DNA of 64,000 bases, taken from contig CP129469.1 of NCBI GenBank assembly GCA_030583665.1, forward strand, positions 2,905,043-2,969,042, written 5' to 3'. This DNA is from Candidatus Jettenia sp. AMX2 (GTDB lineage: Bacteria; Planctomycetota; Brocadiia; Brocadiales; Brocadiaceae). A program made the translations under genes and the position numbers. Positions 1-64,000 of this stretch are shown in pieces. The number at the start of each line of letters is the position of its first letter. Positions within the stretch are counted from its first letter, which is position 1. The notes under the pieces were generated by a model. That model did no database searches and was not told the DNA's origin. It was given only the letters and a program-made list of their open reading frames with translations.

Positions 1-381
1 AAGCTCCCGAATATCTTTTAAGCGGCTTGCCTGCTTGTTAATCAGATATTCAGATTCACCGGAGGTATACAAACGACGGGTGATACAAACCTCAGTGTAC
101 TCCAGTGGCAATAATCCTTTGGTATTCTGAATAGTCAGGGATACCTCCGCATAACCGAGGGATGGCCGTTTGTCCGTCCCGTTAAAGATTACATCGACCA
201 TTTCATTACCCCGCAATGATTTCACACTCTGTTCCCCAAGTACCCACTTAATTGCGTCTATTACGTTACTCTTTCCGCATCCGTTCGGCCCGACAATAAC
301 CGTTATTCCATCCTCAAAAGTAATTTCTGTCTTTTCTGCGAAGGATTTAAAACCAAATAATTCAAGTTTTTTCAGCTTCAT
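1..381 (-). CDS. smc: Chromosome segregation ATPase SMC, N-terminal part (runs off the window)
   Basis: The first 127 residues of an SMC/condensin ATPase, which organises and segregates chromosomes together with ScpA and ScpB. The start [14 protein letters not shown] is typical of SMC proteins and is followed by the Walker A loop GPNGCGKSN near residues 31-39 and the conserved stretch [10 protein letters not shown]. The remainder (coiled coils, hinge, Walker B) lies beyond position 1. The gene is transcribed out of the window, with a terminator just upstream that separates it from the neighbouring small gene. The identification is firm because the N-terminal ATP-binding motif is complete. Confidence 0.93.
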
Positions 382-408
382 GGTAATTAATTGAATCAAA
401 AAACTTAT

Positions 409-443
409 TAAAAAAAAGGGCGTTCCGATAAATCGGAGCGCCC
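409..443 (-). terminator. Rho-independent terminator of the small Lys-rich gene / nrd transcript
   Basis: An 11-bp stem (418-428 paired with 433-443, one G-U pair) with a TAAA loop. On the minus strand it is followed by a run of seven T (complement of 411-417). It would stop transcription from the nrd side just before the smc start at 381. Confidence 0.8.
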
Positions 444-562
444 CGTATTTCATTATACAAATCTCTGGTCCACGGAATAAAATATTGATAATATCATAAA
501 ATAATATCTCATTTAATCGTTGACTTTTTGTATGTTTACAAAATCTTTCATAGTTAAATAAT

Positions 563-649
563 TTAACATTTCTTTGAAGACTTCTTTGCCGGCGCCTTCT
601 TCCCTGCAACCTTTGTTTCCTTTTTTGGTGTACTCTTCTTTACCGCCAT
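563..649 (-). CDS. 28-residue lysine-rich basic peptide
   Basis: An open frame of 28 codons with 11 lysines, four alanines, a [12 protein letters not shown] tail and only one acidic residue. It resembles the low-complexity tails of histone H1-like bacterial proteins, which bind DNA or RNA non-specifically; that function is inference. Its Shine-Dalgarno sequence is exceptionally good: AAAGGGGGTGAT matches the ideal 16S complement at 11 of 12 bases, with 9 bases between the G-run and ATG. The frame starts 58 bases after the nrdG stop and is closed by a strong terminator at 409-443, so it is probably a real, well-translated gene. It is too short for most gene finders. A single C-terminal Cys is notable. 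Confidence 0.7.
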
Positions 650-707
650 GGATAATCACCCCCTTTCCCGGATTACATTATGGTTAGGACCAAAAAGTAT
701 AATGAAA

Positions 708-1442
708 TTACCAATTCCGTTGCGAAATTCTTCCTTCTTCGCCACGTACACAACAGTAGTTGACATACTTATTTGCATGTGCTGCAAAATCTCTCAGTGT
801 CTCTGCCGGATACGGTGCGGCCGTTACCATTCCTGTGTCCAGACAATGCCCCGGCCTGAATGACTGAATAATATATCTTTGTGCGCCCTGAATAGCCATC
901 GCAATATCTTCAATATCATCGCCGTCCAATTGCGAGGGACACACGGTAGTGCGAAACTCATACTCAATGCCGCTTTGCATAATAATCTGTATGCTTTTTT
1001 TAATATCTTCAATATTGCAGGAGGTACCTGCAATTTGTTCGTACTTCTCTTTTCGGAGAGGAGCTTTAATATCCATCGCCACACAATCCAAAAGGTTCCT
1101 GCGGATCAGATATTCCAGCATGTAAGGATTTGTCCCGTTAGTATCCAGACGTACCCTGATTCCAGTCTCTTTTAGTGACTGAATAAGCACACTAAGATGC
1201 TTGTGCAGGGTTGGTTCACCACCGCTGATTACCACACCGTCCACCCAGCCACAGCTTTTCCATATTTTGCTGATTACAACATCAGGAGGAATTGATTCCA
1301 ACTCTTCCGGTGTCTGAATTAAATGGGGCGCATGGCAATACGGGCAGCGGAGATTACAGGTTGGTAGAAAAAGTATAGAAACGATTTTACCTTCCCATTC
1401 AATGAGACTGTTTTCTATAAATCCCTTAATCGGTATATCCAT
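708..1442 (-). CDS. nrdG: Anaerobic ribonucleotide reductase activating protein (radical SAM)
   Basis: A 244-residue radical SAM activase that places the glycyl radical on NrdD under anoxic conditions. The [4Fe-4S] motif CNLRCPYC (CX3CX2C) lies near residues 29-36, and GGEPTLH near residue 98 is the usual SAM-contact motif. It lies 52 bases downstream of nrdD on the same strand, after nrdR, which supports the role. Length and architecture match the NrdG2 type (radical SAM activases around 230 residues) more than the shorter E. coli-type NrdG. The alternative of a pyruvate-formate-lyase activase is unlikely next to nrdD. Confidence 0.9.
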   Translation of the reverse strand: MDIPIKGFIENSLIEWEGKIVSILFLPTCNLRCPYCHAPHLIQTPEELESIPPDVVISKIWKSCGWVDGVVISGGEPTLHKHLSVLIQSLKETGIRVRLDTNGTNPYMLEYLIRRNLLDCVAMDIKAPLRKEKYEQIAGTSCNIEDIKKSIQIIMQSGIEYEFRTTVCPSQLDGDDIEDIAMAIQGAQRYIIQSFRPGHCLDTGMVTAAPYPAETLRDFAAHANKYVNYCCVRGEEGRISQRNW

Positions 1443-1494
1443 TTACTGTGCCATCCGGTAAGTGTAATTCCGTTCCGATATTTCCCTGCAATAC

Positions 1495-3936
1495 TTACCA
1501 CTTTGCTGCATATGATTCCGCAAGCACCCCTTCGTTCTTCACCAGAAGGTCGCCAACGCTATAATTCCCCTTGTGCCTGTCAGCCAGTTCACCAATCTTG
1601 GATTTGTTCCAATTGTTAATACGGCTGAAATACCCTACGATTCTCGAAATGCCATACACATTTCTGGAACCGCAGTATCCGCAAATGTCCGTAAGTTTCT
1701 GGGTTACTCTTTTACAATCGTTACAAATAGTAAATTCAGGGGAGATCGTAATCTGGGCAGCCTGGGTATTCTTAAAGGTCTTTTTAACGAGATTCATAAT
1801 ACTCGCCGCCGAAGGTCTTCCTTCACCGACAAAAGCGTGAATAATCGCGCCGGATTCAATCATTGTATGAAACTTACTCTGCAGAAAAATGCGGGTTACC
1901 ATGTCTACCGGAGCATCGGGTCGTAAATGTACGCTATTGGTATAATAGAGTTCATCTCTTTCAGGGTTTCCTTTTACCACACCTGCTGCTTCAGGATAAT
2001 TTCTCACATCGATCTTTGCCAGCCTTCTGCTGGCGCTTTCGGCAGGGGATTCCTCAAGAGAAAATTTCAAATTGTGCTTTCTGCCCGCTTCTTTAACACG
2101 TTTATAGAAATGGGAGATAATCCTCAACCCTTGCCTCATCATATCATCACCTTCGTGGAGTTCTCTCCCCTCCATAAACTGCAGGCATTCGTTTAATCCC
2201 AAAATGCCTATAATATAGGTTGAGGTTTCCAAATCTACATAGGGGCGCCCATCCCTAGCTTTTTTGCCGATCTCCCAGAGAGGCATTTCCTGACCGGACA
2301 TCAGTATTTTGATAAACTTCTTTTTCTGCAAGTGCGCATCGATAGCAATATCGATGACCTTGTCAATCTCTCCGTAAAAAGCATCCCAATTTCCCCTTCC
2401 CGCCCTGTAAGCAGCCTGAGGGATATTTATGGTTATATTCTGAAATCCACAAAAACGCATACTCTCAGGGTGTTTGATCATGTAATTATCATCGATTGTT
2501 GTGCGTAAACGGCAGCAAGCAGAAAGCGTGATCTCATCCCGGTCAAAAATAAAATAGGGAACGCCATTTTCACTGGCAATCTGACAAGCATACTCCAGTA
2601 TTTCGTACTGTTTGGGATCATTCAATGTGTCTTCATTAATATGAAAATCACATTTTGGAAATGCAAAAGGATGCCGGTAACAATCCCCCTCACGCCATAC
2701 ATCGAGCATAGCAAGGGTAAATTGTCTGGCCGTTTCATCGTAATCCCCGTATGTTTTTCCTGTCGGCTTTCCACCAGGCCCGATAGCCGGGATATCCCTT
2801 AAATACCTCGGAATACCGGTGTGGATGTTGAAATCCAGGAATAATGTTTGCCCCCCCCGGGAAAAAGCACTCTGAGAGCAGCTAAAGATAAGGTGTTGGG
2901 CCTCTTGTTTCATCTCCTGATAGCTCATGCCTTCAAGGTAAGGGGCATACATAATATTGACATACGCAACTCCAAGGGCTCCGGCATAGTAGGCTTGCAT
3001 TGATGCCAGAAAAGTATTCAGGTGCCCTGTCAGAGTACGTGCGTGTTTTGCAGGTGCAGATTCCGTATCCAGGTTTTGGAGGGACAATCCGTATTTTTTT
3101 AAGTACTCAAGGGAATGCGAAGAACAGTATACCCTTGTCGGATAACCTAAATCGTGGATATGTATCTTCCCACTCAGGTGAGCATCGGCAACTTCCTTTG
3201 AGAAGACTTCCTGAAGGGCAAATTGTTTTAACGTATTTTCAGCAATTGCCAGGTTAATCGCTTCCGGATTATTTGTAGCAATGTTGCTGTTTTCCTTATT
3301 CTTTGACATGATTAACTCTTCAAGGTCATACTTGGGCATGCCGATTACCGTCTGTTTTTCGAGTTTCTTGTTATGGCCTCTCTCGAAGAGTTCGTTATCC
3401 ACTAGTTCACGTATTAAAGCAGTTGAAATACGGTTTAATCCCGAATCAAATACCCGTTGCTCTACAACGCCTGCAATTTCAGATGCCACTTCTTCCGATA
3501 TATCAGCTTCCTTTTTCAACGCTTCAGCAATTTTATTCTTATTCCAGGGAAACGTTTCGTCCTTTGTTTCTGTATTAACCATAAGAGAAACATCGGTTGT
3601 GTCTGTGCGCTTTTTGGTTTGTTTTCGCACCCGGAGGGATTCACGTATCCTTGTTCTTTTATCGCGGTAGAGAATGTATGCCTTAGCTGTTTTTGCGTGC
3701 CCGGTCTCAATAAGCACCTTTTCCACAATATCCTGTATATCCTCAATGCTGGGCATTTGTCCTGCATATTTCTTTTCAAGGAACATTGTAACAACAACTG
3801 CTAATTCATCAGCCAGGGAGCGATCTTCACCACCCACTGCCAGCGCAGATTTAAAGATAGCATCGGCAATCTTTTTCTCGTTAAATGGCACGAGCCTTCC
3901 GTCACGCTTTACTATATACTCTATTGTTGTATTCAC
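1495..3936 (-). CDS. nrdD: Anaerobic (class III) ribonucleoside-triphosphate reductase
   Basis: An 813-residue glycyl radical enzyme that reduces ribonucleoside triphosphates to deoxyribonucleotides without oxygen. The first ~90 residues (IVKRDGRLVPFNEKKI...) form an ATP-cone and a second cone-like segment follows around residues 110-200, so allosteric control is probably elaborate. The CCRL segment near residue 475 belongs to the catalytic barrel. Close to the C-terminus are a four-Cys zinc site (CNDC ... CGYC) and the glycyl radical loop (SRIVGYFSR). It sits between nrdR and nrdG in one operon. The two N-terminal cones make it longer than the ~700-residue E. coli enzyme. Confidence 0.95.
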   Translation of the reverse strand: MNTTIEYIVKRDGRLVPFNEKKIADAIFKSALAVGGEDRSLADELAVVVTMFLEKKYAGQMPSIEDIQDIVEKVLIETGHAKTAKAYILYRDKRTRIRESLRVRKQTKKRTDTTDVSLMVNTETKDETFPWNKNKIAEALKKEADISEEVASEIAGVVEQRVFDSGLNRISTALIRELVDNELFERGHNKKLEKQTVIGMPKYDLEELIMSKNKENSNIATNNPEAINLAIAENTLKQFALQEVFSKEVADAHLSGKIHIHDLGYPTRVYCSSHSLEYLKKYGLSLQNLDTESAPAKHARTLTGHLNTFLASMQAYYAGALGVAYVNIMYAPYLEGMSYQEMKQEAQHLIFSCSQSAFSRGGQTLFLDFNIHTGIPRYLRDIPAIGPGGKPTGKTYGDYDETARQFTLAMLDVWREGDCYRHPFAFPKCDFHINEDTLNDPKQYEILEYACQIASENGVPYFIFDRDEITLSACCRLRTTIDDNYMIKHPESMRFCGFQNITINIPQAAYRAGRGNWDAFYGEIDKVIDIAIDAHLQKKKFIKILMSGQEMPLWEIGKKARDGRPYVDLETSTYIIGILGLNECLQFMEGRELHEGDDMMRQGLRIISHFYKRVKEAGRKHNLKFSLEESPAESASRRLAKIDVRNYPEAAGVVKGNPERDELYYTNSVHLRPDAPVDMVTRIFLQSKFHTMIESGAIIHAFVGEGRPSAASIMNLVKKTFKNTQAAQITISPEFTICNDCKRVTQKLTDICGYCGSRNVYGISRIVGYFSRINNWNKSKIGELADRHKGNYSVGDLLVKNEGVLAESYAAKW

Positions 3937-3970
3937 CTTTTTCCTCCAGCCTAATGTTTAACAGGTCTTA

Positions 3971-4441
3971 TTATCGTTTTTCTTTCTTTATGCCGTTCAT
4001 AAATGGCTCCAGCTCGTGAATAAATTCTGATATGTCTTTAAATTCCCGATATACGGATGCAAACCTTACATAAGCCACCATATCCAGTATCCTTAATTTC
4101 TGCATTACCAGGGTTCCGATAAAACTCGAACTTACCTCTCTGTCGAATTTGTTATAAATTTCACGCTCAATCTCATTGATGATGTTTTCCAGAGTATCTG
4201 TTGATATAGCCCTTTTTTCACACGCCTTCAGCAATCCTGCAAGTATCTTTTTACGGTCAAACATCTCCCGGCTCCCGTCTTTTTTAATTACCCGGAGCGG
4301 ATTCTCTTCAATCCGTTCATAGGTAGTATACCGTCGACCGCAATTTAAACACTCTCGCCTGCGCTTAATACTGTGTCCATCTATTGATGTGCGGGAGTTG
4401 ATCACTTTATCATTATCCGCTTTACAAAATAAACATTGCAT
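3971..4441 (-). CDS. nrdR: Transcriptional repressor NrdR
   Basis: A 156-residue repressor of ribonucleotide reductase genes that senses dATP/ATP through an ATP-cone. The N-terminal zinc ribbon is MQCLFCKAD with a second pair CLNCGRR near residues 34-38; the cone begins at about residue 48 (PLRVIKKDGSREMFDRKKI). It starts the nrdR-nrdD-nrdG operon, with 34 bases to nrdD. The 284 bases upstream (4442-4725) hold no gene; they are very AT-rich with alternating AT tracts near 4620-4670 and presumably carry the promoter. No convincing NrdR box pair could be assigned by eye. Confidence 0.95.
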   Translation of the reverse strand: MQCLFCKADNDKVINSRTSIDGHSIKRRRECLNCGRRYTTYERIEENPLRVIKKDGSREMFDRKKILAGLLKACEKRAISTDTLENIINEIEREIYNKFDREVSSSFIGTLVMQKLRILDMVAYVRFASVYREFKDISEFIHELEPFMNGIKKEKR

Positions 4442-4725
4442 AGGGCACTTTCGTAACTTCTAAAAACCTGATACCTTAGGTATTCAATTTGTGTACAAAA
4501 GGCAAAACTATTCGAAGTAAAATCACTTAACTGTCTGCCATTGAATAATTAATGGTTTTTCTCCACGCTCCATTACCTTTTGTACGTTGTTACTGCCACT
4601 CCATTCAGGGGCATTTTTCAAATATATATATTGATGACTTGATTATATATCATACAAGATATAGTCATGTCAAGCGTATTTACAAAAAATTTTTATTTTT
4701 TGTAAAAAATGTTATATTTCCCCTT

Positions 4726-6120
4726 TCAATGACACATAAGTCGTTTGCGAAGTCTTGCTCTGTATCCTCCGTCACCGCCTTCCATGCCGGGTAAATAATA
4801 CTGTTCTTCATCCAGGGAAAAGCCAGGCTCATTATTTAAAAATTTTTCTATAACTTCCTGATTCTCTTCAGGTTCTATACTGCAGGTAGCATAAACTAAC
4901 TTACCATCATCTTTCAACAGGGAAGCACCGGTTTTCAGTATTGAATATTGCAGATAAGCCAGTCTTTTTATATCTTCTTCTTTTATCCGCCACCGTGCCT
5001 CTGCACGGCGTGACAGTACGCCTGTATTCGAACAGGGTGCATCTATGAGTATCCGGTCGAAGATACTTTTCAAAGGAGCCATACCCCAGGATGCATTACC
5101 ACATATACAATAGATATTATGAATGCCCATCCTGCTGCAATTTTCTTTTAAGAGGAGCAACCGCTTTCGTGAACTATCCAATGCATATAACTTACCGCTG
5201 TCGTTTAGGAACTCTGAAATGTGAGTTGCCTTTCCTCCGGGTGCTGCACACATATCAAGAACGGTGTTTGATTTTTCTAATTTGAGAAAATGAGTAACCT
5301 TCATAGCTGATATGTCCTGTACATAGAATAATCCTTCTGCAAACCCTGGTATTTCAACAACGGAAATGTTGTCGATCTGCATGGCATCGTTGATGATTTG
5401 TGGGTGAATGCCATGTTTATTAAAAAGTTCTGTAAATTCTTCCGGAGATACTTTTTTGCGATTAATACGGAGGAATAATTTTGGGGGAAGATTATTTATT
5501 TTGCAGATTTCAATCGTCTTTTCTTTCCCGTAGCGATGAATCCAGCGCTTTATTAACCACTCGGGATGACTATAATTACATGCTATATAAGAAGCAGGCT
5601 GCCTGGAAGGGTCTGGCAGGATGTCATGTTGAAAAATACACCATGTATTCTCTCTTCTGTACAACGCCTTCCGGAGATCAACAACCTCATGTTGCTGAGC
5701 GGATTTTTTCTGAATATTTCTTTCGGCGGATCTCAGAACTGCATTGGTGAATTTAACGGCATGTTTCCGGTGCACTAACTTTTTAACAAGCTCAACCGAG
5801 GTATTTACTGCAGCAAAAATGGGGACTTTGTCCAAATAGATAATTTGATACAAGGCCAATCGCAGGGCATACAATACGGGAGGCTCTATCCGGCGTAACG
5901 GAGTTTTTGAAAAAAAGGCAATAAGTGTGTCCAGGGCTAGCTGGTGGATGATACAACCTTTTGTGAGTTCTGTAAGAAGTTTTTTATCAAGGCCGGATAA
6001 GTCTCCCCTGGCACATCTTTCTGCAATAAGTTTTTGTGCAAAGACATCTTTTTCATCAATCTCTTGTAAAATGCGGATACATTCATAACGGACATCTGCT
6101 TTATGTGAGGAACTTTTCAA
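4726..6120 (-). CDS. rsmB: 16S rRNA (cytosine-967-C5)-methyltransferase RsmB
   Basis: A 464-residue SAM-dependent enzyme that methylates C967 of 16S rRNA. It has an N-terminal NusB-like RNA-binding domain (about residues 1-150) and a C-terminal Rossmann methyltransferase domain. Visible motifs are the SAM loop VLDMCAAPGGKATHI, the IDAPCSNTGV motif with the acceptor Cys, and the catalytic TCSI motif (VYATCSIEPEENQEVI). It overlaps the DUF116 gene by 20 bases, which suggests translational coupling, and closes the def-fmt-DUF116-rsmB run. Length is normal for the family. Confidence 0.93.
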   Translation of the reverse strand: MKSSSHKADVRYECIRILQEIDEKDVFAQKLIAERCARGDLSGLDKKLLTELTKGCIIHQLALDTLIAFFSKTPLRRIEPPVLYALRLALYQIIYLDKVPIFAAVNTSVELVKKLVHRKHAVKFTNAVLRSAERNIQKKSAQQHEVVDLRKALYRRENTWCIFQHDILPDPSRQPASYIACNYSHPEWLIKRWIHRYGKEKTIEICKINNLPPKLFLRINRKKVSPEEFTELFNKHGIHPQIINDAMQIDNISVVEIPGFAEGLFYVQDISAMKVTHFLKLEKSNTVLDMCAAPGGKATHISEFLNDSGKLYALDSSRKRLLLLKENCSRMGIHNIYCICGNASWGMAPLKSIFDRILIDAPCSNTGVLSRRAEARWRIKEEDIKRLAYLQYSILKTGASLLKDDGKLVYATCSIEPEENQEVIEKFLNNEPGFSLDEEQYYLPGMEGGDGGYRARLRKRLMCH

Positions 6121-6544
6121 TTGCTTCTCTTACCTCATCGAGGTATACATCCGTATCCTTGCAATACCCATGAGGTCTCACATTAGGCACTGCGAATACA
6201 GCTTTTGACATAGCGGCCATCAAGCCTGTTCTCAGCTCCTTTTCACAGGCAATAGCAATTACCCCATGTATATCCTCGGCCATTACTCTTTGAAGGGCTG
6301 CCCGTCCTCCGCTTGCTATGGAAATGTTTACTCCATATTTTTCAGAGAATTCCAGCAAATCTTTGATCTTACACTTTCCGCATCGTTTGCACTCATTTAA
6401 ATCATTTTTGACATTCTGCTTGCATTGCGAACTCTGTATGCAATGAGGAAACAAAAGTAGCAAATTTTTCGGAGAACACTTCTTTCTCCGGAATTTTAAC
6501 ATGAGGTTATTGATAGAAACAAATTGTTTATCAATAAATTCCAT
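6101..6544 (-). CDS. DUF116 family protein
   Basis: A 147-residue DUF116 protein of unknown function. It has the family hallmark of a Cys-rich segment: PHCIQSSQC followed by CKRCGKCKI, then a conserved GVIAIACEKEL segment and NVRPHGYCKDT near the end. The cysteines suggest a metal or Fe-S site (inference). Many family members carry N-terminal membrane helices; none is seen here. The gene sits between fmt and rsmB, a neighbourhood often seen for DUF116 in anaerobes, hinting at a role linked to translation initiation or rRNA modification. Overlap with rsmB is 20 bases. Confidence 0.8.
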   Translation of the reverse strand: MEFIDKQFVSINNLMLKFRRKKCSPKNLLLLFPHCIQSSQCKQNVKNDLNECKRCGKCKIKDLLEFSEKYGVNISIASGGRAALQRVMAEDIHGVIAIACEKELRTGLMAAMSKAVFAVPNVRPHGYCKDTDVYLDEVREAIEKFLT

Positions 6545-6586
6545 AGTACCTGCCTTTTCATGAATGAAATATTACAATGTTTATAT

Positions 6587-7549
6587 TTAGCCTGATACAA
6601 ACATATCCTGAACAGATATTTTATGACCGCGGAGATACTCAGAGACGTCCATTGCCCGCCCGCCTTCTGGCTGCAACCGTGTAATACAAATAAAACTGTC
6701 ACCGGTAACTACATGGATTCCGCATTGAGCCACCTCAATTACCGCTCCAGGGTTCTGGGCTGTCTTCACTGCCGAATCATGATGAATCTGCGTCTTTCTG
6801 AGAAGAATTCTTTGCTTTTCCCGGGTGTTACCTTTCATATAATACGTGTAAGCCCCTGGCGTTGGAGTTACACCGCGTATCCTGTTATGGATTTTCTGTG
6901 TTTCCTGATGCCAGATAATTAATCCATCTTCTTTCGTCAATTTAGGAGCAAAACTTACTTTACTCTCATCTTGTTTTGTATAGGTTACTTTCTCTGCTTC
7001 AAGGAGATCAAGTATTTCCGGCAGCAAATCTGCACTCAGGGAAGCGAGTCTTTTTTCAAGCTCTCCGGCAGTTTCATCAGGAAATATCGGCGTTTCTTTT
7101 TGGGCAATAATATCACCGGCATCCATTTTATTAACCATAACGATAGCAGTAACACCTGTTTTCGTCTCACCCTGAATAATCGCATGGTTAGCAGGGGCTG
7201 CCCCGCGATATTTGGGAAGTAAAGAGGCGTGGATATTAATACATTGATTCCGGGGTATCCGGAGAACTGCCTGAGACAGGAATTGCCCGAAGGCCACAAC
7301 AACGATACAGTCGGGAGATAGCGCCTGGAGTTGTTTCACGGTATCTTCATGATTAATATTAACAGGCTGAATAATCTTCAATCCCAATGCCAGCGCAGCT
7401 TCTTTTATTGCTGACGAACTCAGTATTTTGCTTCTGCCTTTTGGTTTGTCTGGTTGTGTAATAACTGCGAGAATCTTATGCGTTGATTTTGCCAATGAAT
7501 TTAAGCTGGGAACTGCAAATTCCGGGGTTCCCACAAAAACGATATTCAT
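6587..7549 (-). CDS. fmt: Methionyl-tRNA formyltransferase
   Basis: A 320-residue enzyme that formylates Met-tRNAfMet using 10-formyltetrahydrofolate. The N-terminal formyltransferase domain starts with MNIVFVGTPEFAVPSL and contains the folate loop around NIHASLLPKYRGAAP, with the catalytic Asn-His pair. The C-terminal OB-like tRNA-binding domain starts near residue 205. It lies downstream of def with a 52-base gap, the classical partnership of formylation and deformylation. Confidence 0.95.
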   Translation of the reverse strand: MNIVFVGTPEFAVPSLNSLAKSTHKILAVITQPDKPKGRSKILSSSAIKEAALALGLKIIQPVNINHEDTVKQLQALSPDCIVVVAFGQFLSQAVLRIPRNQCINIHASLLPKYRGAAPANHAIIQGETKTGVTAIVMVNKMDAGDIIAQKETPIFPDETAGELEKRLASLSADLLPEILDLLEAEKVTYTKQDESKVSFAPKLTKEDGLIIWHQETQKIHNRIRGVTPTPGAYTYYMKGNTREKQRILLRKTQIHHDSAVKTAQNPGAVIEVAQCGIHVVTGDSFICITRLQPEGGRAMDVSEYLRGHKISVQDMFVSG

Positions 7550-7601
7550 TTATTAAATAACCGCTCCGTGCCTGTAATTTTTATGCCTATGCAGGTATCA
7601 G

Positions 7602-8120
7602 TTACACAGAAACCTTACTGCCTCCGACCTTAAATGATCGCTCAAATTCTTTTAATTGATGAGATATAGACAACCGGTTTGCAGGACTTATCTTGTCAAT
7701 AAAGAGAATGCCGTCCAGATGATCCATTTCGTGTTGCCAGGCGCGCGCAGCCAAACCTTCTGCCTCTATCTCTATCTCTTGTCCTTTCAGATTGTAGGCA
7801 CGCGCTTTAATTTTCTGAGCCCGTATGACCTTGCCGGTAATACCCGGGAGGCTTAAGCAACCCTCTTCTTTGTTTAATTCTCCCGTTCCCTCTATAATTG
7901 TTGGATTAATAAACACTTTCTCTTCGTATGTATCTCCCCCAACATCGATAATAAAGAGACGGACGGACCATCCCGTTTGTGGCGCTGCCAATCCAATTCC
8001 TTTGGCCTGGCACATCAGTTCCATCATATCTTCTACCTTTTGATGCACCTCTTTATTGATTTCTGTTAATGGTTTTGCCTTCTTGCGAAGTATCGGGTCC
8101 GGATAGATAATAATATTCAT
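7602..8120 (-). CDS. def: Peptide deformylase
   Basis: A 172-residue metalloenzyme that removes the formyl group from nascent proteins. All three active-site motifs are present: GIGLAAPQ (about residues 41-48), EGCLSLP (metal-binding Cys) and QHEMDHLDG with the HEXXH metal site. It heads the def-fmt-DUF116-rsmB set on the minus strand. Length is usual. Confidence 0.96.
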   Translation of the reverse strand: MNIIIYPDPILRKKAKPLTEINKEVHQKVEDMMELMCQAKGIGLAAPQTGWSVRLFIIDVGGDTYEEKVFINPTIIEGTGELNKEEGCLSLPGITGKVIRAQKIKARAYNLKGQEIEIEAEGLAARAWQHEMDHLDGILFIDKISPANRLSISHQLKEFERSFKVGGSKVSV

Positions 8121-8260
8121 CGTTTGATATATGTTACTTGTTTTTAAAGGTATGAAAAAATAACAACAACCCTACACAATTGTTCACGAACTGCTTACTC
8201 AATGACTATAATACAAAAGGAAAAGAAATGCAAGCTTCTTTCGGTTTCTTGTTTTTCATA

Positions 8261-8289
8261 TTGACTTTAAATCTTAAATTACATACAGT
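8261..8289 (+). promoter_or_regulatory. Possible sigma-70 promoter of rpsT
   Basis: TTGACT (8261-8266) and TACAGT (8284-8289) separated by 17 bases, about 85 bases upstream of the rpsT start. A small palindrome TACATA-CAG-TATGTA overlaps the -10 element. Assigned by similarity to the consensus only. Confidence 0.4.
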
Positions 8290-8373
8290 ATGTATTATTA
8301 TAATTTTGCATGTGGTAATTAACGTTTAACATGTATGTGTAGTAATTTTACAAACAGGAGGAATTGGAAAACA

Positions 8374-8658
8374 ATGCCTACAACGAAATCTGCTGAAAAA
8401 AGGCTTAGGCAGAATGTAAAGCGTAATTTGAGAAACAAAATACATAAATCTGCTTTAAGAGGACAAATAAAGAAATTTTTAGGCTCTCTGAAAGAGGGAA
8501 ATATACAAACAACAGAAGAAGAATTACGTCTGACGGTAAAGAAGCTGGATAAGAGCGTTTCCCGCGGAATTTTACATAAAAAAGCAGCTAGCAGGAAAAA
8601 ATCGCGGCTTATGAAGAAGCTTAGCCAGACACAAACTGCTTTACAACAGAAAAAATAA
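8374..8658 (+). CDS. rpsT: 30S ribosomal protein S20
   Basis: A 94-residue basic helical protein that binds the body of 16S rRNA. The start MPTTKSAEKRLRQNVKRN is the canonical S20 beginning, and the AGGAGG sequence at 8357-8362 is correctly spaced for the ATG at 8374; an upstream in-frame ATG at 8335 is therefore not used. The typical lysine/arginine repeats and the segment GILHKKAASRKKSRLMKKL near the C-terminus fit S20. It stops only 4 bases from the end of the convergent deacetylase gene. Confidence 0.95.
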   Translation: MPTTKSAEKRLRQNVKRNLRNKIHKSALRGQIKKFLGSLKEGNIQTTEEELRLTVKKLDKSVSRGILHKKAASRKKSRLMKKLSQTQTALQQKK

Positions 8659-8662
8659 TGAA

Positions 8663-9598
8663 TTATCCCCTGAGCAATGCCTTGAGGTGTGCGTCTATAC
8701 ATAACGGAAGATCCGTGAGATGATAACCACCCTCAAGGCATGATATAATTCTTCCACTGCAATATTCCTTTGCAAATTTTATCACAATGTCCGTTAATAC
8801 CCCAAAATCATCCTTGTCGAGGTGCAGTCCACCGATAGGGTCTTTTTTATAGGTATCAAACCCGGCTGAAATGATAATAAATTCAGGAGCAAACCGATGT
8901 ATGTTTTGTTCCAGGGTATTGGTAAAAAGTTCACTATATTCTTTAGCTGTTATTGTTGCGGGAAGGGGCATATTGATCGTATATCCATTACCTTTATCAC
9001 GTCCGGTTTCTTCTTTTTTCCCTGAGCCGGGGTAAAAAGGGTATCGGTGCAGAGAGAGGTACATTACCGTCGGATCATCATAAAATGCTTCCTGAGTGCC
9101 ATTACCATGATGTACATCCCAGTCAATAATAAGGATTTTTTCTAAATGATATTGAGACTGAAGATATTTTGCAGCAATGGCAACGGTGTTAAAAAGGCAG
9201 AATCCCATAGCCCTTGTTGGCGTGGCATGATGTCCGGGAGGACGTACAAGACAAAATGCATTTGTATTCTCACCGCTCATAATCAAATCCGATGCTGTTA
9301 GTGCCGCTCCAACTGCATGAACGGCAGCGTTATACGATCCGGTAGAAACGATAGTATCACTATCGATCCAACCTCCTCCGGCATCTGCGGTTTTTTTTAT
9401 GGATTGAATATAGGTTTGCGGATGAATAACAGCGATTTCTTCAGAAGAAGCAACACGGGGTCTTTCGATCCTCAATTGTGTCCATAAACTGATCGTCCTG
9501 AGATGCTTCACGGTATTCTTGAGTCTTTTAGCATTCTCCGGATGAGAATCGCCTGTATCGTGCTGTAAAAAAATATCATCGTAAATGAGTATTGTCAT
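8663..9598 (-). CDS. Histone-deacetylase-superfamily amidohydrolase
   Basis: A 311-residue zinc amidohydrolase of the arginase/deacetylase fold, a bacterial relative of HDACs, acetoin-utilisation AcuC and acetylpolyamine hydrolases. Visible motifs are RPPGHHAT (active-site His pair), DWDVHHGNGT (zinc ligands), the Tyr-bearing LSLHRYPFYPGSG segment and GFDTYKKDPIGG with a further zinc-binding Asp. The substrate (acetyl-lysine, acetylpolyamine or other) cannot be read from the sequence. It is monocistronic and convergent with rpsT. Confidence 0.88.
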   Translation of the reverse strand: MTILIYDDIFLQHDTGDSHPENAKRLKNTVKHLRTISLWTQLRIERPRVASSEEIAVIHPQTYIQSIKKTADAGGGWIDSDTIVSTGSYNAAVHAVGAALTASDLIMSGENTNAFCLVRPPGHHATPTRAMGFCLFNTVAIAAKYLQSQYHLEKILIIDWDVHHGNGTQEAFYDDPTVMYLSLHRYPFYPGSGKKEETGRDKGNGYTINMPLPATITAKEYSELFTNTLEQNIHRFAPEFIIISAGFDTYKKDPIGGLHLDKDDFGVLTDIVIKFAKEYCSGRIISCLEGGYHLTDLPLCIDAHLKALLRG

Positions 9599-9888
9599 TG
9601 TGTCTGTGTTTACCTTGCAAAAATAAAAACTTTTTTGCAGAAATATTTCCTGACACTTCTGCGCGCTAAGTATACCTTAACAGTTAAAAACCTTGTGATT
9701 TTTCCTTAATTATCTAATACTATAAGAGTGTAAGAGATAAGGCAAGTTTTTCTTGAAATTAATAAGCAAATCTGCTATTTTGTAGCTTTAAATTATTTGT
9801 CTAAACCTGAAATAATTATGAAATAATTACCAGATTAATAATTCAGCAATAATTATTAGTTTATGAATATTGTTAGGAGTTTCTAAAA

Positions 9889-11955
9889 ATGAGAAATTTC
9901 TTTGCTAACTTATTTGAGCGAATAGAAACGAGTATTCATATCATCAACGGAAATGGCAATGGTAAACATCCTGTTCCGGAACTGCCCGCACATAGTTTGA
10001 TCCTGGAAAACCCTTCTATCGGAGTCAGCGAGCGTCCTGCCGCCACTTCAACGGCAAGGAACCGTCTGGACACCGCTATTAATAAAGCACAGCAATATAT
10101 TCTCGGTAAACAAAATAAATCAGACGGGCATTGGGTAGGAATTCTGGGATCAGATACAACCGTAACAGCAGACTATATTATGCTCATGCATTTCCTTGGT
10201 AAGATAGATAAGGAAAAGCAAGGAAAGGCTGCAAATTTGCTTCTTAAAGAACAACTTTCCGATGGGGGATGGAATATTTATCATGGAGGACCAAGCGAAA
10301 TCAGCGCCTCTGTAAAGGCTTATTTTGCTCTGAAGCTGGCTGGGTTTTCTTCCAGTGAACCTTTCATGCAAAAAGCCAGGAAATGTATCTTGGATTTAGG
10401 CGGAATCATGAAGGCGAACTGTTTCACAAAAATTTATCTGGCAATGTTTGGGCAGGTAAACTGGCAGGCCGTGCCGGCAGTTCCTGCTGAAATGATACTG
10501 TTCCCTCCCGGTTTTTATTTTAGTATTTATGAAATGTCTTACTGGTCCCGGTGCATCGTAGTTCCCCTGTCCATTGCCATCGCAAAAAAACCGCACATTC
10601 CGGTGGGTGACGATATGCTTGATGAACTTTACCTTGTTCCGCGTGACAGGGTAACATATCGTATAAAAAGAAACCAGTCTGGATGGTGCTGGCATAATTT
10701 CTTTATCGATGTAGACTGCATCTTTCGGCGGTACGAGCAACAACCTATCAAGTTTATCAGGAGAATTGCTCTCCGGAAGGCAGAAAAATGGATGTTGGAC
10801 CGTGCGTATGAATCAGGCGGTGTCGGAGCTATCTGGCCCGGAATGATTAATTCCGTCTTTGCCATGAAATGTCTTAACTATCCCGATGATCATCCTGCAT
10901 TGGTAAATCAGTTGAAGGAAATAGAAAACCTGATTGTTGATGAGGGTGACAGCATTTATGTGCAACCGTGTGTATCTCCCGTCTGGGATACGGCATGGGC
11001 TATTATTGCGCTTCACGAATCTGGCCTGCCCAACACACATCCGGCAATGCAAAAAGCAGGACAGTGGCTGCTCAGCAAGGAAGTCAGAAATTGCGGAGAC
11101 TGGACTTTGAAGTGCAAGGCAGAAGAACCAAGTGGCTGGTATTTTCAGTACGGCAATGAATTCTATCCTGATACCGATGACAGCGCTGTTGTGCTTATGG
11201 CATTACAGCGGATATCATTACCCGAGGATGCACACAAGGAGAAGGCATTTTTGCGGGGATTGAAATGGCTTCAGGCAATGCAGTGTGATGACGGGGGATG
11301 GGGAGCTTTTGACCGTAATAATAATAAGACTATTTTAAATCATATACCTTTCGCAGATTTCAATGCACTGCTGGACCAGAGTACCAGTGATGTTACCGGA
11401 CGGTGTTTGGAGTTTTTAGGAAGAATCGGATTTAACAACACCTATTCGGATATCCGTCTGGCTATCGACTTCCTCAAAAAGGAACAGGAAAGCGATGGTT
11501 CGTGGTTTGGACGCTGGGGTGCAAACTATATTTATGGCACATGGTCAGTACTTGCCAGCCTTTCGGCAGTCGGAGAAGAGGCAAATAAGCCTTATATCAG
11601 AAAAGCCGTGGAATGGTTAAAAAGCGTTCAAAATTCCGATGGCGGATGGGGAGAAACAATGAAATCGTACAATAATCCGTCACTAAAGGCGATTGGTAAA
11701 AGTACACCATCCCAGACAGCATGGGCCATTCTGGCATTGTGCCTGGCCGGAGAAGTAAACTCAGACGCAGTAAAAAGGGGCATAGAATTCCTGTTATCAC
11801 GCCAGATTGATGACGGGAGCTGGGATGAAGTTGAATTTACCGCAACAGGCTTTCCAAAAGTGTATTATCTGAAATACGGTATGTATTGCAAATATTTTCC
11901 TATGCTTGCCTTAAGTAACTACAGAAATCTTATCCAGCAAAAGGGTTCATGCTGA
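9889..11955 (+). CDS. shc: Squalene-hopene cyclase
   Basis: A 688-residue class II terpene cyclase that folds squalene into hopene/hopanol at the membrane. The catalytic acid motif DTDD lies near residues 427-430 and several QW repeats (for example QNSDGGWGETM, QESDGSWFGRW, QCDDGGWGAFD) are present. The start at 9889 has AGGAG about 10 bases upstream. Length is close to other SHCs (630-720). It converges with hpnH three bases downstream, which with the nearby hpnG-like gene makes a small hopanoid locus. The 290 bases upstream (9599-9888) are AT-rich without a gene and presumably hold the promoter. Confidence 0.95.
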   Translation: MRNFFANLFERIETSIHIINGNGNGKHPVPELPAHSLILENPSIGVSERPAATSTARNRLDTAINKAQQYILGKQNKSDGHWVGILGSDTTVTADYIMLMHFLGKIDKEKQGKAANLLLKEQLSDGGWNIYHGGPSEISASVKAYFALKLAGFSSSEPFMQKARKCILDLGGIMKANCFTKIYLAMFGQVNWQAVPAVPAEMILFPPGFYFSIYEMSYWSRCIVVPLSIAIAKKPHIPVGDDMLDELYLVPRDRVTYRIKRNQSGWCWHNFFIDVDCIFRRYEQQPIKFIRRIALRKAEKWMLDRAYESGGVGAIWPGMINSVFAMKCLNYPDDHPALVNQLKEIENLIVDEGDSIYVQPCVSPVWDTAWAIIALHESGLPNTHPAMQKAGQWLLSKEVRNCGDWTLKCKAEEPSGWYFQYGNEFYPDTDDSAVVLMALQRISLPEDAHKEKAFLRGLKWLQAMQCDDGGWGAFDRNNNKTILNHIPFADFNALLDQSTSDVTGRCLEFLGRIGFNNTYSDIRLAIDFLKKEQESDGSWFGRWGANYIYGTWSVLASLSAVGEEANKPYIRKAVEWLKSVQNSDGGWGETMKSYNNPSLKAIGKSTPSQTAWAILALCLAGEVNSDAVKRGIEFLLSRQIDDGSWDEVEFTATGFPKVYYLKYGMYCKYFPMLALSNYRNLIQQKGSC

Positions 11956-11958
11956 TTC

Positions 11959-12954
11959 CTAACGAATGCCCCATTTGGCCATTTCTATGATATCAGATAG
12001 TCGTTTTCCGCCTTCTAACACAACGGTAGGCTCAAAACCGCAATGCATCATGCAATTCTTGCAGCGGGGGTCTCCTCCTTCCCGATATTTTTCCCAGTCT
12101 GTTTTCCTTATATATTCATTAAAGGTCTTATAATGGGTATCGGTAATGAGATAACATGGGCTTTTCCAGCCTAAATAATTCATGGTTGGATTTCCCCATG
12201 GTGTACATCTCAAATGCCTTTCACCTTTAAGGAATTTTAAATACAAGGGTGAATTTAATATTTTATAATCTTTTGAAATTCCATAAACAAATCCAAATTT
12301 TTCCTGTATCTCCCTCCGGCAAAGAAATATCTCATTATCGTTGTGTTCAAAACTAAAACCAGGTGAGACTAACATACCATCCACGCCAAGTCCTTCGAGA
12401 AAAGAAAAGAGTTCTCTGATTTCCTCTTCACTGGTATGCTTGTAAATTGTAGTATTTGTGCATACCTTAAAGCCTGCCTGTTTTACTTTTCGGATCGCAT
12501 TCACTGCTTTGTCAAAGACCCCTTTTCCTGCAATGGCATCATGGGTACTGGCAAGGCCGTCAATATGGACATTGATATTAAGATATTTACTCGGTTTTAA
12601 TTTCTTTATTGCCTCTGCCAGCAGGATCCCGTTCGTACATACATAGATATGTCGCTTCCTCCTGAGAATACCGTAAATAATCTTATCGATCTCAGAATGC
12701 ATGAGTGGTTCACCTCCGGTAATAGAAACGACAGGGGCGGGACATTCATCCACAGCCCGGATGCATTCCTCTACGCTTAACTTCTCCTGCATGGTTTCTT
12801 TGTATTCCCATATACGTCCGCAACCCTCACAGGCAAGATTACAGAGATGGGTGACCTCTAACATTAATACAAGGGGAAATCTTTTCCGGCGGAGAAATTT
12901 GTTTTTCAATAAATATTTTGCCAAAGAAAAGCTTAATGATGGTGACACCCGCAT
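11959..12954 (-). CDS. hpnH: Hopanoid biosynthesis radical SAM protein HpnH (adenosylhopane synthase)
   Basis: A 331-residue radical SAM enzyme that joins the 5'-deoxyadenosyl group to hopene, giving adenosylhopane, the first step to extended C35 hopanoids. The N-terminus and the [4Fe-4S] motif CNLACEGC (CX3CX2C, near residues 38-45) are typical, followed by SITGGEPLMH. A C-terminal Cys cluster (CKNCMMHC) fits the family. It is convergent with shc and divergent from the hpnG-like gene. The neighbour genes make this call more secure than the motifs alone. Confidence 0.93.
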   Translation of the reverse strand: MRVSPSLSFSLAKYLLKNKFLRRKRFPLVLMLEVTHLCNLACEGCGRIWEYKETMQEKLSVEECIRAVDECPAPVVSITGGEPLMHSEIDKIIYGILRRKRHIYVCTNGILLAEAIKKLKPSKYLNINVHIDGLASTHDAIAGKGVFDKAVNAIRKVKQAGFKVCTNTTIYKHTSEEEIRELFSFLEGLGVDGMLVSPGFSFEHNDNEIFLCRREIQEKFGFVYGISKDYKILNSPLYLKFLKGERHLRCTPWGNPTMNYLGWKSPCYLITDTHYKTFNEYIRKTDWEKYREGGDPRCKNCMMHCGFEPTVVLEGGKRLSDIIEMAKWGIR

Positions 12955-13555
12955 AATGATACATACTCCATATAATTTATTCAGATTTTAACAAACTCCA
13001 AATGGGAAATGCTATATCAATTATAGAATACAGTCAAGCACTATTTACTGAGTTGATAGAAATTTATTTCTAAAAATGATTTTTTTATAATTGTATTGAA
13101 ATTTTCAAACAAATTTGATTCCATTTATACATCAAATTCCTTATTGAATTAGGCCTTCGGCGACTAAAAAACACATTTTCCCTCCCTTGACGGGAGGGAT
13201 TAAGGGAGGGTGATCACAGATTGTTCCTTTCACCCCCACCTAACCTCCCTGCCTCTGTGCTGTGCGACACAGGCCCCATCGAGCCTGCCTGTGCGTCACC
13301 GCACGCAGACAGGGGGGAGGAACTAACAGTTTGAAATCCTATACATTGAATTAGATTCTTCGCTTCGCACAGAATGACTTTGCTGTCATACTGAACGGAG
13401 TGAAGCATCTCAGCTTTGGACAGTTTGAAATTCCTGAACGTGAACGTTAGAAAAGCCGTTCTCATGGGTACATACAAATGAAACACCGTTTTTTTATTCA
13501 TTTGCATCAAGTAATCAATGCCCATGTATGCTCAGTAAAAATCAGGTAAATTCCT
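12955..13555. other. 600-base gene-free stretch carrying a dispersed repeat
   Basis: Between hpnH and the hpnG-like gene. Positions 12955-13153 are AT-rich and probably contain the divergent hpnH promoter. Positions 13154-13353 are one copy of a dispersed repeat seen again at 61756-62028. Positions 13354-13470 include fragments (TGAACGGAGTGAAGCATCTC and neighbours) of the kind found in short intergenic repeats. Frames here are not coding. Confidence 0.7.
13154..13353. repeat. Dispersed GC-rich repeat, copy A
   Basis: About 200 bases nearly identical to 61756-62028, beginning CCTTCGGCGACTAAAAAACA and ending with TATACATTGAATTA. It contains a palindromic block (CCCTCCCTTGACGGGAGGG) and an inner block rich in CAGGC/GCCTG repeats. 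The copy here has a shorter inner block than copy B. It lies wholly between genes. Confidence 0.85.
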
Positions 13556-14329
13556 ATGATAGCTGTATTCTTTGCATTGAGGCAGGAATTGGAATCTTTA
13601 AAGTCAAAGGTAAATATCTTAAAGAAGATCCAATATGCTCATGCAGTATTTTACCAATCAGAATTTTGCGGTTTTCCAATAACCTTAATTCAAACGGGCA
13701 TAGGAAAAAACGTCGCAGAGATTATTCAACAACTGTCAAAATGTGTTACCATTCAGCTCATGATATCATCCGGTTTTGCAGGAAGTGTAAACTCCAATGT
13801 TGAGGTTGGGGATTTGGTTATAGGGAGACAGGTACTTGCCTCGTTCCAGGATGCCCTCGAAGGTGAAATTCACGTTGATTCTCTCCTTGCCTGTGATGTC
13901 CCCGTTACAGATTTGGCAATGAAATCGTGTAATACGTACGACTTTAAATTGCATTGCGGGGATATCCTGTCGGTTAATAAAATCGTTAAAAAATCCTCAA
14001 CCAAAAAACATATCGGAAATAAAACATCTGCAATAGCTATTGATATGGAATCATTTGCGATAGCAGAACAGGCTTATGCTATGGGTGTTCCTTTTGCTGT
14101 TATCAGGAGTATTTCCGACGGCGTGGAAGAGGATGTGGAAATAAACGAAAAAATGGTAACAAAAGGAGGAAATATTAACATCCCTGCTACGGCATTCCAT
14201 ATACTCAATAAACCGCATCATATCCCAACCCTGAACCGGTTGCGTAAACAAACAAAGTTAGCTGCCAATACCCTGTCATTGTTCCTTCCGGATTTTATTA
14301 CACTCGTATATGATTTCTATCTCATATAA
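13556..14329 (+). CDS. hpnG: Nucleosidase/phosphorylase of the HpnG type (adenosylhopane nucleosidase candidate)
   Basis: A 257-residue member of the PNP/MTA-SAH nucleosidase superfamily. The glycine-rich SGFAGSVNSNVEVGD segment and the base/ribose pocket AIDMESFAIAEQ followed by AVIRSISDGVEED (general-acid Asp) are visible. The C-terminal extension (NRLRKQTKLAANTLSLFLPDF) resembles HpnG, which removes adenine from adenosylhopane to give ribosylhopane, and hpnH is the divergent neighbour. An alternative is a methylthioadenosine nucleosidase/phosphorylase, since mtnA follows 180 bases downstream on the same strand. The hopanoid assignment is preferred, but the two are not separable by sequence reading. 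Confidence 0.72.
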   Translation: MIAVFFALRQELESLKSKVNILKKIQYAHAVFYQSEFCGFPITLIQTGIGKNVAEIIQQLSKCVTIQLMISSGFAGSVNSNVEVGDLVIGRQVLASFQDALEGEIHVDSLLACDVPVTDLAMKSCNTYDFKLHCGDILSVNKIVKKSSTKKHIGNKTSAIAIDMESFAIAEQAYAMGVPFAVIRSISDGVEEDVEINEKMVTKGGNINIPATAFHILNKPHHIPTLNRLRKQTKLAANTLSLFLPDFITLVYDFYLI

Positions 14330-14510
14330 AAACTATGAAAGGTATATTCGATAAATACACACAGGGGAGGGATCAGGTGATACATGCAGATTGAGTGTTG
14401 CAAAAATTCATAAGTTTTCCGGAAGTTTTCTGTATTATGCCTTGATATACAGATGCTGACTTTTTCTTAAAATTTTCTAGTTCCGGCTTGATCCGGTCAG
14501 AGGAGAAGAA

Positions 14511-15572
14511 ATGCCATTACCAACAATTGAGTGGGAGGGTGATATCAATGGACGTGTTCGGCTTATTGATCAGACCCTCCTGCCTGCAGAATTAAAATTT
14601 GTTTATTGCGAAGACCTTAAAAGTATCTGGCATGCGATTAAAACACTTATGGTGAGAGGCGCACCGGCAATTGGTATTGCAGGCGCCATGGGTGTGATTC
14701 TGGGTATAAAGGAATCGCAAACCAATGATACTGATAGTTTTTTCAAGGATCTCAGACAGGTAGCTACGTACCTGAGTTCATCAAGACCTACCGCTGTTAA
14801 TCTTTTCTGGGGAATTGCCCGTATGGAACGCCTTGCACAGAAAAATAAAAACAAACCCGTCCGGGAGATAAAAGAATTGCTCCTGCAGGAGGCAATCAGG
14901 ATACAGGAAGAGGATAAGATAATCTGCAGGAAAATCGGTGAGAATGGAGCAGGATTTATTGGTGATAATGACGGCATACTGACCCATTGTAATGCCGGGG
15001 GGCTTGCTACTGCTGATTACGGAACAGCACTGGCCGTTCTTTTTAAGGCGAAAGAACAAGGCAAACATATGAGGGTATATGCAGATGAAACCCGCCCTCT
15101 GTTACAGGGAGCGAGACTAACGGCCTGGGAACTCATGCATGCAGGGATTGATGTTACCCTGATCTGTGATAACATGGCGGCACATGTGATGAAACAGAGA
15201 AAGGTTCAGTGTGTAATTGTAGGTGCTGACCGAATCGCGGCGAATGGTGATACTGCCAATAAAATCGGTACGTATGGTGTTTCTATTTTAGCGAAAGAAC
15301 ATGGAATCCCCTTCTATGTTGCAGCGCCTGTTTCAACGTTTGATTTAGAGATAAAATCGGGAAATGATATCCCTATTGAAGAACGTTCACCCGGTGAAGT
15401 CACCGATGGATTTGGCAAAAAAACCGCACCCGAAGGAATTAAGGTATTCAATCCGGCCTTTGATGTTACCCCTGCAAAAAACATCACGGCTATTATCACG
15501 GAAAAGGGCGTAATTAATCAACCCTCTCATAAAAATATCCAGAAACTCCTGGGAACAAATGTTTCGTTATAA
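14511..15572 (+). CDS. mtnA: S-methyl-5-thioribose-1-phosphate isomerase
   Basis: A 353-residue aldose-ketose isomerase of the eIF2B-like fold acting in methionine salvage. Typical segments include MVRGAPAIGIAGA near residue 45, HCNAGGLAT (active-site Cys near residue 161), and GADRIAANGDTANKIGT with the catalytic Asp. AGGAG lies about 7 bases upstream of the ATG. It follows the hpnG-like nucleosidase; if that enzyme works as a phosphorylase, an MtnA-type isomerase would be the logical next step on its sugar-1-phosphate product (inference). Confidence 0.92.
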   Translation: MPLPTIEWEGDINGRVRLIDQTLLPAELKFVYCEDLKSIWHAIKTLMVRGAPAIGIAGAMGVILGIKESQTNDTDSFFKDLRQVATYLSSSRPTAVNLFWGIARMERLAQKNKNKPVREIKELLLQEAIRIQEEDKIICRKIGENGAGFIGDNDGILTHCNAGGLATADYGTALAVLFKAKEQGKHMRVYADETRPLLQGARLTAWELMHAGIDVTLICDNMAAHVMKQRKVQCVIVGADRIAANGDTANKIGTYGVSILAKEHGIPFYVAAPVSTFDLEIKSGNDIPIEERSPGEVTDGFGKKTAPEGIKVFNPAFDVTPAKNITAIITEKGVINQPSHKNIQKLLGTNVSL

Positions 15573-15599
15573 GCAATCAAAAAATTAGGAGAGGTTTCC

Positions 15600-15923
15600 A
15601 TGTACACACAGGGAAGTACCTTACAAATATTGTTAACAAGTATTGCTTTCGTATTCTTCCTTATCAGTTGCGGCAGTGACCGTGTTCATATAGGGTTCAG
15701 GACCTCACCGGACATCTATGTTGAAGACTCCAGAACGGATCCGGATAAATTAAGCAGGGAGCTCGAACACGATCTGAGAGAGGCTGAGAAAAAGCGCCGG
15801 CAAAAGGAACGTGAAGCGGCTGCCAAAACTGAGGCAGAAACACAGCAAAAGGTACAAAAACAGACAATACCTGAAGAAGAAAGAGTAATGCTTCCGGAAG
15901 AAACAATGCCCGAAAAAGAGTAA
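15600..15923 (+). CDS. Small lipoprotein with charged coiled-coil tail
   Basis: A 107-residue protein with an N-terminal hydrophobic segment and lipobox (FFLISC, Cys at about residue 24), so it is predicted to be lipidated and anchored in a membrane. The mature part has an acidic/basic stretch rich in Glu, Lys, Arg and Ala (about residues 60-95) that would form a helix. No family is recognised. It is 27 bases after mtnA with a good GGAG (GAGAGG) site and is followed by a hairpin at 15949-15984, so it may be co-transcribed with mtnA. Confidence 0.7.
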   Translation: MYTQGSTLQILLTSIAFVFFLISCGSDRVHIGFRTSPDIYVEDSRTDPDKLSRELEHDLREAEKKRRQKEREAAAKTEAETQQKVQKQTIPEEERVMLPEETMPEKE

Positions 15924-15948
15924 CAGCAAACATTCGGTATAAACAAAC

Positions 15949-15984
15949 ACCCCTACTTCCACCTTTTAAAGCGAAAGTAGGGGT
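15949..15984 (+). terminator. Hairpin after the lipoprotein gene
   Basis: A perfect 10-bp stem (ACCCCTACTT at 15949-15958 with its complement at 15975-15984) and a 16-base loop. The T-tract that should follow is poor on either strand, so terminator function is only likely. Confidence 0.45.
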
Positions 15985-16122
15985 TAGAAAAATTCCTCTG
16001 TATTTTATTAACAGTATTTTTATCGTATTGCCATAATCAGCCCGATGAATCTTTTGTCTCAGTCATTACAATTATTTTTACAAAATGATATGTTGCTTTC
16101 AATGATTTTTTATGTAATAAAA

Positions 16123-17247
16123 TTATAAATTGTTTTTTTCTTTCTTATCAAACATATAACAACTCATTCCAAAAGCATCTGCCACTGCCTTGTTTGTCAG
16201 ATACCCTTTTACCATGTTTATTCCTTTCATGATGGAGAGGTTTTCCTGTGCAGCACGTTCATATCCTTTATCTGCGATCTCCAGGGCATATGGCAATGTT
16301 ACATTCGTTAGCGCCTTTGTTGACGTGCATCCTACCGCACCAGGCATGTTTGTAACGCAGTAATGGATAATATTATCTACTGTGTAAACAGGGTTCCTGT
16401 GAGTAGTGGGTCTGCTCGTCTCTATACAACCCCCCTGATCAATTGCCACGTCGATAATTACCGCCCCTGTTTTCATGGTTTGAATCATATCTTTTGTTAC
16501 CACACGGGGCGCCAGTGCCCCTTCAATGAGTACCGCACCAATTAAAAGATCTGCATCTTCGACCCTTTCCCGGATGTTCTGAATGTTTGACATGAGTGTC
16601 ACTACATTTTCAGGCATGATATCATCCAGGTATCTTAGCCGGTCCATATTGATATCGAGGATTGTTACGCTGGCACCAAGTCCTGCCGCCACCTTGGCAG
16701 CATTGGTACCTACAACCCCGCCGCCGATAATTACTACATTTGCGGGCGCTACTCCCGGCACCCCACCGAGAAGTATGCCGCGTCCCTGCATGGGTTTCTC
16801 CAGATACTTTGCTCCTTCCTGTATAGACATCCTCCCTGCTACTTCACTCATAGGCGTCAGGATCGGATGACGGCCCAGCTCATCACGGATTGTTTCGTAA
16901 GCGATGGCAGTTACCTTTGCCTTCAGGAGTGTATCTGTTAATTCCCTGGAAGCAGCAAAATGGAAAAAGGTAAAAACGGTCTGTTCTTTCTGTAAAAGAG
17001 GATATTCTTCCGGTAATGGCTCTTTCACCTTCATGATGAGCTGTGCCTGTTCATAAATCTTTCCGGGATTGACGATTAATCCTGCACCGGCCTTTTTATA
17101 TTCCAAATCAGAAATACCACTTCCCAGTCCAGCCCCCTCTTCTACCAGAACCGTATGTCCCCGTTTTACCATTTCCTCTACACCTACAGGAATAAGAGCA
17201 ACCCGGTATTCATCAGACTTTATTTCCTTCGGTACGCCCACAATCAT
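16123..17247 (-). CDS. ald: Alanine dehydrogenase
   Basis: A 374-residue NAD-dependent enzyme interconverting alanine with pyruvate and ammonia. The start MIVGVPKEIKSDEYRVALIP is diagnostic, with the lysine and arginine of the substrate site. The NAD-binding Rossmann loop VVIIGGGVVGTNAA lies near residues 170-184 and IDVAIDQGGCIETSRPTTH follows near residue 270. It is a single gene on the minus strand, divergent from mtaB. Normal family length (about 370). Confidence 0.95.
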   Translation of the reverse strand: MIVGVPKEIKSDEYRVALIPVGVEEMVKRGHTVLVEEGAGLGSGISDLEYKKAGAGLIVNPGKIYEQAQLIMKVKEPLPEEYPLLQKEQTVFTFFHFAASRELTDTLLKAKVTAIAYETIRDELGRHPILTPMSEVAGRMSIQEGAKYLEKPMQGRGILLGGVPGVAPANVVIIGGGVVGTNAAKVAAGLGASVTILDINMDRLRYLDDIMPENVVTLMSNIQNIRERVEDADLLIGAVLIEGALAPRVVTKDMIQTMKTGAVIIDVAIDQGGCIETSRPTTHRNPVYTVDNIIHYCVTNMPGAVGCTSTKALTNVTLPYALEIADKGYERAAQENLSIMKGINMVKGYLTNKAVADAFGMSCYMFDKKEKNNL

Positions 17248-17489
17248 ATGAATTTTCTCTTCAAAAAGGTTATAGTCTCTGATAAAATCACTATTACGTT
17301 TAATCTGTGAAAACGATTGATTTTATCCGTCAGGCAGACAATATATGCACAGCTTCATGGTCGGACACGAATCACAGTTCCTGCTTCCGTGAGGAAACGT
17401 ACTTCTTTTCGTAGTTTATCGTTGCCGTAATTTTTGTCAAGCGAAATTGTAATGATACTTTCTGGCATCAAGTAAATCCCGCTAAAAAT

Positions 17490-18776
17490 ATGAGAACTTG
17501 TGCTTTCATTACCCTTGGGTGTAAAGTTAACCAATACGAGACCCAGGCTATCCGTGAATCCCTTGCTGCTAAAGGCCTCGTAGAAACGAGTCCTGAAGAT
17601 AGCGCGGATATTTATGTAATTAATACCTGTACCGTTACCTCATTGAGCGAAGAGAAATCGCGCCAGTATATTAAGAAAGTAAGAAGAAAAAATCCTGAAG
17701 CAAAGGTTGTGGTTACCGGCTGCTATGCTGAGGCAGATACCGAAATACTAAAAAGAACCGAAGGGGTGGATTATGTAATCACAAAGGCTGAAGAATCACA
17801 GCTGGCCGAAATTATTAAAGATTTTCATGACAGCAATTCCGCCGGGAAGCTGGCAGAAGATTCTATCTATAACCTTAAAATAAGCCATTTTGCAGGCCAT
17901 ACAAGGGCGTTTTTAAAGATTGAGGATGGATGTGATATGTATTGTTCGTACTGCATCATCCCTTATGTCCGGGGAGGCATAAAAAGCAGAAAACCAAAGG
18001 AGATTAAAGAAGAAGCTGAACGTCTGATCCGGAATGGCTATAAGGAGGTTATACTGACAGGTATCCATTTAGGGGCGTATGGCAGGGATACGGAAGGACG
18101 CTGCCGGTTAGCGGATGTTATCTTAATGCTGAATGATTTGCCGGGTCTGGAGCGGATCCGCCTGAGTTCAATCGATGTGAATGACATAACAGGGGATGTA
18201 ATTGATCTCGTCTCTCGTTCGAAAAAAATCTGTCCCCATTTTCATATACCCCTGCAGAGCGGAGACGATTTTATTCTGAAGAGGATGAACAGAAAATATA
18301 CCGCATCGCATTATCTGGAAATAATTAATACTATCAAATCAAAGATCGAATTACCTTCATTTACCACAGATATTATGGTAGGGTTCCCTGGAGAAAAGGA
18401 TATCCATTTTCAAAACACCCTTCAGGTATGTGAAAAAGCCGGATTTAGCCGTATCCATATATTCCCTTTTAGTGTGCGAAAGGGTACACCGGCAGCGAAA
18501 ATGCCGGATCATTGCCACCCTCAGACTATAAAAGACAGAAAAGCAAAGATATCAAATATTGCAAATAATTTATCTCTCGCTTATAAAAAACAGTTTTTAC
18601 AAAAGCAGGCAGAGGTACTTGTGGAAACAGAAAGGGATCCAACGACGAATAAATTATGCGGTTATTCCGAACGATACCTCAAGGTTTTCTTTGATGGTCC
18701 GGATACGATAAAAAATACTATTGTTCCGGTACGAATACAGGAGGTAACCCCTTTATTGGTAACGGGAGATATCTGA
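17490..18776 (+). CDS. mtaB: tRNA t6A37 methylthiotransferase (MtaB-like)
   Basis: A 428-residue radical SAM methylthiotransferase that converts t6A37 to ms2t6A37 in ANN-decoding tRNAs. The N-terminal UPF0004 domain has cluster cysteines in TLGCKVNQYE, INTCTVT and TGCYAE; the radical SAM motif is CDMYCSYC (CX3CX2C) near residues 149-156; a TRAM-like domain ends the protein. GCKVNQYE with the short spacing is the MtaB rather than MiaB or RimO signature. No strong Shine-Dalgarno is visible upstream. The 242-base gap before it is shared with ald. Confidence 0.9.
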   Translation: MRTCAFITLGCKVNQYETQAIRESLAAKGLVETSPEDSADIYVINTCTVTSLSEEKSRQYIKKVRRKNPEAKVVVTGCYAEADTEILKRTEGVDYVITKAEESQLAEIIKDFHDSNSAGKLAEDSIYNLKISHFAGHTRAFLKIEDGCDMYCSYCIIPYVRGGIKSRKPKEIKEEAERLIRNGYKEVILTGIHLGAYGRDTEGRCRLADVILMLNDLPGLERIRLSSIDVNDITGDVIDLVSRSKKICPHFHIPLQSGDDFILKRMNRKYTASHYLEIINTIKSKIELPSFTTDIMVGFPGEKDIHFQNTLQVCEKAGFSRIHIFPFSVRKGTPAAKMPDHCHPQTIKDRKAKISNIANNLSLAYKKQFLQKQAEVLVETERDPTTNKLCGYSERYLKVFFDGPDTIKNTIVPVRIQEVTPLLVTGDI

Positions 18777-19010
18777 CGTTCCCCTTTAAACGAACAATAC
18801 ACACTGAAAAAACTATGAGGTCAAGCCATCAAAAAATCATGCAGCGTGGCCGGGGCGTTTTCAGGAAGAATGGAAAGGAATTTCAAAATACCGCCGTAAT
18901 GAAAAACAAGAAATCCTCTTGTTGTATAAAGACACTGTATAATTTTCCTGCAGGTTGCTCTATGAAACACCTATACCCCGCAATTGGACATAAAAAGGGA
19001 TAAAAATGTC

Positions 19011-19850
19011 ATGGCGAAGAGAAACAGAAGCAATCTCAAAAAAACGGTTAATCCCGTTTCATTCTTAATAACCCTTAAGAGGTATTTTAGGATGAAAAGC
19101 TTGTACAGGTACTTTATGATTTTCAACTTTGCAATCTGGGGATTTTCATCCCTGCCGTATGATGTTTTTGCCATGGGGGATGCCTCAAAATTCACCTTTG
19201 CACAGTTGGAATATTCGCAGGGAAACTGGAATCCCCGTCCCAATGCAGGAAAACGTCTTATGTGGGAACTTATGAAACGCACTAGTGTTGAGGCGCACAT
19301 TGATATTGTCACTCTTCGGGTAGATAACACTACTATTTTTGAATATCCATTCCTTTATATGGCAGGCGATGCCGAATTTCCGCCTCTCAGCGAAAAAGAG
19401 ATAAACAATCTGAAACTGTATCTGGAATTCGGCGGCACACTCTTTATTGATGATAGCCTGGGAAAAACCGGTTTCGGATTTGATACATCTGTCCGGCGTG
19501 AAATAAAAAGATTATTTCCCGATAAAATCCTGGAAAAGTTACCATCTGATCATACGGTATTTAAATCATTTTATTTGCTGAACCAGGCATACGGCAGGGT
19601 TATCGAAAAAACCTACCTGGAAGGTATATCAATCGGAAACCGGACAGTCATTATCTATTCGCAGAATGATCTGGGAGGCGCCTGGGCGAAAGATCCACTT
19701 GGGAAATGGGAATATGAGGTACTTCCGGGAGGAGAAACACAAAGGGCTATGGCGTTCCGGCTCGGCGTAAACATTATCATGTACGCCCTCACCGGGAACT
19801 ATAAACAGGATCAGGTACATCTGCCATTTATCTTAAAAAGACAAATGTAA
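19011..19850 (+). CDS. DUF4159 domain protein, exported or membrane-anchored
   Basis: A 279-residue protein. The ATG at 19011 is chosen because AAGGGA lies 10 bases upstream; a TTG in frame at 18984 is possible. A hydrophobic segment near residues 28-48 (YRYFMIFNFAIWGFSSLPYD) is a likely signal peptide or anchor. The rest is DUF4159: FTFAQLEYSQGNWNPRPNAG, then PFLYMAGDAEFPPLSEKEI and a GGTLFIDDSLG segment reminiscent of a glutamine-amidotransferase-like fold. DUF4159 genes commonly accompany VWA/BatA-type aerotolerance membrane proteins, and the next gene is one, so the two probably act together at the envelope. Confidence 0.75.
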   Translation: MAKRNRSNLKKTVNPVSFLITLKRYFRMKSLYRYFMIFNFAIWGFSSLPYDVFAMGDASKFTFAQLEYSQGNWNPRPNAGKRLMWELMKRTSVEAHIDIVTLRVDNTTIFEYPFLYMAGDAEFPPLSEKEINNLKLYLEFGGTLFIDDSLGKTGFGFDTSVRREIKRLFPDKILEKLPSDHTVFKSFYLLNQAYGRVIEKTYLEGISIGNRTVIIYSQNDLGGAWAKDPLGKWEYEVLPGGETQRAMAFRLGVNIIMYALTGNYKQDQVHLPFILKRQM

Positions 19851-19950
19851 TTTTTAAAAGAAAAATTACTAACGAAAACAGGATGAGCATGACGGGGTAG
19901 GTACTTGTTTTCTTTGCCCTGTCCATCTTATCTTCAGCATAAAAAAGGAT

Positions 19951-22239
19951 ATGGAAAATTTTATAAAGTGGAACGTTTCTTTTACCGGCATTGAAAACAC
20001 CGGCTTGCGGGTAATAGTAATATTGGCAGCAATTGCCGCATGCTATTTTTCCTGGTATGGCATCAAGGCCGTCCATCCCGTGAGAAAACGATGGTTACTT
20101 CTAGCACTCCGGTTTACTGCGATCCTGCTTATGAGTATCCTCCTCCTTCAGCCTCAGATAGAGCAAAAGGAGGTGGTAAGATTACGGAACAAGGTTGCGT
20201 GCTTACTGGATAACTCAAAAAGCATGACTCTGAAAGGAGGCGATACCGGAATTGCGAGATACAGGCTTGTGAATGACTTCTTTAAAGACAATGCCTCTTT
20301 TATAAATCAATTACACAAAAACTTTGACGTCGACTATCTCACCTTTTCTGATATCCTTAAGGAGATTTCCTACCATGATGTCGAAAGAGGATTTGTTTTT
20401 GATGGTGAAAATACCGATTTTGCACAAATGCTCAAACTCCTGAAAAAACGCTATGATGGCAAATCTGTCATGGGGTATCTGATTTTTTCCGATGGTGCAG
20501 ATACGGTTGAGCTTCCTTCCAATGTAAATAAGCCCGATATTATCTCAAAGCTTACAAAGGACCTCTCCGCTCCGTTTTTCACGTTTTCCCCTTCCGACAC
20601 TCTGAAAGTAAAAGACATTGCTATCAGCAATATTTCCTACGATAGTTTTACCTTTGTAAGAAGTCCATGGAAGGCCGAAGTTACCGTAAAAGTTTTCGGA
20701 TACAAGGATTTAAAGCTTCCCGTTACCCTGAAGCAAGGGAAAGATATTATTTCTTCACGGGTGCTGGATATTAGCGAAGGAGAACTTCATATAGATTTAT
20801 CATTTACCCCGTATACAACGGGAACATTCCTCTATACCATATCCATTCCTGTTCAGCCAGGCGAATCAATTACGGAAAACAATCAGGTGAGTTTTCTGGT
20901 AAAGGTCGTACGCGATAAGATCCGGGTCATGCATGTTTGCGGCCGCCCTTCCTGGGATGAACGTTTTTTAAGGCGTGTCCTCAAGAGCGATCCGAATATA
21001 GATCTTATATCCTTTTTTATTTTGCGAACGCCAACGGATACTTCTGAAGCACGGAATGAAGAACTCAGCCTGATTCCTTTTCCGGTTGACGAATTGTTCA
21101 CACAGGCACTGAACAGTTTCGATCTGATTATCTTTCAGAATTTTGATTACAGGCCATATGATACATCCTTCTTCCGTTTTTCTCACTATTTACAAAACCT
21201 TCGAAGGTTCGTCACAGAACAGGGAGGTGGCTTCGTAATGGTTGGCGGTGATATCTCATTTTCGCAAGGCGGATACGATGGTACCGCCATTGAAGACATC
21301 CTTCCTTTGGATCTCAATGCCGAAAAGGATACTATTGATACATCCCGGTTAAAAGCAGTCCTGACCGCTGACGGCTTAAAACATCCGGTAACTGCACTTG
21401 ATGAAAATGCGGAAAGAAACAGCAATATCTGGAAAGATCTTCCGGAATTAGACGGGTGTAACATCACCACCCGGATGAAGGCAAATGCAGTATTATTGGC
21501 GGTTTTCCCGACACAAGGAAATCCTCCTCTCATTTCCGTCCAGGATACAGGATCGGGACGGTGCATGGCAGTTACCACCGATTCTTTATGGCGATGGGGG
21601 TTTCTGCCCGTTGGAAAAGGAGGAAGCAACAGGCATTATATAAAATTCTGGCAAAATGCCATAAAATGGCTCATTAAAGATCCAACCCTGAATCCTGTCC
21701 GTGCAACTGTGAACAAGGAAACATTCTTACCCAATGAAGAAATACAAGGTAAAATTGAAGTATTAGGCAGGAATTATCAACCTCTGGAAGGAGTACAGCT
21801 GGACATTGAAGTCACCAATGAGTTTTCCGGGAAAAGTATTTTTGTTGGCAATGAAATTACGGGCAGCGATGGACAGTTCAGATTTACTTTGAAACACGGT
21901 TTGGAGGGTTATTTTATTGTCAAAGCTGTAGCAAGGAAAGAGAACGAAGAAATCGGACAGGATTATACGGTATTCAATATTGCAGTAAAAAACAAGGAGT
22001 TCAACGATCCTTCCATCCGGAGTGATATTCTTGCAAAAATGGCTGAAGTTTCCGGAGGAAAATATTTTCATCTTCCGACAAAAAATGCCGGGGAAAAGAT
22101 TTCTATTGAAAACCCTTCTGTTACAAAACTGGTGGGAAAGCGACAGATTTCTTTATGGGATAACTGGTATGCCTTTACCGTTATCCTCACAATCGTATCT
22201 TTCGAGTGGTGGATCAGAAAGCGAAGTGGTTTGAGCTGA
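19951..22239 (+). CDS. Membrane protein with VWA-like and glutamine-amidotransferase-like domains
   Basis: A 762-residue membrane protein. Two helices near the N-terminus (about residues 17-70) precede a region starting VACLLDNSKSM, a von Willebrand A-type DXSXS metal motif. The middle region (MHVCGRPSWDERFLRR; GGGFVMVGGDISFSQGGY) resembles the class I amidotransferase-like domain of DUF4159 partners. A beta-rich segment and a C-terminal helix (FTVILTIVSFEWW) follow. This is the layout of planctomycete proteins paired with DUF4159 and MoxR/BatA-like genes; no MoxR is present here. Function is unknown. Confidence 0.72.
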   Translation: MENFIKWNVSFTGIENTGLRVIVILAAIAACYFSWYGIKAVHPVRKRWLLLALRFTAILLMSILLLQPQIEQKEVVRLRNKVACLLDNSKSMTLKGGDTGIARYRLVNDFFKDNASFINQLHKNFDVDYLTFSDILKEISYHDVERGFVFDGENTDFAQMLKLLKKRYDGKSVMGYLIFSDGADTVELPSNVNKPDIISKLTKDLSAPFFTFSPSDTLKVKDIAISNISYDSFTFVRSPWKAEVTVKVFGYKDLKLPVTLKQGKDIISSRVLDISEGELHIDLSFTPYTTGTFLYTISIPVQPGESITENNQVSFLVKVVRDKIRVMHVCGRPSWDERFLRRVLKSDPNIDLISFFILRTPTDTSEARNEELSLIPFPVDELFTQALNSFDLIIFQNFDYRPYDTSFFRFSHYLQNLRRFVTEQGGGFVMVGGDISFSQGGYDGTAIEDILPLDLNAEKDTIDTSRLKAVLTADGLKHPVTALDENAERNSNIWKDLPELDGCNITTRMKANAVLLAVFPTQGNPPLISVQDTGSGRCMAVTTDSLWRWGFLPVGKGGSNRHYIKFWQNAIKWLIKDPTLNPVRATVNKETFLPNEEIQGKIEVLGRNYQPLEGVQLDIEVTNEFSGKSIFVGNEITGSDGQFRFTLKHGLEGYFIVKAVARKENEEIGQDYTVFNIAVKNKEFNDPSIRSDILAKMAEVSGGKYFHLPTKNAGEKISIENPSVTKLVGKRQISLWDNWYAFTVILTIVSFEWWIRKRSGLS

Positions 22240-22260
22240 AAAAAAGGCTTGCATTATAAT
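22231..22260 (+). promoter_or_regulatory. Possible promoter for cmk
   Basis: TTGAGC (22231-22236) and a perfect TATAAT (22255-22260) separated by 18 bases. It overlaps the end of the upstream gene and lies 78 bases before the cmk start. Assigned by consensus only. Confidence 0.42.
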
Positions 22261-22337
22261 CCCTTATCAGGTATATTTTCCACTTTGCCCAATAAATTAA
22301 CTGGGTATTGTTATAAAAAATAAAGAGGTATGTTTCT

Positions 22338-23006
22338 TTGATAGTAGCAATTGATGGTCCTGCTGGTTCAGGGAAAAGCACCCTTGCAAGAATGCTGTCA
22401 AACCGGCTCGGTTTTAAATACCTTGATACGGGTGCAATGTACCGGGCGCTTACCTGGAAGGCGATGCAGGAGGGAGTAAATCTCAATGATGAAGCAGCTC
22501 TGTGCCGGCTTATGGACGACACCGATATAGAAATTCAATATAGAAATGGAAATCTGGTTGTATTCGTGGATGAGGCAGATGTGACCGGCGATATCCGTTC
22601 GCCTTCCGTTACCAGGAATATTCATTATATATCAAATGTCGCTGGTGTCCGGCAACGAATGGTAAAGCTCCAGCAAAAGCTAGGTGCTGAAGGAAACATC
22701 GTTGCCGAAGGAAGGGATATGACAACAGTCGTGTTCCCTCATGCAGAAAAAAAGTTTTTTCTCGATGCAGATGTTAAAGAGCGTGCAAAAAGGCGTTATA
22801 AGGAGTTCGAGTCTTCAAATAAAAAAATCTCCTACGAGGATGTTGCAAGCGATATAGAGATGCGCGACCGGCACGATACAACGCGAAACAATTCGCCTCT
22901 TATCAGAGAAAAAGATGCGATATACATTAATACGACAAATCTGGATATAGAAGAGGTATTTAATAAAGTACTCAAAGAGGTTGAATCTGTGGTAAAAAAC
23001 AGATGA
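22338..23006 (+). CDS. cmk: Cytidylate kinase
   Basis: A 222-residue nucleoside monophosphate kinase phosphorylating CMP and dCMP. The P-loop AIDGPAGSGKST begins at residue 4, followed by KYLDTGAMYRALTW, and the segment AEGRDMTTVVFPHA is typical of Cmk. The start is a TTG: AAAGAGG at 22322-22328 is spaced correctly for it, and the nearest ATG (22330) runs into a stop at once. It precedes rpsA, an arrangement widespread in bacteria. Confidence 0.93.
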   Translation: MIVAIDGPAGSGKSTLARMLSNRLGFKYLDTGAMYRALTWKAMQEGVNLNDEAALCRLMDDTDIEIQYRNGNLVVFVDEADVTGDIRSPSVTRNIHYISNVAGVRQRMVKLQQKLGAEGNIVAEGRDMTTVVFPHAEKKFFLDADVKERAKRRYKEFESSNKKISYEDVASDIEMRDRHDTTRNNSPLIREKDAIYINTTNLDIEEVFNKVLKEVESVVKNR

Positions 23007-23176
23007 GCATAATACGATATAATCTTCAAATAACAGATCTCAAATTATATCCAAACTCCAATCTTCAAAATTGCAATACCATTTGGGTAGCCGGATATTA
23101 AAAATTACCCTGTATTCTATTTCGATGAACTTTTTTATTTTATGAACTATTTTTATTTCGGAGAATTTATTAAATT

Positions 23177-24931
23177 ATGGGTCGTGACATTTTAAAAGAG
23201 TATGATGTAAATTTGGATGATGTTGAAAAAGAAGTTGCTGAAATCATGGGGGAAGAGGAAAAGCAGGAGAAGGTTGAATCAACCTACTTCGAATCCATCC
23301 AGGATTTTGAGGTTGGCACAGTATTAAAAGGGCGTATCCTGAGCGTTCTCGGAGATAACGTAATCGTAGACTGTGGATATAAATCTGAAGGTATGGTCCC
23401 CAAATTTGAGTTTGATGACCCTTCCGAAATAAAAATTGGTGAAGAAGTAGAAGTTCTCCTTGAAGCAGTTGAAGATGATTCGGGCCTTATTAAACTATCC
23501 AAGCGGAAAGCAAGCCGTATACGTGGCTGGGAGCGTGTTATTGCAAAATACAAGGAGGGGGATATTATAACAGGACGGGTGACCAGGAAGATCAAGGGAG
23601 GTTTACTGGTAGATATGGGTGTGCCGATTTTCTTACCGGCATCCCAGATTGATGTAAAACCACCTGGCGATATTGCTCAATATATCGGACAGGAAGTAAC
23701 CTGTAAAATTCTGAAAATCGATGAGGCGCGACAAAATATCGTTGTCTCAAGAAGAAAACTGATTGAAGAAGACCGTGAAAAGAAAAAGAAAGAATTATTA
23801 ACAGAAATTGAGGTAGGGCAAGTCAGAAAGGGTATTGTGAAAAATATCGCAGATTTCGGGGCCTTTATCGATCTTGGCGGATTGGACGGACTTCTCCACA
23901 TTACCGATATGAGTTGGGGCAGGATAAGCCATCCTTCCGAAGTGCTTGCTATTGATGACGAAGTTGAAGTGAAAATACTTGATATTGACAAGGAAAAGGA
24001 AAAGGTCGCTTTAGGGTTAAAACAAAAGACGGAAAATCCCTGGGAAAATATCGAGGAAAAATACCCGGTTGGTTCGAGGGTAAAAGGGCAGGTTGTTAAT
24101 ATTATGTCTTACGGAGCATTTGTAAAACTGGAAACAGGCATTGAAGGTCTTGTTCATATCTCTGAAATGTCCTGGACGCGACGTATAAATCACCCATCAG
24201 AAATGGTAGCTATCGGGGATACGGTAGAGGTTGTTGTCCTTAAAATTGATAAGGAAAAGGAAGAAATTTCCCTCAGTATGAAACAGACCGAGGTTAATCC
24301 TTGGACGATTATTGAAGAAAAATACCCGCCGGGAACAAAGATTAAGGGTCGTGTCCGGAATTTAACCAATTACGGTGCATTTATTGAAATTGAAGAAGGG
24401 GTAGATGGCTTGCTGCACATATCGGATATGTCATGGGCAAAAAAGGTCGGACACCCGTCTGAAATAGTAAAAAAAGGAGATAAAATTGAAGCGATTGTGC
24501 TCTCCGTTGACCGTGAAAAAAAGAGAGTGGCATTGGGTCTGAAACAACTGTCCGATGATCCGTGGATAAAAGAAATCCCGGAAAAATTTAAGGTTGGTGA
24601 TGTTGTCAGGGGTACGGTTACAAAACTAACAAATTTTGGTGCGTTTCTGGAACTTGGCCAGGGAATAGAAGGTTTGTTACATATTTCTGAACTTTCCAAC
24701 GAAAAAGTTGCCAGCCCGGGAGATGTTGTCAATATTGGTGATGAACTGGAAGTACGTGTCATTCGCATCGAACCCGAAGCAAGAAAGATTGGCCTGAGTC
24801 TTAAGAAGCTGCCTGATACAGCAGGGGAAGACATTAGCGCATCATCATCGGTGGAGGCAGATTCGCAACCATATCAAACCAATGCGGAAGATACCCCGGA
24901 AAAGGAGACGAGCGCCACAGATACTCAATGA
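23177..24931 (+). CDS. rpsA: 30S ribosomal protein S1
   Basis: A 584-residue protein with six S1 RNA-binding domains that helps load mRNA onto the 30S subunit. The repeats begin near residues 48, 130, 212, 296, 381 and 468; the last four carry the clear sequence GAF(I/V)(D/K)L..G(I/L)(D/E)GL(L/V)HI(S/T)(D/E)MSW. An acidic N-terminus and a low-complexity acidic C-tail are usual. It follows cmk after 170 gene-free bases and is followed by a sigma factor 16 bases later. Confidence 0.95.
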   Translation: MGRDILKEYDVNLDDVEKEVAEIMGEEEKQEKVESTYFESIQDFEVGTVLKGRILSVLGDNVIVDCGYKSEGMVPKFEFDDPSEIKIGEEVEVLLEAVEDDSGLIKLSKRKASRIRGWERVIAKYKEGDIITGRVTRKIKGGLLVDMGVPIFLPASQIDVKPPGDIAQYIGQEVTCKILKIDEARQNIVVSRRKLIEEDREKKKKELLTEIEVGQVRKGIVKNIADFGAFIDLGGLDGLLHITDMSWGRISHPSEVLAIDDEVEVKILDIDKEKEKVALGLKQKTENPWENIEEKYPVGSRVKGQVVNIMSYGAFVKLETGIEGLVHISEMSWTRRINHPSEMVAIGDTVEVVVLKIDKEKEEISLSMKQTEVNPWTIIEEKYPPGTKIKGRVRNLTNYGAFIEIEEGVDGLLHISDMSWAKKVGHPSEIVKKGDKIEAIVLSVDREKKRVALGLKQLSDDPWIKEIPEKFKVGDVVRGTVTKLTNFGAFLELGQGIEGLLHISELSNEKVASPGDVVNIGDELEVRVIRIEPEARKIGLSLKKLPDTAGEDISASSSVEADSQPYQTNAEDTPEKETSATDTQ

Positions 24932-24947
24932 TTAATCCGGCAGATGA

Positions 24948-25793
24948 ATGGAGGATCACTATACGGAAACCGCCTTACAAACGTATTTGAAAGAGATTAA
25001 CAAGATTCCGTTGCTCTTGCCCGAAGAAGAAAAGGAAACAGCAAAAAGTGCCCGTGAAGGTGATACGAAGGCACGGGAAAAACTGATCCGTGCAAACCTC
25101 AGATTGGTTGTCAGTATTGCAAAGGACTATGTTAATCGCGGACTTTCATTTTTAGACCTTATCGAAGAAGGCAATATAGGATTAATCCGCGCCGTAGAAG
25201 GATATGATCCGTCAACCGGATTTAAATTCAGCACGTATGCAACATGGTGGATTAAGCAGGCTATCAGGAGGGCGTTAACCGATAAATCAAAAACGATTCG
25301 TATCCCTTCCTATATGGCCGAAAGGATCTCACAGTTAAAGAGCACCTCTTCTGATCTGTTTGAAAAACTTGAAAGATTGCCCAGCCGCACTGAAATTGCA
25401 GAAAAGATGGACATAACAGCAGAAAAGGTCCGTTCAATAGAACAGGCAATACATTCCACCGGATCGCTCGATGCTGAAAGCGTTACCGGCTCAGATCTTA
25501 TCTGGGCATTAAGTAACGTTATTCCGGATAAAAAGACACCCTCCCCCGAAGAGGAACTGGAAGAAAGTTACGAAAGAGAGGCATTGGGCAGATTCCTCGA
25601 GATTATTGGCCACAGGGAGGCTATGGTAATTAAAATGCGGTATGGGTTAGAGAATGGAGAGCCAAAAACCCTGGAAGAAATTGGTAAAATCCTGAAAATC
25701 AGCCGTGAGCGTGTACGGCAAATTGAAAAAGAGACCATTCAGAAAATACGTTATATCCTGACAAGGGAAACGGAAGAGAAGAAAGAGAAATAA
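24948..25793 (+). CDS. Sigma-70 family RNA polymerase sigma factor, short RpoD-like form
   Basis: A 281-residue sigma factor with regions 1.2 to 4.2 but without region 1.1 or the long non-conserved region of RpoD. Visible: region 1.2 (TALQTYLKEINKIPLLLPEE), region 2 (NLRLVVSIAKDYVNRGLSFL, then GFKFSTYATWWIKQAI for -10 recognition), region 3 and region 4.2 with the helix-turn-helix TLEEIGKILKISRERVRQIE. It is most like RpoD group 1/2 sigmas of Gram-positives and planctomycetes; whether it is the main or an alternative factor is not clear. The position right after rpsA is striking. No strong ribosome-binding site precedes the ATG. Confidence 0.88.
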   Translation: MEDHYTETALQTYLKEINKIPLLLPEEEKETAKSAREGDTKAREKLIRANLRLVVSIAKDYVNRGLSFLDLIEEGNIGLIRAVEGYDPSTGFKFSTYATWWIKQAIRRALTDKSKTIRIPSYMAERISQLKSTSSDLFEKLERLPSRTEIAEKMDITAEKVRSIEQAIHSTGSLDAESVTGSDLIWALSNVIPDKKTPSPEEELEESYEREALGRFLEIIGHREAMVIKMRYGLENGEPKTLEEIGKILKISRERVRQIEKETIQKIRYILTRETEEKKEK

Positions 25794-25799
25794 CCGGAT

Positions 25800-26315
25800 A
25801 TGTGCAGACTAAAAGAATTAATTCGCGATGTGCCCGACTTCCCCAAGAAAGGCATCATCTTTAAGGATTTAACCCCTTTATTCCAGGATCCCAGAGGATT
25901 AAAGGAGGCTGTAGAAAAACTTTCCCACCATTACAGAAACAGTACGATCGAAATCGTCGTTGGTGCGGAGGCTCGCGGTTTCATTCTGGCACCTGCTATA
26001 GCATGCAATCTTGGAGCAGGATTTGTTCCGGTCAGGAAAAAAGGAAAACTCCCTTACGAAAAGATTAGCATGAGTTATGCACTCGAATACGGCACAGATA
26101 CGTTAGAAATGCATAAAGACAGCATTAAAAAAGGCCAACGGGTGCTTCTCGTTGATGATCTGCTGGCCACAGGTGGAACCATGGCTACCTGTTGCAAAAT
26201 GGTTGAATCTCTCGGTGGAGATATTGTAGGATGCGCCTTTTTAATCGAGCTCTCCTTTCTCAATGGCAAAAAATATTTAGATAAATATGATGTTTTCTCG
26301 CTGATAACTTATTAA
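25800..26315 (+). CDS. apt: Adenine phosphoribosyltransferase
   Basis: A 171-residue purine-salvage enzyme making AMP from adenine and PRPP. It begins with LKELIRDVPDFPKKGIIFKD and carries the PRPP motif VLLVDDLLATGGTM near residues 116-129 and the flexible loop ARGFILAPAIA. It starts six bases after the sigma gene, so translation may be coupled. Normal length. Confidence 0.95.
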   Translation: MCRLKELIRDVPDFPKKGIIFKDLTPLFQDPRGLKEAVEKLSHHYRNSTIEIVVGAEARGFILAPAIACNLGAGFVPVRKKGKLPYEKISMSYALEYGTDTLEMHKDSIKKGQRVLLVDDLLATGGTMATCCKMVESLGGDIVGCAFLIELSFLNGKKYLDKYDVFSLITY

Positions 26316-26328
26316 ATTTAAAGGTCTT

Positions 26329-26595
26329 TTAATTCAGAATTATCTCAATTGCCTGCCCTTCTTTCCATACCTGGTTAAATACTTTTGAGTTCTTTAATGC
26401 ATCCATCACCTGTTTTTCAATCCACATGATGATATCGCTGTAACCGCATCTAAAACAACCGATCATGGTAGGTCCCTTCATTACCTTGACAAATACTGAT
26501 ATAGCTTCACCGCTGCAATTCGGGCATTTTGTTGAAGATATTACAGCCCTATACTTTTCCCCGACTTCTTTCTTATTCGGCAGATGTTCTGACAT
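26329..26595 (-). CDS. Small zinc-ribbon protein of unknown function
   Basis: An 88-residue protein with two CXXC pairs, CPNC near residue 24 and CFRCGYSD near residue 47, forming a likely zinc ribbon (by the cysteine pattern). The C-terminal half (IMWIEKQVMDALKNSKVFNQVW) is helical and not recognised. Its end is 13 bases from the end of apt, convergent. AGGAG lies upstream of the ATG. Ordinary codon use suggests a real gene; no partner is obvious. Confidence 0.6.
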   Translation of the reverse strand: MSEHLPNKKEVGEKYRAVISSTKCPNCSGEAISVFVKVMKGPTMIGCFRCGYSDIIMWIEKQVMDALKNSKVFNQVWKEGQAIEIILN

Positions 26596-26907
26596 TTTTA
26601 TACTCCTTTACTTTTGGACCTCGGTGAGGGTTTATGTGTGTTTACTTATGTAACACTTTCAACAATAAACAAAATATTGCACATAAAAGTTTCAATGTGT
26701 CGTATTTTCTCAGAAACCTGCTTCCATAAGCTGAAAAGCCGGCAATGGTGTACTGCCTGCCTGTACCATTGATTCTCTTATGGCACTTTATGTACTCATA
26801 AGTTTAGCTGCTTTTTGTATTAGTTTCAAGGAATATGTTTTTTAAAATAGTTTATTTTTGATGGGCAGTGCCTACCCTACAAGAGAAAATCAGATTAACT
26901 CCCGGGC
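26596..26907. other. 312-base gene-free stretch
   Basis: No coding frame of note and no RNA gene seen. A weak imperfect inverted repeat (CAATGGT near 26743 and ACCATTG near 26765) is the only structure. It presumably holds the promoter of the zinc-ribbon gene and the transcription end of rmuC. Confidence 0.5.
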
Positions 26908-28287
26908 TTATTTTAGAATTGAATCTTTATCATCTTTTCCATCTGCCGGCATTCTTGTCCTCTTATGAAGAAGGGAGATTTCTTCTATCTCCTTTTTGCT
27001 TCCGGCGCCTAATATCTTGAATTTTCTCGCAGAAGAAAGCACACGTCCTTCAAAGGATGCCACAGATGCATTAAACGTTTCTACAGCCTTTTCAAGAGAT
27101 CCGCCGAGTTTTGTGAGATGTTCTGCCATGGTTGCGATACGCTCATGGAGTTCCTGTCCGAGTTCGCTGATACGTTGTGCATTCTCAGCAACTTGTTCCT
27201 GCCGCCATCCGTAGTGAACGGCACGGAGGAGTGCAATCAGGGTTGTAGGAGTTGCAAGGATAACCCGTTGCTTCACTCCTTCTTCTATAAGCGCCGGATC
27301 ATGTTCCAGTGCTGCGCTAAAAAAAGTCTCCGCGGGCAAAAACAGGATAACAAATTCTGGCGTAGGCTGAAATTGGTCCCAATAAGACTTTGCACTGAGT
27401 TTTGCTATATGTGACCGGACCTGCTGGGCATGTTCCCTTAGTTTCAACGAACGGTGGTCGTCTGTTGTACCATCCAAAGCATCAAGGTAAGCCTGAAGCG
27501 GGGCCTTTGCATCAACGACAATATTTTTCCCGCCGGGAAGCTTTACAAGGACATCGGGCCGTAGTCTGCTGCTTTCCGTCGTTATGGTTTGTTGCTGATA
27601 AAAATCACAATATTCAAGCATGCCTGCCATTTCAACTACTCTTTTGAGCTGTATTTCTCCCCAATAGCCCCGTACTGTCGGTGTCCTGAGCGCCCTAACA
27701 AGATTGTTTGTTTCGGATTGTAATTTCTCCTGAGTAAATATCAACGACTTGACCTGTTCTGTCAGACTTCCGTAAGCTTGTTGTCGTGAATTTTCCAATT
27801 CCCTGATCTGAGTATCTACCTTTTCGAGTGATTGTGTAATGGGCGCAACGAGTGTCTCTACAGCCTTTTGCTTCTGTTCGAGATCGCACCTTGCTTCAAT
27901 TTGATATTTTTCCAGAGTGATCCTTGCCAGTTCCAGAAATGATTGATTATTGCTCTTCAGGGCTTCAGCAGAGAGCGCCTTAAAGGCATCGCTCAATTTT
28001 ACGGTAGCTTCATTCAGGATAGCTGCCTTCTCATTAGCCGCTTTACGCTCATGCTCTAGCGTGGTTTCAAGCCGTGTAATTTCCTGATTAAGCTCAAATA
28101 TCTTCTCATGCTTTTGGTCCAGCTCTGTGCATGCATGAACCAGGTCTTGCTGAACGATAGCAAGCCGTTCATAGATCATCGATATACGTGACCTGCTGAT
28201 TAACCATATAATGGTTCCGCCTAATAAAATTCCTCCGATTATAGCAGCGGTCACCCAGATAATCTCAATTTGGTGGATCTGATACAT
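26908..28287 (-). CDS. rmuC: DNA recombination protein RmuC
   Basis: A 459-residue RmuC-family protein, thought to limit DNA inversion at short repeats. One N-terminal membrane helix (about residues 8-30), then a long coiled coil (residues 40-190), then the conserved nuclease-like domain with [40 protein letters not shown] (the D...AK element of the PD-(D/E)XK fold) and [15 protein letters not shown]. Length and order match the family. Biochemical activity is not established in general. Confidence 0.9.
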
Positions 28288-28338
28288 AATGGTATCTTTA
28301 GAGATAAATTTTTACATTACCGGTGCTTATTTCCAGAT

Positions 28339-29763
28339 TTAACTCGAAAAAACCCTTAGAAGGTTCGTTGATCCCGGCTTCCAGATAGGCACTCCTCCGG
28401 TGAAGACTACCATTTCCCCCTCCTTAATGTAGCCGGCATTCTTAGCAGCATTAATACTGCTTCTCATCATATCATCAGTATTCTGTATGGGTTCAGTAAC
28501 GATTGGAACAACGCCCCATACCAATGCAAGTCTTCTGTAAGTAATACTTGACGGGGTCACTGCCAGGATAAGTTGTTTAGGCCGGTATTTGGAAATAAAC
28601 CGTGCAGTACTGCCTGATTGGGTAGTAGTAAGAATAACCTTTGTATTAAGGTTGTTTGAGATCTGACACGTCGCAATACTTATTGCATCAGGTACTGTAA
28701 TGGGAATGTCAGGTATTTGCAGTTCCTCAAAGTGTTTTTTCCTCACCAAGCCTGGTTCTATCTCCCTAGCAACCTTCGACAACATACTCACGGATGCAAT
28801 CGGATAACGACCTTTTGCCGTCTCTTCGGAAAGCATGATGGCATCACTTCCGTCATATATTGCGTTTGCCACATCGGATATCTCTGCACGGGTTGGCCGG
28901 TAATTTCTGACCATAGAACCGAGCATCTGCGTGGCAGTAATTACCGGTTTGCAATAACAATTGGCAAGATGGATGATTTTTTTCTGTATTAGCGGGACCC
29001 TCTCAAGGGGTATTTCTACACCCAAATCTCCTCTGGCAACCATCAAGGCATCAGCGGCTTTTATAATTTCCTCCAGATTATTGATAGCTTCATGTTTTTC
29101 AATCTTGGCAACAACAGGTATATCCTTATTTTTCCGGCGCAGGATATCCTTGAGTTCCAAGATATCATTTACCTCTTTTACAAATGACAAAGCCACATAG
29201 TCTACATCATGCTCGATTCCAAACGCAAGGTCTCTCTTGTCTTTTTCTGTGAGTGAAGGTATTGGCAGGCTTCTTACCGGAATGTTAACCCCCTTCCCCG
29301 GGGATAAAACACCACCAACAATAATACGGCAGGTAATGTTATTGCTGTCTTTGCTGATAACCCTTAATTCAATTTCGCCGTCGGACAGGAAGATCGTATC
29401 ACCGGGGAAAACTATATCCGGTAACGGATTATAGGTAATCGATACGATCTCCTCATTGCCCTCTCTATCGTTGTTGGTAAGGGTAAATACATCGTTGCCC
29501 TTTAAGGTAATTGAATCTTTATAAATAGATTTTATTCTGATCTTTGGCCCTGACAGGTCCTGAAGAATGGCAACTGGCTTATTGAGCCGTTGAGAAATAT
29601 GGCGTATATTTTTAATGGTGCTTCCATGTTCTGCATGGGTGCCGTGAGAAAAATTTAACCTTGCCACATTCATCCCTGCCTGTATCAATTCCTCAAGCAT
29701 GGAAGGGGTGTCACAGGCAGGTCCGATAGTACATACAATCTTAGTTCTGGGAAAGTAGTTCAT
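28339..29763 (-). CDS. pyk: Pyruvate kinase
   Basis: A 474-residue glycolytic enzyme making pyruvate and ATP from phosphoenolpyruvate. It begins RTKIVCTIGPACDTPSML, with the active-site strand MNVARLNFSHGTHAEH, the metal site KIEKHEAINNLEEII, and MVARGDLGVEIPLERVP. The C-terminal allosteric domain (ILTTTQSGSTARFISKYRP) is present. It sits alone between rmuC and nadC; the 274 bases upstream (29764-30037) show no gene and are shared with nadC. Confidence 0.95.
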   Translation of the reverse strand: MNYFPRTKIVCTIGPACDTPSMLEELIQAGMNVARLNFSHGTHAEHGSTIKNIRHISQRLNKPVAILQDLSGPKIRIKSIYKDSITLKGNDVFTLTNNDREGNEEIVSITYNPLPDIVFPGDTIFLSDGEIELRVISKDSNNITCRIIVGGVLSPGKGVNIPVRSLPIPSLTEKDKRDLAFGIEHDVDYVALSFVKEVNDILELKDILRRKNKDIPVVAKIEKHEAINNLEEIIKAADALMVARGDLGVEIPLERVPLIQKKIIHLANCYCKPVITATQMLGSMVRNYRPTRAEISDVANAIYDGSDAIMLSEETAKGRYPIASVSMLSKVAREIEPGLVRKKHFEELQIPDIPITVPDAISIATCQISNNLNTKVILTTTQSGSTARFISKYRPKQLILAVTPSSITYRRLALVWGVVPIVTEPIQNTDDMMRSSINAAKNAGYIKEGEMVVFTGGVPIWKPGSTNLLRVFSS

Positions 29764-30037
29764 TCTGACGTATTGTCTTTATAAAATCCTTCATAGCAAA
29801 CCGGTTCAAACAGATACAACAGACCCATTATCTTATAAAGAAAGAATGATTTCAAGGAGGTTTTCCGGAAACAGGAAGAAATGTACTTTAAAAAAATATA
29901 GTTCATCTCCAAAATAATTGGTAAAATACGAAAGATTGATTTTGGCTTTCAGAGTTAAGGAGTTAAGGGGTGAGGCTTGCAGGTTTTACAAAATCATAAA
30001 TACGCTTAGTTCAGATTACGTCTTATGAGGAGTAGGT

Positions 30038-30943
30038 ATGAACTTTCACTTCAAACCGGAAAAGATAGATACACTTATTCAATACGCTGTTCAGGAAGAC
30101 ATCGGAACCGGGGATATTACAACAAAAAGCCTGATCCCTGATAATGTAATGGTGGAAGGGACATTTCTTGCAAAAGAAGACGGGATTATTGCCGGACTTC
30201 CTGTTGTTGAGTATTTTTTCTCAAAGCTCGATAAAAAAATTATTTTTAAAAAATGGGTTTGTGATGGAGAGGGAATACGCAAAGGTGACACCATTGCCAC
30301 GGTAAACAGCAGCGCAAGAACGTTGCTTTCCGGTGAGCGGATCTCATTGAATTTTCTCCAAAGACTTTCAGGTATTGCAACATTGACAGCACAATATGTT
30401 GAACAGGTAAAGCCTTTAAAAACCGCAATCATGGATACAAGAAAAACGACACCCGGCTGGCGATATCCTGAAAAATATGCGGTTGTCGTTGGCGGAGGTG
30501 TGAATCACAGGATGGGCCTCTACGATCAGGTGCTGTTAAAAGACAACCATCTTAATATCCTGAAGAACCGTGCATTCTATAATACTGCTCATACCAGCAC
30601 TATCGAATATGCTGTATCCCTCTTCAGGAAAAAAATAAAACCGGGAATTTTGATCGAAGTAGAAACAAGAACGATGGAAGAGGTAAAGGATGCCCTCAAA
30701 GCAGGGGTAGATATCATTCTGTTTGATAACATGAATATCTCACAACTAAAAGAAGCTGTCAAGGTAGTGAATGACTGGAAATCTGCCGGAGGCGCACATT
30801 TACCTCTTACTGAAGCGTCCGGGAATATCACCCTGGAGACGGTACAACTTGTTGCCAGGACGGGAGTGGACAGGATTTCTGTTGGTGCTATAACACATTC
30901 TGCGAAGGCAATGGATATCTCGCTCGAAATTTCAGGTTATTAA
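30038..30943 (+). CDS. nadC: Nicotinate-nucleotide pyrophosphorylase (carboxylating)
   Basis: A 301-residue quinolinate phosphoribosyltransferase of the NAD pathway. Diagnostic motifs: EDIGTGDITTKSL near residue 20, MDTRKTTPGWRYPEKYAV, GGGVNHRMGLYDQVLLKDNH and the C-terminal DRISVGAITHSAKAMDISLE. A GAGGAGTAGG site precedes the ATG. Its stop overlaps the purD end by 4 bases in convergent orientation. Confidence 0.95.
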   Translation: MNFHFKPEKIDTLIQYAVQEDIGTGDITTKSLIPDNVMVEGTFLAKEDGIIAGLPVVEYFFSKLDKKIIFKKWVCDGEGIRKGDTIATVNSSARTLLSGERISLNFLQRLSGIATLTAQYVEQVKPLKTAIMDTRKTTPGWRYPEKYAVVVGGGVNHRMGLYDQVLLKDNHLNILKNRAFYNTAHTSTIEYAVSLFRKKIKPGILIEVETRTMEEVKDALKAGVDIILFDNMNISQLKEAVKVVNDWKSAGGAHLPLTEASGNITLETVQLVARTGVDRISVGAITHSAKAMDISLEISGY

Positions 30944-32229
30944 TCTTTCCGGTAAATGGCCTTTACCCCGATATCCCTTCTGTAGTGCGCTCCTTCAAAA
31001 CTTATATTCTGAATGGCGCTGTAAGCGGTTTTGTGTGCATCCTGAAAGTCTTTTCCTAATGCTGTTATTGCAAGGATGCGACCACCATTTGTTACAAGCT
31101 TTCCGTCCTTTACGGCAGTACCTGCATGAAAGGCATAAACGTTGTCAAGCCCTTTCAGTCTTTCAAGTCCATGAATTTCAGTCCCAGTCTTATATTTATC
31201 AGGATACCCGCCAGCGGCCATAACAACGCAGAGCGAGACGCCGTCATTCCATACTATCTCCTTATCCTCCATGTTGTTTACCGCAGTTGACATGAGAATC
31301 GGTACAAGGTCTGTTTTCATTCGCATGAGGAGAACCTGTGTTTCCGGATCACCAAATCTCGCATTGAATTCAAGCACCTTCGGACCGGTACTGGTAATCA
31401 TTAGTCCGGCATAGATAATACCTTTATAAGGTCTGTTCTCTTTTTTCATGGCATGAATGACCGGTACAAGGATATTTTCCTCAAAGTCATACTGTAATTC
31501 AGGTGTTATGCGTGGTACCGGTGAATATGCTCCCATCCCGCCGGTGTTGGGTCCCTTATCTCCGTCATTAACGGCCTTGTGGTCCTGTACGGGCGGAAGG
31601 GGAAGTATGGTTTTCCCATCGGTAAAGGCAAGGATTGAAACCTCCTCACCGGAAAGGAACTCTTCAATAATAATTCTATCGCCGGCAGGGCCGAATATCT
31701 TATCCTTCATGATATCATCAATACATTTGTCGCCCTCGTCCGGTGTCCGGCAGACATACACACCTTTACCTTTGGCTAATCCGTCGGCCTTAATAATCAA
31801 AGGGAAGTCAGATGCCGACAGGTGTTTCTTTGCTAATTTTATATCATCAAACACCTTAAAATCGCCAGTCGGAATACCGTGTTTTTTCATAAGGGTTTTT
31901 GCAAAGACCTTGCTTCCCTCGATAATTGCTGCCCTTTTGGTGGGGCCGAATATAGCAAGATTTCCGTCCTGAAACCTGTCAACAATACCGGCGACAAGCG
32001 GATCTTCAGGGCCTATAACCGTAAGGTCTATCTTTTGTTTTAGCGCAAAATTATAAAGACCTTCTATATTTTCCGCACCAATATCCACGCATTCTGCAAT
32101 TTCTGCAATACCGGGGTTTCCGGGAGCGCAATATATTTCCCCCGCCAAAGGTGATTGTGCAATCTTCCAGGCAAGTGCATGCTCCCTTCCTCCGCTTCCA
32201 ACAATCAATATTTTCATCTTGTTTTTCAT
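30940..32229 (-). CDS. purD: Phosphoribosylamine-glycine ligase (GAR synthetase)
   Basis: A 429-residue ATP-grasp ligase of de novo purine synthesis. The ATG at 32229 (MKNKMKILIVGSGGREHALA) or at 32217 is chosen because the family starts with MKILIVGSGGREHA; 53 further in-frame codons upstream are not conserved in the family and are very AT-rich. Motifs include GPEDPLVAGIVD near residue 80, FPLIIKADGLAKGKGVYVC and NTGGMGAYSPVP. It converges on nadC. A good Shine-Dalgarno is not seen for either start. Confidence 0.93.
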   Translation of the reverse strand: MKNKMKILIVGSGGREHALAWKIAQSPLAGEIYCAPGNPGIAEIAECVDIGAENIEGLYNFALKQKIDLTVIGPEDPLVAGIVDRFQDGNLAIFGPTKRAAIIEGSKVFAKTLMKKHGIPTGDFKVFDDIKLAKKHLSASDFPLIIKADGLAKGKGVYVCRTPDEGDKCIDDIMKDKIFGPAGDRIIIEEFLSGEEVSILAFTDGKTILPLPPVQDHKAVNDGDKGPNTGGMGAYSPVPRITPELQYDFEENILVPVIHAMKKENRPYKGIIYAGLMITSTGPKVLEFNARFGDPETQVLLMRMKTDLVPILMSTAVNNMEDKEIVWNDGVSLCVVMAAGGYPDKYKTGTEIHGLERLKGLDNVYAFHAGTAVKDGKLVTNGGRILAITALGKDFQDAHKTAYSAIQNISFEGAHYRRDIGVKAIYRKD

Positions 32230-32335
32230 TTTAAGCACTTTCAATTGATTTAGCCTTCTAAAGGCCTGCTTAGCCCTGTTATTATAGCAGACTCGGTTGT
32301 AAAAATGAAAACTTTTTATTCTTTTTAATTGAGTG

Positions 32336-32363
32336 TTGACACATAGTATATTATCGCTATAAT
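32336..32363 (+). promoter_or_regulatory. Near-perfect sigma-70 promoter of the initiator tRNA
   Basis: TTGACA (32336-32341) and TATAAT (32358-32363), both exact consensus, with a 16-base spacer. The predicted transcription start near 32370 is about 20 bases upstream of the tRNA. Confidence 0.85.
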
Positions 32364-32391
32364 ATACACCATCAGTCACAGAAAACAATAA

Positions 32392-32468
32392 CGCGGGGTA
32401 GAGCAGTCTGGCAGCTCGTCGGGCTCATAACCCGGAGGTCGTGGGTTCAAATCCCACCCCCGCTACCA
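32392..32468 (+). tRNA. Initiator tRNA-fMet (anticodon CAT)
   Basis: A 77-base tRNA with the initiator features: unpaired first base (C1 opposite T72), three G-C pairs next to the CAT anticodon loop (GGG...CCC), and an encoded CCA end. The T-arm GGTTCAAATCC is standard. It has its own promoter and terminator. The last 47 bases are repeated at 33089-33135, which marks it as an integration target for a mobile element. No other tRNA is in the window. Confidence 0.97.
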
Positions 32469-32470
32469 AT

Positions 32471-32516
32471 CTAATAAAAAAGGCTTAGAGGAAAACCTCT
32501 AAGCCTTTTTTATTAG
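32471..32516 (+). terminator. Strong terminator after tRNA-fMet
   Basis: A perfect 21-bp stem (32471-32491 with 32496-32516) around an AAAA loop, with A and T tracts built into its arms, so it can work in both directions. Confidence 0.9.
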
Positions 32517-32546
32517 CTTCTAACATTTTCTGGACTCGAAAAGCTA

Positions 32547-32621
32547 CTAGTTAGAATTGCTTTCTGGATATTCAAACGCATAAATAAACACATTCGTATC
32601 AAGAAAAACCCTAAGTTTCAT
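32547..32621 (-). pseudogene. PIN-domain toxin (VapC-like), cut to 24 residues
   Basis: The frame begins MKLRVFLDTNVFIYAFEYPE, the classic first strand of a PIN ribonuclease with its metal-binding Asp, and stops after 24 codons, where a full protein would have about 130. Its ATG overlaps the end of the antitoxin gene by 11 bases, the usual toxin-antitoxin coupling. The missing part falls against the tRNA terminator, so the loss probably came with integration or excision at the tRNA. Confidence 0.75.
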
Positions 32622-32853
32622 CTTCGATTGTTTCCAAATCTTTCTTTAATTGTTTTGGTTTAACTCCTCTTCTCTTATATTTGTTAATCCTATTCCATAG
32701 TACTTCAGGACTAAGGATTCCTAAATCTGAGGCATATTTAATAATCGCCGCCCTTGCTGCTTCATCTTTATTCGGGAAAAGCCCTATCTTGACCATCTTC
32801 TCTAAGGCATCCCCTTCCATTTCTGCCAATTTGATTGCTGTTTCAGTTTTCAT
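32611..32853 (-). CDS. VapB-like antitoxin, orphaned
   Basis: An 80-residue helical protein (start KTETAIKLAEMEGDALEKMV, middle PNKDEAARAAIIKYASDLGI) that resembles the antitoxins encoded before PIN toxins, though the exact family is not certain. Such proteins bind their toxin and their own promoter. Its toxin is the 24-residue remnant next to it, so it now has no toxin to neutralise unless it acts in trans. The stop overlaps the toxin start. Confidence 0.6.
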   Translation of the reverse strand: MKTETAIKLAEMEGDALEKMVKIGLFPNKDEAARAAIIKYASDLGILSPEVLWNRINKYKRRGVKPKQLKKDLETIEDET

Positions 32854-33003
32854 GAATAACCTCTTTTGATGCGTATTTCAAAATAATATTTGTTGTTAAT
32901 CATTGTATACTGGTATTCAGTATAAGACATCCTCATATAAAATCAATCAAACATTTTGGAAATATTCTAACACTTTTCTAACAAACTATCCAAAAACAAC
33001 AGG

Positions 33004-33052
33004 TAAGGCTTTGCTGCTTAATAGCGATAAAATCATTATTAGCAAAGCCTTA
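33004..33052. repeat. Inverted repeat inside the tRNA-flanked segment
   Basis: Perfect 12-bp arms (TAAGGCTTTGCT at 33004-33015 and its complement at 33041-33052) around 25 bases. No T-run follows, so it is not an obvious terminator. It may be a remnant of a mobile element end. Confidence 0.6.
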
Positions 33053-33088
33053 CTTCTTACAGGTTGTTCTTGGTTATGTTTCAAATTT

Positions 33089-33135
33089 GGCTCATAATCC
33101 GGAGGTCGTGGGTTCAAATCCCACCCCCGCTACCA
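33089..33135 (+). repeat. Duplicated 3' part of tRNA-fMet (probable attachment site)
   Basis: 47 bases from the anticodon arm to CCA identical to 32422-32468 except for one C-to-T change at 33098, extending two bases past CCA. The 5' half of the tRNA is missing, so this is not a functional tRNA. It is the classical footprint of site-specific integration into a tRNA 3' end. It is followed by its own terminator. Confidence 0.88.
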
Positions 33136-33145
33136 ATAAAATCAA

Positions 33146-33177
33146 GGGGTTGCAGCGAATGCTGTAGCCCCTTTTTT
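33146..33177 (+). terminator. Terminator following the tRNA fragment
   Basis: An 11-bp stem with two G-U pairs (33146-33156 with 33161-33171), GAAT loop, then six T. It may be the original terminator of the tRNA, separated from it by the insertion. Confidence 0.85.
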
Positions 33178-33181
33178 GTTA

Positions 33182-33519
33182 GATTGCGCTAAATTTGAAC
33201 CAAATTTCATTAGACATTTAGCCGCTTTCTTTTCGAGAAGGACAGTTATTGAAGATACTTTGTAATAACGTATCCAGGTTTATCATAGAGAGATTCATAG
33301 TACAAAGCAGCCTTCGGTTATTTTGCTTGACTATAAAATTGAACAGGCTAAAATCTTTCCATGAGCTCATAAAATTATCGATGTCGTAATGAGTTACACC
33401 TACACTAAGGAAACGTTTTGAGATTAAAATAATTTGATTATTTTAAAAATACACTATTTATCCGGTAAGTAGTTTTTGGACTGTATAGCGAGCCAACGAT
33501 CTACACAAATATCAAGTAA
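33182..33519. other. 338-base stretch without a recognisable gene
   Basis: AT-rich, stop-dense in all frames; no RNA gene, terminator or clear promoter found. It separates the tRNA fragment from the helicase pseudogene and may contain decayed mobile DNA. Confidence 0.5.
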
Positions 33520-34622
33520 ATGCAAATAACACCATATCACGCTAAATATTTTGCATTTGAACTAACAAAACATAACTCATCTGATAGTTTACAAAAATTG
33601 GCTTCCTCTCTTTTAGATGCTCAAGTTGATTTAAACCCACATCAGGTTGAGGCTGCTTTATTTGCATTCCGCTCACCGCTTTCTAAAGGTGCAATATTGG
33701 CAGATGAGGTAAGACTTGGTAAAACAATTGAAGCCGGACTGGTTATTTCACAAAAATGGGCTGAGAGAAAGAGAAAATTTATAATCATTGTACCAGCACA
33801 TCTTTGCAAGCAATGGAACCAGGAACTATCAGAGAAGTTTTTTCATACTTCCATTATTTTGGAGGCATCTTCCTTTAATCAGGAAATTAAAAAAGGAAAC
33901 TTAAACCCTTTTGACCAGAAAGAGATCATCATTTGCTCTTATCACTTTGCAAGGGCAAAAGACGCTTATATCAAGAAAATTAATTGGGATTTAGTAGTTA
34001 TTGATGAGGCTCATCGATTAAGAAATGTTTATAAACCACAGAACAAGATTGCCAATACCATTAAAGATGCAATTGCACATGCACCAAAAGTTCTTCTCAC
34101 TGCAACACCACTTCAAAATTCTTTCTTAGAGATCTACGGATTGGTTAGCATTATTGATGATTATACCTTACCTGCCACAATAAGTCCCCTCTTGGGAGGG
34201 GATTTAGGGGTGGGTTCTCACATCAGATATCTTATAAATCACATCGCCCAAAAACACCAAGCCGAAATTCTGCAAATGAATACTGAACGTAATGCGGGTT
34301 TCTTCGATAACGAAATGGAAAAATTAGACAAATGGGCAGAAAATGTGAAAGGTAGTATGGAAATTGAATTGAAAGAATTAGATAAAGAGATAAAATGCCG
34401 TAAAACAGAAGCAAAAAAATCCTGAATCTTGAGGAAAAGGTACAGGCACATCGGCTGATAAAAGAAATTGAAAAAAAGCGTAATACCTTACGGCTGAACC
34501 TATACCAATCACAGGATGAGGTAGATAACAGGAAAGAAGGGCTGATAGATCAGATAGAGGCACGCTTAAAACAAAAGGTTGAAAAATCAGATTTATTCAC
34601 AATTAGATGGAAACTTATTTAA
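33520..34622 (+). pseudogene. SNF2-type helicase, internally deleted and frameshifted
   Basis: The first ~225 codons are a SNF2/RapA-like helicase start: the Q-like segment LNPHQVEAALFAF, Walker A LADEVRLGKTIEAGLV (the usual DEVGLGKT has Gly changed to Arg), VIDEAHRLRN and LLTATPLQNS. Then a palindromic repeat encodes LLGGDLGVGS, and the frame jumps to a C-terminal piece, so the second helicase domain (motifs IV-VI) is missing. After residue 301 a run of seven A breaks the frame; adding one A restores LEEKVQAHRLIKEIEKKR up to LFTIRWKLI, the usual end of these helicases, at 34622. Total remaining ~370 residues against ~950 in intact relatives. Confidence 0.85.
34182..34217. repeat. Palindromic repeat inside the helicase pseudogene
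   Basis: The core reads CCCCTCTTGGGAGGGGATTT and then AGGGGTGGGTT, the same sequence family as 41217-41251. It sits exactly at the junction where the helicase middle is missing, so it may have promoted or healed the deletion. Confidence 0.8.
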
Positions 34623-34688
34623 AATGCCGATAATGTAAGATAATAAATGATGAGAACTTTTATTGATAGTAGGGTGAGTTAGCTATAG

Positions 34689-34798
34689 ATATCGTTGGCC
34701 CTCGGTATGCTGATTTGCTGAGACCCTCAAGTAGGAGATGTATAACAGAACCAATGGTTGCTTGTCCAAAATGTTAGACCGAGATTAAACTAATGGTG
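34689..34798 (+). pseudogene. Degenerate copy of the DUF2130 gene start
   Basis: About 110 bases resembling 36440-36545 (GATATxGTTG..., then ATGxxAACAGAACC(A/C)ATG..TTGTCC(A/G)AAxTG), including the zinc-finger-coding TGTCC..TG segment, but with stops and frameshifts. It encodes nothing useful and documents a duplication that placed the AlbA-like gene between two copies. Confidence 0.6.
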
Positions 34799-34842
34799 AC
34801 CTTGTATGATAAAACTAGATAACCCGTTTAGAAGAACCAAAA

Positions 34843-36304
34843 ATGGAAAATAACCAATCAATTATTGAAAAACTTATTTCATGGGATGAGAACATATCCT
34901 TTGAGACAAAGCGTGTTTCAGGCAAAATGGTGCGAAAAGCACTGGAAACCATTGTTGCCTTTGCAAATACAGAGGGCGGTTTTTTGGTTTTAGGGATTGA
35001 GGATTTCAAAGGCAAAAGGAACCGATCGTCTCATAGGCATCCATGAGAATGCTGAAGCTGTTGATGAACTCAGACAAAAAGTACAGCACCAAATTGTTCC
35101 TCCTATAGATGATCTTACATGGACGTCTCTCAATTGTAGGCTTTACGACGGTAATCCTGGAGAGATTGTTATTATCGAAGTTATGAAGAGTCCGAAAGTG
35201 CATTCCATTATTGAAGATGGTACATGGAAGCGTCTCGATAAAGGTAATCGTGAGATGACCGCTTCCGAAATTAATGAACTTTGCTTCTCAAGGGGCGTAA
35301 TTAGTGCAGAGAATGAACTCGTGGATGTTCCATTTGAATTACTTTATACCAATTCATGGAAAACTTACTGCGAAAACAGAGGGATTAGTTCAGGCGACAT
35401 TAAGGATAGAATGTTCAGAACTGGCTTGGCACGAAAAAAAAGTGACGTAGTATTACCTACAAAAGCTGCTATTCTTTGTTTTGCAGAAGATCCTTCAGGC
35501 ATTTTATCTTCAAAAACCGCTGTGAGAGTGTTTCATTATGCTGGAACACGTATTGAGCACGGAGCAATTCCTAATCTGTTAAAGCAACCTAAAACGATTA
35601 CTGGACCGTTGATAAAACAAATTGCCGATGCATATGCATACGTAATTAATGAAATAGCAAAAGGTCTGATTCTTGCAAAGTCAGGATTTGAAACAGTGCA
35701 TCGGTATCCGACACGAGTAATCAGAGAAGCGATAACTAATGCCGTTATTCACAGAGACTATCATATAAACAGGGATATTTATATAAAGATTTTTGATAAT
35801 CGCATAGAAGTGGAAAGCCCCGGACTCTTTCCCGGAAATATCACGGCAGAGACCATTGAGTTCGCAGGTTCATTCAGCCGTAATCCTCTTATTGTAAACT
35901 GTCTTAGGGAATTTCCCGAACCACCTAATATCGATGCCGGAGAAGGAGTGAGAATGATGTTTGCAACCATGCGCTTACAGGGACTTTATCCTCCGTTCTA
36001 TTTTTCGCGGAGAGATTCAATAGTTGTCTTATTGCTCAATGAAGAACGACCTCCAATATGGGAACAGGTCAGCAACTGGATTGACCGGAACGGATCTATT
36101 ACAAACGGTCAATTGTGTAGAATTGCTTCTGTTGATACGCTGAAAGCCTCAAAAATGCTTAAGAAGTGGGTTGACATGGAAATGCTTGAAGTGGACATGA
36201 GCAAAGGCAAGAAAAATGCAAGCTATCGAAAAGCTGGTTCAGTAACACAGAGAAAATTTATTGGTTTATTATCCAGTCTCTCGGATAATAAAGAAGCACC
36301 TTAG
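34843..36304 (+). pseudogene. AlbA_2 / ATP-binding regulator (COG2865-like), broken by one frameshift
   Basis: The N-terminal 55 codons (34843-35010) encode an AlbA_2 (Schlafen-like) DNA/RNA-binding domain (FETKRVSGKMVRKALETIVA, FANTEGGFLVLGIED). The frame then shifts by one base near 35005-35015; the second frame (34997-36304) continues without gap as AKGTDRLIGIHENAEAVDEL. The C-terminal part has a GHKL-like ATPase segment (NAVIHRDYHINRDIYIKIFD, IEVESPGLFPGNI) and a winged-helix tail. Restoring one base gives about 486 residues, normal for the family. These proteins are common in defence islands. The shift could be genuine or a sequencing error, since the rest is intact. Confidence 0.8.
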
Positions 36305-36384
36305 TTGTAATTTCAACTTTAACAAAGACTTACAGCATAACTTATTATCCTGTACGAGAAATAATAAGGTTGAACTGTAAAGGT

Positions 36385-36440
36385 ATATGGTGAAAACCAA
36401 GGATTAGAACTCACATGGATAGGGAAGGAAAACCAGTTAT
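36385..36440 (+). pseudogene. Fossil N-terminus of a DNA methyltransferase (copy 1)
   Basis: Reading in one frame, LELTWIGKENQ matches residues 8-18 of the intact methyltransferase starting at 40106 (LELTWIGKDNQ). The DNA also matches (GAACTCACATGGATAGG). The homology stops after about 45 bases and runs into the DUF2130 fragment. No function. Confidence 0.6.
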
Positions 36441-36494
36441 GGATATAGTTGCTCTTTGGAATGCCGATTTATTGAGATTCTTAGGGAGAGGCTT

Positions 36495-36640
36495 ATGACA
36501 GAACCCATGATTACTTGTCCGAAGTGCGCGACTGAAATCAAACTAACTGAATCACTTGCAGCGCCGATGATCGAATCAATACGGGGTGAGTATGAACAAC
36601 GATTGATCCAGAAAGATGCAGATATTGCCAGGCCGGAATG
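36495..36640 (+). pseudogene. DUF2130 protein N-terminus, truncated by the IS element
   Basis: The start MTEPMITCPKCATEIKLTES is the zinc-ribbon beginning of DUF2130 proteins; about 49 codons remain before the left end of the insertion sequence at 36641 takes over. A full protein has over 350 residues. The rest is absent: on the other side of the IS an unrelated gene continues, so the IS is linked to a deletion. Confidence 0.75.
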
Positions 36641-36681
36641 TGTCAATGAAAATTAGACATTTTTTTAAAGAATTTAGACTC

Positions 36682-37678
36682 TCACGATAGTGTATTTTCC
36701 CGTTTTGGTTGATTAATCCATGCAGCCTGTGGTAAACGTGGAGGTTCAGGTACTTTTCCCTTGAACCGTTCCGGATGTTTTTCAAAAGCGGTCTTTAACA
36801 CACGGCTTCGTTCTTTCACAATATGAGTCTGTACGTCCATAATGAACAGATTCGGGAGTAAAGAGTCCGATGCCTGAATGATAGTGTTCCGTATTGTACC
36901 AGAGAAAGAAATTCTTACAGAATATTCTGGAAGATTCAATAGAGGTAAAAAATCCAGGGAATTCAGGATGATACTTAAGGGTTTTAAACTGTGATTCAGA
37001 ATAGGGATTATCATTACTGACGTAAGGCCTGGAGTGGCTTTTTGTAATCCCCAGGTCAGAGAGCAGAAAGGCAACTGGTTTAGAAGTCATACTTGATCCC
37101 CGGTCAGCATGAATAATCAGTTGTCCAGGTTGAATACCCTGTTTGTTGGCAGTCTCACGTATCAACCTTTCAGCCAGAGCCGCTTGTTCCCTGTGTGCAA
37201 CCATCCAGCCGACCACATAGCGACTGAAGATGTCAAGGATCACATAGAGATAAAAATAACTCCATTTTGTTGGCCCTTTCAGTTTTGTGATATCCCAGGA
37301 CCATACCTGATTGGGAGCAGTTGCCAGGAGTTCAGGTTTCTGATATACGGGGTGACGTAACAGGTTTCTTCGTTCCCTTACCTCGTGGTGTTTTTCCAGG
37401 AGACGATACAGAGTTCTTACAGAACACAGATAGACCCCTTCATCCAGGAGGGTTGTATATACTTGCCGGGGAGACTTATCACAAAAACGCTCAGAGTGTA
37501 AGGTATCAAGTATGATGTGTTCCTCCGTGGGAGACAATGCCAGAGGTGGTTTTACCGTGATACGCCTTTGCTGAATATTTTTCTGGTAGTAGTAATAACT
37601 TGCCCGTGGGATGCCCAACGTTTCACAGGCATTTTTCATACGAATCTCTTTGGCAAGTGATTCAACGGCAAGCATCAT
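36682..37678 (-). pseudogene. IS3-like transposase orfB with a late frameshift
   Basis: An integrase-type DDE transposase. The catalytic residues are visible: WSWDITKLKG (first Asp), IIHADRGSSMTSK (second Asp), and NDNPYSESQFKTLK (Glu). The frame from 37678 ends early at 36782 with an unrelated tail; in the next frame the natural C-terminus (HIVKERSRVLKTAFEKHPER ... NQPKRENTLS) continues to 36682. One base is lost or gained near 36825-36835. The catalytic core is complete, but the C-terminus is wrong, so transposition is doubtful. The start overlaps orfA by 4 bases (ATGA). Confidence 0.85.
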
Positions 37679-38163
37679 CTGTTTTCTCCTATCAGAGTGG
37701 AATGGATATTCAACATTTCTGAGATTTTTTTTTGAATCTCGATAATGGTTTCAGCCTGTTTGAGCCTTTGCTGAAGAGAATTAATTTCGCATTCAAGTTC
37801 TTTGATACGTCGTGCTGCCGGATCAGATTTTTTCTCCTTTGGTCCGCGTCGTTTTGGAGAAAGCGCCTCCAGGGTGCCACGTTCCAGTTGACGGCGCCAG
37901 GTAGTGAGATTAGACGAATAAAGACCTTCCCTTCTCAAGAGTGCTCCAATCTGCCCGAGATTTGTGCAGGCATCGGCCTCCCGAAGGATGCGAATCTTAT
38001 ACTGTGCAGTAAACTTACGTCTTGCTGCTTTTTCTGACACCTCTGGGTCGGGGACACAATTGCCAGCAGGAGCGTTGGTGGAACCTCCGTTCGCCCTACG
38101 GGCTCTCTCCGGTTCCACCAACGCTTGTAAAGTATTTTCTTTGCTTTTCTCATTATTTTTCAT
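37675..38163 (-). CDS. IS3-like transposase orfA
   Basis: A 162-residue helix-turn-helix protein that recognises the IS ends. KFTAQYKIRILREADACTNL and GALLRREGLYSSNLTTWRRQ are the HTH of IS3-type OrfA; a leucine-zipper-like stretch (LECEINSLQQRLKQAETIIE) follows. The first ~50 residues contain an unusual insert (RRANGGSTNAPAGN). It overlaps orfB. Confidence 0.82.
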   Translation of the reverse strand: MKNNEKSKENTLQALVEPERARRANGGSTNAPAGNCVPDPEVSEKAARRKFTAQYKIRILREADACTNLGQIGALLRREGLYSSNLTTWRRQLERGTLEALSPKRRGPKEKKSDPAARRIKELECEINSLQQRLKQAETIIEIQKKISEMLNIHSTLIGENR

Positions 38164-38226
38164 AGTTGTTTTCCTCCTCGCCCTACACTAAACTATTACA
38201 AGGAAAATGTCCAACTATTATAGACA

Positions 38227-38967
38227 CTGAGGGGTATCTTAGACCTTGGCGATTTACGGACACAATCTGGTACGCACTGCTTCAAGACAACGTTGAGTTC
38301 CGGAGACCGAAGCGCTCTGGCGTTAGCATTCTTTCTGGCAGCAGTGAAACAGGATGGGAAAATTGGAAACAAGATAATCGTGCTGGATGATCCCTTTACA
38401 AGTCAAGACCGTTTTCGGCGCACCTGCACTCAACAGCTGATCCGCCAACTTGCTGGTACAGCTAAGCAGGTTATTGTTTTATCCCATGATCCTCACTTTT
38501 TAAGACTCATCTGGGAAGGTTATCCCGCAACTGACATTAAGGTACTTCAATTGTACCGTACCGGAGACAACACGATCATTGGAGAGTGTGACATCGAAGC
38601 CGAAACCCAATCAACTTACTTGAAGAACTATTCCTCACTACTTAATTTTTATCGAGAACGGAAGGGTACAACTTTGGATGTGGCGCGTTCAATCCGTCCT
38701 TTCGTTGAGGGAATGCTTCGTGTCCATTTCCCAAGTCACTTTCAAAGGAATGAATGGCTCGGCGATTTCATCGATAAGATTCGGAATACTGACAACACAA
38801 ACAGCCTTTCCCATGCAAAGGCAGATCTGGCCGAAATTGAAGCGATAAATGACTACTCCAAGAAATACCATCACGACCAAAATCCAAACGCGGACACCGA
38901 GCCATTGTCTGCAGATGAATTGCATGGATTCGTAAAAAGAACACTTCGGTTAGTTGGAGGAGCTTAG
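38227..38967 (+). pseudogene. AAA_13 / RloC-like ATPase, C-terminal part only
   Basis: The frame is open from the very edge of the IS (38227) without a start codon: ILDLGDLRTQSGTHCFKTTL. It then gives the ABC signature TLSSGDRSALALAFFLA, Walker B IIVLDDPFTSQD and the H-loop VIVLSHDPHF. This is the C-terminal ATPase half of AAA_13 proteins, of which the anticodon nuclease RloC is the best-known member. The N-terminal ATPase half and coiled coils were removed by the IS-linked deletion. It could be translated only from an internal ATG near 38293 and would lack Walker A. Confidence 0.82.
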
Positions 38968-39033
38968 AAATGAAAGACATAAAAAATTATCTTAGTAACT
39001 GATTGAATCTATAAAATCTGAGGAGTTGAGTTA

Positions 39034-39160
39034 ATTGACCAATAAAGCCCAAAAAAGTGAACTTATATGGATAGGCAAGGATGACCAGCCGAAGTCGCTG
39101 ATTGAAGGTCCGGAAAAGTCTTATACGCACTGCATTGTTTGAGAAGGGAAGATGGTTTCG
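39034..39160 (+). pseudogene. Fossil N-terminus of a DNA methyltransferase (copy 2)
   Basis: LTNKAQKSELIWIGKDDQPK, then SLIEGPEKSYTH, matches the first 35 residues of the intact methyltransferase (MTNKNQKLELTWIGKDNQPK...). A stop follows after about 29 codons. It starts 66 bases after the ATPase remnant and is followed by the cyclase-like gene, so an earlier methyltransferase once stood in the same place. Confidence 0.72.
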
Positions 39161-39237
39161 ACAATCGGCTGATATTTGATGACAACATGCACACATGAAC
39201 TTAGTAGTCGATTATAGACAATTAGGGTTACGACGCT

Positions 39238-40131
39238 ATGACAAATAACAACAAGGTTGTTTTGTTTATTGATGTTCTCGGATTTGCCGCATTAACAGAG
39301 GCATACCCAATTGATATTGATCTTTTAAAGATGTGTGGCAGACCGCTTTCATGCGCACACAATATCGACAAGATTCTTGCAATACCCCGCAACCGATTGA
39401 TCGATACATTTACAAGTTTTCACTATTCACTGGCGGCAACGCTTAACCTTGCTAATATGAGTCATCCCTTGACTGCCATTACATTCTCTGATTCGGCGTT
39501 TATTGCAACAACGTACGCATATGAAGCTGTAAACATTGCAATTGACCTACTTCACAGTCTGCTTCCGCAGAAAATACCAGTGCGAATGGGAATCGCTTGT
39601 GGAACATTTGCTGCACTCAGATTCAAATCTGATATTATGTCAGACGGTGGAGACCACGCAGCCCAATTCCTTGGAACGGCCATAGTGCGCGCTCATGCTG
39701 CCGAAACCTGTGGCACTAAGGGACTCAGAATCTTGCTCCACCCTTCACTTATACCCCTGTTCGATGACAGTCGCCATAACCCTGGGTCCTCTGACGGGAA
39801 GCATCCAATACGTTACCTTGAGTGTTCAGAAAGAGAGCGAACGAACAATAAGATCGGCGTCCACCATGAAATCGACTACTGGCATCTAAAACCCACACGC
39901 GAAGCCGATGCATGGCACGCGTTTCAAGACATGTGGAATGAAGCACCACAATCTGTATATGAGCACTACGAGGCAACCGCTGAAGCTATTAATCGAATGA
40001 GGATTGCCCAAGGACATGAGCCGTTAAACAATTTGCGACGTCGCACTCTGCCGCGAGCAAGTCGTAATTTGGGTAAAAATGTATCTCGTTGCTTTACAAA
40101 TGTCTATGACAAACAAAAACCAAAAACTTGA
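39238..40131 (+). CDS. Class III nucleotide-cyclase-like protein
   Basis: A 297-residue single-domain protein with the motif order of class III nucleotidyl cyclases: LFIDVLGF (metal Asp at residue 12), ITFSDSAFI (second Asp at 84), PVRMGIACGTF (115-123) and FLGTAIVRAHAAE (143-155), equivalent to FxDxxGFT, GDxxM, RxGIxxG and GxxVNxAxRLE. No signal peptide, receiver or membrane helix is seen. Substrate-specifying residues cannot be assigned by eye, so cAMP, cGMP, cCMP and cUMP are all possible, and it may be catalytically dead. The gene sits directly upstream of the methyltransferase, whose start lies inside its 3' end (26-base overlap). No cyclic-nucleotide-binding effector is adjacent. Confidence 0.6.
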   Translation: MTNNNKVVLFIDVLGFAALTEAYPIDIDLLKMCGRPLSCAHNIDKILAIPRNRLIDTFTSFHYSLAATLNLANMSHPLTAITFSDSAFIATTYAYEAVNIAIDLLHSLLPQKIPVRMGIACGTFAALRFKSDIMSDGGDHAAQFLGTAIVRAHAAETCGTKGLRILLHPSLIPLFDDSRHNPGSSDGKHPIRYLECSERERTNNKIGVHHEIDYWHLKPTREADAWHAFQDMWNEAPQSVYEHYEATAEAINRMRIAQGHEPLNNLRRRTLPRASRNLGKNVSRCFTNVYDKQKPKT

Positions 40132-41857
40132 ACTCACATGGATAGGCAAGGATAACCAGCCGAAGCTGGAGCCGCGGATATTGATTGAAGATCCGGAGAG
40201 GTCTTACGGCGATAAGAACAGTAGCAGCATGCTTATCTACGGTGATAATCTTCTTGCTCTCAAGGCACTTGAGCAGGACTTTGCAGGAAAGATAAAATGC
40301 ATTTATATAGACCCGCCATTCAATACAGGGAGTGCATTTAAATATTATGATGATGGTTTAGAACATTCAATTTGGTTAGGTATGATGAGAGACAGATTAT
40401 GTCTATTACGCAGTCTTCTTGCTAATAACGGAGCAATCTTTGTTCACATAGACTACAATGAAGAAGCATATTTAAGGGTTATTATGGATGAAATTTTTGG
40501 ACGCAAGAATTTTAGAAATACGATAATTATATCTCGTATAAAAAAGAATATTAGGGAACGAGAAAAGGTAAAGGCCTTAAATTATGCTCATGATGTTATA
40601 GTGTTTTATGCAAAAAGTGACGATTGTTTTGTTCTTCCTCCAACAAAATCTGTTGAGAGAAGGGAAAGATGGCATGCCTTTGATGCACCGGGGATAAGAC
40701 CAACTATGGAGTATGAACTTTTTGGGCATCGTCCTCCAGCAGGAAGACATTGGCTTTATGACAAAAATCGTGCAAAGACACTAATAGATAGTGGAGACCT
40801 TCGTTCAAATCCAAGAACGGGTAAACCACAATATAGGATTCCTTCTGGCACAGAGGATATTTGTGATACCTTATGGATAGATATTACTGCTTCATCATTT
40901 AAATGGAATTTCCCAAGTGGAGAAAAGAATGAAAAACTTATTCAACGTATTCTGGAAATGTCTACAATAGAAGGTGATTTTGTTCTTGATTCTTTCCTTG
41001 GCTCGGGTACAACCGCCGCAGTTGCTCATAAAATGAACCGAAGGTGGATAGGCATTGAGCTTGGTGAGCATTGCCATACCCATTGCCTGCCGCGATTGAG
41101 AAAGGTTGTTGACGGTACGGATCAGGGTGGAATATCAAAAATTGTACACACCCCTAACCCCTATCGAAAGGGGAATGAACCCACCCCTAACCCCTCCCAA
41201 GAGGGGAATAAAGAAAGTCCCCTCCCCGGAGGGGATTTAGGGGTGGGTTGGCAAGGCGGCGGTGGCTTCAAATATTACTACTTAGCCCCAAGTCTGTTGA
41301 AAAAGGATAAACACAACAATTGGATAATAGATGAACGTTATAATGCCGATATGCTTGCAGCAGCTATGGCAAAACATGAAGGCTTTAGATACTGCCCGGA
41401 CGAACATATTTACTGGAAACATGGTCGTTCAACTGAAAAAGATTATATATTTACCACAACGCAGTTCGTTACGGTACAGTTTTTAGATAAGATTCATGAA
41501 GAAATGAGATTAGACGAAAGCCTTCTGATTTGTTGTAAATCTTTCCAAGAAGCTTGTGAAAATCGTTACGCTAACATCACCATAAAAAAGATTCCCAAGA
41601 TGTTACTTGGCAGATGTGAATTTGGAAAAGAAGATTATAGTCTGAATATAGTCAATTTGCCGGTTGATTCAGAACCTACCACTGATCCCTACCGGGAAGG
41701 GGACTTGAAGAAGAATCTCACCAAAGTGGAAAATAAAGAAGAACTTGAGCAATCAAATCCTCCTATTTTCCAATCGTCAAAGGGAAGTAATAGACACACG
41801 AGGAAAATGAAAGGACAAAAAAGCCTTTTTCCAGAGAAAGAAGCAAATGAAGGATAG
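40106..41857 (+). CDS. Beta-class adenine DNA methyltransferase (type III Mod-like)
   Basis: A 583-residue SAM-dependent DNA methyltransferase. Start at 40106 (MTNKNQKLEL) is chosen because two fossil copies nearby begin at the same point. The catalytic motif DPPFNTG comes first (residues 69-75) and the SAM loop FLGSGTTAA later (about 297-305), the beta-class order of type III Mod enzymes. The recognition region between them is short. Residues ~348-382 are encoded by a cluster of palindromic repeats (PNPSQEGN, LPGGDLGVGW) and residues ~525-535 by a fourth degenerate copy, so part of the protein is repeat-derived. Its end overlaps yhcG by 11 bases. Confidence 0.85.
   Translation: MTNKNQKLELTWIGKDNQPKLEPRILIEDPERSYGDKNSSSMLIYGDNLLALKALEQDFAGKIKCIYIDPPFNTGSAFKYYDDGLEHSIWLGMMRDRLCLLRSLLANNGAIFVHIDYNEEAYLRVIMDEIFGRKNFRNTIIISRIKKNIREREKVKALNYAHDVIVFYAKSDDCFVLPPTKSVERRERWHAFDAPGIRPTMEYELFGHRPPAGRHWLYDKNRAKTLIDSGDLRSNPRTGKPQYRIPSGTEDICDTLWIDITASSFKWNFPSGEKNEKLIQRILEMSTIEGDFVLDSFLGSGTTAAVAHKMNRRWIGIELGEHCHTHCLPRLRKVVDGTDQGGISKIVHTPNPYRKGNEPTPNPSQEGNKESPLPGGDLGVGWQGGGGFKYYYLAPSLLKKDKHNNWIIDERYNADMLAAAMAKHEGFRYCPDEHIYWKHGRSTEKDYIFTTTQFVTVQFLDKIHEEMRLDESLLICCKSFQEACENRYANITIKKIPKMLLGRCEFGKEDYSLNIVNLPVDSEPTTDPYREGDLKKNLTKVENKEELEQSNPPIFQSSKGSNRHTRKMKGQKSLFPEKEANEG
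41149..41251. repeat. Three palindromic repeat units inside the methyltransferase gene
   Basis: Units 1 and 2 run head to tail (CACCCCTAACCCCT...AGGGGAA at 41149-41176 and 41180-41210) and unit 3 (41217-41251, GGAGGGGATTTAGGGGTGGG) is inverted. Each can form a hairpin. All remain in frame with the gene: 103 bases are translated without a stop. A degenerate fourth unit is at 41682-41712. Confidence 0.85.
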
Positions 41858-42887
41858 TTCTGTGCCCACAATTGAACAGACATATAAAAGCATAAAGACA
41901 GTTCTCGAAAAGGCACGGTCTAAATCTTTCAAAGCTGTTAATACTGCGATGGTACGGGCATACTGGCATGTTGGTAAAATTATTATAGAAGGTGAACAGA
42001 AAGGTAAACAGCGGGCTGAATATGGCGCGTATCTTATCGAAGAGCTTGCTAAAAGACTGACGGTTGAATACGGTCAGGGATTTAACAAAACCAATCTCTG
42101 GTACATGAGACAGTTTTATCTTACCTTCCAGAATCTCCACGCACTGCGTGGAGAATTGACATGGACACATTACAGATTGTTGTTAAAAATAGAAAAGCCA
42201 GAAGCCCGTGAATTTTATATAAAAGAAACCATTGCGAGCAACTGGAGTACAAGAGAGCTTGAGAGGCAGATAAATTCCCTGCTTTTTGAACGGCTTGCAT
42301 TGAGCAGGGATAAGAAAGGAGTACTCGAACTTGCAAATAAGGGTCATCATATTGCCGCCCCTTCAGATATTGTAAAAGACCCCTATGTGCTTGAGTTCCT
42401 GGGCTTAGAGAAACATGAGAAGTATTTGGAAAAGGACATCGAGCAGGCATTGATAGATAAGCTTCAGAAATTTTTGCTTGAACTTGGCAAGGGCTTTTCA
42501 TTTGTTGCCCGGCAACAGCGCATCACTCTTGATGGAGACCATTTCTATATCGATCTTGTTTTCTATAACAGACTTACACGTTGTTTTGTGCTGATAGACC
42601 TGAAAGTAGGGAAACTGACTCATCAGGATATCGGACAGATGCAGATGTATGTCAATTATTATAAAAGAACCCAGATGGTAGAGGGAGAAAACGAACCTAT
42701 CGGTATACTCCTTTGTGCCGAGAAAAATAATGCTGTTGTAAAGTTCACATTACCGGAAGGACAAAAGCAGATATACATTTCCAAATATATCCCTTATCTG
42801 CCTACAGAAGAAGAGTTAAGGACTGAAATTTTGCGTGAAAAAGAGTTGATCGAATTGGAAATAAAACTGAGCAAGGACAAAAAATGA
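41847..42887 (+). CDS. YhcG/DUF1016 family PD-(D/E)XK nuclease
   Basis: A 346-residue DUF1016 protein. The N-terminal domain (YWHVGKIIIEGEQKGKQRAE, GFNKTNLWYMRQFYLTF) is typical, and the C-terminal nuclease fold shows GDHFYIDLVFYNRLTRCFVL, then IDLKVG (the D...(D/E)XK element) and IGQMQMYVNYYKR. Members have been associated with restriction and phage-defence loci. It overlaps the methyltransferase by 11 bases and the helicase by 4 (ATGA), so translation of the three is coupled. A third nuclease-type protein in one restriction operon is unusual. Confidence 0.88.
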   Translation: MKDSSVPTIEQTYKSIKTVLEKARSKSFKAVNTAMVRAYWHVGKIIIEGEQKGKQRAEYGAYLIEELAKRLTVEYGQGFNKTNLWYMRQFYLTFQNLHALRGELTWTHYRLLLKIEKPEAREFYIKETIASNWSTRELERQINSLLFERLALSRDKKGVLELANKGHHIAAPSDIVKDPYVLEFLGLEKHEKYLEKDIEQALIDKLQKFLLELGKGFSFVARQQRITLDGDHFYIDLVFYNRLTRCFVLIDLKVGKLTHQDIGQMQMYVNYYKRTQMVEGENEPIGILLCAEKNNAVVKFTLPEGQKQIYISKYIPYLPTEEELRTEILREKELIELEIKLSKDKK

Positions 42888-45565
42888 ATCGTATAGCCAT
42901 GGCAATTAAAAATCGCTTAAGTCTTCGCCTACCGCAGGCAGATAGTCTCAATATGCTAGCAGAGTTGACTGATAAACTGACCCTTCAGAAAAATGGCGAT
43001 TTATCTATTGCACTAGAAATAGTCAAAAATGCCTATCCTACCTGTACCGATTTTGAGAGAAATTTCCCGTCAATTTGTTTTTCGCTGGCCACCGGGGTTG
43101 GCAAGACCCGACTTATGGGGGCTTTCGTAGTTTACCTGTATTTGTCAAAAGGCATGAGAAACTTTTTTGTTTTGGCTCCCAATATCACCATTTATAACAA
43201 ATTGATTGAAGATTTCTCCAATCCCACCAGTCCAAAATATGTATTTCAGGGTATCGGTGAGTTTGTTCACAGACAACCACATATTATTACAGGCGATAAT
43301 TATAACGAAATTCGTCAGACAAAAATGTTCAAATCTGATATCCATATCAGCATTTTTAATATATCCAAGATAAATGCCGAAACGAAAGGTGGCAAACTTC
43401 CACGCGTAAAAAGGCTTTCAGAATACCTGGGTGATTCTTATTTTAATTACCTCGCCGGTCTTGATGATCTGGTTTTGTTGATGGACGAATCTCATCATTA
43501 CCGTGCAGACAGGGGGATGCAGGTTATTAATGAATTAAACCCGATTTTAGGATTAGAAGTTACAGCTACTCCACAGATAGAACGAAGCGGAGGTACTATC
43601 AAATTTAAAAATGTCGTCTATGAATATTCGTTAGCTAAAGCTATTCAAGATGGATTTGTAAAGGAACCAGCAGTAGCTACCAGAAAGGATTTCAATCCTG
43701 CACAATACTCCAATGAAGAATTGGATAGAATAAAACTGGAAGACGGTATACGAATTCATGAAGACACGAAAGTAGCGTTGGATATTTACGCAAGGAATAG
43801 TAAGGAAAAACGGGTCAAGCCGTTTGTATTGGTTGTTGCTCAGCATACAGAACATGCAAATGACCTGAAAAAGTTAATAACCTCAAGTTCATTCTTTCAT
43901 GGTGATTATGCAGATAAGGTAATGGAGATTCATTCGAATCAGTCCGGGGAAGAAAAAGATGAGAATATTGAGAAGTTGATTTCTTTAGAAAATCCTGAAA
44001 ACAAGATAGAAATTGTAATCCACGTTAACATGTTAAAAGAGGGCTGGGACGTAACGAATCTTTACACAATCATCCCCCTGCGGACAGCGACATCATTGAC
44101 CTTACGAGAACAAACTATTGGTAGAGGGCTACGATTGCCTTATGGGAAAAGGACGGGAAACGACAAAGTAGATAAATTGACGATTGTAGCTCATGATAAA
44201 TTCCAGGAAATAGTAGATGGGGCAAATAAACCTGATTCTATCATTAATCGGCAAAATATTATTGTAATTGATACACAAGAATTAAATGAGCAAAAAGAAG
44301 TTATTACCTCTGTTTCAAGCATTGAACAGAAGTTCGAAGAGGAACAAAAAAGGATAAATAATATTACTGAACCGGAAAGCAGGCAGAAAGCACTGATCAA
44401 TCTGGAGCTACAAAAGACGATCCTTTCAACCCTTCCGGAAATGAGCAATGCAGTTAAAAATGTTCATGAATTAACGAGGTTTGAAATTAAACAGATCGCA
44501 TTAGAGAAGATAAAACAGAAGATTTATAGTTCTCCGCAAAAAAATTTATTTGCCGCAGAGATGGTAAAGGAGGTTGAAGCTGCATATGAAACGGTAGTAA
44601 ATGAGTTTGTAAGAAATATTATAGAAATTCCACGGATTACTATCCAACCAGGTAATGAAATAAAGTCTGGCTTCAGGGATTTTAATCTGGACACAAAAAG
44701 TCTTAATTATCAGCCAGTATCGGAAGAAATATTAATAAGGAAACTTCGCGAGCAGGAGAACTGCCTAGAAATTCTGAATGGGATAGACAAAGGGAGAATT
44801 ATCATTGATAAGCCTGAGAATCTCATAGTGAATGAGCTTGTGAACTATCCGGAAATAGATTACGATACACAAGCGGATTTGTTATTTAGATTAGCACAAC
44901 AAGCTGCCGGAAAATTCAAAACATATCTTGATGATAATATGTGTATGAACGTTGTCCAGTATCATAAAAAAGAAATTGGAAAGTATATTCATTCACAGTT
45001 AATGCAACATTTTTATTATGAAGCACCGGGCTATGAAAAACCTGTTGTAAAGCCATTTACAAGGATTGAAGAACATAACTTTTCAAAATATACAAAAGAC
45101 AGCATGCATCATTTTACAGAAACAATTACTCCAACAAGTGCCATTCCTGGTAAAGTATTTAGTGGTTTTAGAAAGGCTTGTCATAACCTGTATAAGTTTG
45201 ATTCTAAAACAGAGAAGGATTTTGCCTCTATCTTAGAGCAAGATAAGTCTGTCCTTAAGTGGATGAGGCCGGCTTTGAATCAATTCATGATATATTGGAA
45301 GCACAATTCGAAACAATACATTCCCGATTTTGTTGTGGAGACTGTTGATTCAATTTATATGGTGGAAACAAAAAAAGAGGGAGATATCGAATTAACGGAT
45401 ATTAAAGAAAAAGCTCAAGCAGCCTATCAATATTGTAAGTATGCGACTGAATATACCAATCAAAATGGAGGAAAACCATGGAAATATATCTTGATTCCCC
45501 ACAATGCGATAATGATAAATATGGGTTTTGTAACACTTGTGATGATGTATGAGTATCATCAATAA
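42884..45565 (+). CDS. Type III restriction-type helicase-nuclease (Res-like)
   Basis: An 893-residue superfamily 2 helicase fused to a nuclease. Walker A ATGVGKTRLM near residue 69, DEAD-box variant LLMDESHHYRAD near 200, motif III EVTATPQIE, motif VI REQTIGRGLRLPYGKR near 405. The C-terminus carries a PD-(D/E)XK pattern, YIPDFVVETVDSIYMVETKK, near residues 810-830. Together these match Res subunits of type III systems. It starts four bases before the end of the nuclease gene, completing a Mod-YhcG-Res operon. No promoter was identified; the operon probably begins upstream of the cyclase-like gene. Confidence 0.88.
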   Translation: MNRIAMAIKNRLSLRLPQADSLNMLAELTDKLTLQKNGDLSIALEIVKNAYPTCTDFERNFPSICFSLATGVGKTRLMGAFVVYLYLSKGMRNFFVLAPNITIYNKLIEDFSNPTSPKYVFQGIGEFVHRQPHIITGDNYNEIRQTKMFKSDIHISIFNISKINAETKGGKLPRVKRLSEYLGDSYFNYLAGLDDLVLLMDESHHYRADRGMQVINELNPILGLEVTATPQIERSGGTIKFKNVVYEYSLAKAIQDGFVKEPAVATRKDFNPAQYSNEELDRIKLEDGIRIHEDTKVALDIYARNSKEKRVKPFVLVVAQHTEHANDLKKLITSSSFFHGDYADKVMEIHSNQSGEEKDENIEKLISLENPENKIEIVIHVNMLKEGWDVTNLYTIIPLRTATSLTLREQTIGRGLRLPYGKRTGNDKVDKLTIVAHDKFQEIVDGANKPDSIINRQNIIVIDTQELNEQKEVITSVSSIEQKFEEEQKRINNITEPESRQKALINLELQKTILSTLPEMSNAVKNVHELTRFEIKQIALEKIKQKIYSSPQKNLFAAEMVKEVEAAYETVVNEFVRNIIEIPRITIQPGNEIKSGFRDFNLDTKSLNYQPVSEEILIRKLREQENCLEILNGIDKGRIIIDKPENLIVNELVNYPEIDYDTQADLLFRLAQQAAGKFKTYLDDNMCMNVVQYHKKEIGKYIHSQLMQHFYYEAPGYEKPVVKPFTRIEEHNFSKYTKDSMHHFTETITPTSAIPGKVFSGFRKACHNLYKFDSKTEKDFASILEQDKSVLKWMRPALNQFMIYWKHNSKQYIPDFVVETVDSIYMVETKKEGDIELTDIKEKAQAAYQYCKYATEYTNQNGGKPWKYILIPHNAIMINMGFVTLVMMYEYHQ

Positions 45566-46020
45566 GATTCATTATCGAAATTTGATAAAATATTGATAGA
45601 GAGAAATAGAAATTTTTGCAAACGAAATAATAAAGGCAAAGAAAAGATTAATGCAAAAGGGGTAATTATATCTATTGGAGAGTAAAAGGGTCACATCTTA
45701 AATATTCAGTTTTAATCTTTTTTGCCTCTATTTTTATAAAAACTCAGGTAGCGTCCAATTACAATTAATACTTAATTTTTAAGATGTGACTCTCTTTCTC
45801 TGATATATTCTATTTTCAAGGTCTGACCCTAAACACTCATTTAAGATGTGTCCCTCTGACCCACTTAGAATTTAGTAGACCCTAATTAATAAAAAGTGTT
45901 CATTTTTTAAAATACGAGTAAAAAATTGAACACTATAGAGGTTGGTTGACTTTCCTAAACTAAATTGTGATAATTAAAAAAGATTTTAGATAATTAGTTC
46001 GCAATATTGGAGATGAGTAG
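45566..46020. other. 455-base gene-free stretch with inverted repeats
   Basis: No gene is seen. Perfect 13-bp arms GTCACATCTTAAA (45690-45702) and its complement (45778-45790) enclose 75 bases, and a third half-site TTTAAGATGTG lies at 45840-45850, giving a composite of palindromic fragments. It may be the remains of a small mobile element; direct evidence of transposition is lacking. The last 60 bases are AT-rich and should contain the HicB promoter. Confidence 0.55.
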
Positions 46021-46224
46021 ATGAAAATTCAAGTAATTTTAGAACCAAGCAATGAAGGTGGGTTTACAGCAATTGTTCCATCACTTCCCGGCTGTATAAG
46101 TGAAGGCAATACCAAAGAGGAAGCATTAAAAAATATTAGAGAAGCCATTGAACTCTATCTCGAACCAGTCGATGATGATCAGAGGTTTACTCCAAATGCA
46201 CAGGTCTTAGAAATTTCCTTATGA
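46021..46224 (+). CDS. hicB: HicB-family antitoxin (pair 1)
   Basis: A 67-residue HicB protein that binds HicA and its own promoter. The partial RNase H fold is visible as GGFTAIVPSLPGCISEGNTK followed by EEALKNIREAIELYLE. It lacks a separate DNA-binding tail, as in short HicB forms. It overlaps the HicA frame by 4 bases (ATGA). No disruption seen. Confidence 0.85.
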   Translation: MKIQVILEPSNEGGFTAIVPSLPGCISEGNTKEEALKNIREAIELYLEPVDDDQRFTPNAQVLEISL

Positions 46225-46478
46225 CAAAAGTTCCGAGTTTGAATTACGGGCAGGTTATCAATGCTTTACATCGTGATGGATGGGTTATTGTTCGTCAAAA
46301 AGGTAGTCACATACGTTTACAAAAACATGCAATGGAAAAAACGTTAAAACTTACAGTTCCAGCCCACAATCCTATAAAGAGGTCTACACTCTGGTGTTGT
46401 TTTCTCATCCAATTTGAATTGGCTTCCAACAAATGCAAACATCCAAGCCATAGTCCTGAAAAGCTGTCTATCCTGTAA
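46221..46478 (+). CDS. hicA: HicA-like toxin with foreign C-terminus (pair 1)
   Basis: The first 57 residues are HicA, an mRNA interferase of the dsRBD fold: NALHRDGWVIVRQKGSHIRL contains the active-site His in GSH, and KLTVPAHNPIKRSTL is the usual end of the core. From position 46392 the sequence no longer resembles HicA (missing the final helix), and an unrelated tail of 28 residues follows. The active site is present, so partial function is possible, but the missing helix and replaced tail suggest a damaged toxin. Classified as coding because the frame is open. Confidence 0.65.
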   Translation: MTKVPSLNYGQVINALHRDGWVIVRQKGSHIRLQKHAMEKTLKLTVPAHNPIKRSTLWCCFLIQFELASNKCKHPSHSPEKLSIL

Positions 46479-46719
46479 ATAAGCGCCTGTTCCGAATCAC
46501 GCCCGGTGTGATCCGCTCCCGGTTCAGGAAAATCAAAGATATACACATCCCTCAAGGCAATCAAAATCCTTCGGAATGGTCATAAAAATCCCAAATGTAA
46601 AATTTATTGCCTATAGCATCAAGAGTAGTATATAATTTGAAATATTTCTTTTATTGATACCTCTTAATTCATTCACCTATTTAAAGTAAAATCAACCCTT
46701 TTAAAAAGGAAGATTGATT

Positions 46720-46953
46720 ATGAAATTACTCAATTATCGAATTTTACTCAGAAAAGAACCAGAGGGTGGCTATACGGTAATTGTCCCTACTTTACCAGGC
46801 TGTATTACCTACGGAGATACTATTGAAGAAGCAATCAAAATGGCAAAAGACGCAATCGAGCTTTATATAGAAAGCTTGAAAATACACGGTGAAGAAATAC
46901 CTACAGAGGAAGATACCTTAGAATATACTTTAACGATAAAATCTCATGACTAA
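46720..46953 (+). CDS. hicB: HicB-family antitoxin (pair 2)
   Basis: A 77-residue HicB (GGYTVIVPTLPGCITYGDTI, EEAIKMAKDAIELYIE) about 57% alike by eye to the first. Start at 46720 has AAAGGAAG upstream; a TTG at 46714 in frame is less likely. The reading frame overlaps the HicA start by 8 bases. Intact. Confidence 0.85.
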   Translation: MKLLNYRILLRKEPEGGYTVIVPTLPGCITYGDTIEEAIKMAKDAIELYIESLKIHGEEIPTEEDTLEYTLTIKSHD

Positions 46954-47172
46954 ACTTCCTCTTCTTACTTCTCAACAGGTTATTAAACTTATTGAAAGAA
47001 AAGGGTTTATTTTGATAGAACAAAAGGCAGCCATCATATTTACTACCACCCGGAAAATAAAAGAAGAGTTGTTGTACCATTTCATAAAAAAGACCTGCCT
47101 AAAGGAACTTTGCATGAAATTTTAAAACAAGCAGGTATAAGCAGGGAAGAAATACAAGAACTTATGAAATAA
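46946..47172 (+). pseudogene. hicA: HicA toxin inactivated by a one-base deletion (pair 2)
   Basis: Starts MTKLPLLTSQQVIKLIERKG. At 47024-47032 the frame breaks within the codons for the active-site loop: restoring one G (QKGSHH) gives the normal remainder SHHIYYHPENKRRVVVPFHK and GTLHEILKQAGISREEIQEL up to a stop at 47172. As it stands, translation ends after 59 codons with an unrelated tail that lacks the His and the C-terminal helix. Confidence 0.85.
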
Positions 47173-47217
47173 TAATGCTATATATTCAAATTAGTAGAAA
47201 TTAGGAAAAACCTTATT

Positions 47218-49917
47218 ATGTCTATACAGAAAATTTGTTATGCATTAAAAACAACATCTTTAAGAAAAGTAAAAAGAGGTTTGAGAAATTTTATCATAGT
47301 TCTGGCTGCATTCCCGATGACAGGCCATTTTCACTGCTATGGGAAAGAGTGGGAAAACCCTACACCTGACCTGTTTAAGGCATCTCAGCAGGCCTCGGTA
47401 TTCTATCTCGATAACGGTATGGAAGTTATCCTCATTGAGAACCATGCAAACCCAATGATTGCAGCAGTTACCCTCGTTAAAACCGGCAGCCGCAATGAAG
47501 ACGCCGCCAGCAACGGGACAGCCCATTTTCTTGAACACCTGCTCTTTAACGGCACAAAAAACCGCACACAGGAAAAAATCTACAGCGAGATGGATTTTTA
47601 CGGTGGTTATAATAACGCTCACACTGCAAGGGATTATACGAATTATATGATTCTTATGCCGAAAGAATACATTGCCCAGGGTATGGACATCCAGGCGGAT
47701 ATGTTGTTTAACTCCACCCTTCCTCCGGAAAAGTTTGAAAAGGAGCGCGGCATTGTAATCGAAGAAATCGGCAAAAGCCTGAACCAGCCAACGTATCAGG
47801 TACAAAATTATTTTCACAGGACATTCTTTGCCGGTACACCTTACGAACGTCCTGTTCTCGGGACGATCTCTACCATCTCACATTTAAAACGTGAGCATGT
47901 ACTCGCATATTATCAAACCTGGTATGTACCCAACAATATGACCTTGATGGTAATCGGTGATTTTTCAATCCCTGACATCATGGAGCTGGTGAAGGAAAAA
48001 TATGGACCATATCCCCCGGGACCACTTCCTGAACATAAACCCGTACAACCTGAACAACCATCACATTTGCATACTGTCAGGATAGATGCGGCTGAAGAAC
48101 TTCCGGAAGATCGTCAGTATCTTACGGTGGCTTACCTGCTGCAATCACCCGTTTCAATAAACATCCCCGCATTGGAACTCCTGGCAGAATTTCTCGGAGG
48201 CAGAGAAACCTCTGTACTGAAAACACTTTTCAAACAGAAACCTTACCTTGGCATGGTCAACAATATCAATGCAGACATGCATTTTAACCGTGATTTTTCA
48301 ACCCTGCAGATTTCTGCAGAACTCCCCCTGGATGCCAATGTGGATAAGGTCATTGAATTAATTGTGCAAAGCGTAGAGAGTATGGCACATAAACCTGTAC
48401 CTGACAGCGAGATAACATCAATTTTGACTGCACATCAAATACAGGAAATTTACCTCCGGGAGCAACTCCATTACTATGCCATGATGAAATCAGGCTATCT
48501 TGCAGCAGGTGGCTATTCCTTTCTTCAGAACTATACAGACAGGCTTATGCAAGTAAAGCCGCTTTCCGTTCTGGAGGTTGCAAAACAACAGGTACAGACC
48601 AAAATACCGGTTGTTATCCTGATATCACCTTCCCGTCGTGCTGCCACTGCTACAGAAACAGGATCGTCAAATCAATATCATAAGGAAACCCTGGAGAACG
48701 GACTGACTGTGGCGGTAAAGGAAAACAAGGACAGCCGGGTTATCGGTATCCACCTCCTAGCCAGGGAACGCAGCTTAAGCGAAGGCAAGGACAGATGGGG
48801 AATGACAGAAATTTTACAGCGGATGCTCATCATGGGTGGTACAGAAAACCATCCGGAAATGGAGCTAAACCAGGCTTTTGAATCCATCGGTGCTGAGTTG
48901 AAATTATATGATAATCCCTATATCCCTTTCGACGATTATTACCACACACCACAATTCGCTTATATTCGTTTAAAACTGATTGATGTTTTTTTTGAAAAAG
49001 GACTGAAACTGCTTGCCGGCATGGTATCAAAACCGCGACTTACAAGAGAGGTCTTTGAACAGGCAAGAAAACAAGTTATATCACTTTCAGCAGCAGATGC
49101 TTTGAGTACACCGGTAGTCGCCAGCCGGCTTTTATATGATACCCTGTTTGCAGAAAATCCCGGCTTCGGCTGGTTACTCGGCGATACAAAAAAACTTGAA
49201 CAGCTTCAGTTAAAGGAGATACAGGAATTTCAACGTAAATTTTATAACCCCGCAAACCTGATACTGGTTATTTCAGGCAATTTGTCCGGGGAAGAGGTGA
49301 TGAAGCTGGTTAAAAAATACCTTGGTGGAACCTGGGGGGAAAGTGGATGGCAGCCACAGGAGTTCACACCGCAATTTCGTAAACCTGACACTACGGTACG
49401 TAAAAAGTTAGGTAAACCACAGTCACATATCTCCCTCACCAGTACCTTTGAGGTGAAGGAAGAGGACAGGCCTGCGCTGGATATTCTTGGCAGTCTTTTT
49501 TCTGACCGGCTCACATTCAATCTACGTGAGAGGCAGGGGCTTGCCTACACCATTGGTACAGGTTTTAAAAAATATCGGGATAGCCAGTGGTACACAATTA
49601 CCATGGGCACACGGCCTGAGAATATAGAACGTGCTGTTGCCGGTATTAAGGAAGAAATTTCTACTATACGGAAAACAACCTTTGATACTGATGAAGTGGA
49701 GAAGACAATCAACGCTGTGATGGGACGCCGTAGCATGAGACGGCTGGACCGAGTCAACCAGGCATATTACATAAGTATGGAACTGCTTGACGGTAGATCT
49801 CCGGAAGCAGATGACCTCTATCATGAGAAGTTGAAGAAGGTTATGCCCCGGGATCTGGAACACCTTGTGAAAAAGGTCTTTAAGGATGACAACTATCTTA
49901 TAGTAATCGTGGAATAA
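47218..49917 (+). CDS. M16 family zinc metallopeptidase, exported
   Basis: An 899-residue protein with two M16 halves. The N-terminal 40 residues contain a hydrophobic segment (FIIVLAAFPMTGHFHCYG), probably a signal peptide. The zinc site HFLEH (inverted HXXEH) lies near residue 104 in NGTAHFLEHLLFNGT, with the distal Glu in ERGIVIEEIGKS. The second half (around 470-899) has the R/Y segment LRERQGLAYTIGTGF typical of the inactive partner domain. Fused active and inactive M16 halves are usual for periplasmic processing or peptide-clearing enzymes. It stands alone after the toxin-antitoxin remnants. Confidence 0.88.
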   Translation: MSIQKICYALKTTSLRKVKRGLRNFIIVLAAFPMTGHFHCYGKEWENPTPDLFKASQQASVFYLDNGMEVILIENHANPMIAAVTLVKTGSRNEDAASNGTAHFLEHLLFNGTKNRTQEKIYSEMDFYGGYNNAHTARDYTNYMILMPKEYIAQGMDIQADMLFNSTLPPEKFEKERGIVIEEIGKSLNQPTYQVQNYFHRTFFAGTPYERPVLGTISTISHLKREHVLAYYQTWYVPNNMTLMVIGDFSIPDIMELVKEKYGPYPPGPLPEHKPVQPEQPSHLHTVRIDAAEELPEDRQYLTVAYLLQSPVSINIPALELLAEFLGGRETSVLKTLFKQKPYLGMVNNINADMHFNRDFSTLQISAELPLDANVDKVIELIVQSVESMAHKPVPDSEITSILTAHQIQEIYLREQLHYYAMMKSGYLAAGGYSFLQNYTDRLMQVKPLSVLEVAKQQVQTKIPVVILISPSRRAATATETGSSNQYHKETLENGLTVAVKENKDSRVIGIHLLARERSLSEGKDRWGMTEILQRMLIMGGTENHPEMELNQAFESIGAELKLYDNPYIPFDDYYHTPQFAYIRLKLIDVFFEKGLKLLAGMVSKPRLTREVFEQARKQVISLSAADALSTPVVASRLLYDTLFAENPGFGWLLGDTKKLEQLQLKEIQEFQRKFYNPANLILVISGNLSGEEVMKLVKKYLGGTWGESGWQPQEFTPQFRKPDTTVRKKLGKPQSHISLTSTFEVKEEDRPALDILGSLFSDRLTFNLRERQGLAYTIGTGFKKYRDSQWYTITMGTRPENIERAVAGIKEEISTIRKTTFDTDEVEKTINAVMGRRSMRRLDRVNQAYYISMELLDGRSPEADDLYHEKLKKVMPRDLEHLVKKVFKDDNYLIVIVE

Positions 49918-49971
49918 AGTATATACCTTAATCCGCTATAAGCTAAATATCACATGTTCAGGATAGTATTA

Positions 49972-50066
49972 AGATTGCTTCGTAGCGGAGTTTGCCTTGA
50001 GTAAAAACGAATGCGATCCTCGCAATGACCATTGAGAAATGTCATTGCAAGCACACAAGCAATCTC
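49972..50066. repeat. Palindromic intergenic element
   Basis: Outer arms AGATTGCTT (49972-49980) and AAGCAATCT (50057-50065) with inner arms GCAATGAC (50022-50029) and GTCATTGC (50041-50048). It is a degenerate form of a widespread type of bacterial intergenic repeat. It lies between the M16 gene and the sensor gene. Confidence 0.65.
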
Positions 50067-50080
50067 TTCCCCTCAATTTT

Positions 50081-52750
50081 TCAGCTTTTCGTTATATCTT
50101 TAAATACACCTTCTATTCTTACAGGATCTCCATTTTTGCCACGTACCAGATTACAGGTTCTTTCCGAAATAAATCGTTCACCGTTTTTCTTCTTCCAATA
50201 TGATATAAAATTCTTCCATATATTTTCTTTTTCCAATTTCTCAATGACTTCTTTTTCATCATCTGGGTTAACACAAATATCCTTAACCCGTGCTCCAATT
50301 ACTTCTGATGGTGAGCTATACCCGAGTATTTCTGCCCCTGCCTGATTAATCCAGGTAAATACCCCGTTTTCTGTAGGTTCACACTGATAAATCCCTTCCT
50401 TTAATGAATTCAGCAGCTGCCGGTAATCTTTTTCAAATGCCGGTATCTCCTCTTCTGATCCCTTTCGTTCCTCAACGTCCCTGAATATTCCATCTATCCG
50501 GACAGGATTACCTCTCTCATCATTAACCAGACTCGCCGTCCGCTCCATAAAAAACTTTTCACCATTCTTTCTTTTACACAGAGATGTAAAATACTTCAAA
50601 ATCCCTTCTTTCTTCAACTTTTTAATCAATTCTTTCCGGTCAATGGGATTGACATAGATATTCTTAACCCGTGTTCCGATTACTTCTGATGGCGAGCTAT
50701 ACCCGAGTATTTCTGCCCCTGCCTGATTAATCCAGGTAAATACCCCGTTTTCTGTAGGTTCACACTGATAAATCCCCTCCTTTAATGAATTCAGCAGTTG
50801 CCGGTAATGCTTTTCCGACTCCTGTAACTTAATTTCTAATTTCTTTCGTGCTGTAATATCTCTGAATATTCCATCAATCCGTACCGGATTGCCCTTTTCA
50901 TCCCTCGACAGGCTTGATGTGCGTTCCATATAAAATTGTTTGCCGTTTTTCCTCTTACAAAGCGAGGAGAACTCCTTCCATACCCCATCCCTCAGGAGCT
51001 TCTCCACCACTGCTTTACGGTCTTCCGGGTTAACATACATATCCTTTACCGGTGTTCCGATCACTTCACCGGGTGACGAATATCCAAGGATTTCTGCCCC
51101 GGCCTGATTCATCCACAGGAATACTCCATCTACCTTTGGCTCTGATTGATAAACCCCTTCCCTGAGTGAATCAAAGAGTAGCCGATATCGTCTCTCTGAT
51201 TCTATAATCTCTGCCTCTGCTTTTTTCCTTTCCGAAATATCTCTGAATACCCCATAGATTGCAATGTTATTTCCCTGCTCATCCTTCAGAAGACTGCTCG
51301 TACGCTCTGCATAGAAACTCTCTCCGTTTTTTCTCTTGCTCAATGATACAAATTCCCTCCATACCCCCTCTCTTTCCAGTTTCTCGCATAATTTTCTCCT
51401 GTCATTAGGATTCACATAGATATTTTTTACCTTCATCCCTATAACCTCTTCCGGAGAGTCATATCCCAGTATCTCTGCCCCTGCCTGGTTAACGAAGGTA
51501 AATACTCCATCCACTCCAGGCTCTGACTTATAAACACCTTCCTTGATTGAATTAAATATCTCCCGGTATCTTTTCTCAGATGTTATGATCTCCTTCGTTT
51601 TCTCTTCAAGGGATTTAGCCATAGCATTGAAGGAATTCGCCAATTCTCCAATCTCGTTTTCCCTTTGAATATTTACCCGTTGCGATAAATCTCCCGACGA
51701 CATCTTCCTTGTTACTTCTGTAAGCTCAATAATGGGTATAGAAAGTTTTTTGCCGACAAGATATGCCACAAGCACAAAGGGGAATGCAAGTATAAGCAGC
51801 ACTGCAGTTACTATGTAATTGAGATTATAAACCACCCCATAGCCTTCATCCTTATCGATCTCTGTTATGATCCCCCAGTTAAACTCAGGCAGCCATCTCC
51901 ATACGCCCAGAACAATCACCCCGCAATAGTCTTTATATCCTTCCGCATCAAAACCATTGATACCGGAAATGCATTGCTGAATACCAGTCGTTAATTTCCC
52001 CGTTTCCTGATTCACCGGCTTCAACTCCAGGGCACACCTCTTTTTTATTAACCCCATTTCCCTCAGATGACCTGCAAATCTGGATTCTGTTAGCATGTAA
52101 CCTTCTTTATTTACCAGATAAGTCTCCCCTGTCCTACCCAGATTCAGGCTCAGCATCAGATCGTTCAGTTTTGTCGCATCAATCCTCAGTGCAACAATAC
52201 CTGTAATATATCCATCGTTGTCTCTCAGCGGAGATGAGACGAACATCGTTGGCAACCCCAGCTCTTTTTCCCCGTATTCACTTATTAACGGAATTTCAGA
52301 GGGAACAATTCCTGATACATATGTCTTTCCCCGGAACGCTTCCTCAAAATAATCCGTCCCGGAAATGTCATTCCCTATTCTCTCCCCCTCTGTAGCAACT
52401 GTTATAATGCCACTTCCATTACTTACCAGAATCCCCTTATATCCAAACTCATTCTTTACTACTTCGAGAAACTGAACAATGTTACCATAGTCCTTGTCTT
52501 TACTTGTAACGGCCGCACCTTTCGCCATGAAAGGATTCATTGCAATGGCACGGACATTCATCATTCTCTCGTGTATCCAATTGGTTACCAGTTCCGCCTG
52601 CTTTTGCCCGATGCCATCAAGGTTTCGGATAATTATTTCCCTAAGGTCTGATTGCACCCGGGGATAAGCTACGACTCTGAGTAAAACAAATGGTAGTAAA
52701 GTAAATGTGATTAACAAAAAAATAAGTCGCCTTTTAATCGAAAAATACAT
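50081..52750 (-). CDS. Membrane sensor with Cache-type, HAMP and four PAS domains, no output domain
   Basis: An 889-residue protein. A membrane helix near residues 8-28, an extracytoplasmic sensing domain (about 35-310; contains SGTDYFEEAFRGKTYVSG, typical of dCache), a second helix near 312-335, a HAMP linker (KKLSIPIIELTEVTRKMSSG), then four PAS domains of about 127 residues each, every one starting EGVY/EGIY with NQAGAEILGY. The protein ends after the last PAS (KDITKS) with no histidine kinase, GGDEF or methyl-accepting domain. The third and fourth PAS are nearly identical over 120 bases, showing recent duplication. Ligands are unknown. Confidence 0.82.
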   Translation of the reverse strand: MYFSIKRRLIFLLITFTLLPFVLLRVVAYPRVQSDLREIIIRNLDGIGQKQAELVTNWIHERMMNVRAIAMNPFMAKGAAVTSKDKDYGNIVQFLEVVKNEFGYKGILVSNGSGIITVATEGERIGNDISGTDYFEEAFRGKTYVSGIVPSEIPLISEYGEKELGLPTMFVSSPLRDNDGYITGIVALRIDATKLNDLMLSLNLGRTGETYLVNKEGYMLTESRFAGHLREMGLIKKRCALELKPVNQETGKLTTGIQQCISGINGFDAEGYKDYCGVIVLGVWRWLPEFNWGIITEIDKDEGYGVVYNLNYIVTAVLLILAFPFVLVAYLVGKKLSIPIIELTEVTRKMSSGDLSQRVNIQRENEIGELANSFNAMAKSLEEKTKEIITSEKRYREIFNSIKEGVYKSEPGVDGVFTFVNQAGAEILGYDSPEEVIGMKVKNIYVNPNDRRKLCEKLEREGVWREFVSLSKRKNGESFYAERTSSLLKDEQGNNIAIYGVFRDISERKKAEAEIIESERRYRLLFDSLREGVYQSEPKVDGVFLWMNQAGAEILGYSSPGEVIGTPVKDMYVNPEDRKAVVEKLLRDGVWKEFSSLCKRKNGKQFYMERTSSLSRDEKGNPVRIDGIFRDITARKKLEIKLQESEKHYRQLLNSLKEGIYQCEPTENGVFTWINQAGAEILGYSSPSEVIGTRVKNIYVNPIDRKELIKKLKKEGILKYFTSLCKRKNGEKFFMERTASLVNDERGNPVRIDGIFRDVEERKGSEEEIPAFEKDYRQLLNSLKEGIYQCEPTENGVFTWINQAGAEILGYSSPSEVIGARVKDICVNPDDEKEVIEKLEKENIWKNFISYWKKKNGERFISERTCNLVRGKNGDPVRIEGVFKDITKS

Positions 52751-53010
52751 ATTTCATCTCCAAATATTTGGTAGAATTTTGTTGGTCAAATAGTATACAA
52801 GATTAGCTTCTTTAGATAAATAAAAAATAATTTCTCCTTGCTTTTAAAGCAAAATAGAAATTATCATAATAGATAAAGTATAGTTTTGTCGAGTTTTATA
52901 TAATCGCACAGAAAAAAATTTAACATTTTTTCACTGATTACTTTATAAAAAGAAAAAACAGAAGCAGTTATTGAATCCTCCGGAACAGTAACCAGTATCA
53001 AACGATAGTT

Positions 53011-53373
53011 ATGTATACAAACAAACATAAAATTATTTTTTCAAAAATCAGTTTTCACAGTATTTTGATACTATGGTTTTTTTTATGCATACTACCTGGT
53101 GACTGTTTGTTGTTAGGATGCACAGAAGAGGCTGTATCCCATTATACCGTAAACGAATCAATCACCATAACCAATAGTAGCAGCAATTGTTTTACCCCGG
53201 AAGATAATCCACACTGCACTATCTGTTGTTTACTCTGTACCCACAATCTCACTATTCATTTGCAGCAAAGCCCGTCTCTTACTTTCACCGGACCCTCTTA
53301 TCGGTTAAGAGGATCACTCCTGAAGTATTTCGATACTATCTTCCAGAATACCTTCTATCGTCCTCCCCGCTAA
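53011..53373 (+). CDS. Small exported Cys-rich protein at the head of the metal-efflux cluster
   Basis: A 120-residue protein with an N-terminal hydrophobic helix (ILILWFFLCILPGDCLLLGC, a possible signal or lipoprotein-like segment) and a short cysteine cluster, NPHCTICCLLCTHN, near residues 70-83. The C-terminus is basic and Tyr/Phe rich. No family is recognised. Its position 227 bases before czcC and the Cys cluster suggest a metal-binding periplasmic protein of the efflux system, which is inference. The region 52751-53010 upstream is AT-rich without a gene. Confidence 0.55.
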   Translation: MYTNKHKIIFSKISFHSILILWFFLCILPGDCLLLGCTEEAVSHYTVNESITITNSSSNCFTPEDNPHCTICCLLCTHNLTIHLQQSPSLTFTGPSYRLRGSLLKYFDTIFQNTFYRPPR

Positions 53374-53600
53374 TTACAATACTTATTTCCTATTGAGGGA
53401 AATACGGAACTGCATAACAGGAAGAAACCACAACAAAAACAGGACTCAGATTATACAGATAAAACAGACTTTGGCATGATCTCAGCCGAACGATTTTACG
53501 CAGATTTTCTTCTGTGAGAATCGATCCTTATAAGAGGGAAAAAGACCTGTAGCAAACCATTAGAGATACTACTACTCCATCTCTTACGAAAGGATTTATT

Positions 53601-54929
53601 ATGTATTTCTATTTTAACCGGAAACTTTCTTTTCAAAGATATACATACGTACTCTCTATTTCTATAATTTTTATGCTTATGTATTTACCATGCTCTCGCT
53701 GGGGAACGATCTTTGGAAATGGTGATCTCAAATTAACGCATAAAAGGATTTCACTTGAGGAAGCCATTACTATTGCAATCGAAAACAACCCGGAATTACA
53801 GGTAACAAAAGATCAGATAGATGCATCCATAGGATTATTAAGACAGTCGAGATTATACCCGAACCCTGTTCTGGAACTCCTTGCTGAAGAAATGCCTACC
53901 CATGAGATTGGATTCCATCAGAGTCAAAACCTTGTAGCTGTAACCCAGCCAATTATCTTAGGTGGCAAGAGGGGTTTAGGCATTAGGATAAGTGAAAAAG
54001 TAAAGGAAAGAGATATATTAGAAAGCGAAGCAGTCTTAATAACCATTATAGCGGATACAAAGAAGGCCTTCTATAAAACCCTTGCAGCACAGGAAGGGCT
54101 CGGTATAGCAAAAAATATTGAAAAAATTACTCATGAAACTTATCAGAGTGAGCAAGCGAGATTTGAGGCAGGTGAGGTACCCATAACGAACGTCCTGAGG
54201 GCAGAAGTAGAGCTGTCAATGGCAAGGAATTCTGTGTTTAACGCCGAAGGTAAACTCCAGAATTCTCTGAAAGAATTACTGAATGTAATGGGAACACCAG
54301 ACGAAACCGTTACCGGCGTAACCGGAAGGCTCTTAATAAAACCGAAGAAATTACTCCTCCACGAACTTGAAGAAAAGATGAAAAACAATCAACCCCTGCT
54401 TAAAGCATCAAGAAAAAACATCGAAATAGCGGAAACAGAGCTCACATTAGAAAAAAGACAGGTTATACCTGATATAAACATTTCGGCTGGCTATAAACGG
54501 CTTAGCCTGGAAAATGTAGATACCATTCAAATGGGCATTGAAATACCGGCCCCGTTCTTTAATCGTAATCAGGGTAACATACAGAAGGGTAAAGCCCTTT
54601 CAAGAAAGGCAAAAAATGAAAATGTATCGGTTTACAATGATTTGCTGTTTCAATTAAAAACAAACTTCCACTCCTATCAGGTAAAACAGAAACAGGTCAT
54701 TGAGTATAAAGACCGGATACTGCCACGGGCAGATGAGTCTCTTACGTTAATTACAGAAGGATACAACGAAGGCGAATTCAGTTATATGGATCTTCTGGAT
54801 ACCAAAAGAATGTGGGCAGAAACGAGGATTTCATATATAGAATCCCTTAAGGATTTCAATCTAGTACTTGCAGATATTGAAAAACTGGCAGTAACTAAAA
54901 TAGAAGAACAATACCAGGGGACAAAATAA
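53601..54929 (+). CDS. czcC: Outer-membrane efflux protein (CzcC/TolC type)
   Basis: A 442-residue TolC-like outer-membrane channel for the efflux pump. It has an N-terminal signal-like segment (SISIIFMLMYLPCSRWG), then paired repeats of coiled-coil and beta segments: SLEEAITIAIENNPELQVTK in the first half and QMGIEIPAPFFNRNQGNIQK in the second. The content is typical of CzcC in the adjacent czcCBA set. AGGA lies about 10 bases before the ATG. Confidence 0.85.
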   Translation: MYFYFNRKLSFQRYTYVLSISIIFMLMYLPCSRWGTIFGNGDLKLTHKRISLEEAITIAIENNPELQVTKDQIDASIGLLRQSRLYPNPVLELLAEEMPTHEIGFHQSQNLVAVTQPIILGGKRGLGIRISEKVKERDILESEAVLITIIADTKKAFYKTLAAQEGLGIAKNIEKITHETYQSEQARFEAGEVPITNVLRAEVELSMARNSVFNAEGKLQNSLKELLNVMGTPDETVTGVTGRLLIKPKKLLLHELEEKMKNNQPLLKASRKNIEIAETELTLEKRQVIPDINISAGYKRLSLENVDTIQMGIEIPAPFFNRNQGNIQKGKALSRKAKNENVSVYNDLLFQLKTNFHSYQVKQKQVIEYKDRILPRADESLTLITEGYNEGEFSYMDLLDTKRMWAETRISYIESLKDFNLVLADIEKLAVTKIEEQYQGTK

Positions 54930-55000
54930 CGTATGTACTTGGTTTTCATTCTTCTCTTAACCCCTTTTATACCTAGCGTCATTAATCAGATACTAAATAT

Positions 55001-55062
55001 GTCATTCCCGCGGAAGCGGGAATTCAGAAAAACACTGGATTCCGGGTCAAACCCGGAATGAC
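55001..55062. repeat. Palindromic repeat pair between czcC and czcB
   Basis: Outer ends GTCATTCC (55001) and GGAATGAC (55062) enclose two hairpins: ATTCCCGC-GGAA-GCGGGAAT (55004-55023) and ATTCCGGGT-CAA-ACCCGGAAT (55039-55059). A remnant of the same family is at 62218. Widespread intergenic repeat type. Confidence 0.85.
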
Positions 55063-55136
55063 AGACGGTCGTAACTTATGTCGCTATGCATAATAATGAA
55101 CTATTTGTTTTAATAAATTTGGAGCAAAGAAATTTT

Positions 55137-56453
55137 ATGACCTATTTATCACTTATCATACGAATAATCCTCTGTACGGTTATTCTCTTATTTACGGGAT
55201 TTCTTCAGAATGTTTCTGCACATCAGAGTTGTCAGGATACACAGAAAGACGAAATATGCCCCGCACATGGTGTTCTAAAAGATACATGTTCTCTCTGTAA
55301 TCATACGATGAAAAACGATAGGTATAAAGAATTCTTAGAAAAACAATGCGAACATAACATCTCCGTTCTTGAATGCAATGGATGCCGTCATGAGATTGGG
55401 GCCGTCAGGATTGATCCATCGATAGTAGGAGAAATTATTACGATCAAAGACGCCAGGTCATCAAATATCGATATTACCCTCAAAGCAACGGGAGAAGTCG
55501 GGTTTAATCAGGACCGTTTTGTTATTGTTGCCCCAAGGGTATCCGGAGTTGTTAAAGAGGTACTTGTGGGTCTGGGAGACCGTGTGGAAAAGGGACAGGT
55601 ATTGGCCCTGCTGGATAGTATAGAATTGGGGAAATTCAAAGCTGATTATATGAAGTCGAAGGCCTTGATGGAATTCACCGAAAAGACCTATCACAGGGAA
55701 ATGTCTCTTTATAACAAGAATATCATCTCTGAAAAAAGACTTCAGGAGGCCGCTGCTGCTTATGAACAGGCACAGATTGCATTAAAATCGCTCAGGGAGA
55801 AATTAAAACTTATGGGACAACAGGAGAGCGATATTCAAGATATAGAAGAAGGCCACGTATCCTCACTGATTACCGTCACGGCCCCTTTCGACGGTACGGT
55901 AATTAAAAGAAATGCATCTGTTGGAGGACTGAAAGACGCCTTTACACCACTCTTCACCATCTCAGACTTAACACATTTGTGGGTATGGTTTGATATTTAC
56001 GAAAAAGATATCACAAAGGTCAGGATGGGAAGCAGGGTAGCAATATCTGTCGCTTCCTACCCGGGAGAACAGTTTGAAGGACTTGTTACTTATATCGGAG
56101 CTACCATTGATGAAAGGACGAGAACTGTAAAGGTCCGGGCAGAAATCGACAATCAGCATGGAAAATTAAAACCGGGTATGTTTGCCCGGATACTGCTCCA
56201 GGTAGAGACGGGAGGCGATTCACCGGTAGTACCTGAAGAAACTGTTCAGACAGACGGACAAAGGCACTTTATCTTTGTACCTCTTAAAGAGGGATACTTC
56301 TTAAGACGGGATGTAACTATTGGCACGCGCATGAACGGCTATGTGAAGATTCTCAATGGCTTACATAAGAATGACCGGGTGGTTGTCAATGGCAGTTTCC
56401 TGCTTAAGTCTGAGCTTATGAAGGAACAGTTTGGAGAGGGGTGCATACACTAG
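55137..56453 (+). CDS. czcB: Efflux pump periplasmic adaptor (CzcB type) with Cys-rich N-terminus
   Basis: A 438-residue membrane-fusion protein linking the inner-membrane pump to the channel. The ATG at 55137 is chosen over 55086 because GGAG lies upstream and a signal peptide (LSLIIRIILCTVILLFTGFL) follows. After it comes an extra segment of about 60 residues with cysteines and histidines (CPAHG, CSLCNHTMK, CNGCRHEIG) that could bind metal before the lipoyl domain (VVKEVLVGLGDRVEKGQVLA), alpha-hairpin and barrel. Such Cys/His N-terminal extensions occur in metal-efflux adaptors. It overlaps the 56441 in-frame start of czcA, with the ATG of czcA at 56459. Confidence 0.85.
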   Translation: MTYLSLIIRIILCTVILLFTGFLQNVSAHQSCQDTQKDEICPAHGVLKDTCSLCNHTMKNDRYKEFLEKQCEHNISVLECNGCRHEIGAVRIDPSIVGEIITIKDARSSNIDITLKATGEVGFNQDRFVIVAPRVSGVVKEVLVGLGDRVEKGQVLALLDSIELGKFKADYMKSKALMEFTEKTYHREMSLYNKNIISEKRLQEAAAAYEQAQIALKSLREKLKLMGQQESDIQDIEEGHVSSLITVTAPFDGTVIKRNASVGGLKDAFTPLFTISDLTHLWVWFDIYEKDITKVRMGSRVAISVASYPGEQFEGLVTYIGATIDERTRTVKVRAEIDNQHGKLKPGMFARILLQVETGGDSPVVPEETVQTDGQRHFIFVPLKEGYFLRRDVTIGTRMNGYVKILNGLHKNDRVVVNGSFLLKSELMKEQFGEGCIH

Positions 56454-56458
56454 TCTTT

Positions 56459-59400
56459 ATGATAAATAACCTTATCGGGTATGCATTAAAGCAGGTCTTC
56501 CTGGTTATTATTGCCCTCTGTGTAATCATAGGAATAGGAATCTACTATACCAACCGCCTGCCAATTGATGCCATTCCCGATGTAACAACAAACCAGGTAC
56601 AGATTAATACCGAGGTATCCGGACTCGGCCCTGTCGAAGTAGAAAAACTTATTACCTTCCCCATTGAATTCTCTATGAGCAGTTTACCGGATGTTGCAGA
56701 GGTACGATCTCTTTCAAAGACAGGACTTTCACAAGTTACCGTAACATTTAACGACCATGTAAATATCTATTTTGCCAGGCAGTTAGTACTTGAGCGTTTG
56801 CAGGAGGCAAAAGAACAACTCCCGCAGGTTTTAATGGCTCAACCTACTATGGGACCGATTAGTACAGGTCTTGGTGAAATTTACCAATACATAGTTACCG
56901 GTGTGGACAAAGATAATATGGAACTCAGAACGATACAGGACTGGATGATCAGACCACGGCTGCTTACCACCCCGGGGGTTATCGAGGTCAATAGCTTCGG
57001 TGGCTTCGTAAAACAGTATCAGGTGATTGTTGACCCTGGCAAGCTTATTTCCTATAACATTACCCTGCGTGAGGTCTTTGATGCCCTCGCAGTTAACAAT
57101 GCCAATGCCGGCGGGCAATATATAGAGCATGCCTCTGAACAATATCTTATAAGGGGGATAGGTCTTGTTACCTCCCTTCAGGACATCGAAGATATCGTCG
57201 TCCATGCTACAGAAGAAGGCACCCCCGTTTATATAAAAAATCTTGCAGACGTAAAGCTGGGACCGGAGGTACGCTACGGCGCAGTTACCAAAGACGGTAA
57301 GGGAGAAGTTGTTACCGGTATTGCCATGATGCTGAAAGGTGAAAACAGCCGCACGGTAGCCGGAATGATAAAACAAAAGATCGAAGATATCAAACTCAGC
57401 CTCCCCAAAGGTGTATCTATAATCCCGTTTTATGATCGCACAGACCTTGTCAATAACGTTATCCATACGGTATTTGCAAATCTTACTTCCGGTATTATCC
57501 TGGTAGTTGGCATCCTTTTTTTATTCCTGGGAAATTGGAGAGGTGCCCTCCTGGTAGCATTCTCTATTCCACTAACAGGCTTATTAACGTTTTCCGGTAT
57601 GTACCAGTTAGGTATTGCTGCCACGGTAATGAGCCTTGGTGCCCTGGATTTTGGCATGGTTATTGACGGTTCTGTTGTTATGGTAGAAAATATCATAAGA
57701 CGTATTGCCCGCAAAGACAGCGGGAAGCCTACCACGGGAAAAGGAAATCATTACAGGGAAACGATATCCCTTGCAGCACAAGAGGTAGGACGTCCCATTT
57801 TCTTTGCTGTAAGTATTATCATTATCGTATACCTGCCTATCTTAACCCTTCAGGGTATTGAAGGAAAGATGTTCAAACCTATGGCCTTTACGGTATGCCT
57901 TGCTATGTTGAGTTCCCTCCTTATAACCCTCTTTATTATGCCTCCCCTGTGCTCTGTCATTTTTAGAAAGGGAATACAGGAAAGATCCTATGAGGGTGAA
58001 ATCGATAACCGTATTATGCGGTTCTTAAAAAGGCGTTACCAACCGTTATTACACAAAGCTATCTCTCGTCCAAAAATAACCATTACTGCCGCTGCCACCT
58101 GCTTCGCTGGAAGCCTTCTCTTCATTCCTTTTTTAGGCTCAGAATTTATCCCTGAACTGGACGAAGGTGCAATTGCAATTAATGTGGTACGGCTCCCCAG
58201 CATTTCCCTGACGGAATCGCTTGAGAACTGCACGTTTATAGAAAAAGTTCTTATGAAATACCCTGAAGTGGAAACAGTTATATCCAAAACCGGTAGAGCA
58301 GAGATTGCCACAGACCCTATGGGCCAGGAAACCAGTGATATATTTGTCATGCTCAAACCCAAAAAAACCTGGCAAACTGCAAAGACAAAGGAGGATCTGA
58401 CAACATTGATGAGAGAGGATCTGGAAAGGATCCCTGGCATACAATTCAGTTTTTCTCAACCTATTGAGCTGAGGATAAGCGAACTGGTAGCAGGTGTACG
58501 TTCCGATATCGCTGTTAAACTTTTTGGAGAAGATTTTGAAGTACTGAAGCCAAAAGCAAAGGAGATTGAACGGGTCATTGCCTCTATCCGGGGATCCCGG
58601 GATACAAAAACAGAACAGGTAGGAGGATTGTTCGTAGTGGAAATCAGGATCAACCGCAGCGCTATTGCCCGCTATGGGATTAATGTATCGGATATACAGG
58701 AAGTTATTACCACTGCTATTGGCGGTAAGGTAGCTTCCCAGGTGCTGGAAGGTCAAATGCGGTTCGATCTCGTAGTCCGTTTCGCAGAAGAAGCAAGGAG
58801 CAATATAGAAGAAATCAGGAATATCCTGATCAATACCCCCGGCGGCTCGCGTGTACCGCTCTCGCAACTGGCAGATATTTCCCTTGAAGAAGGACCTGCA
58901 CAGATCAACCGGGAAAACGGGCATCGCCGTATCGTGGTTGAATGCAACGTACGGGGCAGGGATATCGGCAGTTTTGTAGCAGAGGCACAAAAGATGATCA
59001 GGGAAAAAGTGGAAATCCCTGCAGGATACTACCTGGAGTGGGGTGGTCAATTTGAAAATATGCAGCGGGCAACAAAACGTCTCGCTCTTGTTGTCCCCAT
59101 TGCCATGAGCTTGATTTTTATCCTCCTCTACATAAATTTTCAGTCCTTAAGAAACGCTGCCCTTATCTATATAAACGTCCCCTTTGCGGCAACAGGTGGA
59201 ATTGTAGCATTATTTCTAAGGGATATGCATTTTAGTATTTCAGCAGGAATTGGGTTTATTGCCCTTTTTGGTCTGTGCGTTCTGAACGGTACCGTTATGG
59301 TATCGTACATTAACGAATTACGGCAAAACGGCAAAGAGATGGAAAATGCCGTCACCGAAGGTGCTTTAACCAGGCTCAGACCTGTTCTTATGACTGTTAC

Positions 59401-59587
59401 AACGGATATTATCGGATTTCTGCCTATGGCAGTATCTACCAGCATCGGAGCTGAAGTCCAAAAACCACTAGCAACTGTGGTTATTGGTGGCCTTTGTTTC
59501 TCAACCCTCTTGACCCTTTTTGTAGTCCCGGCCCTTTATCAATGGTTTCCTAAAAGGATTGAAGAAAATGTGTTATGTTTGGAGTAG
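56459..59587 (+). CDS. czcA: Heavy-metal RND efflux transporter (CzcA type)
   Basis: A 1042-residue inner-membrane RND pump of the HME branch that exports divalent or monovalent metal ions by proton exchange. Twelve membrane segments are seen in two clusters (near residues 10-30, 340-540, 870-1040). The proton-relay motif LGALDFGMVIDGSVVMVENI near residue 396 is the HME signature with its two Asp. The start ATG at 56459 (MINNLIGYALKQVF) is preferred over a GTG at 56441 because the family begins there. It follows czcB after 5 bases. Substrate metal is not readable from sequence alone. Confidence 0.92.
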   Translation: MINNLIGYALKQVFLVIIALCVIIGIGIYYTNRLPIDAIPDVTTNQVQINTEVSGLGPVEVEKLITFPIEFSMSSLPDVAEVRSLSKTGLSQVTVTFNDHVNIYFARQLVLERLQEAKEQLPQVLMAQPTMGPISTGLGEIYQYIVTGVDKDNMELRTIQDWMIRPRLLTTPGVIEVNSFGGFVKQYQVIVDPGKLISYNITLREVFDALAVNNANAGGQYIEHASEQYLIRGIGLVTSLQDIEDIVVHATEEGTPVYIKNLADVKLGPEVRYGAVTKDGKGEVVTGIAMMLKGENSRTVAGMIKQKIEDIKLSLPKGVSIIPFYDRTDLVNNVIHTVFANLTSGIILVVGILFLFLGNWRGALLVAFSIPLTGLLTFSGMYQLGIAATVMSLGALDFGMVIDGSVVMVENIIRRIARKDSGKPTTGKGNHYRETISLAAQEVGRPIFFAVSIIIIVYLPILTLQGIEGKMFKPMAFTVCLAMLSSLLITLFIMPPLCSVIFRKGIQERSYEGEIDNRIMRFLKRRYQPLLHKAISRPKITITAAATCFAGSLLFIPFLGSEFIPELDEGAIAINVVRLPSISLTESLENCTFIEKVLMKYPEVETVISKTGRAEIATDPMGQETSDIFVMLKPKKTWQTAKTKEDLTTLMREDLERIPGIQFSFSQPIELRISELVAGVRSDIAVKLFGEDFEVLKPKAKEIERVIASIRGSRDTKTEQVGGLFVVEIRINRSAIARYGINVSDIQEVITTAIGGKVASQVLEGQMRFDLVVRFAEEARSNIEEIRNILINTPGGSRVPLSQLADISLEEGPAQINRENGHRRIVVECNVRGRDIGSFVAEAQKMIREKVEIPAGYYLEWGGQFENMQRATKRLALVVPIAMSLIFILLYINFQSLRNAALIYINVPFAATGGIVALFLRDMHFSISAGIGFIALFGLCVLNGTVMVSYINELRQNGKEMENAVTEGALTRLRPVLMTVTTDIIGFLPMAVSTSIGAEVQKPLATVVIGGLCFSTLLTLFVVPALYQWFPKRIEENVLCLE

Positions 59588-59593
59588 AGAACA

Positions 59594-61699
59594 ATGATAA
59601 GAAACCAGGTTGAAACATGCAAGCTCATAGTCGAAGGAATGGATTGCCAGGATGAGGTAAGGATCATCGAAAAAAAATTGAGACATCTTCACGGGGTTAA
59701 GAATTTTGATATCTATCTTGCAACCCGGGGGGTAAAAGTTGCTTATGATCCTTCGTTACTCTCAATCCAGCAAATTATCAAAAGCATTGCCGAAACAGGG
59801 TTAAGGGCAACACGGGTCAGGGAAACCAGACCAAAAATCATCTGGTGGAAAGAGAAAAGGATTCTGGCGTTATTGGCGTGCGGCCTTTTTACCCTTATTG
59901 CCTTTCTGTTGGAAAGGACAGGTTTGACGGGTATAGTATCCGTCACTCTCTATAGCCTGGCAATCATTATTGGCGGCTATTACCCTGCAAGGATGGCATT
60001 GAGTGCCTTAAAAACACTAACCCTTAACATCCGTACCTTAATGGTTACCGGAGCTGCCGGGGCTGTATTCCTTGGACTATGGGAAGAAGCCGCCATGCTG
60101 GTCTTTGTTTATTTACTGGGTGACATCCTGGAGATTTATGCGGTAAGCAAATCAAGAGGCGCAATACGGATGCTTATGGAACTGGCGCCAAAAGAGGCAC
60201 TGGTGAAGAGAAACGGGAAAAGTAGTATTCTACCGGTGGAAGAGGTAAAGGTCTCTGACCATATCATCATACGTCCGGGAGAAAAGATACCCCTTGATGG
60301 AAGGGTGGTAAAGGGCTACTCCAGCGTAGACCAGGCCCCTATTACCGGTGAATCAATCCCCGTAGAAAAAAAGGAAGGGGACGAGGTCTTTGCAGGCACC
60401 CTTAATCAACGGGGTACCTTGGAAGTGATAGTAACAAAGCTGGCAGAGGAGACCACCCTTGCAAAGATTGTTCATTCAGTGGAAGAGGCGCAGGCAAGAA
60501 AATCCAGCTATCAGCGTTTCGGAGAAAAATTTGGGAAATATTATACCCCCTCAATGTTTGCCCTGGCCTTTGCCATTGCAACGATCCCTCCGTTTTTTAT
60601 GGGTGATTTCCCTTACTGGTTTTACAGGGGGCTGGTAGTGCTGGTTGTTTCCTGTTCCTGCGGTATTGCACTCTCAATTCCTGTTGCGGTTGTTGCCGCT
60701 ATAGGAAACGCAGCGAGACACGGTGTTCTGATAAAGGGCGGAGCTTACCTGGAAATCGCAGGAAAATTAAAGGCTGTTGCATTTGACAAGACGGGTACCA
60801 TTACTGTTGGCAAGCCATGCATTACCGACATTATTCCTCTGGGTAACCTGAAGGAGGAAACCATAGTGACATTAGCTGCCAGTATTGAAAACCACTCGGA
60901 GCATCCCCTGGGAGAAACTATTGTAAATGAAGCGCGGGAAAGAGAACTCAACCTTCAGCCGGTGGATGCCTTTGAGTCCCTGCCGGGAATGGGTGTGAGG
61001 GCAACAATAGATACGTGCGAATATTTTATAGGCAATAAACGTCTTTTTTCAGAATATTCAATTTCTGTGGATACGATTCAAAACCATATATCCGGATTGG
61101 AGAAACAAGGAAAAACAGTTATACTGCTGGGGTCAAAAGAAGGGCCATTAGGGATTATTGCAGTATCAGACAGGGTCAGAACAGAAGCTAAAAAAGTTAT
61201 TCAGATAGTAAAGCTTTTGGGGATTGAAAAGACCGTTATGCTCACCGGCGATAATGAAAGGACAGCCGCTGAAATAGCCAGAGAGGTTGCTATTGATGAA
61301 TATTACGCCGGATTGCTGCCGGAAGATAAGGTAAAAACAGTAAAGATGCTGAAGGGGAAATATCAACATATTGCAATGGTTGGTGACGGTATCAACGACG
61401 CCCCTGCGATGGCTGAGTCCGGCATTGGAATAGCAATGGGGGCTGCCGGCACAGATATAGCTATTGAGACAAGTGATTTTGTACTTATGTCGGACGATTT
61501 GACAAAGATCCCCTATGTTTTGGGACTGAGCAAACGGGCGGTGAGAAATATCAAACAGAATCTTATCCTTTCCCTCCTTATCGTTGCTATCCTTGTACCA
61601 CTGGCGGTTATGGGATGGATTAGCCTTGTGCCGGGCTTTCTGATTAATGAAGTAGGTGGATTGCTTGTAATAGTAAATGGGTTAAGACTGCTGAGGTAA
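59594..61699 (+). CDS. P1B-type heavy-metal ATPase with CSC instead of CPC motif
   Basis: A 701-residue metal-exporting P-type ATPase. An N-terminal HMA domain carries GMDCQDE (only one Cys; the usual GMDCPSC has two), then membrane helices from residue ~87, actuator TGES (APITGESIPVEKK), the transport helix VSCSCGIALSIPVAV, phosphorylation site FDKTGTIT, nucleotide loop with EHPLGE, and GDGINDAPAMAESGIGI. In the transport helix the usual CPC is CSC: proline is replaced by serine. The final helices are present. It closes the efflux operon 6 bases after czcA. Zn/Cd/Pb class by general likeness. Confidence 0.85.
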   Translation: MIRNQVETCKLIVEGMDCQDEVRIIEKKLRHLHGVKNFDIYLATRGVKVAYDPSLLSIQQIIKSIAETGLRATRVRETRPKIIWWKEKRILALLACGLFTLIAFLLERTGLTGIVSVTLYSLAIIIGGYYPARMALSALKTLTLNIRTLMVTGAAGAVFLGLWEEAAMLVFVYLLGDILEIYAVSKSRGAIRMLMELAPKEALVKRNGKSSILPVEEVKVSDHIIIRPGEKIPLDGRVVKGYSSVDQAPITGESIPVEKKEGDEVFAGTLNQRGTLEVIVTKLAEETTLAKIVHSVEEAQARKSSYQRFGEKFGKYYTPSMFALAFAIATIPPFFMGDFPYWFYRGLVVLVVSCSCGIALSIPVAVVAAIGNAARHGVLIKGGAYLEIAGKLKAVAFDKTGTITVGKPCITDIIPLGNLKEETIVTLAASIENHSEHPLGETIVNEARERELNLQPVDAFESLPGMGVRATIDTCEYFIGNKRLFSEYSISVDTIQNHISGLEKQGKTVILLGSKEGPLGIIAVSDRVRTEAKKVIQIVKLLGIEKTVMLTGDNERTAAEIAREVAIDEYYAGLLPEDKVKTVKMLKGKYQHIAMVGDGINDAPAMAESGIGIAMGAAGTDIAIETSDFVLMSDDLTKIPYVLGLSKRAVRNIKQNLILSLLIVAILVPLAVMGWISLVPGFLINEVGGLLVIVNGLRLLR

Positions 61700-61755
61700 T
61701 TACCTGTCCAATAACATTTTTACTCACACTGGCATATTCAGTTTCAACATTTAAC

Positions 61756-62028
61756 CCTTCGGCGACTAAAAAACACATTTTCCCTCCCTTGACGGGAGGG
61801 ATTAAGGGAGGGTGATCACAGATTGTTCCTTTCACCCCCACCTAACCTCCCTGCCTGTGCTGTGCTGTGCCTGACTGCGAGCGGACTCGCTCAGGCAGGC
61901 GACAGCACACAGACAGGCCCCATCGAGCCTGCCCGTGCGCCGTGCCTGCGCCGCAGCGCGGCAGGCAGGTCACCGCACGCAGACAGGGGGGAGGAATTAA
62001 CAGTTTGAAATTCCTATACATTGAATTA
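61756..62028. repeat. Dispersed GC-rich repeat, copy B
   Basis: The same unit as 13154-13353, with the same ends (CCTTCGGCGACTAAAAAACA at the start, CTATACATTGAATTA at the end). The inner block is longer by ~70 bases and made of CAGGC/GCCTG and TGTGC units, giving GC-rich palindromes. Degenerate starts CCTCGGCGACTTTGTTT at 62032 and CCTTCGGCGACTTTGTTT at 62907 are related. Confidence 0.85.
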
Positions 62029-62062
62029 AACCCTCGGCGACTTTGTTTATGCCTCCACGTAA

Positions 62063-62129
62063 GGGCGAAGCATTTGCCATTGTCCAGCCTGCATGAGATT
62101 ATACACTTTGAACAGCAAATGCTTCGCCC
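62063..62129. repeat. Inverted repeat GGGCGAAGCATTTGC
   Basis: Perfect 15-bp arms at 62063-62077 and 62115-62129 around 37 bases. No T-tract. Probably another short repeat family inserted after copy B. Confidence 0.75.
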
Positions 62130-62462
62130 CTACAACAAACAAGGCAAAGCCGTTTTGCCTTGCAAAGCCTAATCATGAGGTTGGATTTTAAAAGACAAAA
62201 ACCCAACGACCTCTTTGTCATTCCCGGGTGAACGGGAATTCATATAAAAGAGCGCCTGAATTGCACTCCCGTTTTCATGAGGAAGGGATTGTTTGTCCGA
62301 CGGAGATACCGTAAAATACTGTGGTAACTGGCAAATACTACTCCCCTGCCATGAAAAATTATATGGATGCTTATAAAAACAAAACTGTTATCCTTTATTT
62401 CCCAGTTACCATGTCTTGGATTAATGTCGTACGGTATTTTTGAAAAACTCTCATTGTCTTTT

Positions 62463-62882
62463 AATCCCGGAGGAATCGTTTTCTAATCCCGAAGGGGTGC
62501 CATGATTATAGCAAAAGACAAAGAAAGATTTTAAACCCCGAAGGGGTGACATATTGCAACAAGGTTTTGGTGTCATCCAATCATTTCACCCCTTCGGGGT
62601 TATTAGTCTGTGGTTATTCTTTAGCTATAATCATTTCACCCTTTCAGGGTTAAGCACAGGCCAAAAACCGTTTAAATAATAGGTTCGTTAAAATGAAAAT
62701 TCCTATACAATCAAGTTGGGGTGGGATTTGATAAGTTGCCACTTTTTTAATCCCGAAGGGATGTTATGATTATAGTAAAAGTACAAAACATAGGTTAAAC
62801 CCCGAAGGGGTGACAGAGAATACAGATTCTTCATACTATCCCTTCGGAATTATCGTTGTTTTATACCACCCCATCGGGGTTA
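62463..62882. repeat. Cluster of nine short CCCCGAAGGGG palindromes
   Basis: Units at about 62463, 62485, 62533, 62582 (inverted), 62627 (inverted), 62751, 62799, 62836 (inverted) and 62864 (inverted). The pair 62485/62533 and the pair 62751/62799 are the same dimer, with a shared spacer that starts ATGATTATAG(C/T)AAAAG. This is REP/REPIN-like organisation. Confidence 0.85.
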
Positions 62883-63099
62883 CCTCATATTTACCCATAA
62901 ATTAGACCTTCGGCGACTTTGTTTGTAGCTACACGTAGGGTCGAATGGAAATTAACACTGTCAGGGTTCTCAACCCTGACAGTGTTCTGATCATGAACTG
63001 GGACAAACACTATCGTATCATATTACCATCACCAACCTTATAACAACACCTCCCCGCAAACCCGCTTCATTAAAATGAAAATTCCTATACGATCAAGTT
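62690..63099. repeat. 30-base direct repeat bracketing part of the region
   Basis: TTAAAATGAAAATTCCTATA at 62690 and again at 63070, each followed by C(A/G)ATCAAGTT; 29 of 30 bases agree. The core AAATTCCTATAC also occurs near the ends of repeat copies A and B. Confidence 0.7.
62954..62986. repeat. Perfect 15-bp hairpin AACACTGTCAGGGTT
   Basis: Arms at 62954-62968 and 62972-62986 with a CTC loop. No T-tract follows on either strand, so it is not a clear terminator. It may protect RNA ends or be a repeat family member. Confidence 0.75.
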
Positions 63100-63225
63100 C
63101 ACGATGTAAATATAAATTCCTATGTAATAAATTTATATACATTTTAAAATGGCAGAACTTATGTTTAGCAGTTCCTTAATATATATCAAAATATACCGGT
63201 ATCATTCACAGAAACGGAGGAAATA

Positions 63226-63431
63226 ATGAAAAAACAAGTCATTTCAATTAAAAGCATTAATGTTGATTTTCAAATGCGAATTGATCGCTGGCCTGAACCC
63301 GGCGAGACCTTTCCCGGAAGAGATATTATCATAACGGGAGCGTGAATGCTCAATTCCATGTACCGACAATACAGGTTAAACCGGTTGACAAAACTGGTAC
63401 AGATGATGCAATTGTGGGGTGCATCTCATAG
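63226..63431 (+). pseudogene. PfkB-family sugar kinase relic with internal deletion
   Basis: After a strong AGGAG site at 63215-63219, codons 1-31 read as the beginning of a ribokinase-like kinase (VISIKSINVDFQMRIDRWPE, PGETFPGRD). The frame stops at 63345. Then VPTIQVKPVDKTGTDDAIVG (to a stop at 63431) corresponds to the C-terminal active-site region VDTTGAGDAFVG. Roughly 200 residues between are missing. The catalytic GAGD motif has changed to GTDD. The remnant ends inside the stop of the exonuclease gene. Confidence 0.8.
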
Positions 63432-64000
63432 TTCCCAGCCTCCGGAAATGCCTGGTTTTGGACCTGCCCATTCTATTTTACTCTTATTTCCTGTGAAACG
63501 GTGCAGGGTGTGTGCCGGTAAGGGAAATTGTTTTTTTGCCAGCAGGCTTTCAACTACCCGGTCAAAAATAATCTTCATTCCTTCTATATCTGCATGATTA
63601 TAAGCAATAAGTTGTTTCAGTGCGGATATGTCACCGCAGCAGTATTTATTCCAAAGGAAGACAGCAGTTTTCCCTTCTACGTGAGAAATATTCTTTGGTC
63701 TTTTTATTTCAAGTAATTTTTCTATCTCTTTTTGTCCCCCTGACAGGCCGGCACGTTTTGCAAAAAAGCGCAGATCGATATGACAGAGTGGGACAGGTAA
63801 ATCGGGAAATTCTTTTCTAAGAAAAGGCAGGTCAAAGAGAGAACCGTTAAAAGTAATGATGATTTTTGCTTTCAATATTGAGGACCGAAGGGCCTTGTCG
63901 CTGTTTCCTTTTATAAAGACACCGTACTCATTGCACAGACTCCAGCCGACCACAGTAATCGTATTGTAATATTTGCTTAGTCCCGTTGTTTCGATGTCTA
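63426..64000 (-). CDS. DEDD-type 3'-5' exonuclease (YprB/RNase H-like), partial at N-terminus
   Basis: The frame is open to the window edge; 191 residues are visible. It begins DIETTGLSKYYNTITVVGWS, the Exo I motif with D-x-E; IITFNGSLFDLPFLRKEFPD is Exo II, and LIAYNHADIEGMKIIFDRVV (YNxxD) is Exo III. The length and spacing resemble YprB-like RNase H-superfamily exonucleases, which act on DNA or RNA ends. The true start lies beyond 64000. Downstream it overlaps the pfkB relic by 6 bases. Confidence 0.85.
   Translation of the reverse strand, partial: DIETTGLSKYYNTITVVGWSLCNEYGVFIKGNSDKALRSSILKAKIIITFNGSLFDLPFLRKEFPDLPVPLCHIDLRFFAKRAGLSGGQKEIEKLLEIKRPKNISHVEGKTAVFLWNKYCCGDISALKQLIAYNHADIEGMKIIFDRVVESLLAKKQFPLPAHTLHRFTGNKSKIEWAGPKPGISGGWEL

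What the first reader, a model, noticed from the sequence alone, without database searches (positions are those of the whole stretch)
32392..33135. Duplication of the tRNA-fMet 3' end and a truncated toxin between copies
Forty-seven bases of the initiator tRNA recur at 33089-33135 with one change, a typical integration footprint, and both copies have their own terminators. Only 620 bases separate them, holding an antitoxin with a toxin cut to 24 codons, and no integrase is present. The picture is of a large element that was reduced to its edge. Use of the initiator tRNA as the target is less common than elongator tRNAs. The broken defence island begins right after the second copy.
Basis: seen in the sequence. 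Interest (0 to 1): 0.6.

Follow-up and report, generated by a model that had tools for sequence, protein, structure and literature searches.

The report
Collapsed genomic island at initiator tRNA
In an anammox-lineage bacterium, a mobile DNA island that had inserted into the gene for the protein-starting tRNA has lost almost everything except its two ends, leaving a 667-base scar; this is a common kind of event, but related genomes let it be read here almost base by base.

Summary
tRNA-fMet (32392-32468) is followed 667 bp on by a displaced copy of its 3' part: 49 bp with one change (32422-32470 and 33089-33137). There is no third copy in the complete genome. (1) Joining the two outer flanks recreates the single-copy site of the sister species (78% over 250 bp, running across the join). 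(2) G012, a related genome, has the occupied site: tRNA-fMet, intact tyrosine integrase, about 19 kb with CBASS and type III R-M genes, the same antitoxin (90%), the same right end, then a tRNA tail. (3) Eight displaced tails in seven genomes all begin at the anticodon loop CTCATAA. Corrections: both edges survive, because the DNA after the tRNA (to about 32550) is the 3' end of that integrase gene, joined at 32549-32553 to codon 22-23 of a PIN toxin gene. One internal deletion explains the scar. The defence genes from 33.5 kb lie outside the repeat-bracketed unit and cannot be assigned to this element. Verdict: a damaged member of a well-known kind, the tRNA-integrated genomic island of the anticodon-loop class.

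The parts
32392..32468 (+). tRNA-fMet gene (rebuilt target; left attachment site), the only initiator tRNA gene seen in this genome
   Evidence: ARAGORN and Rfam; next best genome hits are an elongator-type tRNA-Met and a tRNA-Pro
32422..32470 (+). Repeat copy 1; anticodon-loop bases CTCATAA at 32424-32430 are the inferred crossover
32471..32516 (+). Terminator hairpin supplied by the element
   Evidence: fold -30.1 kcal/mol, z -9.3; like the DNA after tRNA-fMet in G012
32471..32550 (-). Remnant of the 3' end of a tyrosine integrase gene (left edge of the element)
   Evidence: 74% over 89 bp to the intact G012 gene and 82% over 78 bp to a broken copy in G012; tblastn to intA residues 361-404
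32549..32553 (.). Deletion junction: integrase tail joined to toxin gene
   Evidence: the matches to the G012 integrase gene and the G008 toxin gene meet here
32547..32621 (-). PIN-toxin gene cut to 24 codons
   Evidence: 91.5% over 59 bp to the longer G008 gene, a PIN domain protein
32611..32853 (-). Orphan antitoxin, 80 aa
   Evidence: 90% identical to the antitoxin at the end of the G012 island, 74% to G008; dN 0.046, dS 0.203 against G012
32951..33088 (.). Right end of the element, with a 13-bp inverted repeat (33003-33015 / 33041-33053)
   Evidence: conserved up to the tRNA tail in G012 and, over 150 bp at 72%, in G026
33089..33137 (+). Repeat copy 2: displaced tRNA-fMet 3' part (right attachment site)
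33138..33204 (.). Host DNA that formerly followed the tRNA: terminator 33144-33173 and a short stretch like the end of an intB-type integrase gene (33145-33204, minus)
   Evidence: matches DNA after the single tRNA-fMet of G001 and others; 65% over 20 aa to intB of G005; fold -23.1

Best explanation
A tyrosine-integrase island inserted into tRNA-fMet by strand exchange in the 7-base anticodon loop. Insertion rebuilt the tRNA with the island's own copy of the 3' half and its own terminator, and pushed the host's original 3' half and terminator to the far end. Later an internal deletion fused the last ~80 bp of the integrase gene, next to the tRNA, to codon 22-23 of a PIN toxin gene near the far end, removing the integrase, the cargo and most of the toxin gene. 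The 667-bp remainder holds both attachment sites, both element ends and an orphan antitoxin, and no matching integrase exists in the genome, so it should be immobile. Shown by sequence: the repeat, both element ends, the chimeric junction, the empty-site match, the occupied site in a relative. Inferred: exact crossover, order of events, a single deletion, and a lost segment of perhaps 14-37 kb by analogy with relatives.
For: Repeat beyond chance. Joined outer flanks match the single-copy site of the same-genus relative across the join. Occupied site in G012 with intact integrase, cargo, same antitoxin and same right end. Integrase tail and toxin stub meet at one point. All eight displaced tails in seven genomes start at the anticodon loop. 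Integrases related to G012's sit 13-14 bp from tRNA-fMet in G020 and G026 of another family. No relative of the G012 integrase in this genome beyond a 25% match to a Xer-like protein.
Against: The full island has not been seen in the window's own species or genus; the comparison is with another genus. The integrase tail is short (about 80 bp) and frameshifted. In G012 the toxin gene is itself cut, at another point, so the right-end region is prone to breakage and the history here may have had more than one step.
Confidence: 0.9

Rival explanations
1. Old local duplication of the tRNA 3' end, unrelated to integration.
For: The two copies are close together and no integrase gene is intact between them.
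Against: The copy starts exactly at the anticodon loop, as in seven other cases; different terminators follow the two copies, one like that of an island and one like that of the empty site; the intervening DNA matches the two ends of an island.
Confidence: 0.03
2. A compact, non-autonomous element (miniature island) that inserted as a 667-bp unit and was moved by an integrase acting in trans.
For: It keeps both attachment sites and both element ends.
Against: No second example of the compact unit was seen in the genomes searched; the toxin stub and integrase tail look like deletion products; no matching integrase in this genome.
Confidence: 0.07
3. Tandem accretion: the second copy was also the left end of an older intB-type island, and the defence genes from 33.5 kb are the remains of that second island. 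This adds to the best explanation and does not replace it.
For: DNA after copy 2 resembles the 3' end of the intact intB gene of G005 (80% over 60 bp; 65% over 20 aa), and G005 carries an intB island of ~36.7 kb at this tRNA. In G012 a broken second integrase copy lies behind its displaced tail.
Against: No third repeat copy in the genome. The intB-like tail follows tRNA-fMet in most of the family, so it may be ancestral. The SPFH gene right of the tRNA in G001 lies ~205 kb away on the other strand here, so rearrangement can also explain the foreign neighbour.
Confidence: 0.3

Closest known systems
Genomic islands in tRNA genes with anticodon-centred attachment sites (Islander, PMC4383910)
   Same: Intact tRNA plus displaced 3' fragment mark the ends; same anticodon-loop class (2083 of 3919 Islander islands); integrase gene next to the tRNA in relatives; 148 Islander islands are listed as damaged.
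   Different: Only 667 bp and an integrase tail remain; Islander's filter requires an integrase gene, so a remnant like this would be missed.
G012 island at tRNA-fMet (L032-L033, same bacterial family)
   Same: Same target, same boundary at the anticodon loop, same integrase-gene end, same antitoxin, same right end.
   Different: Keeps the integrase and about 19 kb of cargo (type II CBASS-like set, type III R-M); its toxin gene is cut at another point.
PYG1 island of Pyrococcus yayanosii and similar tRNA fragments (PMC9897764)
   Same: Direct repeat (44 bp there) of a tRNA part bounding an island; fragment left beside the intact gene.
   Different: tRNA-Gln, ~21.4 kb, still full length.
Sinorhizobium meliloti phage-related sequences and tRNA integration hot spots (PMC11476347)
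   Same: tRNA genes as integration hot spots; initiator tRNA genes are involved.
   Different: Mostly larger phage-related sequences, some carrying extra whole tRNA genes.

Membership tests
tRNA-integrated genomic island (anticodon-loop class) | intact tRNA gene and a same-strand displaced 3' fragment downstream | tested here: met
tRNA-integrated genomic island (anticodon-loop class) | repeat begins at the anticodon loop | tested here: met
   tRNA base 33, first base of CTCATAA; same in eight tails of seven genomes
tRNA-integrated genomic island (anticodon-loop class) | empty site in a close relative | tested here: met
   G001 beside purD, 78% over 250 bp across the join
tRNA-integrated genomic island (anticodon-loop class) | tyrosine integrase gene inside the element | tested here: not met
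   only a ~80-bp 3' remnant; intact in G012, G020, G026. Hence a remnant, not a working island
tRNA-integrated genomic island (anticodon-loop class) | excision and integration at these sites | not testable with these tools
   needs an experiment
PIN toxin / antitoxin pair (VapBC-like) | toxin with a PIN domain | tested here: inconclusive
   24 codons remain here; the 108-aa G008 homologue matches Pfam PIN_3, E 2.9e-11
PIN toxin / antitoxin pair (VapBC-like) | small antitoxin gene directly upstream, overlapping the toxin start | tested here: met
   32611-32853 overlaps the toxin start by 11 bases; the antitoxin itself matches no Pfam family

The most novel reading that the evidence does not exclude
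An integrase lineage dedicated to tRNA-fMet moves defence-gene islands through the initiator tRNA gene across the anammox order, and collapsed units such as this one can still be moved in trans as miniature islands.
Probability: 0.08. Interest if true: 0.45.

Novelty: new member of a known kind. Interest (0 to 1): 0.25.

Why it matters
It shows initiator tRNA as a recurrent island target in the anammox family, and gives a case where the empty, occupied and collapsed states of one site can be laid side by side with the deletion junction placed to within a few bases. It also implies that the 3' half and the terminator of this genome's only initiator tRNA gene came from a mobile element. Mechanistically it is ordinary.

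Tried and rejected
Third copy of the repeat: none in window or genome. Right boundary of the defence genes at 45.6-47.2 kb: no tRNA tail. A 42-bp match there (about 45800-45841) to DNA just upstream of a second tRNA-fMet in G001 was followed up; parts of it recur elsewhere in G001, so I did not use it. Ancestral right neighbour: the SPFH gene beside the tRNA in G001 lies ~205 kb away and inverted in this genome; no tRNA tail or integrase tail lies near it. Papers on fMet islands in anammox bacteria: nothing specific found. The displaced tails of G031 and G038 were read for their boundaries only; their surroundings were not worked out. Structure prediction was not used, since sequence evidence settled the question.

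Full report
Observation. The tRNA-fMet gene lies at 32392-32468. Its bases from 32422 on, plus two bases beyond the gene, recur at 33089-33137: 49 bp with one mismatch, never found in shuffles. The genome (one contig, 3.46 Mb) holds no third copy. Both copies are followed by strong hairpins with T-rich ends. Between them are an 80-aa antitoxin ORF and a 24-codon toxin stub on the minus strand.

Organism. The purD gene left of the tRNA finds its best named relative in Candidatus Loosdrechtia aerotolerans (79%), with Brocadia and other Planctomycetota next. The window is therefore from the anammox family Brocadiaceae.

Empty site. Joining the window's left flank through copy 1 to the DNA after copy 2 gives a sequence that aligns to the purD-linked tRNA-fMet of G001 at 78% over 250 bp across the join, and to a second tRNA-fMet gene of G001 at 93.7% over 142 bp. 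The 667 bp are an insertion relative to that state.

Occupied sites. In G012 the same tRNA is followed at once by a 405-aa tyrosine integrase (Pfam Phage_integrase, E 4.6e-25), two HTH proteins, a CBASS-like set (cyclase, E1-E2, JAB, SAVED endonuclease), a type III methyltransferase and a restriction-like gene, then the same antitoxin (90%) and the tRNA tail, about 19.2 kb from the tRNA. G005 has a different integrase (intB) and its tail 36.7 kb on. G020 and G026, in another family of the order, have integrases 32-33% identical to G012's, 13-14 bp from tRNA-fMet and in the same orientation. In G026 the tail is about 14.4 kb on, and its right end resembles the window's at 72% over 150 bp.

Crossover. 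Eight displaced tails in seven genomes were compared with the intact tRNA of the same genome. All begin at the first base of the 7-base anticodon loop, CTCATAA, with identity stopping 0-4 bases further upstream. This is the anticodon-centred class, 2083 of 3919 islands in Islander (PMC4383910). That strand exchange happens there is inferred from these boundaries and from the known behaviour of the class.

Both edges survive. Window 32471-32550 matches the 3' end of the G012 integrase gene (74% over 89 bp; 82% over 78 bp to a broken copy in G012). Window 32552-32610 matches the longer toxin gene of G008 (91.5% over 59 bp), which continues there and encodes a PIN domain. The two matches meet at 32549-32553. 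A single internal deletion joining integrase tail to toxin codon 22-23 is the simplest account; several steps are not excluded. The antitoxin ORF is intact and differs from G012's mainly at silent sites (dN 0.046, dS 0.203), though much of that divergence may predate the deletion.

What lies beyond. The DNA after the second copy is what follows tRNA-fMet in relatives, so it is the host's old sequence. It also resembles the end of the intB gene, here and in most of the family, so an older integration scar is possible but cannot be dated. The genes from 33.5 to 45.6 kb (truncated DrmD-like helicase, type III methyltransferase and restriction subunit, DUF1016/YhcG nuclease, an IS3-like insertion) lie outside the bracketed unit. 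No tRNA tail closes them on the right, and in relatives the genes on their right are far from tRNA-fMet. I do not assign them to this element.

Judgement. A well-supported event of a well-known kind, in damaged form. Its interest lies in how completely the site can be read, and in the repeated use of tRNA-fMet by defence-carrying islands in this family.

Noticed in passing
window 34182-34216 and 41143-41249: A G+C-rich palindromic repeat (AAGTCCCCTC..GAGGGGATTTAGGGGTGGGTT) lies where the DrmD-like helicase homology stops and again inside the methyltransferase ORF; near-identical copies occur in G012 and G005. It looks like a small insertion element that broke the helicase gene.
   Followed up: partly
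window 46021-47125: Two successive HicBA-type toxin-antitoxin pairs (HicB 46021, HicA 46221, HicB 46714; the second HicA at 46946 gets no Pfam match and may be broken) between the defence genes and the M16 peptidase.
   Followed up: partly
L049, L051, L055, L058 (tRNA-Pro GGG loci of relatives): intB-like integrases or their fragments also sit beside tRNA-Pro(GGG) in several relatives, and the tRNA-Pro tail plus terminator resembles the second repeat copy.
   Followed up: partly
L039 10535-10611 (G001 C23): The sister species has a second, full-length tRNA-fMet gene near argS and trpS, whose flanks resemble the window's joined site even more closely than the purD-linked one does. In G020 and G026 tRNA-fMet also sits beside an argS-like gene.
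   Followed up: partly
window 47218-61699: The M16 peptidase and the PAS/efflux block are close together in G012 and G001 but in another relative order and far from tRNA-fMet in G012, pointing to an inversion or other rearrangement near the right side of the defence genes.
   Followed up: partly
L032 2231-3448 (G012 integrase): This integrase ORF has no stop before the tRNA and reads into its antisense strand (ending LVAGVGFEPTASGL), unlike its relatives in G020 and G026, which stop 13-14 bp short.
   Followed up: no

What the first reader, a model, noticed from the sequence alone, without database searches (positions are those of the whole stretch)
39238..45565. Cyclase-like gene translationally tied to a Mod-YhcG-Res operon
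Four intact genes overlap by 26, 11 and 4 bases: a class III nucleotide-cyclase-like protein, a beta-class adenine methyltransferase, a DUF1016/YhcG nuclease and a type III Res helicase-nuclease. They are the only undamaged defence genes in a graveyard of broken ones, which suggests selection. Cyclic-nucleotide signalling is established in Pycsar defence, and YhcG and type III systems are known separately; the combination as a single coupled unit is, to my knowledge, not a described system. The cyclase could supply a signal that licenses or restrains the nucleases.
Basis: partly seen in the sequence, partly recalled or inferred. Interest (0 to 1): 0.78.

Follow-up and report, generated by a model that had tools for sequence, protein, structure and literature searches.

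The report
Cyclase-fold gene beside a restriction operon
A bacterial restriction operon carries an unusual gene whose protein is predicted to fold like an enzyme that makes cyclic-nucleotide signals, but comparison with other genomes suggests this gene is one of many that come and go at that spot, so the two are probably neighbours rather than one new machine.

Summary
Observation confirmed: four open genes at 39238-45565 overlap by 26, 11 and 4 bases. The 297-residue protein has no Pfam, NCBIfam or PADLOC match, but an AlphaFold2 model (37 sequences, pLDDT 80) matches adenylate/guanylate cyclases (VIA Z 16.7), and both predicted metal aspartates are kept in 37 of 37 sequences. The cyclase fold is supported; the single coupled system is not. 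Mod, DUF1016 and Res belong to a locus type, published as a type III subgroup, with a helicase ahead of Mod (broken here) and changeable accessory genes. None of 40 other Res stretches carries the cyclase; about eight show under 1 kb ahead of Mod. Of six other genomes examined that hold a relative, one (L002) shows it by Mod, and there Mod is a remnant while the cyclase is open (dN/dS 0.17). L002 shares the flanking Mod remnants, so it is one event. Best reading: a stand-alone cyclase-fold accessory gene acquired ahead of Mod, probably read with it but acting apart. Activity and product are unknown. Neighbours of several relatives look weakly nuclease-like, which keeps a bolder reading open.

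The parts
39238..40131 (+). Class III cyclase-fold protein (297 aa); D12 and D85 are the predicted metal-binding aspartates; the tail after about residue 268 is mostly low-confidence and not shared by L003, L004 or L061
40106..41857 (+). Type III Mod, beta-class amino-methyltransferase (alternative start 40079); holds an in-frame repeat at about 41146-41249
41847..42887 (+). DUF1016/YhcG PD-(D/E)XK nuclease (PADLOC candidate PDC-S02)
42884..45565 (+). Type III Res helicase-nuclease
33520..34619 (+). Remnant of the SNF2 (DrmD-like) helicase of this locus type: residues 1-217 and 812-964 of a 964-aa relative, middle deleted, end out of frame
34840..36304 (+). Accessory gene (RecG C-terminal-like domain; AlbA_2-type by eye), frameshifted near 35007
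36392..36436 (+). Orphan remnant of a Mod start (first scar)
38293..38967 (+). Fragment of an AAA_13 / PDC-S06-like accessory gene
39035..39180 (+). Orphan remnant of a Mod start just ahead of the cyclase (second scar; 39035-39124 by tblastn, the rest by eye); the same remnant precedes the cyclase in L002

Best explanation
[quoted passage not shown] Mod and Res do ordinary type III restriction (inferred from families). DUF1016/YhcG is a recurrent nuclease accessory between Mod and Res (recurrence shown, role inferred). The cyclase-fold gene is a later arrival ahead of Mod: it lies between a truncated copy of a Mod 5' end and the real one, and orphan Mod starts also lie among the accessory genes of other loci of this type. 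It is probably read together with Mod, and its close spacing may help Mod be translated, but its product most likely acts on its own: a class III cyclase-fold protein with the metal-binding aspartates kept (fold and residues shown by model and alignment; activity, product and partner unknown). That it works apart from Mod/YhcG/Res is inferred from its neighbours elsewhere and from its survival in L002 where Mod is a remnant.
For: Fold: AF2 with 37 sequences pLDDT 80.1, pTM 0.78; 83 PDB chains at Foldseek E<=0.001, best soluble guanylate cyclase 3uvj_B E 1.5e-7; VIA Z 16.7, 2.9 A over 174 residues, all 50 rows shown being adenylate or guanylate cyclases; D at both aspartate columns in 37 of 37. 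Locus type: 7 of 7 opened plasmid records (of 34 with a match) read SNF2 - 0 to 4 listed genes - Mod - Res, Mod being interrupted by an IS element in one; SNF2 or its remains in 10 of 20 stretches from the phylum of G295 and 7 of 12 same-family stretches; published helicase-like ATPase 5' of mod in over 500 genomes (PMC8259958 Discussion). Turnover: slot genes include a reverse transcriptase, AAA, DUF4276, AIPR (annotations) and, by eye, AlbA_2-, SIR2- and RhuM-like genes ahead of Mod, and DUF559, DUF1016 and, by eye, Fic-, nucleotidyltransferase- and RelE-like genes after Mod. Scars: of twelve 45-codon segments of Mod (540 of 583 codons), the first is the only one, apart from the in-frame repeat segment, found in extra copies: window 3, L052, L053, L055 two each, L002 two without a Mod body. 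Independence: L061-L065 show no Mod/DUF1016/Res nearby; 0 of 40 Res stretches carry a cyclase; L002 keeps an open cyclase (dN/dS 0.17 against the window copy over 283 codons) while only a short Mod start remains, and no Res at E<=1e-20 was found in that genome.
Against: In L002 cyclase and Mod overlap as ATGA, so the pairing predates the split of the two copies (88.8% DNA identity). Two of three unlinked close carriers (G295 and G301, not G296) have a Res of this clade elsewhere in the genome, against 20 of 398 and 2 of 68 in background samples that include G295 and G301 themselves (binomial P about 0.007; post hoc, tiny n, draft genomes), which would fit a partnership in trans. Genes near four other relatives are weakly nuclease- or defence-like: PD-Lambda-4_A-like by L061, HNH_2 E 9.1e-4 by L064, PDDEXK_5 E 0.0047 by L065, pPIWI_RE_REase E 0.0054 by L062 on the other strand (the three Pfam hits are below Pfam's cut-offs), so a cyclase-nuclease pairing with changing nucleases is not excluded. 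About eight of the 40 Res stretches show under 1 kb ahead of Mod. SNF2 is absent from several stretches with 5 kb or more ahead of Mod (L049, L050, L209, L211, L228). The L002 genome is a 2.8-Mb draft, so absence of Res there is weak; dN/dS averages over time before Mod was lost.
Confidence: 0.62

Rival explanations
1. One reading: the four genes are one defence system, the cyclase making a nucleotide signal that licenses or restrains YhcG and Res.
For: Tight gene overlaps; cyclase fold and kept metal aspartates; cyclase-Mod ATGA overlap in a sister copy; weak co-occurrence in trans; weakly nuclease-like neighbours of other relatives.
Against: No independent recurrence seen: 0 of 40 Res stretches, 0 of 5 other cyclase loci. 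In L002 the cyclase outlives Mod. No cyclic-nucleotide-binding domain was reported for Mod, DUF1016 or Res at E<=1 in Pfam.
Confidence: 0.12
2. A Pycsar-like signalling enzyme whose receptor/effector lies elsewhere in the genome or has been lost; the gene is a stranded half-system parked in a defence locus.
For: Same fold class as PycC, both metal aspartates kept; one relative (L061) lies downstream of a PD-Lambda-4_A-like gene (E 4.1e-22); another (L063) has an N-terminal hydrophobic stretch by eye.
Against: No TM or TIR effector was recognised among the neighbours scanned (not every neighbour was scanned); no PADLOC match at E<=1 for 7 members; the metal aspartates are 73 residues apart here (42-77 across 37 sequences) against 44 by the residue numbers given for EaPycC and AnPycC (PMC11224242).
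Confidence: 0.14
3. A catalytically dead cyclase-fold protein with a binding or structural role, or a passenger with no defence role that survives through linkage.
For: By the recalled class III motif, the transition-state Asn and Arg are not at the expected places (V150 and A154; column counts).
Against: Purifying selection (dN/dS 0.17); F10, D12 and D85 in 37 of 37, S84 and R116 in 36 of 37.
Confidence: 0.1

Closest known systems
Type III R-M subgroup with an extra helicase-like ATPase 5' of mod (Eco86II, BspHIV; PMC8259958)
   Same: Locus type has a SNF2-type helicase gene ahead of Mod, then Res; Mod with DPPF motif (by eye); Res with helicase and nuclease regions
   Different: In the window the helicase is broken, a DUF1016 nuclease lies between Mod and Res, and a cyclase-fold gene ahead of Mod; recognition site and m4C/m6A chemistry unknown; sequence relation to Eco86II itself was not tested
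Pycsar (PycC pyrimidine cyclase plus PycTM/PycTIR effector)
   Same: Class III cyclase fold, small single-domain protein, two metal aspartates, in a defence locus
   Different: No adjacent TM or TIR receptor; no PADLOC match; longer spacing between the aspartates; product unknown
phrog_23933 (phage proteins of unknown function)
   Same: P0001 itself matches it (E 7.9e-5), as do 6 of 7 close-family members and 5 of 5 wider-family members; motif series FxDxLGF, FSD, R.G, E
   Different: Window protein is a divergent bacterial branch, 14-26% identical to the viral-contig members in A7
DISARM class 1 (DrmD helicase)
   Same: The SNF2 gene of this locus type is closest to a DrmD model (PDLC02619, E 1.9e-211 for L052)
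   Different: Type III Mod and Res follow it; the other DISARM genes were not searched for

Membership tests
Type III restriction-modification system | Mod: amino-methyltransferase with type III family match | tested here: met
   PF01555 E 1.9e-40; MTase_III PDLC03636 E 5.4e-163
Type III restriction-modification system | Res: SF2 helicase plus PD-(D/E)XK nuclease next to Mod | tested here: met
   ResIII E 8.4e-21, REase_III PDLC03648 E 9.9e-184; RE_endonuc only weak (E 0.011, below cut-off); PDF...ETKK seen by eye
Type III subgroup with 5' helicase-like ATPase | Intact helicase gene 5' of mod | tested here: not met
   Helicase present only as a remnant, 33520-34619; whole in relatives, e.g. 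L052, 964 aa. So the window is described as a decayed relative, not an intact member
Class III nucleotide cyclase fold | Structural match to solved class III cyclases | tested here: met
Class III nucleotide cyclase fold | Two metal-binding aspartates | tested here: met
   D in 37 of 37 at both columns; position inferred from motifs, no residue-level superposition
Active class III nucleotide cyclase | Transition-state Asn/Arg pair (recalled motif) | tested here: inconclusive
   V150 and A154 at the expected columns by a gapless reading
Active class III nucleotide cyclase | Makes a cyclic nucleotide | not testable with these tools
   needs enzyme assay
Pycsar | PycC-family cyclase sequence | tested here: inconclusive
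   No PADLOC match at E<=1 for 7 members; that PADLOC 2.0.0 holds PycC models is recalled, not checked
Pycsar | Adjacent TM or TIR effector with cyclic-nucleotide-binding domain | tested here: not met
   Window neighbours are Mod, DUF1016, Res and an AAA_13 fragment
YhcG/DUF1016 nuclease | DUF1016_N plus YhcG_C domains | tested here: met

The most novel reading that the evidence does not exclude
An unnamed family of class III cyclase-fold proteins (FxDxLGF...FSD...R.G), found in viral contigs, bacterial genomes and defence loci and without a Pfam match in the members scanned, is a signalling enzyme family of phage-host conflict that pairs with changing nucleases; in this operon it makes a nucleotide that controls the accessory nuclease YhcG or Res, giving a type III restriction system a second-messenger switch.
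Probability: 0.12. Interest if true: 0.8.

Novelty: new variant of a known kind. Interest (0 to 1): 0.37.

Why it matters
As a system the finding shrinks: it is most likely a type III restriction locus with a rotating accessory gene. What gains is the accessory gene itself: a divergent member of a family filed as 'unknown function' in PHROGs is predicted with good confidence to have the class III cyclase fold with its metal site kept. If active, it would add cyclic-nucleotide chemistry to phage-bacterium conflict beyond Pycsar. The locus also hints at how type III operons swap parts, leaving copies of the Mod start as scars.

Tried and rejected
Sequence-only evidence for a cyclase: PF00211 over the own genome found only a different protein; P0001 has no Pfam, NCBIfam or PADLOC match, one of 7 close-family members touches PF00211 at E 0.13; PDB by sequence gives adenylate cyclases only at E 0.55-2.3, mixed with unrelated chains, and nothing useful for L062 or L063 alone. 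The first AF2 model, with 4 sequences, was useless (pLDDT 46); the second, with 37, was used.

Plasmid and phage tblastn for P0001: no match at E<=0.01. Viral contigs with P0001, A1, A2 or A4: no confirmed relative; A3, A5 and A6 found members of the wider family. BFVD fold search: one row at E<=0.001. PycC chains are not among the 50 rows shown by either PDB fold search; that excludes nothing.

A recent direct-repeat insertion of the cyclase: rejected, because the two Mod starts flanking it are only 75% identical over 100 bases and both flanks are shared with L002.

Rfam on 33000-46500: nothing. Promoter-like sites not above shuffles (27 against 22.7, sd 5.1); terminator-like sites 11 against 5.2 (sd 2.0), 8 of them on the minus strand, the first inside the repeat of Mod; not interpreted.

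Literature searches: no listed title or start of abstract describes a cyclase with Mod-DUF1016-Res; the library holds open-licence papers only, so this is no proof of absence. Papers: PMC8259958 its Discussion and passages; PMC11224242, PMC1189080, PMC12839542, PMC10853773, PMC11341870, PMC1913061, PMC9519451 passages only; all others search listing only.

Full report
WHAT IS THERE. The four open frames and their overlaps are as described. Family searches give type III Mod, DUF1016/YhcG and type III Res with strong E-values. The 297-residue product has no match in Pfam, NCBIfam or PADLOC and only noise-level hits to adenylate cyclases by sequence in the PDB.

IS IT A CYCLASE FOLD. A first model from four sequences failed. 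From distant relatives I reached a wider family in viral contigs with the motif series FxDxLGF, FSD, R.G and a conserved E. Its members match phrog_23933, of unknown function, and so does P0001 itself (E 7.9e-5; 6 of 7 close-family members). With 37 sequences the model of P0001 has pLDDT 80.1 and pTM 0.78. Foldseek ranks soluble guanylate cyclase first (E 1.5e-7; 83 chains at E<=0.001). VIA-align, a second look at Foldseek's own matches, gives Z 16.7, 2.9 A over 174 residues, and all 50 rows shown are adenylate or guanylate cyclases. Both expected metal aspartates (D12, D85) are D in 37 of 37 sequences. Against full activity: the recalled transition-state Asn and Arg do not sit at the expected columns, and the aspartates are 73 residues apart here (42-77 in the family) against 44 by the residue numbers given for two PycC proteins. 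The tail (268-279 and 281-294) is low-confidence and not shared by L003, L004 or L061.

WHAT THE OPERON IS. Relatives of Res occur in 19 of 33 genomes searched in the family, 20 of 398 in the phylum of G295 and 2 of 68 in the phylum of G296. In 7 of 7 plasmid records opened the order is SNF2 helicase, 0-4 listed genes, Mod, Res; in the Aeromonas record an IS element interrupts Mod. The window holds the same helicase as a remnant at 33520-34619, closest to a DrmD model. SNF2 or its remains appear in 7 of 12 same-family stretches and 10 of 20 from the phylum of G295; some of the rest are cut by contig ends, but L049, L050, L209, L211 and L228 show 5 kb or more ahead of Mod without it. A published type III subgroup has a helicase-like ATPase 5' of mod in more than 500 genomes, and a partly purified Eco86II preparation cut DNA without that protein being detected (PMC8259958). 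That it is the same family as this SNF2 gene is inferred from position and type. So Mod and Res may work without the broken helicase.

ACCESSORY TURNOVER. Genes ahead of Mod and between Mod and Res differ from locus to locus. DUF1016 lies between Mod and Res in the window and L226, in L051 (behind a DUF559 gene, Mod cut by the contig start), before Res in L215 (contig ends before Mod), and in part or decayed in L050, L057 and L058. So Mod-DUF1016-Res recurs. Orphan copies of the Mod start lie among the accessory genes: three Mod starts in the window (36392, 39035, 40106), two each in L052, L053 and L055, two in L002. Of the twelve 45-codon segments tested (540 of 583 codons) no other but the in-frame repeat occurs in excess.

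IS THE CYCLASE PART OF IT. Profiles A2 and A7 were run over open frames of at least 60 residues in 40 fetched Res stretches (12 same-family, 7 plasmid, 20 from the phylum of G295, 1 from G301): none has a match at E<=1e-3. About eight (L051, L060, L210, L212, L215, L221, L225, L227) show under 1 kb ahead of Mod. Cyclase relatives: 1 of 294 genomes in the own phylum, the window's own (single-sequence search); 5 of 396, 1 of 399 and 3 of 398 in other samples (the centres G296 and G295 included, and only G301 a further close one); three loci from genome contigs. None of L061-L065 has Mod, Res or DUF1016 in the stretch at E<=1e-4 (L065 ends 0.36 kb past the gene).

NEIGHBOURS OF THE RELATIVES. L061 lies downstream of a PD-Lambda-4_A-like gene with one small gene between. 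The genes next to L064 and L065 on the same strand touch HNH_2 (E 9.1e-4) and PDDEXK_5 (E 0.0047), and one near L062 on the other strand touches pPIWI_RE_REase (E 0.0054); all three are below Pfam's cut-offs. The proteins scanned near L063 showed no nuclease. With Mod-DUF1016-Res in the window, this leaves open that the cyclase pairs with nucleases of changing kinds. I count it as a lead, not a result.

THE SISTER COPY. L002 matches the window over 39043-40155 at 88.8% DNA identity, including the Mod remnant ahead of the cyclase and the Mod start after it. There Mod is cut soon after its start and runs into a stretch that by eye resembles DUF1016 (not reported by tblastn at E<=1e-4), then an aminotransferase gene. 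No Res at E<=1e-20 was found in that genome. The cyclase there is open, dN/dS 0.17. In L002 cyclase stop and Mod start overlap as ATGA. So cyclase and Mod were joined once, before these copies split, and the cyclase outlived Mod.

AGAINST MY READING. Two of three unlinked close carriers have a Res of this clade elsewhere in the genome, more than the 5% and 3% of the samples (which include those two carriers); the number is tiny and the test post hoc (P about 0.007). The old ATGA overlap shows the pairing was not a one-genome accident. The weakly nuclease-like neighbours are told above.

VERDICT. Observation confirmed; cyclase fold supported by model; functional four-gene system not supported, not excluded. 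The Mod-Res part is type III R-M, a decayed relative of the subgroup with a 5' helicase and a new variant in its accessory genes. Interest is moderate and rests mostly on the cyclase-fold family.

Noticed in passing
36392-36436, 39035-39180, 40106-40240; L052:7253-7303, L053:1284-1358, L055:1943-1984, L002:314-394 and 1375-1452: Copies of the Mod 5' end, most of them orphans, punctuate the accessory-gene slot, as if Mod starts were junctions for gene exchange.
   Followed up: partly
41146-41249 and many places in L049-L059: An in-frame repeat (translated roughly as TPNPSQEGNKESPLLGGDLGVG) lies inside Mod, and in relatives inside Mod and Res genes and elsewhere, in both orientations.
   Followed up: no
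41690-41857; L051:1982-2119, L057:2993-3172: The tail of the window's Mod (residues 529-591) matches sequence lying next to DUF1016, past the DUF559 gene, in L051 and next to DUF1016 in L057, as if a DUF559 gene had been lost between Mod and DUF1016 in the window.
   Followed up: no
L084-L133 (viral contigs): A family in viral contigs (phrog_23933, unknown function) shares the cyclase motif series; it may be worth a defence or counter-defence test.
   Followed up: partly
L061:5112-10058: A cyclase 67% identical to the window's lies downstream of a 1237-residue PD-Lambda-4_A-like, possibly STAND-type gene with one small gene between, the latter overlapping the cyclase by 4 bases.
   Followed up: partly
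L064:4996-5745, L065:6575-6830, L062:3960-4496: Genes near other cyclase relatives are weakly nuclease-like (HNH_2, PDDEXK_5, pPIWI_RE_REase, all below Pfam cut-offs).
   Followed up: partly
36782-38163 (minus strand): IS3-type two-frame insertion element, apparently open, inserted among the accessory genes (identified by eye).
   Followed up: no
G295 and G301 genomes: Two cyclase carriers also hold a Res of this clade on another contig; too few to judge.
   Followed up: partly
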